Source: Gautieria morchelliformis
Taxonomy: Eukaryota; Basidiomycota; Agaricomycetes; Gomphales; Gomphaceae
DNA: 64,000 bases
Assembly: GCA_015179125.1 (NCBI GenBank)
Contig: WHVA01000536.1
Coordinates: 1-64,000 of the forward strand
Reading direction: 5' to 3'
Part shown: positions 1-64,000 of the stretch, piece after piece
Numbering within the stretch: the first letter of the stretch is position 1
Layout of the letters: the number at the start of each line of letters is the position of its first letter
Made by a program: the position numbers and the translations under genes
The notes under the pieces: generated by a model
Databases searched by the model: none
What the model saw: the letters and a program-made list of their open reading frames with translations, nothing else
Told to the model about the DNA's origin: nothing

Positions 1-1917
1 ATTCTCTACTTCAAGACAGGCAAACTGGTTATGTACAGGCAGCAGGGGCACACATCTCACCCGCTGCGCATCACAAAATCCGACGCATCTTCCGCTTCCG
101 GTGGACCATGTTCCTCATTTTCGGAAATTACTTCCGCAGTGGGCACTCTGCTTATGTCCGCGAGTGCGAGGAACTCTGGAAGGAGCTCGAGTTTCTCCTC
201 CGTGGTCATAAGCCGGATGTCAAAGGCTTGGGGGCACTCGTGAGCATAGTGGCCTGGTTGCCTGGTTGTCGGCATCGGAAGCAGGTGATAGTTCCGTGGC
301 CTTTTCCACGCATGCGGTCAACAGCCATCGGGGTAGGGCCACCCTTTGAGGGAGTGGGGCTAGGGTTCCTAATAGGAGCAGGCGGAGCAAGCGTCGGAAA
401 TACTTTCACTGTGGGAATGAATGTACTTCCGGGTTTTGGCATAGGTGGAGTAGGACGAGCGGAACTGCATGTCATGTTCCGGTTTGTCTCCACGAAGGCC
501 TCATTTGCTTCCCTGTTCCGGGACACCCTCTGCGCAGCTTGGTACCACCCTTCCGTGTCATCGAAATCCGGAGCTTCATCCCCAAGCAGCGCAACTTGGT
601 TCTGGAGTGTCGGATCAAGTCCTCGTCGGAATTTGATGACGATCGTCTTGTCGTCGTCATACTCCGCAAGGTCGATGAGCTCCTGGAAGCGATCGATGTA
701 GTCATGGACCGGATCCTTGGCCTGGTACCAGCTGGTCCCCTCGAGCTTCGTAAGGGCTGTGAGCTGCTCGTTTTTCGGGAAGAACTGGTCGGAAAATGTT
801 TTCTCGAAGGCGTCCCAGTCCCGGAAGTAGTTCCCCTTGCCCTTCGCTTCATGTCGGATCACCTTGTTTGCAAAACGGGCTGCGCGGTCGGACTTGAAAA
901 AGGACAATGCCCAGTGCATCCGAGCCTGGTCGTTTGGAAAGAGGTCCCCGACAATTGCGAAGTAGATGCTGCATGTGTTGAAGAATGCACGTCCCTTTTC
1001 CCGATCTCCGTCAAAGTCCGCCGGAGTTGCGGGTTTGACCTTTTCTAATTTCGAGGACATCCTCTCTTCCGCTGCTTCCGCTTTTCTGAAATCCGGATCA
1101 TCCAGCATTTCATTTCCACCACTTTGTGGAATATCTAACTTAGCCAAAATCGCTTGTAAGGCTGTTTCAATCGCGTCGGTCTTCATCCGGTTCCGCGTCA
1201 ATTCCTCCTCCATATTCCGAAGACGATCGTCCGGATCCATGTCGGAAGGAGAAATATGGGACGGGATTTCCGGGGTTGGGAACTCAACGTAAGAAGAGGG
1301 GCTGTCGTACGCTGTGTGTGCGGAAGAGGTTGCGATCTCTGAGTCGCTGTCTCCGATTCCGAATGCACCTATGGCCAATGCAACGCGCAGTACGACCGCC
1401 GGTCCTCTAGGGGAGAGACTTTTCTGCTGTAAGGGCAACCCTGGCTGGTTGTGGAGATCACACTACCACACAACTGACAAGGGGAAATCCCAAGTCTGTA
1501 TAAATGAACAGAGCATACAAGAGAGGGGATTCTCACCTGACAAGGGGAAATCCAAAGAGAAAAGTCTAAGGACCCCCAATGTCAGCGAGCCCGTATTATA
1601 CTATGCTGCGCAGCCAGGGACAACACTTGGCACCCGCCATCAACCCGGCACCTCCCTGACCACCCTGACCCTTGATCGACCCTTGATGCCACCTATTACG
1701 CGAGTCGCTTGATTTCCGACACTGTTCCGAGGGTGGAACTCGGAAATTGGAGTGGAACTGGCAAGGCGAACAGAACTGGTGGAAGTTCTCCCAGAAGCGG
1801 AATCATTTCCGAAGGCGGAGGCGGAGATGGAATCGGAACCGGAAGCGGAGTCGGAAATGGAGTCGGAACTGGGTGTGGTGTCGGAACTGGAAATGGAAGA
1901 CAGGATGTCCCCTGACA
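1..1917 (-). mobile_element. Ty3/Gypsy element A, cut by the window edge
   Basis: Minus-strand LTR retrotransposon. The visible part is the 5' LTR (1428-1917) followed leftward by gag. The gag product has a retrotransposon-gag domain (for example FRRGLDPTLQNQVALLG) and a C-terminal CCHC-type knuckle region (CFRCRQPG), followed by the start of the region leading to protease. Pol lies beyond the left edge. The LTR lies directly against Plavaka transposase sequence at 1918, so the element inserted in that transposon; only the right-hand flank (gtcac) can be seen, so the TSD cannot be confirmed. The same family is present as an older copy at 22693-34460 and a solo LTR at 2946-3435. Gag is largely open with about one break. 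Confidence 0.85.
1428..1917 (-). repeat. 5' LTR of element A (490 bp)
   Basis: On the minus strand it begins TGTCAGGGGACA and ends CCCTTACA, so it has TG...CA ends. It matches the solo LTR at 2946-3435 over its whole length with few differences. Its U3-side 180 bp is packed with TTCCGACTC/TTCCGATTC-type repeats. Confidence 0.85.
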
Positions 1918-2945
1918 GTCACTCGGCTAGCAGGCACTTTGGTTGCCAGGTACGTTGTGAGAGCCGGGACGATATCCACAGCACCGTGCTTATCCTTGAG
2001 AAATTGCAGGGACACGTGAGGATATGGAGGCTCCTTGGCAAGTTGCCACTTGGTGGAATGTGATGATAACAGGGGAATTGCAATGTCGGCAGGCCTGTCA
2101 GATTCATTGTCACTAATATCATCGGACATTTGCGAGTCTGAGTCTGAGTATGTAGATGTGTAAGTACGATGATCTGTTGTCCAGGCAAGGAAGCTCTTGA
2201 AAGCATCAATGGCTTCATGGCGGGTGAGATACTTGATCATCTGCTGTGTGTAATTCTTTTTGTTGCTAGCACTGTAGCCCTCCTTGGCACAGTCTATATG
2301 CAGGCGCTCTGATAGTTCGGTATTGAAGCCGTCAGCAGAGCATTTGGAATGGATGAGAGCCACAGAATGCTCCATCATGTGGATTTTGGGTATTCGGAAG
2401 TGAGTGCGAATGTGATGGTCAATGAAGACTTGCTTGTTCTGATGAAAGGTGTCGAGTGCATCCTGCAATCGTCGTAATGTTTCAGTAGAATGGGAGGCAA
2501 AAGATGCATAATAAATAAAGTCAATGACGGCTCTGGCCACTGCAGTGACACGTGGGGGCATGGCACCATAGATCAGGCTGGCAAAGACACGCTCCATCTC
2601 TTTGTGTTCACGGCCAGTCTATTGTGAAATTGTCGAAATGCCTTTTTTGAAGTATCGTAGACCTGGATGATTGGGCAAGGCTTGAAATCGTCGATCCACT
2701 TCCTCAGCACCAGCAAGCTGGATGCACCACTTGACCAGATGATCCTTAAACACCCCCTTGTGAAGCTGATGGAGAAGGTCAGGGGTAAAACACTGAAAAA
2801 TATTCGTGTGTGGAAGATCCTCCCAGAATGGTTTGTCCACGGCCCGCGGGCAGAGTCTGCGGATGTCAGGTGAGGGCATAGAAGACCTACAGGTCTTCAA
2901 GGCTTTGAGAGTGCATGTGGGATTACGACTGGGGGCAAGCACCGG
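1918..2945 (-). pseudogene. Plavaka transposase, C-terminal part
   Basis: Two segments (2619-2945 and 1918-2597, different frames) encode the C-terminal part: [21 protein letters not shown], then MERVFASLIYGAMPPRVTAVARA and the typical TELSERLHIDCAKEGYSASN block with a downstream TRHEAIDAF helix. It is cut off at 1917 by the LTR of element A. A purine-rich, acidic stretch (TYSDSDSQMSDDISDNESD) follows the conserved part, as in full-length family members. Confidence 0.75.
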
Positions 2946-3435
2946 TGTAAGGGCAACCCTGGCTGGTTGTGGAGATGACACTACCACACAACTGACAAGG
3001 GGAAATCCAAAGTATGTATAAATGAACAGAGTATACAAGAGAGGGGATTCTCACCTGACAAGGGGAAATCCAAAGAGAAACGTCTAAGGACCCCCAATGT
3101 CAGCGAGCCCGTATTATACTACGCTGCGCAGCCGGGGACAACACTTGGCACCCGCCATCAACCCGGCACCTCCCTGACCTCCCTGACCCTTGATCGACCC
3201 TTGATGCCACCTATTACGCGAGTCGCTTGATTTCCGACACTGTTCCGAGAGTGGAAGTCGGAAATTGGAGTGGAACTGGAAAAGCGAACAGAACTGGTGG
3301 AAGTTCTCCCAGAAGCGGAATCAATTCCGAAAGCGGAGGCGGAGATGGAATCGGAACCGGAAGCGGAGTCGGAAATGGAGTCGGAACTGGGTGTGGTGTC
3401 GGAACTGGAAATGGAAAACAGGGTGTCCCCTGACA
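2946..3435 (-). repeat. Solo LTR of family A in Plavaka
   Basis: 490 bp, same length and ends as the LTR at 1428-1917. It is flanked by a perfect 5-bp target-site duplication accgg (2941-2945 and 3436-3440), and no internal retrotransposon sequence is attached, so it is a solo LTR left by LTR-LTR recombination. It interrupts the Plavaka transposase. Confidence 0.95.
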
Positions 3436-3440
3436 ACCGG

Positions 3441-4985
3441 TTCTCCACGGTCAGAGGGAGCAATCTCACATATTGGACAAGAATTCTCCTGGTGGCAGGC
3501 AACAAGACACTGCTCGGGGTAATCGGCAAGGTATGCGGCCAAAATCGGAAAGACACGTCGCACAAGGTTGTCCGCACATGTCATCAATACACCTTCTTTA
3601 CCAGCTTCAATCAGAGGTTTGAGAATGTAAGACAAACATAGTGAAACAGCCTATATGCACGGTCTTTGCGTGTGGCTTCGGAGAGGCATTCGAGTTTGGT
3701 AACGGGAATATAGCCAAGCAATATCATGGCGCGTTTTGATGTTTGGCGACGAACAGACTTAGCTATGTGGCCAACAGAGATGTAGACAGGCCAGGCTTCT
3801 TTATCGCCACTAAATCGCGATAATTGGGTCTTGTCAGATGCCAGGATAACTGGGGCAATTCTTGCCCCCAGAGGCAGCATTTTCTGGAAACTGAGTCAGG
3901 CGGGCGCAGTGATGACATCATCACAATGTATACTACGTGCCTGCAGGTCCCACCACCACTGTGCTGTCCACATCTCGTTTATAATTTGATCCTCCTTACT
4001 GTCATCCGTGAAGAGCTTCTCTGGGGCAAACTTCATGTGTTCATGGAGCAAAGGATTTGCAAGGAGTTCGTTGACACACACCACCCGGTCACGGCACCGA
4101 ATGTCCAGCTCCTCGGTGCATTTCTCACCATTGTAATCCAGCTGGTCACCGTGAACGACAAACGTGTGACATGTCCACTCCGGTCCCGATGGTAAGGCAT
4201 TGATCTTCCGTAGCAATTCCCGTTTTCCTGCGTAAGAGGGACGCGTGCGTGTGCGTGTCTGGACATGCAATAACCGTATGGTGATGGCCGCCCAAGAATA
4301 TGGTCAGTAACATGGTCATAATCCTTGGTGAGTCTCGAGACTCATGACATCCAGCTTCAGAAACTTGCCTATTTCAGTCTGGCTATCCCCACTGTCCATC
4401 AACCATGTTTCCAGGTACCAATCGGCTTGGTCCACGAAGGGCCCATAGTCACCTAATTGCCCCTTGCGTTGTTGGTCACGCATCATCTCAAACCTTGTCT
4501 GGCCGCTTCCTAATGCCTGGCCTGCAAGCCCAGGGAACTCCTCCCGGACGAGATCATCTTCAGGTACGTCCTCAATTTGCACGTCTGGATCTATTCCATG
4601 AAGGTCACGACGGGATGCACCGTCCTCCTGCCGTGCGCAATTGGAATCACGGTAAGCTGCAACATCGTTGTCTGGAGGGTCCTCGGCCATATTCCAGTCT
4701 GCAGGTGGGTCATCCTCTAGATCATCATGAGGGGCTGAGGCATCCTGACGGGCCTGACGAAGGAACCGGGTTCGCAACACAGCACGGCATGTTGGTGTTT
4801 TTGACACATGAATGTTCAGCCCTTTGCGTGTAGCATAGGTTCTCATGCAAGCCTGAACAGGCGTCGACGAGCTGCCTCTTGCATGCTGTGGATGTATCAA
4901 TGATATTGATAACAATTTTTTTTTCATATGTCAGGTCGTTTGGTCTACGATCGCCGTCACCCCCAGTCATGTGACCGGCTGCCAA
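3441..4985 (-). pseudogene. Plavaka transposase, N-terminal and core part
   Basis: The N-terminal part (4316-4985, spread over two frames) is followed by acidic and aspartate-rich linker sequence. Next come segments at 3896-4270, 3611-3880 and 3441-3635. All carry recognisable Plavaka blocks, including PVILASDKTQLSRFSGDKEAW and [20 protein letters not shown]. Frame changes between segments may in part be introns, but the solo LTR at 2946-3435 separates this half from the C-terminal half, so the gene is dead. Product when active: a transposase acting on its own element ends in the nucleus. Confidence 0.75.
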
Positions 4986-5048
4986 CCTGCGTTACCACCA
5001 CCTCGCTGCCAACTTGCATCAAACCACAGCATTCGATTCCACACGACG

Positions 5049-5860
5049 ATGAAGCAGAAATGTCAAGCCCTTCAAGAAATCGATCTGCGACAGCTTCCTA
5101 CACGCAGTGCAGCCCCCAGAAAGCTGAATATGGGTAATGCCGCAGCTCCCCTCACAAATAATGCCCCAAAGACAAGCACCCACGCCACTGCCATCACTGA
5201 GCACGCAGACTCGTCTCACACCAAAGGCATGACTCACGGGATGACGGAAAAAGGATGCGAGTCCAAAGGCGTGACTCACGGGATGACGGAAGAAGGACGC
5301 GAGTGGAGCAAGTGCCTGGTGTGTTATGCTAATTCTAGTGCACTGACCTGTCCCTAGAACTCCAAATGGTGAAACTTCAACAAGCACGAGAACAACGTGC
5401 CAAAGAAGCTGAAGCGAAGGAAGCGGCCCCAGTGAAATCGCAGACGCAGCAGAAAGCCATAGAATCCATGATAGCTGGAGGCCTCAGTACTGAGGACATA
5501 CAGGCGTACCTTGACGATCTTGACGCAGATTCCTCAGACCCAGAGGATGGTGGGGAGAGCATAGGTGCGATTTCCTTCGCTGTGGGATGATGTGCACATT
5601 CATATTTCCCTCCTTAGACTCCATCAATGAAGTGCGAGTCGCTATTGAAGACGAGGTTCGTGTCCACTTATCGTGCCAGAGAGTCTCAGCTTCCATCAAT
5701 AGCAGTTTACACCCCTCGCCACCTATTCCACCTCAGGCTCGCAAACCTTGCGGAGGCCGCCTGGGTTTGCTCAGAGCTCACCAATTACGAGCCAAGCCCG
5801 TACCACCCAGGTTATGCCAAGCAAACACTGCCAGATACTGTCGTCTCCAGGGCCTGAACG
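5049..5860 (+). CDS. Possible small spliced gene, unknown product
   Basis: I do not recognise the product. Open stretches on the plus strand are separated by intron-like gaps: 5'-GTGTGT...CCCTAG at about 5318-5357 and GTGCGA...CCTTAG at about 5565-5618, both near the 45-57 nt size of introns elsewhere in the window. The middle open stretch, from an ATG at 5366, encodes a charged, coiled-coil-like peptide (LQQAREQRAKEAEAKEA) ending in an acidic run (DDLDADSSDPEDGGES). The phases across the first putative intron do not match cleanly, so the model is weak. It could be a second gene of the Plavaka element or chance. Confidence 0.2.
5221..5304. repeat. Two tandem 42-bp units
   Basis: Two adjacent 42-bp copies starting CCAAAGGCATGACTCACGGG and CCAAAGGCGTGACTCACGGG. 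The unit is 14 codons long, so it would repeat as a 14-residue peptide (KGMTHGMTE...) if the candidate gene here is real. Confidence 0.8.
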
Positions 5861-6015
5861 CCCCCACAGAACTCCAAAGACAACATCCCGCAATGCAACG
5901 GTGGACCAGGACAATGTTGAGGATGTACATGATTTTTATTGAGTGCACGCTTGCTAGTCTAACATTCATTGCTACTAGCCAAACCGAACTCACAAACGGT
6001 CGTACGACGACCTCA

Positions 6016-6708
6016 TGTTACGTATCGAGATTTCCACTAAGTCGGAACTGGAAAGGACAGCGGCTTCAACTTATAGGTTGCGCCCCCAATGAACTATCGT
6101 CCTAGGTATTTCGGAAATGAGCCGGAAGTCGGAAAGTACTGGACCAGAGGTTTGGTCGGAACTTGTGTCGGAACTGAGGCGGAAAGCAGAAGACGGAAAG
6201 CTGAGAGAGAGACTGAGATCTTGCTAGACTCGCTGTGCTAAGAACAGGAGATGGAGCGAAGGAAATCAAGTATCGAAGGTGATTATCTGATTGCAGAATA
6301 ACAGACATACATGAGGGGGTTTTTATACAAAGCGCAGAGCAACAAGTAATGGTGTTGTACTAAGCAAATTCCGGAGGAGGCAGAAGTCGAGTACAATGTG
6401 TGGGAACTAACTAATTGGGAACAATGGAACTACAAGGGGGGTTCAGGGTAAGGTAGAACAATGGCAAAGAACAAGGGGTCGGGAAAACATATCTGACAAC
6501 GAACTACAAGGGTGACCGGATGTGTGCTTTTGATGGATGGCGAGGTGGGTCCGGTGGGTCCGAGTAATAGAGTCGAAAAAACAAGGGAAATGTACAAGGG
6601 GCGGAATGGCGGAAATGTCGGAGGGGCGGAACGTGTGGCGGAACTATTGGAGGGGCGGAAGGAGTGGCGGAACTGAGGGTCGGAAGTCGGAAATGAACGG
6701 TCGTAACA
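6016..6708 (-). repeat. 3' LTR of element B
   Basis: 693 bp, TGTTACG...CGTAACA on either strand. It matches 13338-14022. It contains about 16 CGGAA pentamers by hand count, clustered at 6046-6190 and 6600-6700, with a motif-free middle. It lies upstream of the antisense ORF and could serve as its promoter. Confidence 0.93.
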
Positions 6709-6721
6709 GTATCTCCCTTCT
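6709..6721 (-). other. Polypurine tract of element B
   Basis: On the minus strand AGAAGGGAGATAC directly precedes the 3' LTR start TGTTACGACC. This is the expected position for plus-strand priming. Confidence 0.6.
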
Positions 6722-6855
6722 AAGGTCGAGCCCCGCGAGACCACAGGTCGGATCACGTGACCTGTGAACAAACGCGTCGGAGTTTGAAAGATAGGCTGAG
6801 GAACAAACGCATCTTCTCTTCATTCCATCATGAGTGCCCCGTAGATTTCTCTAAA

Positions 6856-8055
6856 ATGTCCAGCGCGGAGATGAAACAACACTTCGCTGATATGCTCGCG
6901 CAAAAGGAAATGGCCGAAAAACGCGAGGCTGAGGAAGCTGCGCGGAAAGAGAAAGAACGTCGGGAGAAGGAGCGGAAGGAGCAGGAGAGGAAAGAACGCG
7001 AACGCCGCGAGGAGGAGGAGCGCGTCCGTGAAGAGAAACGGAAACGGAACGCGGCACGAAAGGCTGCTGCGGACAAGGCTGCTGCAGAGAAAGCGGCTGC
7101 GGAGAAAGCGGAAAGGGATCAGGTGAGTCGGAAATGTCCGGCGGAAATGTTCTTGAAATCAACTAAGTTCTTCCAGAATCATGTTCAAGACGAGTCAGAG
7201 TCAGACTCGGAAGGTTCGGTGGAAAGTACACCGACTCCGGAAGGAAAAGGGAAGCAAAAGGAAATTGCGACCCCGGTGAACCTTGTGGCGGAACGGAAAC
7301 GTCGAGCGGACGCATTCCAGAAGGCTCGAAAGGAGAAGTTGAGTCGGATGTTGGAACTCCGTGAACTGGGGCCGGAAAATCCCGCGACTAAGAAGCGGAA
7401 GACTCGGGACGGCGATGAGGAAAAGGCCCCTTGTGACCCATGCGAGTCTAAGGGGGTGGATTGCACGTGGTCGAGCAATCCACGGGAAACGTCGTGCGAC
7501 CAGTGCCGTGACAGGAAAAGGCGCTGCGTCGTGGACGGGTGCGCTTCGAGGCTGGAGCGAAAGAAACAGAAGGTTGAGGAGTCAAATCCGAAGGCGGAAC
7601 CGGGACCGAGCGGAAGGAGGGCCGAGGAAACGTTTCCGGTGACCGGAAAATCGGGACAGGCGGTTCTAAATCGATTCACCATGTCTTATCCTCTTCTTGA
7701 CATTGCCGGTTCGCTGAGGGCTATGTGGGAACAACAACGTGAAATCCGGGACATTATGATCGAAATGGCCGAGGTTCAGCAGCATCAGGTTCTGTCGATT
7801 CAGAACCAGATGACTGTTATGTCCACAGTGCTACAGCAGTTGACGCGGGAAATGAGGTGGCGGAATGATTTGGTCCGGGACCGAATGGATGCGCGGCTGC
7901 GGGAGCAGGGAGTTGGGGCGGAAACGGGTTCGAGCGGTGGGGCGGAAACGAGGGAAAGGGTGGAAACGGAGTTGGTGAGTGTCGAGGTAGGGGAGGTGGA
8001 AAAAGAGCCGGAAGCGGAAGAAGAGGTCGAGGCGGAGACAATGGGGGAGGAGTAG
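6856..8055 (+). CDS. Antisense ORF of element B: coiled-coil Zn2Cys6-type protein
   Basis: 399 codons on the strand opposite gag-pol, from an ATG with A at -3 (ctaaaATGtcc) to a TAG six bases before the end of pol on the other strand. Residues about 10-95 are a dense Glu/Lys/Arg/Ala run predicted to be a long coiled coil. Residues about 193-223 hold C-X2-C-X6-C-X10-C-X2-C-X6-C with a basic loop (CDQCRDRKRRC), which matches the fungal Zn2Cys6 DNA-binding pattern. A basic tract (ATKKRKTRDG) just before it could be a nuclear signal. Residues about 275-350 form a second helical, glutamine-rich region, and the C-terminus is acidic. Known Zn2Cys6 proteins bind CGG triplets; the surrounding element is full of CGGAA. 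Function is inferred; it could regulate or protect the element. Confidence 0.75.
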   Translation: MSSAEMKQHFADMLAQKEMAEKREAEEAARKEKERREKERKEQERKERERREEEERVREEKRKRNAARKAAADKAAAEKAAAEKAERDQVSRKCPAEMFLKSTKFFQNHVQDESESDSEGSVESTPTPEGKGKQKEIATPVNLVAERKRRADAFQKARKEKLSRMLELRELGPENPATKKRKTRDGDEEKAPCDPCESKGVDCTWSSNPRETSCDQCRDRKRRCVVDGCASRLERKKQKVEESNPKAEPGPSGRRAEETFPVTGKSGQAVLNRFTMSYPLLDIAGSLRAMWEQQREIRDIMIEMAEVQQHQVLSIQNQMTVMSTVLQQLTREMRWRNDLVRDRMDARLREQGVGAETGSSGGAETRERVETELVSVEVGEVEKEPEAEEEVEAETMGEE

Positions 8056-8060
8056 GGGTA

Positions 8061-11000
8061 TCAAAGACTTGTAGATAATTTCTTGAAGTGTCGGAAAATA
8101 GAGTAACGGGAAATTAATCGGATTTTGACAAATGACTTGAGAACTGTAAGAATCAATGGGCGTCGGAAATGAGGTCGGAAATGACTAGGGCGTGGAAATG
8201 GGGCCAGGCTTATCAGGATAGGACTTGTGGAAATCAGAGACGAGGTCAGAGGCGTGGTCAAGTTCCGTGGCGGAAATCCACGAGGTCTCTTCGTCGGTGT
8301 TTTCATAGCCTGCCCACTTGACTGGTACTGGAGTTGGCAGCGGTATCGTCTGTCAAGCTTAGAGTTGAGAATTTCCGAGATTTCATATTCCGGTTCTCCG
8401 TCGATGATCACTGGCGGAGGCGGAGGTTGTTCTCGATGCGGAATTGTATTCGGAACTGCGGGCTCAAGCATGGAGACATGGAATACCGGGTGTACTGCAC
8501 GCATATTGTCAGGAAGTCTGAGGGTGAAAGAACGACTGCCGGCCTTAGCGATGATCTCGTAAGGACCGAGGTATTTCTCAGAGAGCTTCTTCGAGGGGCG
8601 AGTGGTGCGGAAGTTTTCCGCTTTGACAAAGGCTTTGTCGCCTATCTCAAATGCCGGTTGCGGAAGGCGTTTCCAATCGGCGGAAGTTTGGTATCTCTTC
8701 TGGGCAGCGGTAATGTTCTCTCGGAGGTGCTGGTGAAGGTCGTCGAGTTCCACAACGAAATCTCGGGCTCTTGCAGAGGCGAGGTCGCGTTCGGGGTGGA
8801 TGGCGAGATTCGGGTGGTAGCCCTTGTTGGCGTAAAAGGGTGAAATTCCGGTGGTAGCGGAAGGCGCATTGTTGTAGGCAAATTCCGCGAGTGGAAGAAG
8901 GTCGGACCAATTGCTATGTTGGTAGTTGCAATAGACGCGGAGATACTGCTCAAGGGTCTGATTAGTACGTTCCGTTTGTCCGTCTCCTTCGGGATGATAA
9001 CCGGAAGTGAAATGGAGCTTCATGTCGAGGGCCTTTCCGAGGGTGCGGAAAAAGGATGACACGAATTCGGATCCACGGTCGGAAGTGACATGGGAAGGGA
9101 TTCCGTGCTTGGAAAAGACGTGGAGCACAAAGAGCTGTGCAAGCTGGGCGGAAGTTATGGTGTCATAGGTCGGAATAAAGATGGACTGCTTTGTAAGGCG
9201 GTCAACGATCACTAGAATGGTATCATAGCCGGATGACTTAGGAAGTTTCTCAATGAAATCCATGGATATCGAATTCCATGGTTGTTCCGGGATCGGAAGT
9301 TGCTTTAGGAGGCCGTAGGGTTTGTGACGTTGAGGCTTGGCTCGCATACAGGTGGTGCATGACTTGCAGTAGTCTTGGACCATCGTGCGGAGGAGAGGCC
9401 AAGTATAGGTGCGTCGGATTATGTCGAGGGTTTTGTTCTGGCCTTGGTGTCCTGAGAGCGGATGATCGTGGCTTTGCTGGAGCACACGAAGTCGTAGATC
9501 GTTGGTGTCCAGAACGTAAATCCGGGACTTGTACCGGATAAATCCATCGGAATCGAGGGACCATCCAGGACTGGTGGGGTCATCGAGGTGGGTTGCGGAG
9601 ATGGGGTCGGAACGGAGTGCGGAACGGATGTCGGAATGGAGAGACTCGGTGTCCATAATAATTGAGGCGCGGAGTAGCGGAAACTGCAATGCTGTGGCAC
9701 GCAGGGACGATGCCAGTTGCTCAGTGGAGAATACTGGGCGGAAATTGTGCGGATTAACGCTGGCATAGTCGCTACTTCCCTCTTTTGGGTAGACGTCCCA
9801 ACGTCTAGTGAGCGCGTCGGGTTTTGCTCCGAGCTTTCCGGGGCGGAAGCGGATCACCATGTTGAACTGTGAGAGGTATTCAGACCAGCGGACTTGACGG
9901 CGAGTCAAAATCTTAGTGGTTGCAAAATACTCAAGGTTCTTATGATCCGTTACAACGTCGATCGGATAAGTTGGACCTTCGAGGTAGTGTCTCCAAATTT
10001 TGAAGGCTTCGAAAATCGCGAGTAGTTCCTTATCGTGGACGTCGTAGTTGAGTTCCGGGGCGGAAAAGGTGCGGGAATGAAAGGCGATCGGATGAATTTC
10101 TCCGTCGCCGGGTGAAATGATGGAAAGAATGGCGGCTAGCGCGTAGTCAGAAGCGTCGGTTTCGAGTACAAGTTGGGCATCAGGAATCCAGAAACCGAGT
10201 ATGGGAGCCGTGGTGAAGGCCGATTTGAGAGCTTCAAATGCGGAACGGCATTCCGGAGTGAAATTCCATGGGGCACCCTTCCTGGTGAGACGCGTGAGCG
10301 GAACAGTAATGTCGGAAAAATTATAAATGAAACGCCGGTAAAAGTTGGCGAAGCCAAGGAAAGACTGCACATCCTTAACACGTCGGGGTTCCGGCCATTC
10401 TTGAATTGCCTTGACCTTGTCCTCTGCCATGGTAAGACCTGTTGGAGAGAGGATGTAGCCGAGGTATTCGACCGTGTCGCGATGCCATTCACATTTCTCT
10501 GCTTTTGCGTAGAGATGGTGTTTGCGTAGACGGCGGAGTACTTCGCGGACATGTTCCCGATGTTTTTCCGGTGTGTCGGAATAGATGAGGATGTCGTCAA
10601 TGTAGACTAGGACGCATACGTCGAGGAGGTCGGAAAATACGTCGTTCATGAATCGCTGAAAAGCGGCGGGAGCATTGGTTAGACCAAAAGGCATGACAGT
10701 CCACTCAAAAGCACCGTAGCGGGTGCGGAAGGTGGTTTTCCACTCGTCACCTTCCCGGATGCGGACAAGGTGATAAGCGTGCCGGAGGTCAATTTTGGTG
10801 TAGATCTTCGCCCTGCGGGGGTGTCGAGTAAGTCGGAAATGCGCGGAAGCGGATATTTGTCCTTTTTAGTGAGGGCATTGAGTCCGCGGAAATCGACGCA
10901 GAGGCGGAGAGATCCATCCTTCTTCTTGACGAAGAGGACCGGAGCGCCGTGCGGAGACAGCGAAGGGCGGATAAAGCCCATGTTGAGATGTTCATCGACG

Positions 11001-11731
11001 AACTCGCGGAGAGTTAGGAGTTCACTTTGCGAAAGAGAGTAGATCGGTCCAAGGGGCGGAGATGCTCCTTCTTCCAAATCTATCTTCAAGTCGTAAGGTC
11101 GATGTTCAGCAGGTTTGTCGGCTTTGGCCTTATTGAACACGTCCGGGAAGTCACGATATTCTTCCGGAACTGAGCTCATGTCGACCGGAGCGGAAGTCGA
11201 GGCGGAACGAGCCTTGACTGAAGCCGAATCGGAGAGGTGAAGCTGGAAAACGGTCGTATCATCTTGCCGTTGCAATACGCGGAAAGCGGTGGCGGAAACG
11301 AGCGCAATTCGAGGAGCTTCGAGGGGCGGAGGTGCTAAAGCGGGACCGGAGTGCGGAACTGAATCCACGAGCGGAGTTGCAGAAGAGGCCTGAGCCATCT
11401 TTGCGGACGACGTCGGAATAGACGGAAGTTGATCCGGGGTACGGAACTGTATTTGACCCAATGCCCAGTTAATCGACGGATTATATCGGGTGAGCCAATT
11501 GTGTCCTAGTACAACGGAACAGCTAGCATCTAGCGGAGTAACGTAAAACGTAACTTCATGGTTGTCCCCAGTAGCGAAACGGATAGACAGATCCACAACT
11601 TGGGAAATTCCCATGTTGGAAGACCCGTCGAAAAGGCGGAGCGGAATAGTCGGAATGTTGCGGGTCGGAAGTTTATGTTTCAAAACAAAGTCGGAATCGA
11701 GGAAACAATGAGTCGAACCGGAGTCGACCAA
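8061..11731 (-). CDS. pol: Pol region of element B (PR-RT-RH-IN-chromodomain)
   Basis: Parts in order on the minus strand: aspartic protease ([11 protein letters not shown], near 11.7 kb); reverse transcriptase ([19 protein letters not shown] near 10.9 kb, [15 protein letters not shown] and YIDD near 10.6 kb); RNase H ([22 protein letters not shown], about 10.2-9.9 kb); integrase with HHCC zinc finger ([14 protein letters not shown]...CKSCTTC, about 9.4 kb), core ([29 protein letters not shown]) and GPY-like segment ([14 protein letters not shown]); then a chromodomain-like [20 protein letters not shown]. The order places the element among the chromoviruses. Not fully open. Confidence 0.9.
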
Positions 11732-11886
11732 TGCTGTAAACGGGGGTGCGGAAATGGTGTCGGAAGTGAGCGGAACAGAGAGAGAGTCGGAGGACGAAAG
11801 AGCGGATGCGTTGAGTTTAACCTCGTTTGTCGCACGAATGGGGTCAACACAGCCCTCAGCTCGTGCGGAGGCCGGAGGACTGCTGA

Positions 11887-13304
11887 CTATTTTTTTGAAT
11901 CCGCAGCGGGAACCGCTTCGGATTTCTCTTCCGTCTTTGCTGCGCGGCCCTTGGCCTTAGCAGCGGAGGCGGAAGCGCGAGTGCAGTCGCGAGCGACGTG
12001 ACCTCCTTTGCCACAGAAGAGGCAAAGGTTGTTGTCCATGCGACGCTGGCGTTCTACAGGGGTTAGTTTTCCGTCCTTCCCAAGTTTGTCGGAAAGATCC
12101 GGGGTGCTCTTCCGGGCATTGGTGTTAGAACCAGAGGCCTGGTTGTTCCGAGGGGTGTTGTTGTTGTTGTTCCGGTTGCCGGAGTTGGATCCGGAACTGT
12201 TGTTGTTGTTGTTTCCGGAGTTGGTGTTTCCGGAATTAGTCTTCTTCTTGTCTTTATCAGACTTCTTGTCGGAAGACTTGTCGTTCTTGCTCTGGGTGGA
12301 AGTTTCGCGAGCGATCTCGGAATGTCTTTCCCAGTAGCGCGAATCGATGGATTGGGCGAGGTTGCGGAGGTCGGTAAGGGTGGCGGGTTTTCCGACGCGG
12401 GCAATTTCATCCTTGATGCGGGATGGCAAGCCCATGTAAAACTGGCGTCGGAGTGCGGCTTCTCCCCATTGGACTCGAGGAGCGAGCTGCTGAAACGTGA
12501 CGATATATTTAGCTATCTTATGAGTGTCTTTCATGCGAAGCTTATCGAGTTCATTTTCCGCATCGGCTTCCATATCAAATGGTCCGAAGTTGCTGCGGAG
12601 TTCGGAAATGAAATTGGGGTAATCGTCGGCCCAGTCGACGAGAGCGAACGGATCCATGAGGGCGGGTTCGAAATAGTCGAGCGCCGTGCCTCGGAGATAG
12701 GAAAGGGCATAATTGACCTTTCGTTCGTCGTCGGGAAAGGCGTCGGGACGATCACGGAAATTGAGTTGAAGCTGAACCAGAAATGGCTGGAGCTTCTTGG
12801 GGTCGGAACCGTCGAACTGATCTGGTTCGCGGACCTTTGTCTTGGGCGTGGTGGTGCTTGGGCCGGGCGCTGGAGTTGTCCGGCTAGCATGGCGATGGCT
12901 TGTGCAAGATCCGGAACTGGCGCGGGCGGAACTGGGTTGGCGGGAATCTGAGGTGGAATTGGAGGTGGAGGACCGCCGGGAGGACCGCCTGGGGGACCGC
13001 CTGGAGGGCCGCCTGGAGGTGGTCCTGGTGGAGGTGGTGGTGGTGGAGCTGGGCGTCGGAATGACGCTGCTGTTTGTTCGCCGCTGCTACTCGTCGAATT
13101 CCCGTCGTAGTCGGGATTGTCGTCGGGATTAGCGTCGGGAACTTCTTCGAAACGTTGCGGAAAAGCATCGGAAAGCTCATCGTCGGCACGAGAGCTGCTG
13201 GAGGGTTCCGCGTGCCTTGGTGCTGCGGATCTAAGACTGCCAAAATAAGAGAGAGCTTCGACAGCTCCTGCTCGAGCTGAAGTAGCTGTGGTACGAGGAG
13301 GCAT
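11887..13304 (-). CDS. gag: Gag region of element B
   Basis: Begins at [13 protein letters not shown] (ATG at 13304), has a proline/glycine-rich N-terminal segment ([15 protein letters not shown]), a retrotransposon-gag domain ([24 protein letters not shown] and [21 protein letters not shown]), an Asn/Ser-rich linker and a CCHC knuckle ([14 protein letters not shown]). Gag forms the particle and packages element RNA. The region is not fully open. Confidence 0.85.
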
Positions 13305-13337
13305 AGTGATAGTTATCGGGTGGGAATCAGATAATAC

Positions 13338-14022
13338 TGTTACGTATCGAGATTTCCACTAAGTCGGAACTGGAAAGGACAGCGGCTTCAACTTATAGGT
13401 TGCGCCCCCAATGAACTATCGTCCTAGGTATTTCGGAAATGAGCCGGAAGTCGGAAAGTACTGACCAAAGGTTTGGTCGGAACTTGAGTCGGAACTGAGG
13501 CGGAAAGCGGAAGACGGAGGAGAGAGACTGAGATCTTGCTAGACTCGCTGTGCTAAGAACAGGAGATGGAGCGAAGGAAATCAAGTATCGAAGGTGATTA
13601 TCTGATTTCAGAATAACAGACATACATGAGGGGGTTTTATACAAAACGCAGAGCAACAAGTAATGGTGTTGTACTAAGCAAATTCCGGAGGAAGCGGAAG
13701 TCGAGTACAATGTGTGGGAACTAACTAATTGGGAACAATGGGACTACAAGGGGGGTTCAGGGTAAGGTAGAACAATGGCAAAGAACAAGGGGTCGGGAAA
13801 ACATATCTGACAACGAACTACAAGGGTGACCGGATATATGGTTTTGATGAATGGCGAGGTAGATCCGGTGGGTCTGAGTAATAGAGTCGAAAGAACAAGG
13901 GAAATGTACAAGGGGCGGAATGTCGGAAATGTCGGAGGGGCGGAACGTGTCGCGGAACTATTGGAGAGGCGGAATGTATGGCGGAACTGACGGTCGGAAG
14001 TCGGAAATGAACGGTCGTAACA
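13338..14022 (-). repeat. 5' LTR of element B
   Basis: 685 bp, TGTTACG...CGTAACA; partner of 6016-6708. About 17 CGGAA by hand count. Reading into the element on the minus strand, the LTR is followed by GTATTATCTGA rather than a TGG-type tRNA complement. Confidence 0.92.
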
Positions 14023-14142
14023 ACTAGTTTTTACGCGGATTGCAACCAAGGTACAAATATTAAATTATTTCCGGAGTTGTGCTGCAGCATTGTTTAATAT
14101 TCTTTGAGTTTTGTATACGACACGTTCTGATAGACCAAAGTG

Positions 14143-15139
14143 TTAGCTCTGACACCAAAGTCTTGAAGGGTTCCAAAACACTTCCGCCTTCGCCCCTCAC
14201 TTCGACCACTCCTCCCCTATGTCCTCTCCATTCGCCCTTAGTTGCATTCGCCGAACGACTATTCGCTGCTCACATCATTCGCCAGCAGGCATGCCATCAA
14301 ACACGAGCGACGTCCCCTATCTGGTATGATGGCTTATCACTAGTCCCATCAGCTTCTCGATCCAACCCCTTTGGGTGTTCATATGGCCAGGATGCGTTCG
14401 CGGGACGTCCCGTCCATAGGTTGTGTGGGATCAACCCAGTAGACGAAGAGTCCATGCAGGGTAGCATGTATGCAGGTCCCAAGACGTGGTTTTGCACACA
14501 AGTGCATTCGCCACCCTTATTCTCTGTCATTTCATGTTCGCACTCCTCCCTCACTCTATTGTATGTTTATTCCATCTATTCCATGTCACGACTGTGCACC
14601 CCTATCCAACCCTGACTCACGACGGCCTCTTCCCTATTCGCTGATACCTTACGAGCATTCGATATAAGTAGTTTGCATTCACATGTACATTCCCCAGTTC
14701 AATTATCATACATCATCCATCTTGTGCAAACTTGACCTCGCTGTGATCATCGTCTTGAGCCTTCTCCTGGAGATTTCTATCTTTGACCAGAAGAGGACTT
14801 AGGCATCACTGGTGAGTTCTCATACTTCACCTTCATTACCTTAGCCTTCGAACTATTTTCTGTGCTGTCGGCGAAGGGTTCCGGAGGAGCACCTTCGCCG
14901 GCAAAGGGATTGTCACTACTCAGACAGCCCTTCCGTGACACCTTGTACGTTACATCGTCAAGTGCCACGGGCTATTTCACTATGACTGTAGATAGGGTGA
15001 GCCCCGTTCGGGCAACCCTCTTATCTTGTGAACATTTATTGGTTCACCTATTCGCCGAACGGCATACTTATTCACACAAGTTATTTGGGCATTCGCTGTG
15101 TTCACACACGATATTAACACCTAAAAACCAATCTTGACA
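14143..15139 (+). repeat. LTR remnant, family D-like, TTCGC-rich
   Basis: About 14170-14790 matches the LTR fragment at 34461-35371 (for example CGCTGCTCACATCATTCGCC and ATTCGATATAAGTAGTTT), and the last part ends CCAATCTTGACA like the LTR at 44693-45392. The left boundary is uncertain and no TSD was found. TTCGC occurs about 12 times by hand count. The GATATAAGTAG near 14660 may be the core promoter. Confidence 0.65.
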
Positions 15140-15606
15140 TGGGGCTACCTTCAATGCGCCTGCCCAGATAGGGAAGGAGAGGCTGCGATGGGCGGGACTG
15201 CCACCAAGCAGCATCCATGACTGCCGTGGCCTCAATGGTCACCCGAGCATGGCTAGACCATGAGCTAGCCACAATTTGAGGCCCATCATCAGCCTGCAAC
15301 CTTTCAGCAGGACATGGGCATTGACTCCCCACCCCACGTCCTCCCCAACGGCCCAGGTCTTCTGACAGACCCACAATCACCACTGGCCCCATACTCTGAC
15401 ATTCATATGTCAGATGTGGACTCTGATGACCTCACCAGGTCCCTCTATGAGGATACCTGAGTTGTTCATAGAAGGGGAGGGTGTGAATACCCTATTTACC
15501 CGCATTACCCTTAAGGCAATGCACGCTGCTGGAATAGATTAGCTAATGTTAGTGGATCCTTATGGATCCACTGTACAGTTCCTGCATGGGAACCGCGTGG
15601 CAGTTC
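15140..15606. other. No recognisable gene
   Basis: I see no conserved protein on either strand. The stretch lies between an LTR remnant and a solo LTR. Confidence 0.4.
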
Positions 15607-15908
15607 TGTAAGGGCGACTCTAACAGGTGCTCTACTCCCTAGAGCGGCACCTGAGGTAGAGGAGATCCAAAGCAGTATATAATGAGTCAACGGTAAGCAG
15701 GTAAATACAAGACAGCGCACCTGAGGTAGAGGAGATCCAAAGAGAACAGAGTGAGGATCTCCTTACCTCAGTGATGAACTATATAGCTGCTGCACAATAA
15801 CATAAGCAAGTCACACAACCGGCAGTGACACAGGAAGGAATTGGGAAGGATGCAGTGAAGGAGATATGAGGAAAGGAAATAAAAGGAAGAACAGGTGGTC
15901 CCCTGACA
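15607..15908 (-). repeat. Short solo LTR (302 bp)
   Basis: Starts TGTAAGGGCGACTC and ends GTGGTCCCCTGACA on the plus strand, the same terminal motifs as the family A LTR, with a perfect 5-bp TSD agttc (15602-15606 and 15909-15913). It contains two copies of ACCTGAGGTAGAGGAGATCC (about 15648 and 15720), which parallels the repeated CACCTGACAAGGGGAAATCC layout of family A. A shorter relative of family A. Confidence 0.85.
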
Positions 15909-15913
15909 AGTTC

Positions 15914-18900
15914 CCTAGATAATCTTTCCTTACACTGTCACTACGTAGCACACAGAATAACCACACATTGGTTGAGTTCCATTTGCCCTTGTGATACAAT
16001 GACTTAAGATCCACTCTCTTACATCTGTTGTCAGGATTCCTTCCATGGTTGGCATCCATCCCCTGTAGGTAGCATAGGAGGTGTTTCATTGCAATAATTC
16101 CTTCAATGAGGGTCCAATTTGTTATGATATACACAACTACACTAATACACAACTACACTATTTAAATCACCCTCATATATATAGAAACTAACAAAATGAA
16201 CAAAAGAAGAATCTATTAAAGAACGGAAACAACGCTCACGACATCATAGACATTGACATGCGCAAGCAGCAGATGACATCACAATCGATAGCTATCTTAT
16301 CTATCGATTAGATAAGATACAGGAACATAGGCATCGGCCACGTGTGGCCGATCAGAGACAGCACGCCTGTCGGCAGATGGCATCAGCCATGACGTCGACA
16401 GGCGCCAGGCCACAGGCACTGAGGAGGTGCAGGCACCAAACGCCGCAGAGGTACAGAGACTGCGCAGGAGCACTGGACATTACAGAATGACAACAGAACA
16501 TCATTCCAAGCATGTATGCTTGATTAGCTGCCCCACAGAAGAGGCGCAGAGATGGCGGCCCCATAGAGCAGCATTTATGTTGCACAAGAGAAATTTAATT
16601 TTCATTTCCTATTGTACTCCATGACACATCCCTCCATGACACATCCAGCTGATTATTATCCTAACATCATGTAGACAGGAGCTTTGTATAGTAGGTACAA
16701 GACTCTATTCCAAAGCCTATCATCCCTGTTATTATCCCCATCTTTTTCATGGCTTTATGACTACAAATAGTCACCCCTTTATTTACACATAGTTTTTCGA
16801 CCCATTTACCCATTATCCTGAACACTGATAGTCATTACTATTATAGTATAAATAGCTACCACAAATGTACGAACCAATTATCCAGAAATTACTGTTTCAC
16901 CCCCTGAAGTGACTGTAGTCTTCTTTGATAGCTACAGAACTTAATCCTTGATAGTTTTCTCCAAAGCTTCATTGAGGGTCTACTATCATTGCCTACTCTA
17001 AACTATTCTAAAAGCGAAGCCTTTTGAGATAACCGTTCTCTAGATCAAACCCACTCTCCTATCGACACGGTCTTGTGACCAGCATCCATCAGTGATGGAT
17101 GCGCCTCGCTGAGCTTAGTCAGCACACAGCGATGGGATAAGCATAGTGGTCCCATCTGCTAAGCAATAGAAATCATTTATCAAAACATTTTAATCTGATA
17201 TATATTATAAAACGATTGGTCTATTCTGAGATTCCATTCTGCTGTGGTGTGCCCTTTGTGGTATGCTCATGGATTATTGCTCAGTGCTGGAAATGCTGAC
17301 TCCATTTATAACTGATGTATTCTCCCCATTTGTTATCTCTGAAGTGCTTCACTCTTGTGTTCAGTTGGTTCTCCACAAGTGCTTCATAGGCCCAGTAGGT
17401 GTCAAAGGCTTTGTCCTTTGTTTTTAAGAGGTAAACACCTGTATCTTGCGCAGTCATCTGTGAAGGTGATCCACAAACTGGGAGAGGCCTGTGTACATCT
17501 GGAATTGTTATTGGAGCATGAAAGGACAGTTTCAATCAGAACAATTTCATTTTCTCACTTTTCTTATCATCACTTGTCTTATTTCTCATTATTTTGAGTT
17601 GAGCCAAGTCAAGTCGAGGCTCATATAGGCGTACCAACGAGCCGAGAATCTATCTCCATGTCTATCATCGAGTCAGGTTGTCATTCCACAGGTCTGACAT
17701 CATTTATTTCCTCATTCCCATCATCATATATCAGAAGATTAGCCATATAGGAGCTATACCATCATTATTGACTTTATTATGACCCTATCCCCTAGTAACA
17801 CCATATTTCACATGATTATTTTCCCCTGTCCTACACTGTTTAAATACTTGGATTCTACACCAGAATTAAACAGCGATTTTATGATCTTTTTCCTTAGCAA
17901 GCTTCAAGTTGAAAGCTGCACTGGACTATTTTCATTTCTTCCTCATTCTCAGCTTCCAGACTTCAAGATATAAATTCAAGCTACAATTTTATTCCTATCA
18001 TCTACCACCTACCACCACTCGACCTCACTATTGCAATATCAGAAATGACAAGGTCAAGTGGGTTGGCTGCATGGCTACCACTCTTCTTCAGAAAGGGGTT
18101 GCAGTGCTGCTTTGCCATAATACACAGCTCACAAGTCAGAGGGATGGTTGCGTTTGAGTTGATGTGTATTCCATTGACCATCCTATCCTTTAGAAGTTTC
18201 TCCAGTTGTGCTTCTCTGACATGTGCTAGTTGCTTGTGCAACAAAGGTCGATCTGCAATGGACAAAGAAGTGGTGAGTGTGATTTCTGGATTTGGGATCG
18301 TGTTCCCAGTCAAAAAGCCTGTTCCATTCCATATGGTGGCGCAAAAGTGCAATTTGTCATCTTGGGTAAACGAAATATAGTCCCTACTGATGCAAACTGT
18401 GAACTTGTGGTGTGTGGTGAGGCAGAGGACCGCGAGCAAATTGTTTTGGAGTGCAGGTACATGGAGAACTTGGGAGATAAGAACACGTCATGCCACTCTC
18501 CCATCGATGATGGGAGCAAATAAGACTTGCCTTCTCCCTGCTGAATACACCACTTCATTCATCGCCAGTCAAATGGGCACTCGATAGTTCTTGTAGTTTT
18601 GCAGCCAATGATGGTGAGGGGTCATGTGGCTAGTGGCCCACATATCCATGTTCCAACTCAGATCAATGTGGCAGCTGGTGGATAGTGAGGCTGAGGATCA
18701 CAAGCTCACATTTCCAGCAAGCTCCTCCATGATATCACCCTTTCATGCAGGTTTGAGGTCAGGGTGAGCGATCCAGCACTGATCCACCAGGTGGTCTCGC
18801 TTCTTGCACACTGCGCAGGTTTTGATGTTGCTCCTTTTCTTTTGGGCTGTGGGTGGTGCTGCTGCAGATGACTGGTGTGCAGTTCTTATCCTTCTCCACA

Positions 18901-19376
18901 TTTCAATAGGGTCGTCCATGATGCCCTCAACATGGATGTATTGCGATGGAGCTAGGGAGTTAAGTAGGATGCCAGAGGCCTTCTCTCTTTTCAGTACCCA
19001 TTTTTCTGCTTATCCCACATCCATTGGTCTTTGGATATTTTCTGTGATCAGTCGCCATGCATTTGCCATCATGAGCTTCACTTGTACTGTGACTATCCAA
19101 ATGTTGTAGTTTACACTTGTGAGTTTGATACTTCTTGCATGCCTTTCAGTTTCTGGATCAGACATAGTGAGGTTCTTTCCTTCAATCAGAGTGCATGGCC
19201 CATAACCTGTTATGCGCAATGACTGAGTTTGGAGGAAGAACAGAGAAGATTCTTATTAGTCTAGTGCATATCTAGTACTACATACCTGAGTTCAGAGGAA
19301 GAACAGATAGGGTTCTTCCTTTGAACTCAGATTGGTCAATTACTGTGTCACATGATGCAACGTGAGCAACATCTCT
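15914..19376 (-). mobile_element. Old Ty1/copia remnant C3
   Basis: Minus-strand fossil of the same lineage as the copia element at 57074-61731. Recognisable parts: RNase H/RT scraps (about 16.03-16.12 kb), integrase core (about 17.2-17.55 kb, KDKAFDTYWAYEALVENQ), GAG-pre-integrase (18.0-18.44 kb, LLHKQLAHVREAQLEKLLKD), protease region (18.5-18.7 kb), gag N-terminus (19.0-19.2 kb, IKLTSVNYNIWIVTVQVKLM) and a divergent LTR at about 19.2-19.38 kb with GAGTTCAGAGGAAGAAC repeats. GGCCCATAACC at 19198 is the primer site. Much of RT is missing and the remainder has many breaks. It is interrupted by the repeat at 16120-17212. Confidence 0.85.
16120..17212 (+). repeat. 1.1 kb TGTTATGATATA repeat, copy 1
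   Basis: Begins TGTTATGATATA and ends TATATTATAAAA, flanked by caatt (16115-16119) and cgatt (17213-17217), a 5-bp TSD with one mismatch. It splits the integrase of copia remnant C3: the copia sequence resumes right after it. Direct-repeat partner at 19995-21049. The 3' half is related to the 0.92 kb repeats at 30601, 32910 and 47113. LTR-like in size and TSD, but the 3' end is AA, not CA. Confidence 0.85.
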
Positions 19377-19994
19377 TTCTTCAATCAAGGCAACTACCAT
19401 CCAATGTTTTCCAAGAGAGTCATGGCACCAGGGCCCAGAACTATACCAATAGGACAGTCACTGTGGTCTTGAATGCCAGTATCCAGGTCCAATAGTTTGA
19501 TATTCGGTGGGAATATAGCCACTTGAGATAACTTATCTGATACCTGGATATCTTATACAGCTCCAAACATTAATGGGACAACCTTCATTTGATGTCAGGA
19601 ATTGGCTGTCACGCCTCACTTGAGAGTTGACTCAGATTGACCCTTTATGTGTAATATAATTGACAGGTTCTGTAGTCACCTTCTCAAAACTCACATGTGC
19701 AGGACTTATACAATGATTTAATTTCATACTGAGTCGGTATCACAAGTGATGGATAACAACTGCATATCAATAATATCGAGGAGGTCATTGAGTCTGTATC
19801 GCAAATGATGGCTAACAGACATCATATCAATAATGTCAAGTCTAGGTATAATAATTAAAGGTCACAGTCCCTATTTACCTAGAACTACCTCCCTCATTCT
19901 TGTGTGTAGAATGACCATGGTAAGGGGAATTTTTGATGTTCAAAGCCATTCACTAATACCAGACAGCTATACCCTTTGATGCTAAGGTTAGCTC
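19377..19994. other. No recognisable gene
   Basis: AT-rich sequence between copia remnant C3 and the second 1.1 kb repeat. I recognise no conserved protein. Confidence 0.4.
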
Positions 19995-21049
19995 TGTTAT
20001 GATATATGCAATTATATTATTTAAGTCATCCACATATATAAAAACTAATAAAAGAAACAAGAAAAAGAAGAAGAATCTACCAAGGAATGGGAACAACACT
20101 CACAACAGATATCGACAGGCGCAGACAGACATGACACTCACGATCAAATAGTTATCTTATCTATAGATCAGATAAGATACAGGAACGAAGGCATCGGCCA
20201 TGTGTGGCCGATCAGAGACAGCACACCTACCGACAGATGGCATTGGCCATGACGTCGACAGGCACCGAGGAGGTGCGGGCACCAAATGCCACAGAGGAGT
20301 ATAGACTGTGCAGGAGCATCGGGCCTTGCGGAATGATGACAGAACATCATTCCAAGCATGTATGCTCAATCAGCTGCCCCATAGAAGAGGCACAGAGACA
20401 GCGGCCCAATCACCAAGACTAGCATTTATGCTACACAAGAGAAACTTAATTTTGATTTTCTATTGAGCTCCATGACACGACCAGCTGATTACTATCTTAA
20501 CATCATGTAGACAGGAGCTTTGTATAGTAGGTACAAGACTCTATTCCAAAGCCTAACACCCCTGTCATTATCCCCATCTTTTTCATGGCTTTATGACTAC
20601 AAGTAGTCACCCCTTTAGTTACACATAGTTTTTCGACCCATTTACCCATTATCCTGAACACTGGTAGTTATCACTATTATAGTATAAGTAGCTACCACAA
20701 ATTTACGAACCGATCATCCAGAATTTACTGTTTCACTCCCTGAAGTATCTGTAGTCTTGTTTGATAGCTACAGAACTTAAATCTTGATAGATTTCTCCAA
20801 TTCTTCATTGAGAGTCTATTATCACTGTCTACTCTAAACTATCTCAAAATCTAAGCCTTTTGAGACAGCTGTCCTCTAGATCAAGACCATTTCTCCATCA
20901 ATGTGGTCACGTGATCACCATCCATCATTGCCAGACGCGCCTCAGAGAGCTTAGTCAGCACATAGTGAAAGGGCAGATATGGCGGTCCCAGCCACTAAGC
21001 AATAGGAATCTTTTATCAAGGCATATTAATCTAATATTTAATCATAAAA
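19995..21049 (+). repeat. 1.1 kb TGTTATGATATA repeat, copy 2
   Basis: Same family as 16120-17212, same orientation. Begins TGTTATGATATATGC and ends AATCATAAAA, with flanks agctc (19990-19994) and agttc (21050-21054), 4 of 5 matching. It has its own TSD, so it is an independent insertion and not the second LTR of an element ending at 16120. Confidence 0.85.
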
Positions 21050-22692
21050 AGTTCAGCCTTCACAAGTTGCCATATTATTTCTTAGACAAACTTCAGGTCA
21101 TGAATATTTGGAGGGGCCCATGCACATTGGGAAAGCTACTGTTTCTATGGGTCAGTCTGTACTGCCTGTGATTTTCTTGAAGTGTAAGGCCATAAACCTC
21201 CCAATGCCCATAGACTCATTATTTCAGGCTTCCCTCACTTATCATTGAAGTCACAGGTGCATCTGTGCCATCTTCAACTCTCCATATAAAGTTAACAGAC
21301 ACTGTGGGGATGAAGTGATGTTTCATGGATCCCTGTCGAATAGGGTGTGCATGTAAGGTTAGCATGATCAATGTAATCTTATGCTTATCAGTTCCTCCAT
21401 TCACAGTTGTAAGTGCAGAAATGTCCATATTGTAACACTGCATTATAATATTATTACTCCAGCTGCAGCGCCTCTTTTTGCTGGCAAGCTGTGTCATGCA
21501 TCCATCTTTGATACATTGTATGGACTCAGATTGACACAAGTAACAGCATTTTAATTGTGAATGTCAGTGTAGACGGTGAGTACAGACAAGTTCATACATG
21601 TTAGTTTACTGTAAATATGACTAACCTCAAGGATTCCAGTAATTCTACTGACCCGTGTATGTTCTCTATTGCATACATTCCGAGACACAGGGACATAACT
21701 GTTTCACAGGTCTATGCTGTGTATAATCGCAAAAAAAAAAAAACTTTTATATGGCATGGTTGGTTTTCAATTGATTACAGCTGCCACCACTATAGTCATT
21801 GACATGTTTTACATACCGGCTGGTGACCCCCACATCAACATTCTGCCCGATCATTTGTAATTGTCCAACAGGCATCTTGACTGGCTGCTCTGGTCCTTAC
21901 TCAAGAAATTTAGCGGCACCTTTCATTCCTTCCCTTGCAAATGCAGTTGTCCTATGCTTTACAAACAGTGGGACAGATACGGGCACAAAATTGGTTCATC
22001 CCAACTTAAGCTCCTCATTCAAGACAGGTCAGCTCCTTTTGTCTCTCTAAATATTTTCATCTAGCCCCTCTGATATTGAGCTAGTATAATCTACATTTTT
22101 TGGTAATACTAATGTCTTCTTTCTCAAGCACAATAGTGATGTGTGCTTTGCAGTATCTTGGCTGTGCATCTGACAAACTCACTGATGTTTTACCTGGCGC
22201 CTTGTGGTATTGCACTAATGGCTGTTGGATATGTCACTTCTTTTTGATCAAAAGAGATGGTAATGATATTATTTTCAAGATGGGAATTTGCAATACTTTG
22301 CACTATGGGCTGTTGTCTGCTTCTCAATATGTTCAACCACTATGGTTCTGCTGGAAAGCACACAACCTTACTTCAAAGTCATCAGGCAAGCTACCTGTTG
22401 TCAGACGTGCACATGCAGAGTCTGTATTCCAGGGGTGTTAAGCCGCCTGTGGTCGCTGTCAAAGAATGCATTGGCAGGTGATGGCATTGGCGGTGCCATA
22501 GTAGATACTACATTGACCCTACCTTGCAACAGCTGTGTTTCGGGAAGTGCTTGGATCTATGTGCTCAGCTTGCTGATTTGGTCTATTGCACTGTTTGGAC
22601 ACACAGTGCTGCATGATATACTAGCAGGTGTTCATGTATATATACTAGTGGGTCACTATGCAATAAGTCACCTGAAAAAGCAATTTAGTATG
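21050..22692. other. No recognisable gene
   Basis: AT-rich. Open stretches are short and I see no conserved motif. A run of 13 A lies at 21731-21743. Confidence 0.4.
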
Positions 22693-23007
22693 TGTCAGGG
22701 GACACCCTGTTTTCCAGTTCTGACACCATGCCAAGTTCTGACTCCATTTCCGACTCCACTTCCAGTTCCGCTTCAATTTCCGACTCTGCTTTCAGAAGTG
22801 GTTCCGCTTCTGGGGGAACTTCCACCAGTTCCATTCGCCTTGCCAATTCCACTCCACTCTCCGACTTCTGCTCTCAGAACAGTGTTGGGAGTCAAGCGAC
22901 TCATGTAGTAGGTGGCATCAAGGGTTGATCAAGGGTCAGGGAGGTCAGGGGGATGCAGGGTTGATGGTGAGTTCCGAGTGTTGGCCCTGGCTGCAGACTA
23001 GCATAGT
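22693..23007 (+). repeat. 5' LTR of element C, first part
   Basis: Begins TGTCAGGGGACACCCTG and follows the family A LTR up to the hAT insertion. Many TTCCG motifs of the younger copies read TTCTG or similar here, as expected if CpG sites decayed. Confidence 0.8.
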
Positions 23008-23587
23008 TAGTGTTGCCGGGGCGTGGCTTTGGCTTAGCACCGAGCCATGCTTACCAAAGCCGGCTATTATAATTATAGCTCTAAGCCAAGCCAAGGAACC
23101 ACAGCTTGGCTTGGTTAAAAACTGGCTTTTAGGCGGAAGCCGAACATAGCCAAGGGGAGAGACTGGATTATTAATACATTATTTATCAATGTTCTAAACC
23201 TTCGGTATATACATGATAGTCTCTCTCATGTTCTATGCTATCAGTATGGTGGTTTTGCTAGAGCACCGTATCTGTACCAATTATTTAACTAATATTAGTA
23301 ATATAGCCTTCCGTTCATTGTCTGAGTGATTCATTTCACGAGGATAACGCTGCCCATGAAAGCCCGCGACGAATGGAAGGTCACTGTCATCATTGCTGTT
23401 ACTGTACCGTATTTCACAGCTGATTATGTTGAGCTCATTGCTGTATATGATCTCAGTTGGAGTTACATTATTCTTAAGGAGGTCATCTGCGACAGTTAAA
23501 ATATTTCCCGGGCCTCCAATTTAGTATATCCTCAAGGTGAAAGCCATCACTCACCCGTAGAGAGATTGCTTCCAAATGGCTGCGAGG

Positions 23588-23836
23588 GAGAATGATGATA
23601 GGAAGAACGAGAGCGGGATGGGGTGGGTATGAGTTCGATGGGAAGAACGAGAGCGGGATCATGTGGGTCGTTTGAAGATGAGGGGCTGGGTATGAGTTCG
23701 ATGGGAAGAATGAGAGCAGGACCCGGTGGGATGTTCGAAGATGAGGGGCTGGGTATGAGTTCCATGGGAAGAATGAGAGCGGGATCGGGTGGGTAGTTCG
23801 AAGATGAGAGGCTGGGTATGAGTTCGATGGGCTGTT
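23588..23836. repeat. 63-bp tandem repeat inside the hAT element
   Basis: Four partial to full units; GGGTATGAGTTCGATGGG recurs at 23625, 23688, 23751 and 23814, an exact 63-bp period. 63 is a multiple of 3, which gives repetitive open frames (PSNSYPAPHLRTTH on the minus strand) that I do not take as a gene. Confidence 0.85.
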
Positions 23837-24413
23837 CAATGCAAGAGCTGGATCGAGCCGATTGTTCAATGACCAACAGTTGAGTTGAAGGCGGCGTATG
23901 GTGATGCAATTATGAATGAGAATGTCAGGGAATGACAACAGTCTGGATGGTGGTGTGAGTATGTCATCTAGAATGGGAACGAGAGGGAATTTTACATTGA
24001 AATAGACAAGACATACCATCGATACTTTCCCCTTTTCGCTCTTCTCCCTGAATGTTTCTTCAATAAGTTTCACTTGTTGTTGCCCACATAAAGAGCACAG
24101 ACATCAACAAAAAGAGAAGGGATACCCTTAATGAGGCCATTCAGGAGGTATGCCCTGATAAGAGACTTGAACTCCTTGCCCAACGAGCCTACCACATGTG
24201 TCAGTATAGATGGAAATGGGACTACAGGTGCATAAAGATAAAGCAAACATGGTAACACAAGTGAAGAGTGCAGGCGGTGGTCAAGAGCCAACAGCGTTGT
24301 TCAGGCTCTGATAATCTGGTACATGGGTCAGTCTCTGGGAGATTTTCTGGAATAGAAAATATATGCTATGAGAAGCTGATTATTACAGAGCCTCCTTAAG
24401 ATTTCTCCCCCCA

Positions 24414-27400
24414 TTAGTCACAGCCCTCAAACACAAACTCTTCAAGCTCTATATCTGTCAAGTCCTTCCCAGATCCCCTACTAGGCTCGCCATCGGTTTC
24501 CTGCGCATTCCCATCCTTGTCACCCAATATATCCAGCTGTTGATCAAATGCACTGTGAGGCTTGTGTGCACATACTGAGTATCCCTGATCTTGCCACTCA
24601 TTTTCCCGTTCTATGTCCTTCTCCTCCCATTTCCAGCTAGCCATGAAATCTAGCCAGGCCTTCTTGATCATGAACTTCAGCATCTGCAGCTGTTCCATCA
24701 GATGTGGTGAGATGCGGTTTCTTCGACATGTATCCGTCTCCACGCTAGAAGAGAAGCGCGCTCGGCAGGGACAGATGATGCTTGTGCTGGGAGATAGTCG
24801 AGTGCCCAACGAGATAGCCGTGGATAGTTTCCCTCGTTGTGCTACAGGGTGGTTATGGTTAGAAGTCAAATGTCAAGCAGAAGCCTAAGTTATTACGCAC
24901 ATCCCACCATTTGATTAGATCAACGCTGTGTATGTCAGGCCAGTTAGCAGCATGACAATATGAATCTCATTCTTCTTCAACCGACAGTAAACACGAAGTG
25001 CACCCTGTTGGAGACTCATCGATTTCCCAGGAGTGTGTAAGCATTGCATGACACGCATGGTTGGTGTATCATCTCCCTGGTAGATTGAGTGGCTGGTTGA
25101 CTCTCAGCATATTTTGCAAGCCAAACAATGGTCAGGCTTTGCTGGAGGGCAGATAGCGTATAACTCACCTCTAATAGAATAGTTCATTTAGCATACAAAA
25201 CCTGATTGGCTGGCCAGTTTCTTTCAATCCATCGAAACCTGAGCGATGGATGAAGGACTAGCAAAGGCTAGATTAGCAATTGATTTAGTAACAGCTTGCC
25301 ACATACCAATAGAGATAATATGCAGCTTTGAAAAGCGACGCTCGTTATACTGCGAGGTCATCTTTTCAACTGCCGCATCAATCATCCTTCGTAGGTGGGC
25401 ATTCGAAGGCTCCTTGCGCATGCGGGTCCAAGTAGATAGTAGTGAGTCGAATGCAGGGAGTACGCAGGCAAGAATAGGTGTGTGCTCGGTACACATGACG
25501 GCTTGTAAAGCATGAGCCGGCTGTGGGTATAATAAGCATGGCCCCTAGGTTAAACAGAGAGCAGGACCTACCTCTAATATATTCTTTATATCCTTCAGTA
25601 TGGCCCATTCATTTTTGGTGAGTCGTTGCTTGAAGATGGTACTCATAACCAGTGGCAAAATATAAACTTCAATTGCCCAATATGAACTTTACCGTTTTCA
25701 TACTCATCAATAGCATAATTACTTACCTGACGAAGATACAATGCTCATTCAATCATTAGATACGACGATCCCCATTGGGTTGGACTATCACGAATAAGGG
25801 TGAGATGTGCAAGCTGGTAAGATACCTGTTGAGCATCTAGCCAATGTTCTCGACAGTTGCCAGTTGTAATGATCTCCTTGAATTCTTCACAGCGGAGTTG
25901 GGAGGACTGAATCGTGTTAGCGATGTTACGAGTAATCACAACTGGATCACACTGTAAAGCCTGTGTGGGTGTTTGACTAGAGGGGTTTACTGGGTCATGC
26001 TCAGTCAGATCAAACTCGCCAGTAGGGTTTTCTAAAGCCTCAGTACTTGTGCATTCTCATAGCATCGCCATCACAGTGATGTGCAGGCGATGTGGGAAGC
26101 ATCTAAAGTTTATGATAATTAGAAAGAAAGCCAACATATAATAATATTTTTACTTACATTATCTGTTGATTAGCACTATCAAAGTCTATGAACCGAGCCA
26201 TTAGCAGGTGTTTGAAATCTTGCATCATCACAGCCATATTAAATGCGCCATCCATAGTGATAAACATAATCTATACACATTTAGCCACAATATGGTAAAT
26301 GTGTGAGAAAATGACACACCTTGTCTGTTATGTTGACACGGTCGGTGATAAAGAGGAGGCCCTTTGCAAGATCCTGACCGAAATGGCGGCCAGGCATCGG
26401 AAGGAACCCAATGAGAGCAGAATTGTAGGGCCAGCTCTCCCCTGCCATCCAGTGAAGTTGAACTGGACCCACAACATAGGTAGTGAGCCATTACAGCGCC
26501 ATATGCACGCATGCTCTTGTCGTCCCATAAGTCCATCGTAAGTGAGATCTTCCCCACTGATTGCTATATAAAATGTGTGAGCTTTTCATAGTCCTGTGGG
26601 GTTCACGAGAGAAATCACCGCTAGCTCTTTTTTGAGTTCCGTAAAATTATGCTCCCATGCCTTACCAATTAAACTCCGAATTGCTGTTTGGTGTGGGATA
26701 TCGCAGCTTAGCATGGATTCTCATAGCAGAAGTAGGAGATCACGGAATTCAGGGCATTCAACGACATTAATAGACTAAATGAGAATATTAATCATACACA
26801 TGACATGCTTCAATGTGCACATGCAGAGAACCGGTGCTCATCAACGGCAAATACTCCACAGGTGACTGCAAATTGTCAGACGTTATCTGAATAAACTGGT
26901 AAAAGACTCACTAGCACAATTTGCAAATAGTTTTGATTCCTTTGGCGATACTACCTTTAACGAAAAACTGCCAAACGTCAGGCGCACCAGCTGCTGGTCT
27001 ACAAGTTCAAGGTTGGTTGCTAATAGGGGACAATGGGATGCTTGTAAGTGTACCCCTAGGTCGTCCAAAAGGGGAAGCAGGTGTTCATATGATACGAGTG
27101 ATAACAACACGTTGTACAGATGCGGGAGGATCGGCATGTTGTTCGTTGGCTGGGGTTCCAGGCTGAGGTGGTGGTGGTGGAGTCACATGTTGAGATGAGG
27201 GTGTTGTACCACCAAAAAAAACATCCATGCTGTGAGACTCGCGCTCCTCCTGGTTCCGTGCATGGCAGTCCTTGCGTTGCTTCTCACGTTGATGCCGAGA
27301 TTGGTCCTCCAAAGTGCTGGTAAGTGGTTCAGGCCCAGGGTCAATGCTGGTTGCTGCCTTACCCTTGCCACCTCGGCCCCTGCCCCTGCCCCTGCCTCTT

Positions 27401-27540
27401 CCCCAAGTGACTGGACCTTCTATACTATCATTAACATTACCATCATCATCCTCTTGAACGAGGCGAAAGATTGCGTCGTCATAGAGTGGCCGAGCCCTTG
27501 TATCATGAAGTTTTGGGCCCATTGTTGGTATCTGAGACAA
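24414..27540 (-). pseudogene. hAT transposase remains
   Basis: Segments from N- to C-terminus on the minus strand: 27085-27540 (basic LEDQSRHQREKQRKDCHARN), 26228-26557 with the hAT TMDLWDDKSMRAYGAVMAHYL block, 25745-25939 (RDSPTQWGSSYLMIE), 25224-25608 (TPILACVLPAFDSLLSTW) and 24414-24869 with the C-terminal dimerisation region (FSSVETDTCRRNRISPHLMEQLQMLKF). They lie in different frames separated by sequence that may include introns, for example at 25.5-25.75 kb. It acted as a nuclear transposase on the inverted-repeat ends at 23008 and 28018. Confidence 0.8.
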
Positions 27541-28018
27541 AGTAATGACTGGAGTAGTTTATGGGAAGGGAGACTTACCGGTATATCATATGTGTTTATA
27601 GCATTCGGCTGGCACTTTAGGGTGATAAATTGACGATAGAATTGTATCGTACCCGTTAGAACAGGCTCGAATAACTCTGTTGACAACCTGTTAACCTGTC
27701 ACATGTGAAATGGTGCCACCACTGGTGCCCGCTACTCCAGTGACTTACCTAGATGTCCATACTCCATGGACGTGGAAATTTTTGTCAGTGTTCCCAATGG
27801 TCTGCTCCAGCAGTAGGAGACTATAAGGAGAGTGGTTGTAAGGGGCTGTAAGAAGTGCGATGAGGTTGGAGGAACACAGGGGCAAGGATAACATAATCGG
27901 CTACATGCTGGCTTAGCTGGCTTAACGCCGGCTTCAATGGTAACCGCCGTGGAGATAAGCCGGCTCCTAGGAATCGGCTTGGCTGAGCTAATATGCAGCC
28001 AAGCTGGCGGCAACACTA

Positions 28019-28198
28019 AGCGTAGTATAATACAGGCTTGCTGACATTGGGGGTCCTTAGACTTTTCTCTTCGGATTTCCCCTTGTCAGGTGAGAATCTC
28101 ATCTCTTGTATACTCTGTTCATTTATACATACTTCATATTTCCCCTTGTCAGTTGTGTGGTAGTGTGACCTCCAGAGCCAGCTCGGGTTGCCCTTACA
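28019..28198 (+). repeat. 5' LTR of element C, second part
   Basis: Continues the family A LTR after the hAT TSD (GTATAATACAGG, GGTCCTTAGACTTTTCTC) and ends GCCCTTACA. Gag starts just beyond, as in element A. Confidence 0.85.
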
Positions 28199-29369
28199 GC
28201 AGAAAAGTCTCTCCACTAGAGGACTGGTGGTCATACTGCATGTTGCATTCACCATAGGTGCGTTCGGAATTGAAGATAGCAACTCGGAGATCACAACCTC
28301 TTCCACGCACATGGCATACGACAGCCCCTCTTCTTATGTCGAGCTCCCAACACCGGAAATCCCGTCCCATACTTCTCCTTCTGACATGGATCCAGACGAT
28401 CACCTTCAGAATATGGAGGAGGAGTTGACACGGAACCAGATGAAGACCGACGTGATTGAAACAGCCTTACAAACAATTTTGGCTAAGTTAGATATTCCAC
28501 AAAGTGGTGGAAATGCAATGCGGGATGAGTTGGATTTCGGAAAAGTGAAAGTAGCAGAAGAAAGGATGTCCGCGAAGTTGGCAAAAGTCAAACCTGCGAC
28601 TCCAGTGGACTTTGATGAAGATCGGGAGAAGGGATGCGCATATGCAGCATCTACTTCACAATTGTTGGAGACCTCTTTCCGAATGACCAGGCTCGGATTC
28701 ACTGAGAATTATCCTTTTTCAAGTTGGACCGCACTGCCCGTTTTGCAAACAAGGTGATCCAACATGAAGCAAAGGGAAAGGGCAACTACTTCCAGGACTG
28801 GGTCGCCTTCGAGAAAACCTTCTCCAATCTGCCTGAAAAACGAGCAACTCACAGCCCTTACAAAGCTTGAGGGGACCAGCTGGTACCAGGCCAAGGATCT
28901 GGTCAATGACTACATTGCTTGCTTCCAGGAGCTCATCAACCTTGCAGAGTATGATGACAACAAGACAATTGTCATCAAATTCCGACGAGGACTTGATCCG
29001 ATGCTCCAGAACCAAGTCACACTGCTTGGGGATGGAGCTCCGGATTTCGATCACCCGGAAGGGTGGTACCAAGCTGCACAAAGGATGTCCTGAAACAGGG
29101 AAGCAAATGAGGCCTTTGTGGAGACAAACCAGAACATGACACACAGTTCCACTCATCCTACTCCACCTGTGCCAAAACCTGGAGCAGTATCATTCCAACA
29201 CGGAAGATATTTCCAATGGTTGCTCCACCTGCCCCTGCTAGGAACCCTAGCCCCCTCCTTTGAAGAGTGGCCCTGCCCCAATGGATGTTGACTGCATGTG
29301 CAGAAAAGGCAACCCAACCATCACCTGCTTCCGATGCTGGAAGCCAGGCCACTATGCCCAGGAATTCCC

Positions 29370-29835
29370 TGTTAAGACCCGTTCCTGAGTCCAGACCTGA
29401 GGCCTTGGCCTTGGCTCTTGCTCAGGAACCCTTCTCGGCTTAACTCGGGTTCCTATCAGTTCATCATTCACCCTGACTTCCTTTCCTAGATAATCCTGTT
29501 CCATTTCTGATGATCGTCTGTCAACCCTTCTTCCTGCTTGATACAGGCATTGATGCCCTCTTTCTGTTCCTTGCAATTAGTATATAAACCCCCCGTCATG
29601 TACGCTAAATCCTCAGTTCTGATATCGACTTAGACTCCTCGTATCTGTCCGCTTCTCTGTCTGATCTCATTCCAAACCGCGGCTTGAAGCCGAATCCATT
29701 CCCAAATCTGTTTCCCGAAATTATGGCGGAACACTGTAGTGGGTGCAACCTACGAAGTTGAAGCCAAGCCCCCTGTTTCTCGAACCTCGACTCAGCCCTT
29801 GGGTTGAGTCTTAAGTACGACTAACGTTCTTAACA
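29370..29835 (+). repeat. Solo LTR (466 bp) in gag of element C
   Basis: TGTTAAGACCCG...GTTCTTAACA, with flanks ttccc (29365-29369) and tgccc (29836-29840), a 5-bp TSD with one mismatch. Alignment with element A shows that the sequence on the two sides is adjacent in uninterrupted gag. Only copy of this LTR family in the window. Confidence 0.9.
29581..29588 (+). promoter_or_regulatory. TATA box of the 29370-29835 LTR
   Basis: TATATAAA followed by CCCCCCG, about 210 bp into the LTR, sets the element orientation as plus. Confidence 0.55.
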
Positions 29836-30600
29836 TGCCCCCAAGCCTTTGACATCCAGCTTATGACCACAGACGAGAAACTTGAGCTCCTTCCAGAGTT
29901 CCTCACGCTGGCAGACATAAGCAGAGTGCCCACTGCAGAAGAATGTTCCGAAAATGCAGAACATGGCGCATCAGAGGTGGGAGATGCGTCGGATTTTGTG
30001 ACGCGCAGCAGGTGAGATGTGTGCCCCTGCTGCCTGTACATTACTGGTTTGCCTGTCTTGAAGTAGAGAATGAGAAGCCCCCGCATACAGACCCACCAGA
30101 TAAAGACACACAAAAGCCAAATCCAACATCCCGTCCACTCCGCATCCGCCCTTGGGAGAGACGCCTCCCAAAGCACTATGTTGTTGCTGCCACCCCTGGC
30201 CCCAAGTCACTGGTCATTAAGGTTGAGATCCAGACGACGGACACAGCGGAAGTCAAATACGGACCCACACTTGTTGACTGTGGGGCCACTGGTCAGTTTA
30301 TGGACAGGGATTATGTTGAATGGAACTGACTGACCACATGGAAGTTGCGACATGCAATCCCGGTGTTCAATGTGGATGGAAGTCCTAATGAGGTGGGGTC
30401 CATCACAGAAATAGTAGACACAATTCTCCACTACAATGGACACACAGAACGCACTTCCTTTGCAGTCACCACCCTGGGGAAGCAAGACATCATCCTTGGG
30501 TTTACCTGGCTGCAGGAGCACAACCCGGAGATCAACTGGCAGACTCAGAAGGTGCTGATGGGTCGATGCCCGACCAAGTGTAACATGTGCAAGTCAGAAG

Positions 30601-31520
30601 TGTTAGAATAAATGGGATAACTATATCACACACTATTCTAAGGTCTAAAAAACGTCTAACTGCACTTCCTATCCAGAAGAAATCATCAATGCACCAGTGG
30701 CAGTGTCTGCCCTGGAAAGCAGGCACCTGGGCCCTGGTCAGTAGAATAAATTGCTATGGGACTTATAGAACCATACAGGGACCTCGGACGCGATGGAAAT
30801 CACAGTACATAGTCCTATCTATGGACGTACTGAATAGCTACCTCAGGAGAGAGGTACAGAGATGGCCAATGCCTTGCCAAGGGTGCTGTAGGCATACAGC
30901 ACAGGAGACACAAGAGCTTTTTCTATCCTATTCCCCTGACTAGCTCCACTGATTACGAACTATATTTCATGTTGATAGGAGCTTTGTATGCTACTCCAAG
31001 GTCCCAACTTAGATACTTGTCCTACTGACAAGTATCCCCATCTCTGTTCCTGCCCCACAGCTGTATGCAGCCTGTGGTGGAGCATTTTCCATATCAAAGG
31101 ACATTATTCCGACCCATTCTCTTACTATCTTGAACACTGGTAGTCACTAATATTATAGTATAAGTAGCTACCATAAATGTATGAACAAAACATCCAGAAA
31201 AACACTGTTTCACCCCCTGAAATATCTGTAGACTTGTTTGATAGCTACAGAGCTTAATTCTTGATAGTTTTCTCTAATTCTTTGTTGAGAGTCTACTATA
31301 ACTGGTTACACTATACTATTCCGACACTAAAGCTTCGGACCCCTTGTTCCTCTGTTCTCACCCATTTCCTCCTCGACTCGGTCACGTGACCTAATCCAAG
31401 TGGTGACGCACTCACTCCACCGAACTTAGTCAGCTCGCGCACACATCACACACAGGGGTGCATGAAGGATACCCACTCCCTGAGCAATCTATTCTGATTT
31501 GTCTGATATTAATTCTAAAA
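30601..31520 (+). repeat. 0.92 kb TGTTAGAATAAA repeat, copy 1
   Basis: Begins TGTTAGAATAAATGG and ends TTAATTCTAAAA; flanks agaag (30596-30600) and ggaag (31521-31525), 4 of 5 matching. Inserted in the protease-RT region of element C. Contains GGTCACGTGACC near 31380 and a TATAGTATAAGTAG stretch that could be a promoter. Partners at 32910-33845 (inverted) and 47113-48030. Confidence 0.88.
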
Positions 31521-32909
31521 GGAAGTGCGGAAGGAGTGTCAGGAGCAGCAGAAGACCGAACGGCTCATACAGACATGTTGTTCTGGCTCTCACCCATTGC
31601 TTGCGCAAGAGGATTCGGAAGCAGAATATGAACCAGCTCCCACTCCCTATTCCGACTCTGACTCCGACTCCGACTCCAACATCATCTGACTCAGCCCAGA
31701 AGACACTTTGGCAGAAGGGGATTGCTTGCTGTATGTAAACCTTCCACCGGAAGCAGAGCACATCCACACCACCACAAACATTTTGCAACGCCTCGCAGAA
31801 GCCTCCAGGAGGCATGATAAAGTGGAAGTGGAGATTCCAGAGTACCTAGGAGTTTGAGCACGTCTTTGCCAAGAGTCGTTTGATGCCCTGCCTCCACAGA
31901 AGCTGTGGGATGATGCCATCAAGTTGGAGCCTGGGTCAAAGCCCACCAACTGTAAGGTCCACCTGCTGTCACCCAGAGAGCGGGTAGAGCTCAATGCATT
32001 CCTTGTGGAGAACCTCCATACAGGGAGGATCCGCCCCTCCAAGTCACCCATGGCATATCCAGTGTTCTTCATCAAGAAGAAGGATGGCTCGCTCAGACTC
32101 GTGCAGGATTACCAGGCCTTGAATGCGATCACAATTAAGAACCGGTACCCCATTCCACTCATTGCCAAACTGATCACACAGCTCCATGGTGCAAGGTACT
32201 TCACTAAGCTGGATGTCCACTGGGGTTTCAACAATGTTCGGATCTGCGAGGGAGACGAGACAAGTGGAAGGCCACATTCCGCACCAACCAAGGACTCTTT
32301 GAGCCACAGGTCACGTTCTTTGGCCTCACCAACAGTCCTGCCACATTCCAGACAATGATGAAATTCCGTGACATGATAGCAGAAGGGGTCATCTGCGTCT
32401 ACCTTGATGACATCCTCATCTTCACAAAAACACTGACGGAACATCGGGAGATCGTGCAGAGAGTGCTAAAATGGCTCCGGGAGTACAACCTTTGTCTCAA
32501 GCTGGAGAAATGCAAATTTGAGCAGACGTGGATAAAGGATCTTGGGGTGATCATGTCGGAAGGAATGGTGGAGATGGACCCTGTCAAGGTTTCCAGTGTG
32601 TCGGAATGGCCTACGCTGCAAAGCAAGAAAGAAGTCCAGTCCTTCATCAGGTTCGTCAATTTCTATCGGTTGTTCATCAAGGACTTCTCCTGCCATGCCT
32701 GTGCCCTCTTCAACCTCACCAAGAAGGACATTGGATGGTGGTAGGGGGAGCCGGAACAGGCCTCCTTTGACAAACTCAAGGAGCTGATCACTTCTTCCCC
32801 GGTCCTGATCTTCCCCAACAACTCTCGCCCTTATCAAGTTGAAGCAGATTCTTCCAACACAGCCACCGGAGAGGTCTTGTCACAGCAGTCATCAGAAGAT
32901 GGTGGGAGG

Positions 32910-33845
32910 TTTTAGGAATAATATATCAGATATATCAGAATAGATATATTTGATGACTCAGGGAGTGGGAATCCTTCGTGCACCCCTGTGCACGGTATAT
33001 GCGTGAGCTGACTAAGCTCTGTGGAGCGAGTGCGTCACTGCCTGATGTAGGTCACGTGACCGAGTCGAGGAAGAAACAGGTGAGAACAGAGGAACAAGAG
33101 GTCCGAAGCTTTCGCTTTCGGAGCAGTATAGTATAGCCAGTTACAATAGACTCTCAACAAAGAATTAGAGAAATCTATCAAGAAATAGGCTCTGTAGCTA
33201 TCAAACAACACTACAGTGACTTCAGGGGGTGAAACAGTAATTTCTGGATTGTTCTGGATATTTTCTGGATGTTTTGTTCGTACATTTATGGTAGCTACTT
33301 ATACTAAAATAGTAAGGACTACCAGTGTTCAAGATAGTGAGTGAATGGGTCAGGATAATGTGGAAATGCTCCACAGGCTGCATACAGCTGTGGGGCAGGA
33401 ACAATGATGGGGATACTTGTCCTACTGACAAGTATCTAATTTGGGACCTTGGAGCAGTATACAAAGCCCCTTTCAACATGTAATACAGTTTGTAGTCAGT
33501 GGAGCTGGGCAGGGGAATAGAATAGAAAAGAATCTTGTGTGTCCTGTGCTGTGTGCCTACAGCAGCCTTGGCAAGGCATTTGCCATCTCTGTACCTCTCT
33601 CCTGAGGTAGCTATTCAGTATTTCCATAGATAGGACTGTATACTGTAATATCCATCGTGTCCGATGTCCCTGTATGGGGTTATTAGTCCCATAGCAATAT
33701 TTCTTCTGACCAGGGCCCAGGTGCCTGCTTTCCAGGGCAGGCACTGTTACTGGTGAATGGATTATTTCTCCCAGATGTTAGCTCAGTTAGACGTGATTTC
33801 GACCTTAGAATACTGTGTGATATAACTATCCCATTTATTCTAACA
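32910..33845 (-). repeat. 0.92 kb TGTTAGAATAAA repeat, copy 2 (inverted)
   Basis: Same family as 30601-31520 on the minus strand, with a perfect 5-bp TSD ggagg (32905-32909 and 33846-33850). Inserted between RT and RNase H of element C. With copy 1 it forms an inverted pair 1.4 kb apart. Confidence 0.9.
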
Positions 33846-34460
33846 GGAGGTGGCATCCGACTGCCTTCTTCTCTATAAGCCTTAGTCCAGTAGAGCAGAA
33901 CTATGAGATCCACGACAAGGAAATGCTGGCAATCATCCAAGTGCTGGAGGAGTGGCGACACTTCCTCGAGGGTGCTCTGTGCCCGTTCAAGATCTGGACA
34001 AACCACAAGAACATTGAGTGCTTCCACATGTCCAAGAAGTTGAACCGACGACAAGCACCGTGGTCCCTACACCTGTCCCGGTTTAACTTCATGCTCCACC
34101 ACCGCCCCGGCCACATCATGGGCAAGCCTGATGCCTTATCCTGCCGCACAGATCATGGAAGCTGAAGCGGAGACAATGCTGACATGATATTGCTCCGCCC
34201 AAGCCTCTTTGCAATCTGTGCCCTCGAAGGAGTGACCGCAGTTGGGGTGGAAGTGGAAATCCTCCGGGACATCCGGAGGCAGTACCTGGTGAAGGTGGTG
34301 GAGGAGCTGCGGAAAGGGCACTCACAGTCCATGCGGGCGGCAGAGTGGTCAGAACGTGATGGGTTGCTCCACTTCAGGGGCAAGGTCTATGTTCCAGATG
34401 GGGTGAACCTCCACCGCCGCATCGTATCCCAACACCATGACAACCGGGTCGCAGGGCACA

Positions 34461-35371
34461 TGTCATGACCCATCTATTTTGTATACCCAGTAACTTTGAC
34501 ACCCCACTTTTACGTTCTCACTGTTCGCTCCTCGCCGGATGTGGCGAACACTTATTTGCTTTCGCATCACTCGCACGTGACAGCGCTACCTGGACTTGAT
34601 CAACGCCTCCTCCCAGACTCGATTGTCCACCGTGGGTCCCCTCACCTCCCTGGCTCGCACCCCGTCGGATGCTCCTCTGATCGGATGGCGCAACTCATTT
34701 ATTTCCTATACCCAGTCATCCCTGTTATCCGTTTTCCCAGTCCTCCTCTATGTTCACATGGCTTCGCCCTCCCCCTGGGCCACGACTCTTCGATGATCGT
34801 TCTATTTCGCCCTTTGCCGCATTTTGCCGAACAACCATTCGCTGCTCACATCATTCGCCAGCAGGCACACCATCAAAACAGGATCGACATCCCCTACCCG
34901 GCATGATGGCTCATCACTGGCTCCATCAGCTTCTCGATCCAACCCCTTTAGGTGTTCATATGAGCAGGATGTGGTCACGGGACATCCGACCCATAGGTCA
35001 TGTGGGATCAACCCAGTAGACGAAGAGTCCGTGCAGGGTGGTGTATATGCGGGTCCCAAGACATGGTTTCGTACATAGGTGCCTTCGCCACCTTTACTCT
35101 CTGTCGTTTCATGTTCGCCCTCTTCTCCCACTCTACTGTATGTTTATTTCATCTATGTTGTATCATGACTGTGCACCCCTATCCAACCCTGACTCGTGAC
35201 GGCCTCTTTCCTATTCGCTGATACCTTATGAGCATTCGATATAAGTAGTTTACATTTGCATGTATATTCCTCAGTTCAATTATCATACATCCATCTTGTG
35301 CAAACTTGACCTCGCTGTGATCGTCATCTTGAGCCTTCTCCTGTAGATTTCTATCTTCGACCAGAAGAGGA
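34461..35371 (+). repeat. LTR fragment, family D-like
   Basis: Begins TGTCATGACCC inside the integrase of element C and matches 14170-14790 in its second half. It stops at the first base of copia C1 and does not resume on the other side of that element. TTCGC occurs about nine times by hand count. Confidence 0.75.
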
Positions 35372-35868
35372 TGTTGGGTGCATTGATGCTCCTGCACCAA
35401 AATCAAGCATAATATATCCAATTTGTTGTGTGCTTTCTCAATTTCTTCTCATGTTGTTCTTGTATCATGCATCCATTTCTCTGGTTATTTTCGAAATTTT
35501 CCACTCACTCCCTATCTCTCCATTTCATCTTGTTATTCCTACTTTCACAAGCGGCTGCACCCAGCGGAGTCTGAAATGACTTCGACGCGCGAGCTCTTGG
35601 GTGCTAAAGGGCCGGGTAGTAGTACATGCGCAGTGAAACAGTTTCCCCCTCTCTCAGTGACAACTAAATTCACTGAGAGAGGCAAGTAAATTAGTCTAGC
35701 ATTCTTTCGATTTATTAACCTAGAAATCCTCTGTAGTGAATTGTTTTCTAGGTAGTGTATAATATATTTACAGTGACAACTAAATTCACTGAGAGAGTGA
35801 ATTGTTTTCTAGTCTATTCTTTTGAGCAAGAAGTCCATTCCTACTGCCTATAATTCCTGTCCTCTACA
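35372..35868 (+). repeat. 5' LTR of copia C1
   Basis: 497 bp, TGTTGGGTGCATTG...CCTCTACA. Confidence 0.93.
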
Positions 35869-35881
35869 GGGTTATGGGCCC
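35869..35881 (+). other. Primer-binding site of C1 (half tRNA-iMet)
   Basis: GGGTTATGGGCCC directly follows the 5' LTR and is complementary to the GGGCCCATAACCC anticodon arm of eukaryotic initiator tRNA-Met. Drosophila copia is known to use a fragment of this tRNA as primer. The presumed gag ATG (35874) lies inside the site. Confidence 0.8.
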
Positions 35882-38800
35882 CGGAGACACTTCTGAGAAG
35901 CTATTGGGTGTTGAGAAGCTTGCTACTGATGGAAGTAATTGGCCATTGTGGCGAGCCACTCTCATCAGCTATTTCGAGTCCAAAAATCTACTCAAGCATG
36001 TAGAAGGGAGAGTCACTCGACCTCCTGATCCTCCAGTTATGCCCCCAGGCCATATTCTTACAGAAGCTGAGGAAACTCAGATGGATAAGGCTGAGGAGAA
36101 GCTGGAAAGATACCTTGCTAGAGAAGGACAAGCCAAGACCCAAATCATCGTCTCAGTGTCAGAGTCATTAGCCCTGATGCTACAGAAGCAGAAGACAGCA
36201 AAAGAGACTTGGGATGCACTGGTCAATGAGATGACCAAAAAGCCCAAGATGGTCCTCACCAGCCTGCAGAGACAACTCCGCAGTATGAGATGTCCTGAGG
36301 ATGGAGACTTGAGAGATCATTTGGACAAGGCCCAAGACCTATATGCTCGTCTTAATGAGATGGGAGCCAGAGTTTCCGAAGAAGAATTTATGGACATCAT
36401 CCTTGCGTCACTTCCACCATCCTATGAGGCAGTCATGAATGCCCTTACCACTTCGCTTGAAGAATGCGGGATGCCATTGGTCCCTGATAATATTATTAGG
36501 GTACTAAAGGCTCAGTATGACAGGAAGAAAACACTCCCGCAAGAAGAGCAGGTGTTTATTGGTTCATCTACTAAGAAGGACCAGAAGGGGCAGAAGGCGC
36601 ATATATGCACCAACTGCAAAAAGCCTGGACATTCTATCGAAAATTGCTGGGCTAAAGGAGGTGGTAAAGAAGGTCAAGGACCACGTCAGAAGAAAAAAGC
36701 CAAAGCCAAGAAGAAGAAGAAGGGTAAAGCAAAAGCGAATGTTGCCGAAGAAGAGTCCTCTTCTGAGGAAAGTGGTGATGGGCATCTTGCCTTCACCAAT
36801 TTTGACGAGTGCTCTAATTTCAATTTGAGCACATCCTCAGGAGTTATAGTTATACTCGACACCGGAACGACATCGCATATGACTCCTCACAAAAATTTAC
36901 TGAGGAACTACTGTCAATTCTCACAGCCGAGGACTATCCGAGCAGCCAACAAAGGCACTTTTGATGCCTTCGGTTCAGGACTGCTTGTATTATCCAACAA
37001 GGTTGGAGATAAAACAGTAGAAGTCACGTTGCAAGATACATATTATGCTCCAAAAATTGCTGCTACCCTCGTCTCGATCGGTCGGTGCGATGATGCTGGC
37101 TACGACATTCGACTCGGTGGCCAGAAATGCACAATATCTAATGCTACTGGAAAGGTATTGATGCAAGCACCGAAGGTCAATGGTTTATATCGACTAGACC
37201 TCCAGTCACCAAGTGCTCAAGCCCATATGTGTTTGTCTGCCATGGAAATTCATCAAAAAATGGGGCATATCTCACAGAAGTCCCTACAACATCTATTAAT
37301 CATGGCATGATATTGGGCATTGAACTGAGCTCCACAGGCGATAGAATTGTCTGCGATGCGTGTATTCAGGCCAAGATTGCACGCAAACCTCTTCCTCGAG
37401 AACCCAGAGACCGAACGTCAAAATTCGGTGACAGAATTTATTCTGATGTCTGGGGACCTGCAAGGCACCTCACAATCGATAAGAAGTCATATTATGTCTC
37501 CTTTATCGATGATTACTCAAGAGAATCGGTGATCTATCTCATGGCGAACAAATCAGAAGCATTCTCAAAGTACAAGCTCTATGAGGCTTTAATGCTTCGA
37601 CAGAGAAATGTGCACATCAAGGCACTTGTTTCTGATCGAGGGGGCGAGTATACGAGCTCTGAATTCGAACAGCATCTAGCCAAACAAGGCACGAAGCATC
37701 AGTTGACGGTACACGACACACCAGAGTCTAATGGTGTTGCCGAACGTCTGAACCGAACTCTCACTGAGAGAATCGTGCCATGCTGTTAGAATCAGGCCTT
37801 CCTAAGATATTATGGGGCTATGCAATACAGCATGCCAATTATCTTAGGAACAGGACGCACACAAGAGCTCTACCAGATAAAACGCCCTACGAGATGATCC
37901 ACCATGAGAAACCGAATCTCAAAGACATTCACGCGTGGGGAATGAAGTCTATATTAAGGTCACTCAGGGAGATAAATTGGAAGCTCGTGCCAAGAGAGCT
38001 CGGTGGATAGGAATTTCTGCGCAGAGCCATGGTCATTATATTTATTGGCCTGACTCGCACAAAGTTTCTGTCGAGCGGAATGTTGTGTTTGATTCAGAGA
38101 TGAAGAAGGGAAAGGTCCCAATCATTTCTATTGAGGAATCCAAGCTACCTACGTCTAGAGAGGAGAAGAAGGCCATTCCGGCATCAGTGCCTGTGCCCGG
38201 TCGCTTAGTCAGCGAAGAGGCAAAGATCGAAGAAATTGATGAAAATGCACCAGAGGAATATCTTGAAAGCTGCAACCTATTCAGGGAGTTGATGACAGAC
38301 CTAGAGAAGCTGAACCGATAAGGAGAAGCGAAAGGATCCGTCAACAACAAGTGCAGCCGGCCCCATCAGGTCCCGTAACAAGATCTCAAACCCAGAGACA
38401 AGCTGGCGCACATATGACTACGCTAGCTTACGAGGACGTTGAGGACCATAAAGAAGTTTTATTCGACCAAGAATTATCCTCCGAGATTGATGGCATCAGT
38501 AGCTATGAGTGTGCCATCAGTGCGTTTCTAACCGACGGTCAAAACAATAACAAGGCGCCGGATTTGAGTCAAATTGAACCTAGCAATGCAGACGAAGCTC
38601 TGAATAATCCTATATGGAAGAAATCAATGGACAAAGAGTATGAGGCCCTAATCGACAAGGGAGTGTGGGAACGAGCCAAACCACCTCCTGGAGCCAATAT
38701 TGTCGGTAATAAATGGGTCTACCTTTGGAAGCGTAATCCAGAAGGGAAACCAATAATGCCTAAATCGAGAATGGTCGCCCAAGGCTTCACACAGAAGTTT

Positions 38801-40125
38801 GGAGTCGACTATGATGAGACATACTCACCTGTTGCTCGGTTATCCTCCCTACGGATCATATGCGCCATTGCTGCTAGGAATGACTGGCCTATCCATCAAA
38901 TGGACGTGGACTATGCATACCTCAATGCTACACTACCTGAACCTATTTACATGAAGCAGCCGTATGGATATGAGTCTAGAGACAAAGACGAAGTGCTACT
39001 TTTGAAGAGAGCACTCTATGGCCTCAAACAATCTGGAAGGAATGGTACAAACGTCTAAGTGGTGAATTCCACAAATTAGGATTCACTACGTCAGCCACAG
39101 ATGGGGCTGTATTTTATAGACGTGGCGGAAAGGGGCATGTGATCATTGCAACAGCTGTGGATGATCTCACCATCACAGCTGAGAATCAGTCAGTCCTGGA
39201 CGAAGTCAAACGAGATCTTGCTCAGGTCTTCAGTATGAAAGATCTAGGCGAGATTCATTGGCTATTGAATCTCAAAATCGAAAGAGACTGGCAGAAGAAA
39301 ACTATTGCAATTTCACAACCTGCATACATCGAGAAGATCATCAAAAAATTCAATCTCGAAGATGCAAAGACTTATGCTACGCCCTTGATCCAGCTGTTAA
39401 ATTATCAAAAGACCAGTGTCCTTCTACAGAGAGAGGCAAGAAAGCCATGTCGAAGTTTCCGTACAGGCAAGCTATAGGATCACTGATGTGGGCAGCTGTA
39501 GCCACTCGACCTGACATTGCATTTGCGGTGTCATTGCTTTCGCAATTCCTCGAAAATCCAGGTGGCACACATTGGAATGCAGTCAAACGTGTCTTCAAAT
39601 ATTTGAAAGGCACGAAGCATTACAAGCTCACACTTGGAAGAAATCGAGACGGCTTGATGGGGTATTCAGATGCGGATTGGGGTTCACAGAGTCATAGGCG
39701 TTCGTATTCGGCATACTTATTTCAGATTGATGGAGGCACTGTTTCATGGAGTTGCCAGAAACAGTCGATAGTAGCCCTCTCATCAACTGAAGCCGAATTC
39801 GTCGCCCTGACCCATGCGGGCAAAGAGGCTCTTTGGATGCGCCATTTTATTTCTGAAATATTCCAACCACTGAACAGACCCATCAAAATTTATTCAGACA
39901 ATCAATCAGCCATTGCCATCACGTATGGCACTCAACAACACACGAGAACTAAACATTTCGACATCAGATTATATTTCCTTCGAGATATAATCAAAAATCA
40001 ACAAGCCAAGCTCGTTTATTTGCCAACCGAACAAATGTTGGCAGATATCCTCACCAAAGGACTTCCTAGTCCTAGAGTGAAGATCCTCAATGAACAAATC
40101 GGAATATATTAAGCTTGAGGGGGCG

Positions 40126-40622
40126 TGTTGGGTGCATTGATGCTCCTGCACCAAAATCAAGCATAATATATCCAATTTGTTGTGTGCTTTCTCAATTTCT
40201 TCTCATGTTGTTCTTGTATCATGCATCCATTTCTCTGGTTATTTTCGAAATTTTCCACTCACTCCCTATCTCTCCATTTCATCTTGTTATTCCTACTTTC
40301 ACAAGCGGCTGCACCCAGCGGAGTCTGAAATGACTTCGACGCGCGAGCTCTTGGGCGCTAAAGGGCCGGGTAGTAGTACATGCGCAGTGAAACAGTTTCC
40401 CCCTCTCTCAGTGACAACTAAATTCACTGAGAGAGGCAAGTAAATTAGTCTAGCATTCTTTCGATTTATTAACCTAGAAATCCTCTGTAGTGAATTGTTT
40501 TCTAGGTAGTGTATAATATATTTACAGTGACAACTAGATTCACTGAGAGAGTGAATTGTTTTCTAGTCTATTCTTTTGAGCAAGAAGTCCATTCCTACTG
40601 CCTATAATTCCTGTCCTCTACA
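40126..40622 (+). repeat. 3' LTR of copia C1
   Basis: 497 bp, nearly identical to 35372-35868. Confidence 0.93.
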
Positions 40623-43600
40623 GGGACTCCATGCTTTGAAAAGACATGGAGGACGAAGAGATGAGCGAGCTCTTGTGAGGTTATCTTGTCTGTGGTTGGA
40701 ATGAATATAACTTGCTTAGTGAAACAGTCAACAATCACTAGGATGGAGGTGAACTCGGATGAAGGGGGAAGTTGCTCAATGAAATCCATAGAGATGGAAT
40801 TCCAAGGTTTCTCGGGAACAGGAAGTTGTTTGAGGAGACCATAGGGTTTGTGACGTTGCGGCTTGCTTCGCATACAAGTGGTACACGTCTTGCAATACTC
40901 CTTGACAAAGGATCTAATCCCTGGCCAAGTATAGTCTCGTCGGATCAGCTCCAAGGTCTTGTTGACCCCGAAGTGTCCCGAGAGAATGTGATCGTGCTTG
41001 TATTGCAGGATGCGAAGTCGAAGGTCTTGGGCCGCTGGAACATAGGTTCGGTTGTCAAGCTTGAGAAAGCCCTCGGGGTCTGTGGTCCACCTCGGGTCAT
41101 TAACCAAGCCGAGGTGCGACTTGGCTATGGGGTCCAAGGGGAGGTTTGCTAGTATGTCAGCTCGGATCTGCTCGGTATCAAGCAGCGAAGCGGCTCGGAG
41201 TACGATGGGAGCGAGGTTAGTAGCTCTAAGGGACGATGCCAGCTGGTGCTGAGTAAACACTGGCCGTAGGTTCTGCGGGTTTATGGTGGCATAGTCGCTA
41301 TTCCCCTCTTTAAGGTAGACGTCCCATCGTCTAGTGAGAGAGTCAGGCTTCGTTCCGAGGCGACCAGGTCGGAAGCGTATGGCGAGGTTGAACTGGGAAA
41401 GGTATTCTGACCACCGAGCTTGTCGACGGGTCAAGAGCTTCGTTGTTGAAAAGTATTCGCGGTTCTTGTGATCGGTGATAACGTCGACCGGGTCGCCAGA
41501 GCCCTCTAGGTAGTGTCGCCAGCGTTGAAAGGCTTCAAAAATGGCGAGGAGCTCCTTGTCGTGAACATCGTAGTTGAGCTCGGTAGAGGTGAATGTGCGG
41601 GAGTGGAAAGCGACGGGATGAAGTTCGCCTTCCGAGGTTCGCAGTGATAAGATTGCTGCTAAGGCATAATCTGAAGCATCAGTCTCTACGATTAGTGGAA
41701 GGTCAGGAATCCAGTGAGTTAGGATAGGGGCGGTAGTGAACGCCCTCTTCAACAGGTTGAAGGCCCATCGACAATCCTCGGAAAAGTTCCAAGGGGTACC
41801 CTTGCGGGTAAGTCGGGTGAGAGGAATGGTGATGTCTGAGTAGTTGTGAATGAAACGTCGGTAGAAGTTGGCGAAGCCGAGGAAGGATTGGATGTTGCGA
41901 ACTTTGCGAGGTTCAGGCCAGTCTTGAATGACCTTTACCTTGTCATCCGCCATAGTGAGGCCCTCGGGAGAGAGTATGTAGCCGAGGAATTCAACCGAGT
42001 CGCGATGAAACTCGCATTTGTCTTCTTTGGCGAAGAGGTTGTTGAGTCGCAGTCGTCGCAAGACTTCCTTGACATGTTCAACATGTTTGGAGGGGTCACT
42101 GGAGTAGATTAGAATGTCATCCAAGTATACCACCACACAAACATCCAAAAGGTCGGTGAAAACCTCGTTCATGAATCTCTGGAAGGCAGCAGGGCCGTTA
42201 GTGAGACCAAATGGCATAACCAACCATTCAAAAGACCCATAGCGAGTCCTGAAGGCGGTTTTCCATTCGTCACCCTCGGCCACCCGTACGAGGTGGTAAG
42301 CGTGACGAAGGTCAATCTTCGTATAGATGCGAGCATTCTTTGGGCATCGAGTAAGTCAGCAATCAATGGCAATGGATACCGATCTTTTTTCGAGATTTTG
42401 TTTAAACCTCGGAAGTTGACACACAACCGAAGTGAGCCATCTTTTTTGCGAACAAACAATACCGGTGCACCATGAGGCGAGCGTGAAGGTCGGATGAAAC
42501 CGATGTTCAAATGCTCGTCGATGAACTCGCGAAGTGCTTTGAGTTCAGACGCTGAGAGGGAGTAGATGGGACCGATAGGTGGCGAGGTCCCTTCTTCGAG
42601 GTTGATTTTGATATTGTGGGGTCGGTGGGGAGCTAGAGTGTCAGCGCGTGCTTTGCTGAACACATCCGCAAATTCGTGATATACTTCGGGAACATGTTTC
42701 TTAACGTTCTCAGGAAGCTCGGAAGAGCTTCCTCCCGATGTTGCCCCTCTGGCGAGGAGCGCAGGCGAAGCCAGATTGAGCTGAAACACTTCGGACCCTT
42801 CCAATCTAGATGCGCGCATGAAAGCGGGTGCATTGATTAGGGAAACGAGGGGTGCTTGCAACTTCGGAGGCGAGGTCGGAGGCGGGGGCGAAGATGCCGT
42901 AGGCGAGGTCGAAGTCGTAGCCGAAGCTGAGCGGGCTGACGTCGCCGTGGTCGCTGGAGCCGTTGTTAGGTCGATGGTCTTGAAAGTAATACTGCCCAAT
43001 ACCCAGTCAATCGACGGATTGTAGCGGGTGAGCCAGTTGTGGCCAAGTACCACCGAGCAACTCAAGTCGAGCGAGGTTACGTAGAAGGTAACCCATTGTT
43101 GTTCGCCGGTCGGAAAGCAAATGCAGAGGTCTAGAGCTTGGGTAATGGTAGTGTTAGTACTACCGTCAATTAGTTTCAAGGGTATAGGAGAAACAGGATA
43201 AGCAGGCATAGAGTACTTCTGGACAAATCTGGATTCAATAAAACAATCTGAGGACCCGCAGTCAACTAATGCAACAAAAGCGACGTTGGGAAGCGAAGGT
43301 GAGGTTAGATCTACATGAAGGGAATCTTTGGACAATGAATGAGAAGCGGCGCTGAGTCTGAGCACACAGGTGAGGTTACCGCAATCCTCGGATCGTGTGG
43401 TTCCGAGGTTGCTACCTATTTTTTCACCTCCGTAATGGAGGCCGAAGTCCCCTCGTTAGGGGTCTTCGCTGCCCGACCTTTAGAACCACTACTGTTGGCA
43501 GACTTGTTCTTCGGGCAGTCCTTGATGATATGACCTTTGGTGCCGCAAAGCAGACAAAGGCCTTGGTCGACACGACGTTGGCGCTCCTCGGGAAGTAGTT

Positions 43601-45392
43601 TGCCATCCTTCCCGAGTTTGCTCGAAATGTCGGCCTGACTCTTGTTGTTCGAAGAGTTGTTGTTGTTGGAACCTTTGCCGCTGTTGTTAGTCTTGTTGCG
43701 GTTCTTATTGTTATTGGAACCGCTGGAGGACTGGTTGTTGTTAGTGGCATTGCTACTGGACTGATTAGCGGTGCGTGCAGGCTGGGAGCTACGACCATTG
43801 ATCATAGCGTCGTATTCCTTACGCTCCCAGTAACGGCTGTCGCATTCCAGCGCGAAGTTCCTAAGCTTGGCGAGGCTGCGGAATCGAGGGAAGTGAAGTA
43901 AGTTGTCCTTGATTCGTTTGGCCAAGCCCTTGTAGGCAAAGTGTCGGAGGGCCGCGTCGTTCCACTGAGTCCGAGTCGAAGCTCGGGCGAAGTCGATAAA
44001 GAATCGCGCGGCCTTGTGGTGCTCTTTCATAACAATCTTCTCGAGGTCAATCTCGGCTTGGGCCGCGTTGTCGTATGGGCCGAAGTTGAGCTCGAGCTCG
44101 GCCTTGAAGCTGTCCCAGTCCTCGAGCCAATCTGGCTCGGGTTGGACTTCGCTGAGGATCGCCAGCTCGAAATATTGTAGAGCCGAGCCGGACAGGTAAG
44201 AAATAGCATACTGCACCTTTGAGGCCCCAGTCTTGAAAGCGGTGGGGCGATCTCGGAAGTTGAGTATGCATTGAAGGAAGAAGGTGCGAAGTTTGGCCTG
44301 GACAGTACCGTCATAACTATCCGGTTCCTTGACCTTGGCTCGTGCTTCAGGCTCGCGAGGTTTTGCAAGTTTGATGAACACTCGACGCATAAGCTCATTG
44401 TCCTCGAGGTCACCGAGGTCCTCGGGCGGCAGGTTGGGGAGATCCCGATCGTTGTCAGAACTTCCAGAGCCATCACCTGGATCACCTGAAGGGTCACCGG
44501 GGTTAGCCCTACCCTTGCCTTTGTTACTAGGCTCGGCGGGGTCTGCAAGGGGTATCCCCGGGGACGGGGGTGAGTCATCGGGGGCTTCCGAGAAACGCCG
44601 TTGTTCTGAGATACCCCGAAGGGTGCGAGAACGAGTTATCATGGACATCGTGAAAAAAAGGGATACGTAGGGTGTAAGCAGTCTGAAAATACTGTTACGG
44701 TATGATCCGTCGTAAGGTTGGCCGAGGTCGGGAACGAAACCCGAGGCAAGGTCCGAGGTTACAGGGCGAGGTTTGGATGGGGAAGTCGGAGAGGGACTTG
44801 GCTTCAGCTTATGTGCTGCGCCGACCCTACGCACGAGTCCCAACTTCGGAGGCAAACGAATAAGAGGCGAAGTTTTGGCTTAAGAGGCGAGGTGTAGAAA
44901 CTAACTAGGGATCGAAGGGATACGATAGTTGATTTTCAGACTGAGGAGTAGGAATGCATACAAGGGGGTTATATACGGACGAGGTGCAAGTCAGGGGCGA
45001 ACAGATTAGTGGAGGTCAGGAGACCGAGGTCAGGGCGAGGTAATATACGAATGATGCGTGATGGAGCGGAATCAGTAACTAAGGGGATACGGGCATGGGA
45101 TCAAGGTCGGATATGAGTTCAAGCTTGGGCTCGGGCTCGGGCGCAGATAAGTATCATATGTACTTGGGCACGAATATCACAAGGCTCGGGCTCGGAAGAA
45201 GGTTCTACCGGTAAGTAACCGGCCAAAGGCCGGGTCCTTACAACTTCGCTACGACTGTAGATCAGGGCGAATTCCTTTCGAGTAACCCTTACCTCTTCAG
45301 TACTATTCGCTGGGCGATTCACTAGATCGCACATGCTATTCGGGCATTGGCCACTAACATGCGATATTAACGCCCAAAATCCAATCTTGACA
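40623..45392 (-). mobile_element. Ty3/Gypsy chromovirus D, 3' part missing
   Basis: Minus strand. Right to left: 5' LTR (44693-45392), gag (about 43.4-44.65 kb, with a retrotransposon-gag domain and the knuckle CLLCGTKGHIIKDC), protease ([15 protein letters not shown], about 43.27 kb), RT ([39 protein letters not shown], about 42.4-42.1 kb), RNase H ([13 protein letters not shown], about 41.7 kb) and integrase up to its core (SMDFIEQLPPSSEF), where copia C1 adjoins. The rest of integrase, any downstream ORF and the 3' LTR are absent. Pol is closely related to element B. About one or two breaks in the part that remains. Confidence 0.9.
44693..45392 (-). repeat. 5' LTR of element D (700 bp)
   Basis: Plus-strand ends TGTTACGGTATG and CCAATCTTGACA. 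CGAGG occurs about eight times by hand count (for example GGCCGAGGTCGGG). The last 150 bp resembles the end of the LTR remnant at 14143-15139. On the minus strand the LTR is followed by GTATTTTCAGA, which parallels GTATTATCTGA in element B. Confidence 0.85.
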
Positions 45393-45793
45393 CCACCGTT
45401 GCAAACTCCATGGTAAGCATGGTACCTCAGCTTCTATTGGCCAATGCTCCTGACTGTTACCTTAGTCAATTGGACTCGCAAGTACATGTCAGCCCAACGA
45501 ATGCGGGATTTCAGTGACCCTCAATGGGCCGCACTTGACTTTGGTGAGTCATCAGGCTCTTCCACAGGCCCACATGGGCTATCAATACACGCACAGTCTA
45601 TTGTATCGAACAGCAAAGCTCGTGCACACAACCAGCTGAGGTTGGGGCCGTGCAGTGTCAGTGCAAGGCCACTGCACACATGTGCCCACCTTACCCACCC
45701 CCCCATGGTAGGTCTGCATGAGACATTCAGGTGTGGTACTCACGTCCGTCATGGCCAGCATGCCCAAGCATAGATAAAGCCACTGAGAGGCTC

Positions 45794-46180
45794 ATGCAAT
45801 CCATGCGGGATGGCCAGGGGGAATGCTATCTCACACTGTTGCCTACCCCGTCTACCTCCTCAGTGGAAGCCTACTGCATGTCCAGTGACCGCATCCCTTG
45901 GAATTCGGTCATGCCTGCGATTCGAAATGGCCCCACTCCATCTCCAGGGCCCTCCACCCCTGCCACGCATGTGCATCCTCATGCGCCTGGGGACAGGCAC
46001 TCAGAAGGGGAACACGAGTCCAAACTGACCTCACGCTATGAACGCATTATCCAAGAAGCTGACAATGAGTTTGTCAGGATTATGGAGTGGGAGTGCTCTC
46101 GCCTGTTTGAGAAGTGTGACCGGTGGGCACGCTGGTTCAGCACCCAGGCATTGCGTGCCCACATACCCACCCATGATTAG
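45794..46180 (+). CDS. Unidentified ORF, 128 codons
   Basis: I do not recognise it. From an ATG (MQSMRDGQGECYLTLL) it runs through a Pro/Ser-rich centre (TPSPGPSTPATHVHPHAPG) to a charged amphipathic helix (RYERIIQEADNEFVRIMEWEC) and stops at a TAG. The contrast between disordered centre and helical C-terminus looks protein-like, but no neighbour supports it. It may be an exon or a transposon fragment. Confidence 0.25.
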   Translation: MQSMRDGQGECYLTLLPTPSTSSVEAYCMSSDRIPWNSVMPAIRNGPTPSPGPSTPATHVHPHAPGDRHSEGEHESKLTSRYERIIQEADNEFVRIMEWECSRLFEKCDRWARWFSTQALRAHIPTHD

Positions 46181-46588
46181 TTTCAATCCCTTGCAAAATG
46201 GGTTGCCCTTGTAAGACAAAAATATACCAGGCCGTTGTCCTTTAAACACTAAAATGTTACTAGAATGGAATAAATTTGTGTGACATGTCGCAATAGCCCA
46301 GGTTGACTTAGCATTTTTTGGAAACATTATGAAAACCAGTCAGATGCCCGGCACAACTCTTACAAAATTGTCAGGGAGACTGGCTCAGAGAAGTCCGGTC
46401 AACTAGGATTTCTATGAAACCACCAGTACTTTCTGAGCGCATGTCCCTCTGTGCTATTGGCAAGACCCTTGGATCATTATTATGCATCATGCATCAGCCG
46501 CACTTACGCTTATCAGATTCTGGGAAATCGTGAATTAGCCGGCAGATTGGCACAACCGGCAAAATAAAGCGGTGAATGTAAACACGGC

Positions 46589-46885
46589 GCATAGGACTGG
46601 GACTAACCTCAGAATTACAGACACTGAGCAGCAAGTGTTGCATGGGATGGTGAATTGATCGAGCGGGGAAGCTCTCTTCTTGGCATGTCACATGGACAAG
46701 CAGTGATGTGACGACATTGTGCCTGTCAGGCACGCGCCTTCACCGCCAGACCCCCAGACGCGGGGACCGAGATGCGGGTATCGCGCAGGTGTGCAGGGTG
46801 GAGCAGATATTATGGAATGTTCGGATTTAGCGTCGGGATTGAGGATTAATCTAGTGTGCGTAATTGGTCTATTTATATACACAAA
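46589..46885 (-). repeat. Promoter-like dispersed repeat, copy R
   Basis: On the minus strand TGTATATAAATAGACC is followed about 230 bp later by GTCTGTAATTCTGAGGTTAG. The copy at 56915-57073/61732-61870 has the same two anchors, and GTCTGG/GTCTGACGG and CGTCACATCACTGC-like blocks lie between them in the same order. Confidence 0.6.
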
Positions 46886-47112
46886 ATTTTAGAGGCCTTG
46901 GAACTCTAGACAATCCAAGTGCATAAGTGAGACATTCCAGAGTGTTGAATGTGGAGATGAGGAGATACTGGCATCATGATGAGGCCCCGGCTCATCTTTT
47001 TATCGAGAATTCACGAAGGAAGGTTGCGGCACGAGGATAACTACGGTATTTTTTGAGATTTTTCCCACCATGGTTCCCCTGGTAGCTCGCGGACAGCAGT
47101 GGCGGTGGGAAG

Positions 47113-48030
47113 TGTTAGAATAAATGGATAGCTATATTAAACACTATTCTAAGGTCTAAACAATCGTCTAACTGAGCTAACATCTGGGAGAAATAATCCA
47201 TGCACCAGTAGCAGTGCCTGCCCTGGAAAGCAGGCACCTGGGCCCTGATCAGAAGAAATAATTGCTATGGGGCTAATAGTCCCATACAGGGACATCAGAC
47301 ACGATGTAGATTACAGTATACAGTCCTATCTATGGATGTACTGAATAGCTACCTCAGGAGAGAGGTACAGAGATGGCAAATGCCTTGCCAATGCTGCTGT
47401 AGGCACACAGCACAGGACACACAAAGATTCTTTTCTATTCTATTCCCCTGACCAGCTCCACTGATTACAAACTGTATTACATGTTGAAAGGGGCTTTGTA
47501 TACTGCTCCAAGGTCCCAAGTTAGTTACTTGTCAGTAGGACAAGTATCCCCATCATTGTTCCTGCCCCACAGCTATATGCAGCCTGTGGAGCACTTTCCA
47601 CATTATCCTGACCCATTCTATCACTATCTTGAACACTGGTAGTCACTACTATTTTAGTATAAGTAGCTACCATAAATGTACAAACAAAATATCCAGCATT
47701 CACTGTTTCACCCCCTGAAGTAACTGTAGATTTGTTTGATAGCTGCAGAGCTTATTTCTTGATAGATTTCTCTAATTCTTTGTTGAGAGTCTATTATAAC
47801 TGGATACACTATACTGCTCCGAAAGCGAAAGCTTCGGACCCCTTGTTCCTCTGTTCTCACCTGTTTCTTCCTCGACTCGGTCACGTGACCTACATCAATC
47901 AGTGACACACTCACTCCACAGAGCTTAGTCAGCTCGTGCATATACTGTGCACAGGGGTGCACGAAGGATTCCCACTCCCTGAGTCATCAAATATATCTAT
48001 TCTGATATATCTGATATATTATTCCTAAAA
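47113..48030 (+). repeat. 0.92 kb TGTTAGAATAAA repeat, copy 3
   Basis: TGTTAGAATAAATGG...TATTCCTAAAA with a perfect 5-bp TSD ggaag (47108-47112 and 48031-48035). Same family as 30601-31520 and 32910-33845. Confidence 0.92.
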
Positions 48031-48775
48031 GGAAGGCGGGTCAGGACGTTAAGCACCTGGTCATAGTCGACATGCTGGGCGGGCGGCGGCGCCGGCAGGA
48101 CCCCGGGGGTTGGGATGACGGGTAGCCGAGTCTGATGGCCTACAACAGCCACCGCTGGACATCAAAAACAATATAGATAGATCAACAGGCGCGGGGCACA
48201 CGGGGCACGGAAATAGGACATAGCCACGAGGATGGGGTGGGCCGCATGAGCCCCCAAAACATACAAGGACATCACGTACCGCTGTCAGAATTTGGGGACA
48301 CTGCGCGCAGGAAGGCTGCATGCAGGGACTCTCCCTCGTGGGGCAATGCGGCAGAGACGACGCTGGGGGTGGAGACAGAGACGCCGGGAGGCGGAGGCTG
48401 GGCCGGCGGGACGCGGGTGCATAGCACACCGAAGACGACGCCGTGGACGCGACGGAGGGCGGGCGGGGGCCCGCGAGCATGTCGCATGAGCCGGGTGGAG
48501 GCGACGCTGGCGAGGGATGTGCGGCGGAGGGTGGTAGAGGGGCCGGAGGGGCCGGAGGGGCGTTGCGTCGTCGGTGAGGCAAAGGATGGGCGGGGGCGGG
48601 AAGGTGCAGTGGGGGGTGGTGGAGGATGCCGGACTGGCGGGTTGGGGGTCGGGGGCGTGAGGAAGGAGGAGAGCAGCGGGTGGCGGGTGGGAGGAGGAAG
48701 GAAGAAGTCCAGTGCATATTATATAGGACGTATGATCTGCAATTCCATTATAGCGCATCATTCTGAGAGAAAAGT
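48031..48775. other. GC-rich stretch, no accepted gene
   Basis: Open in several frames because of GC-rich, purine/pyrimidine-skewed sequence. The conceptual products are Pro/Ser-rich or Arg/Gly-rich without known motifs. Confidence 0.4.
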
Positions 48776-49150
48776 TGCAAAGCGAGGGAAGAGTCGAAGC
48801 CAGAGAAGGGTGGATGCCAGAGAAGCGAGAGAAGAGTCGAAGCGAGAGAAGAGTGGAAGCGAGAGAACAGTCGAAGCTAGAGAAGAGTCGAAGCCAGAGA
48901 AGAGTGGATGCCAGAGAAGAGTCGAAGCCAGAGAAGAGTGGATCCCAGAGAAACAAGAGAAGAGTCGAACCGAGAGAAGAGTCGAACCGAGAGAAGAGTC
49001 GAACCGAGAGAAGAGTCGAACCGAGAGAAGAGTTGAAGCAAGAGAAGAGTCGAAGCCAGAGAAGAGTCGAAGCCAAAGAAGAGTGGATGCCAGAGAAGCG
49101 AGAGAAGAGTCGAACCAAGGGAAGAGTCGAAGCGAGAGAAGAGCGAGGGT
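48776..49150. repeat. 17-bp minisatellite, about 22 units
   Basis: Variants of GAGAGAAGAGTCGAACC in tandem (GAGAAGAGTCGAAGCCA, GAGAAGAGTGGATGCCA). Because 17 is not a multiple of 3, all three frames stay open and yield a 17-residue periodic peptide (REKSRTERRVEPREESN). Confidence 0.9.
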
Positions 49151-49440
49151 ACGGCGACCGAAGAGTTACGATGGCGGTCGGGTATATAAACAGACCAACG
49201 TAGGACAGCAGCACCCACTCGGGCACACTACACTAAAGCCCCTCCGGACACTAAATCTGAACACGCCATGCTCTACACGCCGATACTCACATTTCACACG
49301 CCATTGTAATTTTGCTGCGTGGTGGCGAATGTGGGTGCCTGGCGCGCACGGGCCACACTCTGCCGGTTCCGTGGCACCTCCTGGCACGTGTGTCCATTAC
49401 GTCACTGTTTTCACACGCTGGCGTCACAGGCTCAGCTTAT
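49151..49440 (+). repeat. Promoter-like dispersed repeat, copy P
   Basis: GGTACGGCGACCGAAGAG, GTATATAAACAGACC, GCAGCACCCACTCGGGCACAC, CGCCATTGTA and TGTGTCCATTACGTCACTG occur in the same order as in copy Q (56915-57073, 61732-61870). It directly follows the minisatellite. Confidence 0.65.
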
Positions 49441-50003
49441 CGTGCGATCGATGCCCGAGGTCGAAACCCCAAGACAGCTCCAGTGCAGGCTGGAGAGACC
49501 AAGGCACTCTCCATAATAATATTCTAGCACTGCGGCACGCTCATCTGGCGTGCCATATTACACGCGCATGGACCACACGCTCTTGCGGGCAGCAACAGGT
49601 ACGCCTCATGGAGCAGCCCGTCGTCATAGCCGGCACTGACACTTGTGCCCTTTTGCGGCGAATTTCTTGTCAAGAAGGCAGCGTGAATTTCCGCGATCCC
49701 CACTGTAAGTTTGTCGCCTTCATGCCTTGAGATCGACAATAACCTCGGGTACGAGATTGGCTTCCCGACGGCAAGGGCCTTTGGCAATGTCAAGGTTGCC
49801 AAGATGCGCGGTGGCGTACGGGCCCTCGAGCACGTGTACACGAGGACGCGCAAGGACATCGGCGTAATGTCCAGTACCGAGGGTCCTCGACTGGGTTGCA
49901 AAATAGCGGTGCCCCGCCTGGCCATTCGGACAGCGCTCCCGCTGGGCGGACCTCGCTTCAGGGGGTTGATATTCCCGAGCCTGGAAATGATGGCTGGGAG
50001 GAC
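49441..50003. other. No recognisable gene
   Basis: Between repeat P and the alpha-kinase gene region. Open frames exist on both strands, but I recognise no motif. Confidence 0.35.
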
Positions 50004-52674
50004 ATGAGTGAGAATGCGTCGGATGGACTCGCAATAGGTCCTGTGGCGGCTGGTCCTTCATGGCTCCCGAGCGGCAGCAACACCCTTCTAGAACGATCGT
50101 TGCGCGAGAGTACGGTGTTGGAGCTGGGCAGAGCTCTCGATCAGTATCTCGGTTTGCGTGATGTACCTGCAGAACAGGACTCTGATGATAGCGAGGCCGA
50201 GAGATCCCAGACCGCCAGCGAGTCTTCTGGGGGGTCATCACATCAACTTGAAGGTATAATGTCCCTTCAATACAGCATGTAATCATACTGATATAGTGTG
50301 TATGTTTCAGGGACGACATCCCAAGGAAGACATCGCCGCCGCCAACGGACAGTGCCCAGAGAAAATGAACCCTGGTATCCATGGCCAGATCAGGTGGTAA
50401 GTCGTGGCTCGCGTCAAGAAAGGCGAGGACTACTGGTCGTGCGTGGATGCTTGGTTCATGGGACTCATCTCAGCATGGGGGGCCGATATCAGCGTGGGGA
50501 ATTGGAAGCAGATTTCAAGTCTATTTAGTTTTAATGATTGTTTAGACTCTACGACGGTCTGTGAGTATCACGCATATAAATCCTCAATACATGAGGCTTC
50601 CGCCTCGGAACATCGTCTCAACAAGCTGAAGCGGCCCCTTAACGTCAATCTCAAGAAGGCTGGCGAGATTTTGAAGAAGAACGAGGCTTTGAAGAGGTAT
50701 AATAAGACAGATTCGCTCAGTATTCGCCTCACCTTTTGGTGTTATTCGCTTCGAAGAAAACAAGGAAACGGGAAACCACCCCAAGTAAGTGCATGCTGTC
50801 TTCCTACGAGAAGCATCTTCTAACCCACCAATAGATCCAAATTCCAACGGTTGTTCAGAAATTTGAGGGGACGAAGCTCGCGCACACCATGATTAATGAG
50901 TTGCTCGTCTATGCAGAAAGCGTTTATGACAAGTCAGGTGGCGTTGATAAGCCGAAGCTGAAGCCGTCTTTTCTTAGGTACGTATACACCTGAAACCTGA
51001 TCATTTTTACTCTCTGCTTATGGACATGTCTTTAGAGAGAATGTTGTGTTCGCAGTAGCAAGAACCGTGTCTGATACCTCCTATCTGGATCTTGACACGG
51101 CCGAAATGCTTGAATCTACGGAGGCTCTTTATACGCATCTAGCCACCAATGGGTTGCTCTCTAGTAGGGATTTGAAAGAAAGGACGATAACGATGCAGTT
51201 GCGCTTATATCAAGAGGTGTCACAATCAGTAAGTCTTCGGTCTTTTTTACTAGGTTCGGCAATTGCAACTGTTACCATTAAACAGACGAAGATATGGAAA
51301 TCATCGGCTCACCGAGCACATCTAGTCATTGTAATATGCGCTCAATGGATCTGCGTAAACGTAAAGTTTCTGAAACCACAAATGGTAAGTCGTCCTTGTC
51401 AATTGTAAACCGAGCACAAATTTTTTTACTTATTTATTACAAGGCTCCCCACCCGCAAAGCGATACATTAGTGCCTACCGATCCTGATGTCATAATGCTA
51501 ATTCATCAACCCCAAAGCTCGTGTACGACAGTTATGCTTTCAAGAAGGAATCATTTGTAGTCACCGCTGAATGCAAGACCATTCACATCGGAGTTGAGGA
51601 TAGTGAGGTGGAAACGATCTTAATTCCGCAGAATTGGCAACGGTATATTAATATGGGGAAAAAGGAGGGGGGTTATCTAGGATGCAGTTTTGTCAAGTTC
51701 GCGTTTACGGTCAGTAACTGCGGCATATCTTTACATTCTAACTGACAGTTACCAAACTCAGGGCCGCATTGGCGGTAAAGAATATGCAATATTTCAAGAT
51801 AAAAACATTGGTGGAATAACGGAGAGCACAAATCAATGTGACCTTCGCAATGAGCTTCATCTGCCTGCATGGGGGCAATATTTCCTTGATTCCTTTTTTG
51901 AGCAAGCAAGAAAGTACGGTGCTAAAAACATTCCAGGTTTGTTAGGTAATTCTTCAGTGCAAGGTCATGTTCATGACTACGGTCAGATATTAAATGGAAT
52001 GCAGATGATGCATTCCTTGGGTGCTTGGTTGAGCCGTTAGCTGAAATCCCAGCTCATGAGCGGTCTAAACAGAGTTTACTCTATAGCACGTTCCTAGCCA
52101 CCCCACTCCTTCCATTTCCAGTCGGACCGGGAGGCATGGAACAAAAATTTTCAGGCAATAGTGAGGTTGGTGAAAATACTGACCACGTTGGGATCTGGGT
52201 GGATGCGTACATACCCTTGTTGATAGTGAAGGGGAATATCTGTTTGTGGACATTCAAGGTATAGTAAATTACCATGATATTTTAGCATCAATTGATGCTA
52301 TGACGAGAAGGGTTCAAGTATTCGGACAAGCGCCTCGTACTGTTTGACCCGCAGGCCCATATGTATGTCCAACCTCGTTGAACTCAGTGGAATTCATAAT
52401 GCTAACATGCATTAGCTATGATTATTCTTCCGGTTTCTGGGACAAAGGACCTCCCGCAATTGCGGCCTTTCTTAAAGAACACAAGTGTAACAAGGTCTGC
52501 CGGCAACTAGGGCTTCATAGGGAGATTGTGCCTCGGAAACAGGTAGATGGCTCAACTACTTCAGCTGACGCAATGCATGAAAAAAAAGGCAACATTTCCG
52601 AACTAGATCCTTTATCAAAACCTGACACTGTGCGCAGTGGCAAGTATTTGACGTTAAAGGAGTTGGGGGACTAA
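50004..52674 (+). pseudogene. Fungal alpha-kinase-family gene, multi-exon, probably decayed
   Basis: The 3' half encodes an atypical alpha-kinase domain: SYAFKKESFVVTAECK, GRIGGKEYAIFQDKNIGG, NADDAFLGCLVEPL, FLATPLLPF, the KFSGN motif, LFVDIQG, KRLVLFDPQAH and GFWDKGPPAIAAFLKEHKCN. Alpha-kinases phosphorylate Ser/Thr; the family is expanded in Agaricomycetes. Introns seen: 51710-51761, 51937-51986, 52259-52310 and 52363-52415, all GT...AG, 50-53 nt. Exon 51987-52258 does not keep frame (SEVGENTDHVG to VHTLVDSEGEYL, near 52195), and an in-frame TGA lies at 51485-51487 after KRYISAYRS, so I call it a pseudogene; sequencing error is an alternative. The 5' part (50004-51400) has further open exons (EPWYPWPDQ; KKGEDYWSCVDAWF) whose membership in this gene is unsure. 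Confidence 0.65.
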
Positions 52675-52808
52675 TACTACTTTGTTAACCCAAGTAGTTT
52701 TCTTGGTAGCTTTGTAGATATTTGGGACTATTCTAACGATTCTGATTTAATCGGCATTTTTTTTCTCTTTTATAACGACACCCATTAATTGTGTAGCTTG
52801 ATCGGTGC

Positions 52809-54380
52809 CTACATCAGCGGTAACATGGCTTGAAAAACGGTCCACACATTGAACATGGTCAGCTTTTGAATACCCAATGAATAATATACTTCCTGAGCAT
52901 GTACGGCATACTCAACGCTCACAAACCGAATAAGATCATCACCACCAATTGACACCATTAACTCCCTGACAACACCCTTGTTAACAGGCTGGAGGAGATT
53001 CTCAGCGCCATATTCTTCGTGCAATGTGAAGGCTTCGTTCGGTGATACACCAGAGGGTAGGACCTTGTTCCGATCCTTTTGCACACGATGGTTATTGAAG
53101 CGGTCCCGAAGCTCATCTAATTCTTGCTGGATAAGTTTTGGCCACAGCCATTGTACTAGTTCGCTGACTTTAACATTGAGTAGTGTTAGATTAGAATGCG
53201 CCATCCTGCACTTACTATTGCTCTGGGATTGAAGAATTATATATACCATTGCCAGCTTCCCAAAAAACTTTAACGTCGTCACCCCATTGAAGACGAAGTT
53301 GTAGCCAGCCTCGCTCTATCGTTGTGTTATGAACAGACTTAAGAAACTTGTGTGCAGGTACTTCATTAGTAGAGAGCTCTGGCGAGAAGTATTCCCTATT
53401 TATGTCAGTACAGAGGTTAGATAACATGTTTAATCCAATACGAAGAGCATTTGCCATGCCGAAGACAGTAATAGTTTCCGTACCGCAGTCTGTCGTAGTT
53501 TGGATTGGCATCCCTGCCATAGATGAGAGTGAGCTACGAGTTTAAAGGCTCACTTACCTCCCAACATCTCAACCAAAGATAAGTACAAGTACGCAATTGC
53601 AAGTTTCAAACGGTTGTTTGGGACAACCCAAATTCCCAGCCATTTACCTGACCATACATCGCGCAAAGCCCAGACAGGAAATCCAATCTTTGTCAGTTTA
53701 TCGTGACCATCTCCACTCCGCTCATGATGCAGGCCTAAAACTACTAATGCCTGTCGGAAGATCTTTTTCGCTGTTGGCTCACGAAGCTCCAATCCAACTG
53801 GGTCGTGCAAACGCATCTCTGATGTCACATAGTCCCTGATACCAATGGTAAGTGATCCCAGTCAAATCTAGATTAGAAAACTACATACCGAGTCAAATGG
53901 ATACCATGCTCCCGTGCAATTGCTTCGACTAACAGCTTTGGGCCTCGCCGGCGGGTTGGGTCTTGTGCCATTTGGTCCAAGACAAGCTGCCGTTTCACCG
54001 TGACAGGCAGACTACTAGTAGTTATACCACTACTTTTCAGTTCTAAGGCAGACCGTCGACGGTCTACTGTCGCTCTGCTAGATCGGCATGCAATGATAAA
54101 TCAAGCTAGTATATTAGACAGATAACGGCATACCTCATCTTTATACCATGCTCAGCCCAGGGCAGTTTGCTGATCTGCTTGCCGCTTACATGCCCCCTTC
54201 GATGATATTCAACCAGGAGCGCGTTGATTCGCTCATCATCAGGTGCCGCTAAACCACAGTCTTAAGGCGATCTCTATAATTGACAGTAACATAAGACTCA
54301 CGACAATCCTTATGCTGGTTTCTCCCCTCAGGATTGCGGTTATAAGGGTTATCTGCAGGCTCAGCATCAGAATCAGGCAT
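52809..54380 (-). CDS. Integrase-core-domain gene, six exons, intact
   Basis: Exons (minus): 54302-54380, 54134-54248, 53889-54077, 53558-53835, 53216-53513, 52809-53163; introns 44-56 nt, all GT...AG. The total of 1314 nt is exactly 438 codons, with no stop before the end: 437 residues starting MPDSDAEPADNPYNRN. The product matches the basidiomycete integrase-core family (retroviral-integrase fold, not part of an LTR element here): VKRQLVLDQMAQDPTRRRGPK, HHERSGDGHDKLTKIGFP, the WVVPNNRLKLAIAYLYLSL helix, TTTDCGTE, SVHNTTIERGWLQLRLQWG and QWLWPKLIQQELDELRDRFNNHR. Candidate acidic triad: D of GDGHDK, D of TTDCG, E of IERGW. Convergent with the alpha-kinase gene, 134 bp apart. Cellular role unknown; probably domesticated from a transposon. 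Confidence 0.82.
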
Positions 54381-56914
54381 TGAAAGCCTCAGACAGCGAC
54401 AAAGGGACGAAGTAGGGCAGTTGGATGACGTGTCAGTTGCGAGCGCTTGTGCCACGGGCCTGCCGTCACGAGTAACTAAGGTACACCATTCAGTATTACT
54501 TATGTGAGTATTACATTATCGCAATCTCAGTTCCGGAAATATAGACCTGAGGACGCTCGTGCACCGTAGCTTAGGAAGCAGAAGCCCTGAAGCTGCCAAG
54601 CCAAACCTGTCAACCAACGGCCAGAAGCGCACCACGCGGCGCTTGGTCCGATCTTGGAATTCAACCATTTTTCTATTCGCTGGTCTCGGCAGCGCATTAC
54701 ACACCGGTGAATTATGTAATGGTCGGTATACTGAGACCTGTGCCTGAGATAGTGACGGTGGTATACAAAGAACGTTCATGGTGCTGACCTTCCGTGACAG
54801 ACATCGACAGACACCCACCATACGGGCAGGCAGGTACGCTCTGCTGACATCTGGATCGATGCCATCACACGCTCGCGTCCCAATGCGACGGATTCTGCAT
54901 CTCCTGTTGATAGGGACTATGAAGCGGTGGAGGGAATCGAAGGCAGCGGGAGAGGGACATACGAGCCGCGAGAAAGCCGTACAGATGCTATTGATGGGAG
55001 AAGGCAAACACTGAGCTTAATTGTCATGTGTAGGGGATATGCGCTAGGGTGGTGGATGTGCGCTGGTCGAGTAGAGAAGAGAGTGTAAGTAATAGCGATG
55101 CTGAGGCGGTGGGTGTCGCAGGATAAGGAACCAAGATGCATGCGATGGTGCTATAATGTCATACCAGTGGTCGACGAGTGTCCGTTCACCCTGCATTACT
55201 TGAAGCATCCAGCGCGTTAACCATAGGGACTCGCATCCGGCTCAGAAGAAGGTTGCTTACCGCTTACCTTGTTGGGCGTCGCTTAAGGGTCACTGACACC
55301 CAGTACCCTCCATGACTCTAGCTTGTCCGCAAACCATTCCCGCCGAAGACAGCCCCCTACAAATATACCCGCATCGCGTCGATGGTCAGTCTGTCATACA
55401 TGTCCGCTGTGTGACCCAAAGTGTCGCTGATCTCTGCTGTTAGACGTGTTTATTATCACGCTGAGTAGCACACGTTCACAGCACAAGTTCCAGTGGCGCG
55501 CAATGTATAGGAGGATATTGGAACTCGGAGACGTGCGTCAAGACTCATGAAGGAACGTATCACAAAGGAACACATCTCAACCGGCCATTGCCCACACGTC
55601 ACGGATTGGACATGACAAAGGAACGTCCGAATAAGACACGCATCGCAAAGAGAACCCAAAGAGGGAAACGAAGGAAACGCAAAAGGGACCATGGGGAGAT
55701 AGAGACACGAAAGGAACACAAAGAGTAACACAAGTGAGAACGCACTCCAAGGGATGCACCCGCCAGGATCCTTCCTGGTCCCCTTCTTTTGTCTTGCAGC
55801 TTGCTACTCGTGCTCCAACTTAGAAATTCTCCTAGAATCTAAGGTCCTCGCACTGTCTCTCCTCGTCCTTGTCAGACCTGCTACTTCCTCTCTGAACAGC
55901 CCAGCTGACCCAGACACACAGTCGCTTGGAGAGGCGCCTCCGTATCAGACCGTAGGGCAATGGTCTGGGCGACGAGCGTGGTCGCATTGGTCCCGCACCC
56001 TCGCTGCGTACCCGCCCTCTGAAATCATCCTGCTGTAGGCCCGATGTATCTGCACAGCGCTAACGCTGCTAGTTTACTTACAGTACACAGCGAGCACTGT
56101 CCAGCAGAAACTTGAGAGTAAATAAGATGTCAGACAAAAGAGCCTACCAGTGACTGGGGAGAATTGCAGGCGCATAGACTACAATCTTAAATGTGTGGAC
56201 CCTTGTCGTTTTCGTAGGGTAGCTTTGTAGATCCAGATTTACAGTAATTAGACGCGGCGTACGACGGGAAGGTAATCGCAGGCGCAGCCCTAATGCTAGA
56301 CCATCGATGTAGCCAGTTGCACCCGCAACAATACACCCAGCAGCCAGGCCGAGCAGAATACTGATATTCTGCAGAAAGGAGACCCAAACAACTCTGTGAG
56401 AACGATAAGACCCCGATGCCGATAAATTCAAGAGAGCCCCATGGCAGCGGCCGCCGCGCAAGCGTGGTGGGACATTGCTGAAATCGACGAGAGAACTACC
56501 GGTACCTGTGATGATCGGGTGATGAGACCTGCATCGGTGTTATATCTGACCCTGGTCAGTTTTCGATACACTTACCAGCAAGCATGGCGAGAGCATGTTG
56601 CGAGCATGAAGCAACTGCGAGTACCAAGGGAAACTCATCGTCTAGAGCATAGGAAGGTGGCGCCCTCCTGGTGAAAGGAAGAGTGGGAAGGCGCAGCCAG
56701 GCATAGTCATACCCACCCCTCCCGTGCAATGCAACCAGCCCCCAAAATGTTCACTCGGTCATTGAGGATCAGACAGCAAAGGCAGATCGCGGAGTGGAGT
56801 GGACGTAAGAAGCACTAACACAGGCAGACTTAGAGAAGATTGGTGGTGACTGGTGACGGCGCTGGGATCCTGTGACAGAGTTGAGCGTGACAAGAAGACC
56901 GTCCCTGACAGGTC
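54381..56914. other. No recognisable gene
   Basis: 2.5 kb upstream of the integrase-core gene. Short ORFs on both strands lack known motifs; the first few hundred bases should hold the promoter of that gene. Confidence 0.4.
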
Positions 56915-57073
56915 CGAGATACGGGTACGGCGACAGAAGTTGTTTTGTATATAAATAGACCGATCACGCCGCATATCATCGCAGCACCCACACGGACACA
57001 CGCTGCATAACTCGCGCCGCGCTCGCCATTGTACGTTTTCCATGCGTCCGGGAGTCTGACGGAGTGCGGACTG
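56915..57073 (+). repeat. Promoter-like dispersed repeat, copy Q, left part
   Basis: GGGTACGGCGACAGAAG, TGTATATAAATAGACC, GCAGCACCCACACGGACACAC and CGCCATTGTACG parallel copy P. The copy continues beyond copia C2 at 61732-61870 (GGTGTGCCCATTGCGTCACTG, GTCTGTAATTCTGAGGCTAG), so C2 landed inside it. Confidence 0.65.
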
Positions 57074-57246
57074 TGATACAATTAAGCTGAGTTCGAAGAA
57101 GGAAAATGTATATCAGTCTGAGTACAAGTAAATCTTCGAGGGTCTCACCTGAGTTCGAAGAAGGAAAATGTATAGTTCCTTCTTCGAACTCAGACACCAT
57201 ATCGATACGATCACGTGATGTACTGCGTCACGTTACTGCAGCAACA
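57074..57246 (-). repeat. 3' LTR of copia C2
   Basis: 173 bp, TGATACAATTAAG...GCAGCAACA on the plus strand. Contains two direct copies of GAGTTCGAAGAAGGAAAATG and one inverted TTCCTTCTTCGAACTC. The polypurine tract AAGGGGGTG (minus strand) adjoins at 57247-57255. Confidence 0.93.
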
Positions 57247-57273
57247 CACCCCCTTGACGCAGTATATCGGCGA

Positions 57274-60200
57274 TCAATAAAGACCCATGGTACCTCGATG
57301 GCGTTCCACTAGTTCGCGAGGGAGAGCCTTCGTCAGTAGGTCTGCTGGCATGCTGTTCGTAGGTACGTATCCGATCTGAATGAGTTTCTGGGCTACTTTC
57401 TCTCGCAACCAGAAGTATCTAAGGTCCAGGTGTTTCATTCGCCCGTGATGCTCTGGGTTCTTCGCGACTGAGAGGGCGGATTGATTATCGATGTAGAGGT
57501 GAGATGGTTTGTCGAGTTTTGAGCCAAGTTCGCTGAAGAGGTTTCGTAGCCATATGATTTCCGTCCCTGCAAAGACTGAGGCCACGAATTCGGCCTCGGT
57601 GGTGGATAAGGTAACGAAGTTTTGTAACTTGCTGGCCCAACTAACTGCTCCAGTCCCAATCTTAGTAAGGAATCCCGAGGTAGATCGGCTGCTATCGGGA
57701 TTTCCTCCATGGTCTGCATCCGTCCATGTCCGGAACGACTCAGCGGAGTGGTCAGGTGCAAATGTGAGGGTTAGGTCAATGGTGCCCTGTAGATAGCGCA
57801 AAAGGTGCTTTACTGCTGCCCAATGCGTCGGTCCGGGGTTCGAGTTGAATCGCGCAAGGCGACCAACAGCGTACGCGATATCAGGGCGGGTTGCAATTGC
57901 CAGGTAATTCAGTGCGCCGACAGCGTTCAAATACGGTACGTTCTGCATCTCTTCTATCTCTTCTGGGGTTGAAGGTCCCATGCTCGAGCTCAGGTTCAGA
58001 CCCGGGGTCATCGGCGTGAATACTGGTCGGCAGTCCGACTTTTGGAATCGCTCCAAGATTTCCCGAATATATTGCTTTTGTGATAGTTTCAATGTCTTTT
58101 GTGAGCGGTCATACTCCACTTCCACACCCAACAATGACATTGTCGGTCCCAGATCCTTCAGCTTGAAGATCTTGCCTAGTTCGCTCTTCACTCGATCCAG
58201 TTCTCGCTTCGAGTCCGACACTAAGGTGAGATCGTCGACAAATACGGGGATGACGATCCTGGTTGAGTCGTTCATCCAGACGTAAACACTCGGATCAGAT
58301 TGGAGACGTTTGAATCCTATACCCTCGAGGGCTGTTCCGAGTCGTTCGTACCATAGTCTTCCGCTCTGTTTCAAGCCATAGAGCCCTCTCTTCAATCTGC
58401 ATACCCAATCCGCCCCTCCCTGATGATAGCCTTCTGGCTGCTGCGTGTATATGCGCGCGTCGTTGTCCAGGATTCCGTTTAAGTATGCATTCGATATGTC
58501 TATGGATTCAATATGTGCTCCTTGGAGCGCCCCCTGAGCTAATATTGCGCGTAGTGCCGCCCATCGTGCAGTAGGGGCGAACACCTCGTCGTAATCAATA
58601 CCTGGACGCTGGGTGTAACCCTTTGCGACTAGGCGACTCTTGTATTTATCCAGAGATCCGTCAGAGTGGAGTTTTATCCGAAATACCCAGCGTGAGCCAA
58701 TTGCCTTTTCTCTGGGTGGTAGTTTTTCTAATACCCATGTTCCATTTTCTAGTAGTGCCTGGATTTCCGCGTCTGTTGAGTCTCTCCACAGTGGCGCATC
58801 TGAACGTTGCATTGCCTCGGCAAATGTTTTGGGCACCCGATCATCCTTAATGGTCGCATTGAACACTAGCTCGATGGCGTCCGGTGAGATCTTGTTCATG
58901 CTGAGGCCATTTGAATTGTCATAAATGAACTCCAGGGCCTGGATGGTTGATGCGCTAGCTGCGGCGCCCCCTTCAGGGCCTGGATCTTCATGGTCAGGAG
59001 CGGGGCGTGGTCTGAGGAACGGGTCGTGGAGTTGGCGGTAATCTTGGCAGATCGTGGTTCGGCCGGAGCGGCGAGGCGGTGGCGACGGCTCAGGGTGTCC
59101 AGGGGGATCCGGATCTGGCTCTGGAATCAGTTCAGGAGGGGGTGGGAGGATGTCAAGGTGGTCTTCGGGGGGTGCTGGGGCTGGGGGGGGCTGATGGTCT
59201 TCGAGGGGTGCGGGGACTGGAATGGGCTGTGCATTTGGTACGGCAGTAGCTTGGGCAGGCAAGAGGGCAGGCAGTGGGGTCGCTGCATCGTTTGTATTTG
59301 TAGTCATTGAGAGACCTGGAAAATCAGATTCATCGAAAGTGACATCGCGGGATATGAAGGTGCGTTTCGTGAGGGGATCAAGGCAGCGCCAACCTTTGTA
59401 ACCGTTCTCAAAGCCAAGGTAGATGCACTTTTGGGATTTTGGTTGTAGGCTGTTCCTCTCATTTTTCTGGATGTGGACATATGCAGCACAGCCAAAAGTA
59501 CGAAGCATTCCGAGATCCGGTTTGTTACCGTACCAGGCTTGGTAGGGTGTCTTGTCTGGGAGAGTGGAAGTTGGAGTCGCATTGATGATTCTGACTAACA
59601 ATTTTAGGGCATCACCCCACATTGATGCTGGTAGGTGGGCTTGCTGCAGTAAGGCGACTATTCCTTCGGTGAGGGTCCGATTTGTCCGTTCTGAGATCCC
59701 ATTGTGTTGCGGTGTTCCCTTTGTTGTGTGCTCGTGTATTATACCTCGGTGTTGGAAGTGTTGCGTCCATTTGTGGCCAATGTATTCCCCCCCTTTATCA
59801 TCCCTAAATCTTCGCACCCGCGAATTGGTCTGGTTTTCTGCGAGTGCCTCATAAGACCGATAGGCGTCAAACGCTTCGTCCTTTGTTCTGAGTAGGTAGA
59901 CGCATCTATATCTCGTGCAGTCATCTGTGAATGTAATCCAGTATCGGTACCCAGATGATGTGCGAACTGGAAGGGGACCGTGTACATCGGAAACGACCAA
60001 ATCGAGTGGTCTGGATGCACGATTTTCGCTCCTTTTTGGAAAGGGGAGACGGTGTTGTTTTGCAGCAATGCAGGGCTCGCAGACTTGGGGGATCTCAGTA
60101 CTTTCGCTCGCGTGTATTCCGCTTGCCATATCATCCTTTAGAAGTCTTTCTAGGCGTGCTCGACCTATATGCGTGAGTCGTTTGTGCAGCAACTGACGGT

Positions 60201-61155
60201 CCACAGCTGGTGATGAGGTAGCAAGGGCGTGTACACGGTTTGGTACTGTATCCCCAGTTAGGAATCCCATCCCGTTCTGCACGGTAGCGCAGAAACGCAG
60301 TTTTCCGTCTTGGGCAAATGATATGCGATTTTTCACGATGTTGACTGAGAATCCGTGATGGGTAGTTAGATGGAGGACTGCGAGTAAATTATTCTGGAGT
60401 GCTGGTACGTGCAAGACTTGGGAGAAAATAACATTGTGTGCTAATTTCCCGTCTATTTTGGGAATAAACAAGACTTTGCCCCTTCCTGCCGAATATACGA
60501 CCTCGTTTGTCGCTAACCGGATGGGTACTCGGTAAACTTCATAGTCTCGGAGCCAATGACGATGGGGCGTCATATGGCTTGTGGCCCCTGTATCTGTGTT
60601 CCAACGTAGGTCAGTGTCGCTGCCTGTGTAGGAAGGTGACGAGGGTCGTAGACTTGCGTTTCCAGCGAGCTCCTGCGTGGCTTCGTTCTGAATAGGCTCC
60701 ATTGCTTGATTCACACCCATCTCTTTTCGATTCGCTTCACCTCGGCGTGCTGGTCGCAGTTCTGGATGCGCGATCCAGCATTGATCCGCCGTGTGACCTC
60801 TCTTCTTGCAGACAGCGCAAGTTGTGGTGTTGTTCCTCTTCTTTGAGGCCACTGATAGTGCTGCTGTTGATGAGCTCAAGGAGGTCTGGCGTTTTAGGTC
60901 CTCGTTTCGAAAGGCCGTGGCGATAGTTGCACGATCAAGGGTACTGAGCAGGAGAATGGATGAGGTGAAGGCGCCATATTCGATGTGATCAAGTCCCGCG
61001 ATCGCTGCGTGTATCCCGATTTCATCGATAATGTTTTGGGTAGTGAGCGTGCTCGGTGCGAGCGCAATGAGGTCGTTAGTGGCCGAGTTTATGCGGGTGA
61101 TGTAGTCTGTGAGGGATTCTTCGTCTTCCTTGTGTACGCTCAGTAATTTTTGCAT
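57274..61155 (-). CDS. pol: Copia C2 polyprotein, 1293 codons
   Basis: Order by residue: gag UBN2-like end (LSVHKEDEESLTDYITRIN), CCHC knuckle at about 112 (CAVCKKRGHTADQC), protease at about 183 (WNTDTGATSHMT), GAG-pre-integrase (LLHKRLTHIGRARLERLLKD, C..C), integrase core (VSDVHGPLPVRTSSG, DKGGEYIG, TPQHNGISERTNRTL), a Pro-rich spacer, RT (KSRLVAKGYTQRPGIDYDE, AYLNGILDNDARIYTQQPEGY, FVDD at about 972) and RNase H (TDADHGG, STTEAEFVA, DNQSALSV, KHLDLRYFWLREK). The order PR-IN-RT-RH is diagnostic of Ty1/copia. Confidence 0.95.
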   Translation of the reverse strand: MQKLLSVHKEDEESLTDYITRINSATNDLIALAPSTLTTQNIIDEIGIHAAIAGLDHIEYGAFTSSILLLSTLDRATIATAFRNEDLKRQTSLSSSTAALSVASKKRNNTTTCAVCKKRGHTADQCWIAHPELRPARRGEANRKEMGVNQAMEPIQNEATQELAGNASLRPSSPSYTGSDTDLRWNTDTGATSHMTPHRHWLRDYEVYRVPIRLATNEVVYSAGRGKVLFIPKIDGKLAHNVIFSQVLHVPALQNNLLAVLHLTTHHGFSVNIVKNRISFAQDGKLRFCATVQNGMGFLTGDTVPNRVHALATSSPAVDRQLLHKRLTHIGRARLERLLKDDMASGIHASESTEIPQVCEPCIAAKQHRLPFPKRSENRASRPLDLVVSDVHGPLPVRTSSGYRYWITFTDDCTRYRCVYLLRTKDEAFDAYRSYEALAENQTNSRVRRFRDDKGGEYIGHKWTQHFQHRGIIHEHTTKGTPQHNGISERTNRTLTEGIVALLQQAHLPASMWGDALKLLVRIINATPTSTLPDKTPYQAWYGNKPDLGMLRTFGCAAYVHIQKNERNSLQPKSQKCIYLGFENGYKGWRCLDPLTKRTFISRDVTFDESDFPGLSMTTNTNDAATPLPALLPAQATAVPNAQPIPVPAPLEDHQPPPAPAPPEDHLDILPPPPELIPEPDPDPPGHPEPSPPPRRSGRTTICQDYRQLHDPFLRPRPAPDHEDPGPEGGAAASASTIQALEFIYDNSNGLSMNKISPDAIELVFNATIKDDRVPKTFAEAMQRSDAPLWRDSTDAEIQALLENGTWVLEKLPPREKAIGSRWVFRIKLHSDGSLDKYKSRLVAKGYTQRPGIDYDEVFAPTARWAALRAILAQGALQGAHIESIDISNAYLNGILDNDARIYTQQPEGYHQGGADWVCRLKRGLYGLKQSGRLWYERLGTALEGIGFKRLQSDPSVYVWMNDSTRIVIPVFVDDLTLVSDSKRELDRVKSELGKIFKLKDLGPTMSLLGVEVEYDRSQKTLKLSQKQYIREILERFQKSDCRPVFTPMTPGLNLSSSMGPSTPEEIEEMQNVPYLNAVGALNYLAIATRPDIAYAVGRLARFNSNPGPTHWAAVKHLLRYLQGTIDLTLTFAPDHSAESFRTWTDADHGGNPDSSRSTSGFLTKIGTGAVSWASKLQNFVTLSTTEAEFVASVFAGTEIIWLRNLFSELGSKLDKPSHLYIDNQSALSVAKNPEHHGRMKHLDLRYFWLREKVAQKLIQIGYVPTNSMPADLLTKALPRELVERHRGTMGLY

Positions 61156-61545
61156 GGCATGGAAACGGCTGTTTGCGATTTGGGATCAGTGCGCGGCCCT
61201 CAATCTCTTCCACATCTCGACGGGATCGTCCATAACTCCTTTGATATGGACGTACTGCGTAGGATTTAGAGATTTCAGTATGATGCCCGCCGCTTCTTCC
61301 CTTTTCAGCTGCCACTTTTCTATCTGCGCTGCGTTCGTTGGCATTTTCGAGTCCTCGGTGATTATTCGCCACGCGTTGATGGTCATTAGCTTCCCTTGCA
61401 TCACAACTATCCATGTGTTGTAGTTGGAGCTTGTGAGCTTTATGCCTCTCGCGCTGTTTTCGGCTTCTGAGCCGGACATTGTGTTTTGGAATCTCTTTCC
61501 TCTGTTTAGACACGAAATGATGCTCTTCTCCTTCGATCAAGGCAC

Positions 61546-61558
61546 GGGGCCCATAACC
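61546..61558 (-). other. Primer-binding site of C2 (half tRNA-iMet)
   Basis: Minus strand GGTTATGGGCCCC adjoins the 5' LTR. Complementary to the initiator tRNA-Met anticodon arm, as in element C1 and copia remnant C3. Confidence 0.8.
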
Positions 61559-61731
61559 TGATACAATTAAGCTGAGTTCGAAGAAGGAAAATGTATATCA
61601 GTCCGAGTACAAGTAAATCTTCGAGGGTCTCACCTGAGTTCGAAGAAGGAAAATGTATAGTTCCTTCTTCGAACTCAGACACCATATCGATACGATCACG
61701 TGATGCACTGCGTCACGTTACTGCAGCAACA
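61559..61731 (-). repeat. 5' LTR of copia C2
   Basis: 173 bp; pairs with 57074-57246. Confidence 0.93.
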
Positions 61732-61870
61732 GACTGCACGTTCTGCTGGAGGTCCTCCTGCTCCTGGCAGGTGTGCCCATTGCGTCACTGCTTCCCCACC
61801 AGCGCTTCCACACTCGACCAACTCGTTGCCGGTCTGTAATTCTGAGGCTAGTCCCGTTTCTCCACTGTAC
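61732..61870 (+). repeat. Promoter-like dispersed repeat, copy Q, right part
   Basis: Continues 56915-57073 after the C2 insertion. Contains GGTGTGCCCATTGCGTCACTG and GTCTGTAATTCTGAGGCTAGTCCC, shared with copies P and R respectively. Confidence 0.6.
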
Positions 61871-62039
61871 CGCCCTTCGACGTTTCCACTCCGTCGAAGC
61901 TCCAAGCTCACCCACCTGCCCCGTGACAGCATCCACACCCACCCGTACGCATCGCCGATCTTCCACACCATTCCATCATTAACACTGCTTCACGCTCTAT
62001 CCACCGGTGAATACTCGAGTTACCGTGCGCAGTCCCTCC

Positions 62040-62660
62040 ATCCCTACCCTCAAATAACCTTAACACCTTCGCAATTGCCTTTACTGCCACCCGTCGCCGT
62101 GGACATTCTGGGCTCCAGCTTCAGCTTCAGGCGCCTGCGTCGCTCACTAAATCTTATACCGTAATCAATCAGAAGCTGGCGCATCTACACATCATTCCTG
62201 GAACAGATACCTACTCAATGGAACACGCCTCGCGCATGGCTCAACAAAGTTTTCTTCCCCATTCCATCAACCTCGCTCAACCTAGGTGAGCAGATCACCT
62301 GTCCCACTGCACCCCGTGATTGGCTATATCCTTTTCCATCCCATCACCCTCGCTCAGCCGAATTACCTACCTGTCCCCCTCATACGCTGCTGCAGCACGG
62401 TAACAAGAGCACCGCACAGCGAGGTGTTCCACCCCCCACGTCCAGGTACCTGGGCGTCCCTGCAATACATACGCACCCTCGAATATACCCTAACACTGTC
62501 CCAATACCTTTAGTGCCACCCTTTGTGACCGTGGTCAGTCAGACGTCACCACTTCGCTACAGCGCTCATCGTTGCTCACTAAATATTATCCCGCAATCAA
62601 CGCCGCAGAAGCTCGCTCACCCAGATCACGATCAAGCCCTCTCGTTCCACTGCACCACGC
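62040..62660. repeat. Diverged direct repeat, about 440 bp period
   Basis: About 62040-62200 and 62480-62640 share blocks in the same order: CCCTCAAATAACC/CCCTCGAATATACCC, TTTACTGCCACCC/TTTAGTGCCACCC, GCTCACTAAATCTTAT/GCTCACTAAATATTAT and CAATCA...AGAAGCT. No coding signal was recognised. Confidence 0.5.
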
Positions 62661-64000
62661 CCAAATATATTATTATTTGTCCATGCTGAACACCTCGCTT
62701 ACAGAAATTTACCTCCCTATTCCATCTCCACTGCCTACGAGTCCCTATCAATAGCCGAGGCAGAATCCGGCGCGTTGGTTCTGATGGTTTCGATTCAGGC
62801 CTCCGCAGGCCGTTGTGCGCGATGGACCGTTGGCCAGGCGAGGGTCACGTCCGGTGTACTGTCGATGTCCTGCCTGCCAGTATGGTGCGTGCCAGTGTAA
62901 TGGTCATACGGTCACCCTGTAGGCAATAAATATGGCAGGAAGGCCACCTAGTGTCGTTTCTCGTGCGTCCCTTGTTTTGCTTCACCTTGTCATTAATTCT
63001 AGCTTGCGACTCGCTAACGTGCCCGTGTCCTCTCAATACCCTCTTATCCATGCTTCCATGTTGCAGGATGACCAGATGAGGCAACCTATGACAAGACATC
63101 GCCACAGCTCCTGAAATAACATATTTAGCAGATACAGCGAATGTGACAAGCAAAGTGGCGTCGGCAGAATGTTGAAATGTTTTCCCGCTTCCTCGACAGT
63201 GTCACCCACACAATGGTTTGACGTAGCAAGCCCCTAGCGAACTGCTGTCGTGTATTGCATACGGGTCAATATCCTGGAACAAATGAATGACCTTTGCATA
63301 CTCACTTGCAGCTAGATTCGGTGTTGGACAAGACCGTCTAGCGTCAAAATTTGTTAGGAGTTTATTTCGACCGTTAGCCTCCTCGCCACCAATCTGACTG
63401 ATCTTGATTGGGGGAGGGCTTGTTGGTGACATTAGGGACTATGTTGTGTGAGTCTGCCACCAGGCGGATTTGTCGTAGTCTTTGGCGGTTTGGGGCTTAT
63501 GCTGGGTATGGGGCTTGGAAGTGGATGGATTTGCCTTTCGGCTGACGGGGCTGGTGAAACACATGTACAGACAGCGGGATTGCTGGTTCATAGGGGGACT
63601 GCCCACGCTGGCAGGGAACGGTGGATGAGCCATTTGCGGGCGGATTGGTACTGGACGATTACAAAGTCGGCCATGGATGCTCTCGGGGCTGGACAGAATT
63701 TGGAGAAGGAGTCATTGGGGACTATATGGTCGCTGTCCACCGAGGGCGTACTGCTGAAACGAGACGTGGGGCATTGGTGGGTCTAGGCAATGTGGAGCGG
63801 TAGGGAGGGGAGATGGACCTGGGGGACAAGTGTCGCGTTTGGAGGTCTGGTAGCGGACTGCTTTGTGGATACCTGGGCACTAAAGCTGCATGTATGACCT
63901 CATATATGTAAGGACGGGATAGACCGCGTGGGTGAAATCCTGGACCTTACTGCATGTTGTGGGTGCGACAACGGATCCACGAAACTTTGCCCAGGAGGAG
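62661..64000. other. No recognisable gene
   Basis: Short ORFs on both strands (for example 63202-63432 minus and 63448-63786 plus) without known motifs. An exon of a gene continuing beyond the window cannot be excluded. Confidence 0.35.

What the first reader, a model, noticed from the sequence alone, without database searches (positions are those of the whole stretch)
6856..8055. Whole antisense gene with a Zn2Cys6-type cluster inside a Ty3/Gypsy chromovirus
Between pol and the 3' LTR of element B lies a 399-codon ORF on the opposite strand. It keeps an ATG in good context, a long coiled coil, a basic tract, an exact C-X2-C-X6-C-X10-C-X2-C-X6-C pattern and an acidic tail. Antisense extra ORFs are known from some plant LTR elements (for example Grande), but a fungal transcription-factor-type cysteine cluster in this place is unusual. 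That this ORF is open while gag-pol shows about two breaks suggests it was kept under selection, or was simply lucky.
Basis: partly seen in the sequence, partly recalled or inferred. Interest (0 to 1): 0.78.

Follow-up and report, generated by a model that had tools for sequence, protein, structure and literature searches.

The report
Spliced antisense gene in fungal retrotransposon
A jumping gene of what is probably a fungus carries, on its opposite strand, a second and apparently spliced gene for a DNA-binding-like protein that selection has kept in many copies and that has been exchanged as a unit between otherwise near-identical copies.

Summary
The ORF is real (6856-8055, +), antisense between the chromovirus pol and the 3' LTR, with the six-cysteine pattern. 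It is not one 399-codon ORF: a spliceosomal intron (7123-7176) interrupts it. Unspliced, the frame is open in 1 of 58 type-A copies, the window itself; spliced, in 35 of 58 (54 of 78 over all types). GTGAGT...AG is kept in 78 of 78. At least 204 loci match; 89 of 131 integrase hits have the gene tail to tail within 430 nt, none on the same strand. dN/dS between types is 0.13-0.22. So this is a selected, spliced antisense protein gene. New here: it is an exchangeable cassette. Types A and B differ at dS about 1.0, while pol differs at dS about 0.1 and LTRs are about 97% alike; one A/B pair shares 702 of 702 pol bases but 75% of gene bases. The cysteine cluster resembles Gal4-type Zn2Cys6 with swapped halves, below Pfam's cut-off. 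Most likely role (inferred, no RNA or binding data): a self-encoded nuclear regulator, comparable to plant Retand/Grande antisense ORFs and HTLV-1 HBZ. My library searches listed no fungal report.

The parts
6016..6708 (-). 3' LTR of element B (element reads on the - strand)
   Evidence: 693 nt, paired with 13338-14022; 24 mismatches in 685 aligned
13338..14022 (-). 5' LTR of element B
6709..6721 (-). polypurine tract beside the 3' LTR (reads pyrimidine-rich on +)
   Evidence: sequence; the same in the 18 leaders aligned
6709..6780 (+). conserved block upstream of the antisense gene, its likely promoter (inferred); belongs to the shared backbone, not to the cassette
   Evidence: 1 difference in 81 aligned columns over 6701-6780 between L011 (type A) and L055 (type B)
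6742..6766 (.). 8-bp inverted repeat around ATCACGTGAC (6752-6761); this E-box-like core is unchanged in 18 of 18 aligned leaders
   Evidence: sequence
6830..6844 (+). upstream ATG, in frame with the gene in 17 of 18 aligned leaders; in the window a 4-codon reading that ends in TAG
6781..8180 (+). exchangeable cassette: antisense gene with its flanks; left edge 6781-6800, right edge about 8160-8200
   Evidence: type A against type B identity drops at these edges
6856..7122 (+). exon 1 (89 codons from the second ATG)
6913..7122 (+). charged, alanine-rich N-terminal helix (E/K/R 69%)
7123..7176 (+). spliceosomal intron, GTGAGT...CAG, 54 nt here, 51-57 nt in 78 copies
7177..8055 (+). exon 2, ending in a stop
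7432..7527 (+). six-cysteine cluster, C-X2-C-X6-C-X10-C-X2-C-X6-C, Zn2Cys6-like with halves swapped
7687..7872 (+). C-terminal helix, coiled-coil (dimerization) candidate
7897..8052 (+). acidic tail
8061..10865 (-). pol frame as it reads in this copy (RT, RNase H, integrase, SH3); the frame breaks within the chromodomain, whose rest lies in 8185-8352
   Evidence: chromodomain scored in a sister copy
11887..13304 (-). gag, in two broken frames; CCHC knuckle in the second

Best explanation
It is an accessory gene of a fungal Ty3/Gypsy chromovirus, coded on the strand opposite to gag-pol between the end of pol and the 3' LTR. It is transcribed from its own promoter on the PPT/3' LTR side and its transcript is spliced (one intron). 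The sense RNA is what is reverse transcribed, so an intron in antisense orientation survives retrotransposition. The protein (381 residues from the second ATG in the window's gene, 9 more from the upstream ATG in other copies) has a charged helix, a basic region, a Zn2Cys6-like cluster with its halves in swapped order, a coiled-coil candidate and an acidic tail. I infer a nuclear, probably dimeric DNA-binding regulator of the element's own transcription, acting through the conserved E-box/palindrome block and LTR. The gene has moved between element lineages as a cassette, so several divergent types sit on one backbone. Shown by comparison: location, copy number, intron, purifying selection, conserved cysteines, cassette exchange. 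Inferred: actual splicing and expression, zinc and DNA binding, regulation. The existence of the selected spliced gene is about 0.95 likely; the regulator role about 0.55.
For: Intron: GTGAGT and AG in 78 of 78 full-length copies (AG in one, L040, after undoing an alignment shift); length 51-57 nt, not a multiple of three in 52 of 58 type-A copies, while exon 1 and exon 2 keep frame in 71 and 66 of 78; open unspliced 20 of 78, spliced 54 of 78. Selection: dN/dS 0.19 (window against type B, L057), 0.14 (window against L050), 0.14 (L057 against L050), 0.09-0.20 (window against the five other type-A representatives); other frames give 1.2 or more, except the mirror frame (0.20-0.33), which holds 4-9 stop-bearing codons. 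Position: 89 of 131 integrase hits have the gene convergent within 430 nt, 0 on the same strand; in the 85 loci held then, pol lies opposite and downstream in 85 and the LTR upstream in 84. Number: 204 loci after merging hits, from capped lists. Cysteines: 53 of 53 intact copies. Cassette: A x B median identity LTR 0.974, pol 0.981, gene 0.744; dS 1.02 in the gene against 0.095-0.135 in pol for four B copies; L011/L055 pol 702/702, gene 855/1140; the gene data reject holding young A and B together (AU p 0.014), while the LTR tree joins them at 100/100. A third type, L087, lies beside a 99% identical pol.
Against: No RNA data: splicing and expression are inferred. Type B's intron is 51 nt and stop-free in 18 of 18 copies, so splicing is not forced there. 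Zn_clus stays below the Pfam cut-off; the second half alone has only 11.1 bits, E 0.44. Nothing shows DNA binding or an effect on the element; no convincing PDB relative (best E 0.2). 24 of 78 copies are broken even when spliced. 42 of 131 pol hits had no listed antisense gene; one of the 42 was looked at and has a copy broken in exon 2. The pol tree supports A+B only weakly (64/78), and LTR and pol data do not reject A or B as separate groups (AU p 0.10-0.33), so the mixing of A and B in those trees is not itself shown. One pair (L044/L072) has dN/dS 0.49. Other species could not be searched.
Confidence: 0.6

Rival explanations
1. The protein is an accessory factor with another job: countering host silencing, steering integration or importing the pre-integration complex, rather than regulating transcription.
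For: Selection and wide presence fit any useful protein. Basic tract, charged helix and coiled-coil candidate are compatible with chromatin or nucleic-acid binding. Several divergent types on one backbone fit an arms race.
Against: The only recognisable domain is a cysteine cluster of a DNA-binding kind, and the E-box-like core upstream of the gene is unchanged in 18 of 18 leaders.
Confidence: 0.27
2. The antisense transcript, not the protein, is what matters: a natural antisense RNA that limits gag-pol expression.
For: Convergent arrangement with pol; an antisense transcript running past 8055 would overlap pol mRNA (inference).
Against: Codon-level constraint: 155 of 283 substitutions at third positions and dN/dS 0.19 between window and type B, exons mostly in frame, invariant cysteines.
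Confidence: 0.06
3. A captured host transcription-factor gene carried as a passenger without use to the element.
For: Zn_clus-bearing genes exist in this genome (17 hits); an intron is present.
Against: Purifying selection between divergent types, fixed place beside pol, swapped half order. In a use-free passenger, substitutions would be neutral.
Confidence: 0.05
4. The type A/B difference reflects fast evolution of the gene in place rather than exchange.
For: Accessory genes may evolve fast; LTR and pol data do not reject A and B as separate groups.
Against: Synonymous sites are at dS about 1.0 in the gene and about 0.1 in the neighbouring pol; non-coding flanks inside the edges mostly diverge too and the edges are sharp; one A/B pair has an identical pol segment; the gene tree conflicts with the LTR tree.
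Confidence: 0.03
5. Chance open frame in GC-rich, purine-rich DNA.
For: Type B stays open through the intron (18 of 18).
Against: 204 loci, conserved protein, dN/dS, intron structure.
Confidence: 0.01

Closest known systems
Plant Retand / Grande / RIRE2 antisense accessory ORFs, TRP28 domain in Retand (PMC11963269: abstract, Background, Discussion and word-search passages read)
   Same: Gene antisense to gag-pol between pol and the 3' LTR, present in most copies; DNA binding predicted for TRP28; Grande's product is nuclear (as stated in that paper)
   Different: Plant, non-chromovirus Gypsy lineage; a different domain by name; the word 'intron' does not occur in that paper's held text. Here: chromovirus, Zn2Cys6-like cluster, intron, gene exchanged between backbones
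HTLV-1 HBZ (PMC1459196: outline and abstract read)
   Same: Antisense gene expressed from the 3' LTR side, spliced; its product inhibits Tax- and c-Jun-dependent transcription
   Different: HBZ is a bZIP protein and translation mostly starts in the exon within the LTR; here a cysteine-cluster protein starts outside the LTR; no expression or repression data here; no sequence relation claimed
Gal4-type Zn(II)2Cys6 transcription factors (Pfam PF00172)
   Same: Six cysteines with permitted spacing (consensus recalled), basic residues in one half, coiled-coil candidate and acidic region
   Different: Half order swapped (first half matches profile 15-36, second half 1-13, weak scores); below the gathering score; coded by a retroelement
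[quoted passage not shown]
   Same: Chromoviruses; a figure legend there names an additional ORF
   Different: The passages seen give neither strand nor domain of that ORF, and 'antisense' and 'opposite' do not occur in the text; whether it is the same thing is unknown
Laboratory retrotransposition indicator genes with an intron in an antisense marker (recalled, no call)
   Same: An antisense gene with an intron inside an LTR element
   Different: There the intron follows the sense RNA and is lost; here it follows the antisense gene and is therefore kept

Membership tests
Ty3/Gypsy chromovirus | RT, RNase H, integrase in Gypsy order | tested here: met
Ty3/Gypsy chromovirus | C-terminal chromodomain | tested here: met
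   PF00385 33.2 bits (cut-off 25.1) in sister copy L053; split by a frameshift in the window
Ty3/Gypsy chromovirus | LTR pair and polypurine tract | tested here: met
   but no matching target-site duplication in the 12-base flanks
Gal4-type Zn2Cys6 factor | six cysteines in C-X2-C-X6-C-X5-12-C-X2-C-X6-8-C (consensus recalled) | tested here: met
   53 of 53 intact copies
Gal4-type Zn2Cys6 factor | basic half first, then the second half | tested here: not met
   first half matches profile 15-36 (17.8 bits), second, basic half 1-13 (11.1 bits, E 0.44)
Gal4-type Zn2Cys6 factor | score over the Pfam gathering cut-off | tested here: not met
   14.4-18.3 bits for the whole cluster against 21
Gal4-type Zn2Cys6 factor | zinc and CGG-DNA binding | not testable with these tools
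Retand/Grande-type antisense accessory gene | antisense ORF between pol and 3' LTR in most copies | tested here: met
   89 of 131 integrase hits, a lower bound
Retand/Grande-type antisense accessory gene | TRP28 domain | not tested
   no TRP28 model was at hand
Retand/Grande-type antisense accessory gene | non-chromovirus Gypsy lineage (Retand) | tested here: not met
   chromodomain present
HBZ-like antisense regulator | spliced antisense transcript from the 3' LTR side | tested here: inconclusive
   intron conserved in 78 of 78 copies; no RNA data
HBZ-like antisense regulator | bZIP domain | tested here: not met
   Pfam lists Zn_clus only
HBZ-like antisense regulator | represses sense transcription | not testable with these tools
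   needs a reporter assay

The most novel reading that the evidence does not exclude
The antisense gene is a multi-type compatibility module: elements that share LTRs and pol carry one of several long-separated antisense regulators (at least A, B and the L087 type), kept apart by selection for difference and swapped by recombination, much as phages swap immunity repressors. It would set which copies regulate, exclude or tolerate one another, or let new copies escape control.
Probability: 0.22. Interest if true: 0.87.

Novelty: new variant of a known kind. Interest (0 to 1): 0.72.

Why it matters
Antisense accessory genes were known in plant Retand-type elements and human T-cell leukaemia viruses. 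A selected, intron-bearing one in a fungal chromovirus suggests that LTR elements have evolved antisense regulators more than once. The sharp exchange of this gene between near-identical backbones makes it testable whether retrotransposons carry interchangeable self-control modules. It may also matter to annotators: genes of this kind could be listed as host transcription factors in fungal genomes (inference, not checked).

Tried and rejected
Chance ORF, passenger host gene and pure antisense RNA were rejected or weakened by the codon pattern. The idea that L034 and L044 carry a foreign pol was rejected: beyond the break they run into gag of the same element, so pol is deleted internally while the antisense gene stays open when spliced. 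What follows the break in L050 and L070 found no match in the window or the other loci held and was left. Searches without a relative: viral contigs, PDB (best E 0.2), NCBIfam (one hit far below its cut-off). Literature searches listed, by title and start of abstract, no antisense ORF in a fungal LTR element; they cover open PMC papers and those words only. PMC2864245 and PMC3248453 were searched for words: 'antisense' in neither; [quoted passage not shown] Conservation of CGGAA in the gene was compared for five pairs (9 of 17, 9 of 20, 4 of 17, 11 of 16, 13 of 19, against 0.24, 0.24, 0.21, 0.33, 0.63 for all 5-mers): mixed, not pursued.

Full report
What is there. The window is C600 of an unnamed 122-Mb, 1113-contig assembly. 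That the host is a fungus is inferred: Zn_clus domains, a fungal domain (recalled), give 17 hits in it and none in the 14 control genomes, and the intron is short. Element B lies on the - strand between LTRs 13338-14022 and 6016-6708 (24 mismatches in 685 aligned positions; the 12-base flanks show no matching target-site duplication). Pol has RT, RNase H, integrase and SH3 domains. A sister copy, L053, shows the end of pol with a chromodomain (33.2 bits), ending 150 nt from the antisense stop. In the window the chromodomain is frameshifted and gag is in two frames.

The intron. Among the first 27 full-length copies aligned, 26 of 26 others carry one extra base at the same place inside 7123-7176; three of them (L002-L004) also lack one base elsewhere in it, so their total equals the window's. 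That stretch reads GTGAGT...CAG. In 78 full-length copies (of 85 loci then held; 7 incomplete ones left out) it begins with GTGAGT and ends with AG in 78 of 78 (one, L040, after undoing an alignment shift), with lengths 51-57 nt. In 58 copies of type A and its older relatives (here 'type A'; they include the divergent L070) the intron length is a multiple of three in only 6, while exon 1 keeps frame in 52 and exon 2 in 46. Read through, the frame is open in 1 of 58, the window itself; read spliced, in 35 of 58. Type B: 18 of 18 open either way, since its intron is 51 nt and stop-free. The other two (L050, L085): 1 of 2 either way. Totals: 20 of 78 unspliced, 54 of 78 spliced; with a demand for ATG at the start, 53 of 78 spliced. 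So the 399-codon ORF of the window is an intron read-through. An intron in this orientation makes sense only for a + strand transcript, and it is not removed from the sense RNA that is reverse transcribed, so it persists through transposition (inference from the known cycle).

The start. The usual protein is therefore nine residues longer at its N-terminus.

Selection. Nei-Gojobori dN/dS on spliced codon alignments of eight hand-picked representatives: window against type B (L057) 0.197/1.019 = 0.19; window against L050 0.198/1.399 = 0.14; L057 against L050 0.14; over the 13 pairs between types 0.13-0.22; window against five other A-type copies 0.09-0.20. Of 28 pairs, 27 lie at 0.09-0.28 and one, L044/L072, at 0.49. 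Control, five pairs: the other frames give ratios of 1.2 or more, except the mirror frame on the - strand (0.20-0.33), which holds 4-9 stop-bearing codons. Third positions carry 155 of 283 substitutions between the window and type B. The six cysteines with exact spacing are kept in 53 of 53 intact copies; the 53 coding sequences include 52 different ones.

Place and number. Searches give 204 loci after merging; both lists are capped (104 of 1047 and 136 of 732 candidates scored), so this is a lower bound. Of 131 hits of the window's integrase C-terminus (131 of 6250 candidates scored), 89 have one of these loci convergent within 430 nt, most often at about 320 nt, and none on the same strand. 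Of the other 42, one was fetched (L086): it has the gene, with a break in exon 2. In the 85 loci held, pol lies on the opposite strand, downstream, in 85, and the LTR upstream on the same strand as the gene's reading in 84; L025 lacks the LTR match. Two copies, L034 and L044, have lost most of pol and join the pol end to gag, yet keep the antisense gene open when spliced.

The cassette. Type B copies are 93-97.5% identical to the window over LTR and pol end, but about 70% over the gene. The drop begins at 6781-6800, just after the conserved E-box block, and ends at about 8160-8200, near the pol stop (nine loci against the window, two A/B pairs). Of 34 young A-type copies offered, 32-33 were usable, and 15-18 of 18 B copies: median A x B identity is 0.974 for LTR (495 pairs; within A 0.977, within B 0.978), 0.981 for pol (594 pairs; 0.984, 0.987) and 0.744 for the gene (576 pairs; 0.968, 0.979); 78 of 594 pol pairs reach 0.99. 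L011 and L055 share 702 of 702 pol bases and 743 of 754 LTR bases (13 gap columns), but 855 of 1140 gene bases (100 gap columns). dS between window and B is 1.02 in the gene and 0.095-0.135 in pol for the four B copies measured; ten loci in all were measured for pol. Trees of 23 hand-picked loci out of 63 usable: the LTR tree joins young A and B against older copies at 100/100; the pol tree does so at 64/78, not significant; the gene tree has B and young A each at 100/100, and holding them together is rejected (AU p 0.014; the group was chosen after the identities had been seen). The LTR and pol trees intermix A and B, but the AU tests do not reject either as a group of its own (p 0.10-0.33), so intermixing is not shown. 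The contrast in dS, the sharp edges and the identical pol pair are what show exchange of the gene rather than fast evolution in place. A third type, L087 (exon 2 only, open), is 60% identical to the window's protein, 76% to B and 78% to L050, and lies beside a pol 99% identical to the window's. By the identity columns, loci such as C862, C648 and C432 (88-89% to L050, beside 99% identical pol) would be a fourth type; their sequence was not fetched.

The protein. Residues 20-89: 69% E/K/R, 1% large hydrophobics, more like a charged single helix than a coiled coil (a/d hydrophobics 35% in the best register). Residues about 264-321: best register 75% against 31% elsewhere, a coiled-coil candidate; A is counted as hydrophobic in both. 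The last 52 residues have net charge -14. The cysteine cluster scores 14.4-18.3 bits against Zn_clus (cut-off 21). Scanned apart, its first half matches profile 15-36 (17.8 bits) and its second, basic half 1-13 (11.1 bits, E 0.44): weak matches, in reversed order. The Zn2Cys6 fold is near-symmetric (recalled), so such an order could still bind two zinc ions; this is inference. No convincing PDB relative was found; structure prediction was off.

How it probably works. An antisense promoter between PPT and ATG, with ATCACGTGAC unchanged in 18 of 18 leaders inside an inverted repeat, drives a spliced mRNA. Its product is imported to the nucleus, dimerizes through the C-terminal helix, binds DNA by the cysteine cluster and adjusts the element's own transcription. 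Promoter activity and everything after 'spliced mRNA' are inferred from anatomy and from the analogy with HBZ (PMC1459196, abstract) and the plant Retand-type ORFs (PMC11963269, Discussion). The acidic tail would fit activation as well as repression.

Known or new. The kind is known: antisense accessory genes between pol and 3' LTR. For a fungal chromovirus, my searches listed no report; they cover only open PMC papers, and one survey (PMC2864245, passages) names an additional ORF of unknown function in a Tcn1-like figure legend without strand. With an intron, this cluster and exchange between backbones I call it a new variant of a known kind.

Noticed in passing
6016-14022: The pentamer CGGAA occurs 118 times on + in element B (11 expected from base composition; 97 from its own 4-mer counts, so longer words of this kind are common too) against 29 TTCCG, in LTRs, leader, intron and ORFs. 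Pairs 12 nt apart occur 12 times (1.7 expected), six of them in the two LTRs, hence not independent. CGG is the half-site of Gal4-type factors (recalled), so these could be binding sites of the encoded protein; untested.
   Followed up: partly
L034, L044: Elements that have lost most of pol (join from pol end to gag) yet keep the antisense gene open when spliced: possible non-autonomous derivatives.
   Followed up: partly
window 206-3245: A second gag-like ORF (206-1240, -; Retrotrans_gag) beside a 300-nt repeat pair, 97% identical, at 1428-1727 and 2946-3245, in a stretch with many CGGAA and TTCCG.
   Followed up: no
window 6004-6015 and 14023-14034: Flanks of element B show no target-site duplication, as if the element ends were recombined.
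   Followed up: no
L051-L068: All 18 type B copies held have a 51-nt intron without stop, so both spliced and unspliced mRNA would give a full-length protein.
   Followed up: no
L050, L070: Beyond about 8370 (L050) and 8220 (L070) of the window's numbering these copies no longer match pol; what follows matched nothing held.
   Followed up: no
window 40595-44648 (-), 35874-40112 (+), 57274-61155 (-): Another Gypsy-like pol/gag and two Copia-like elements by their ORF translations (labels recalled, not scanned).
   Followed up: no
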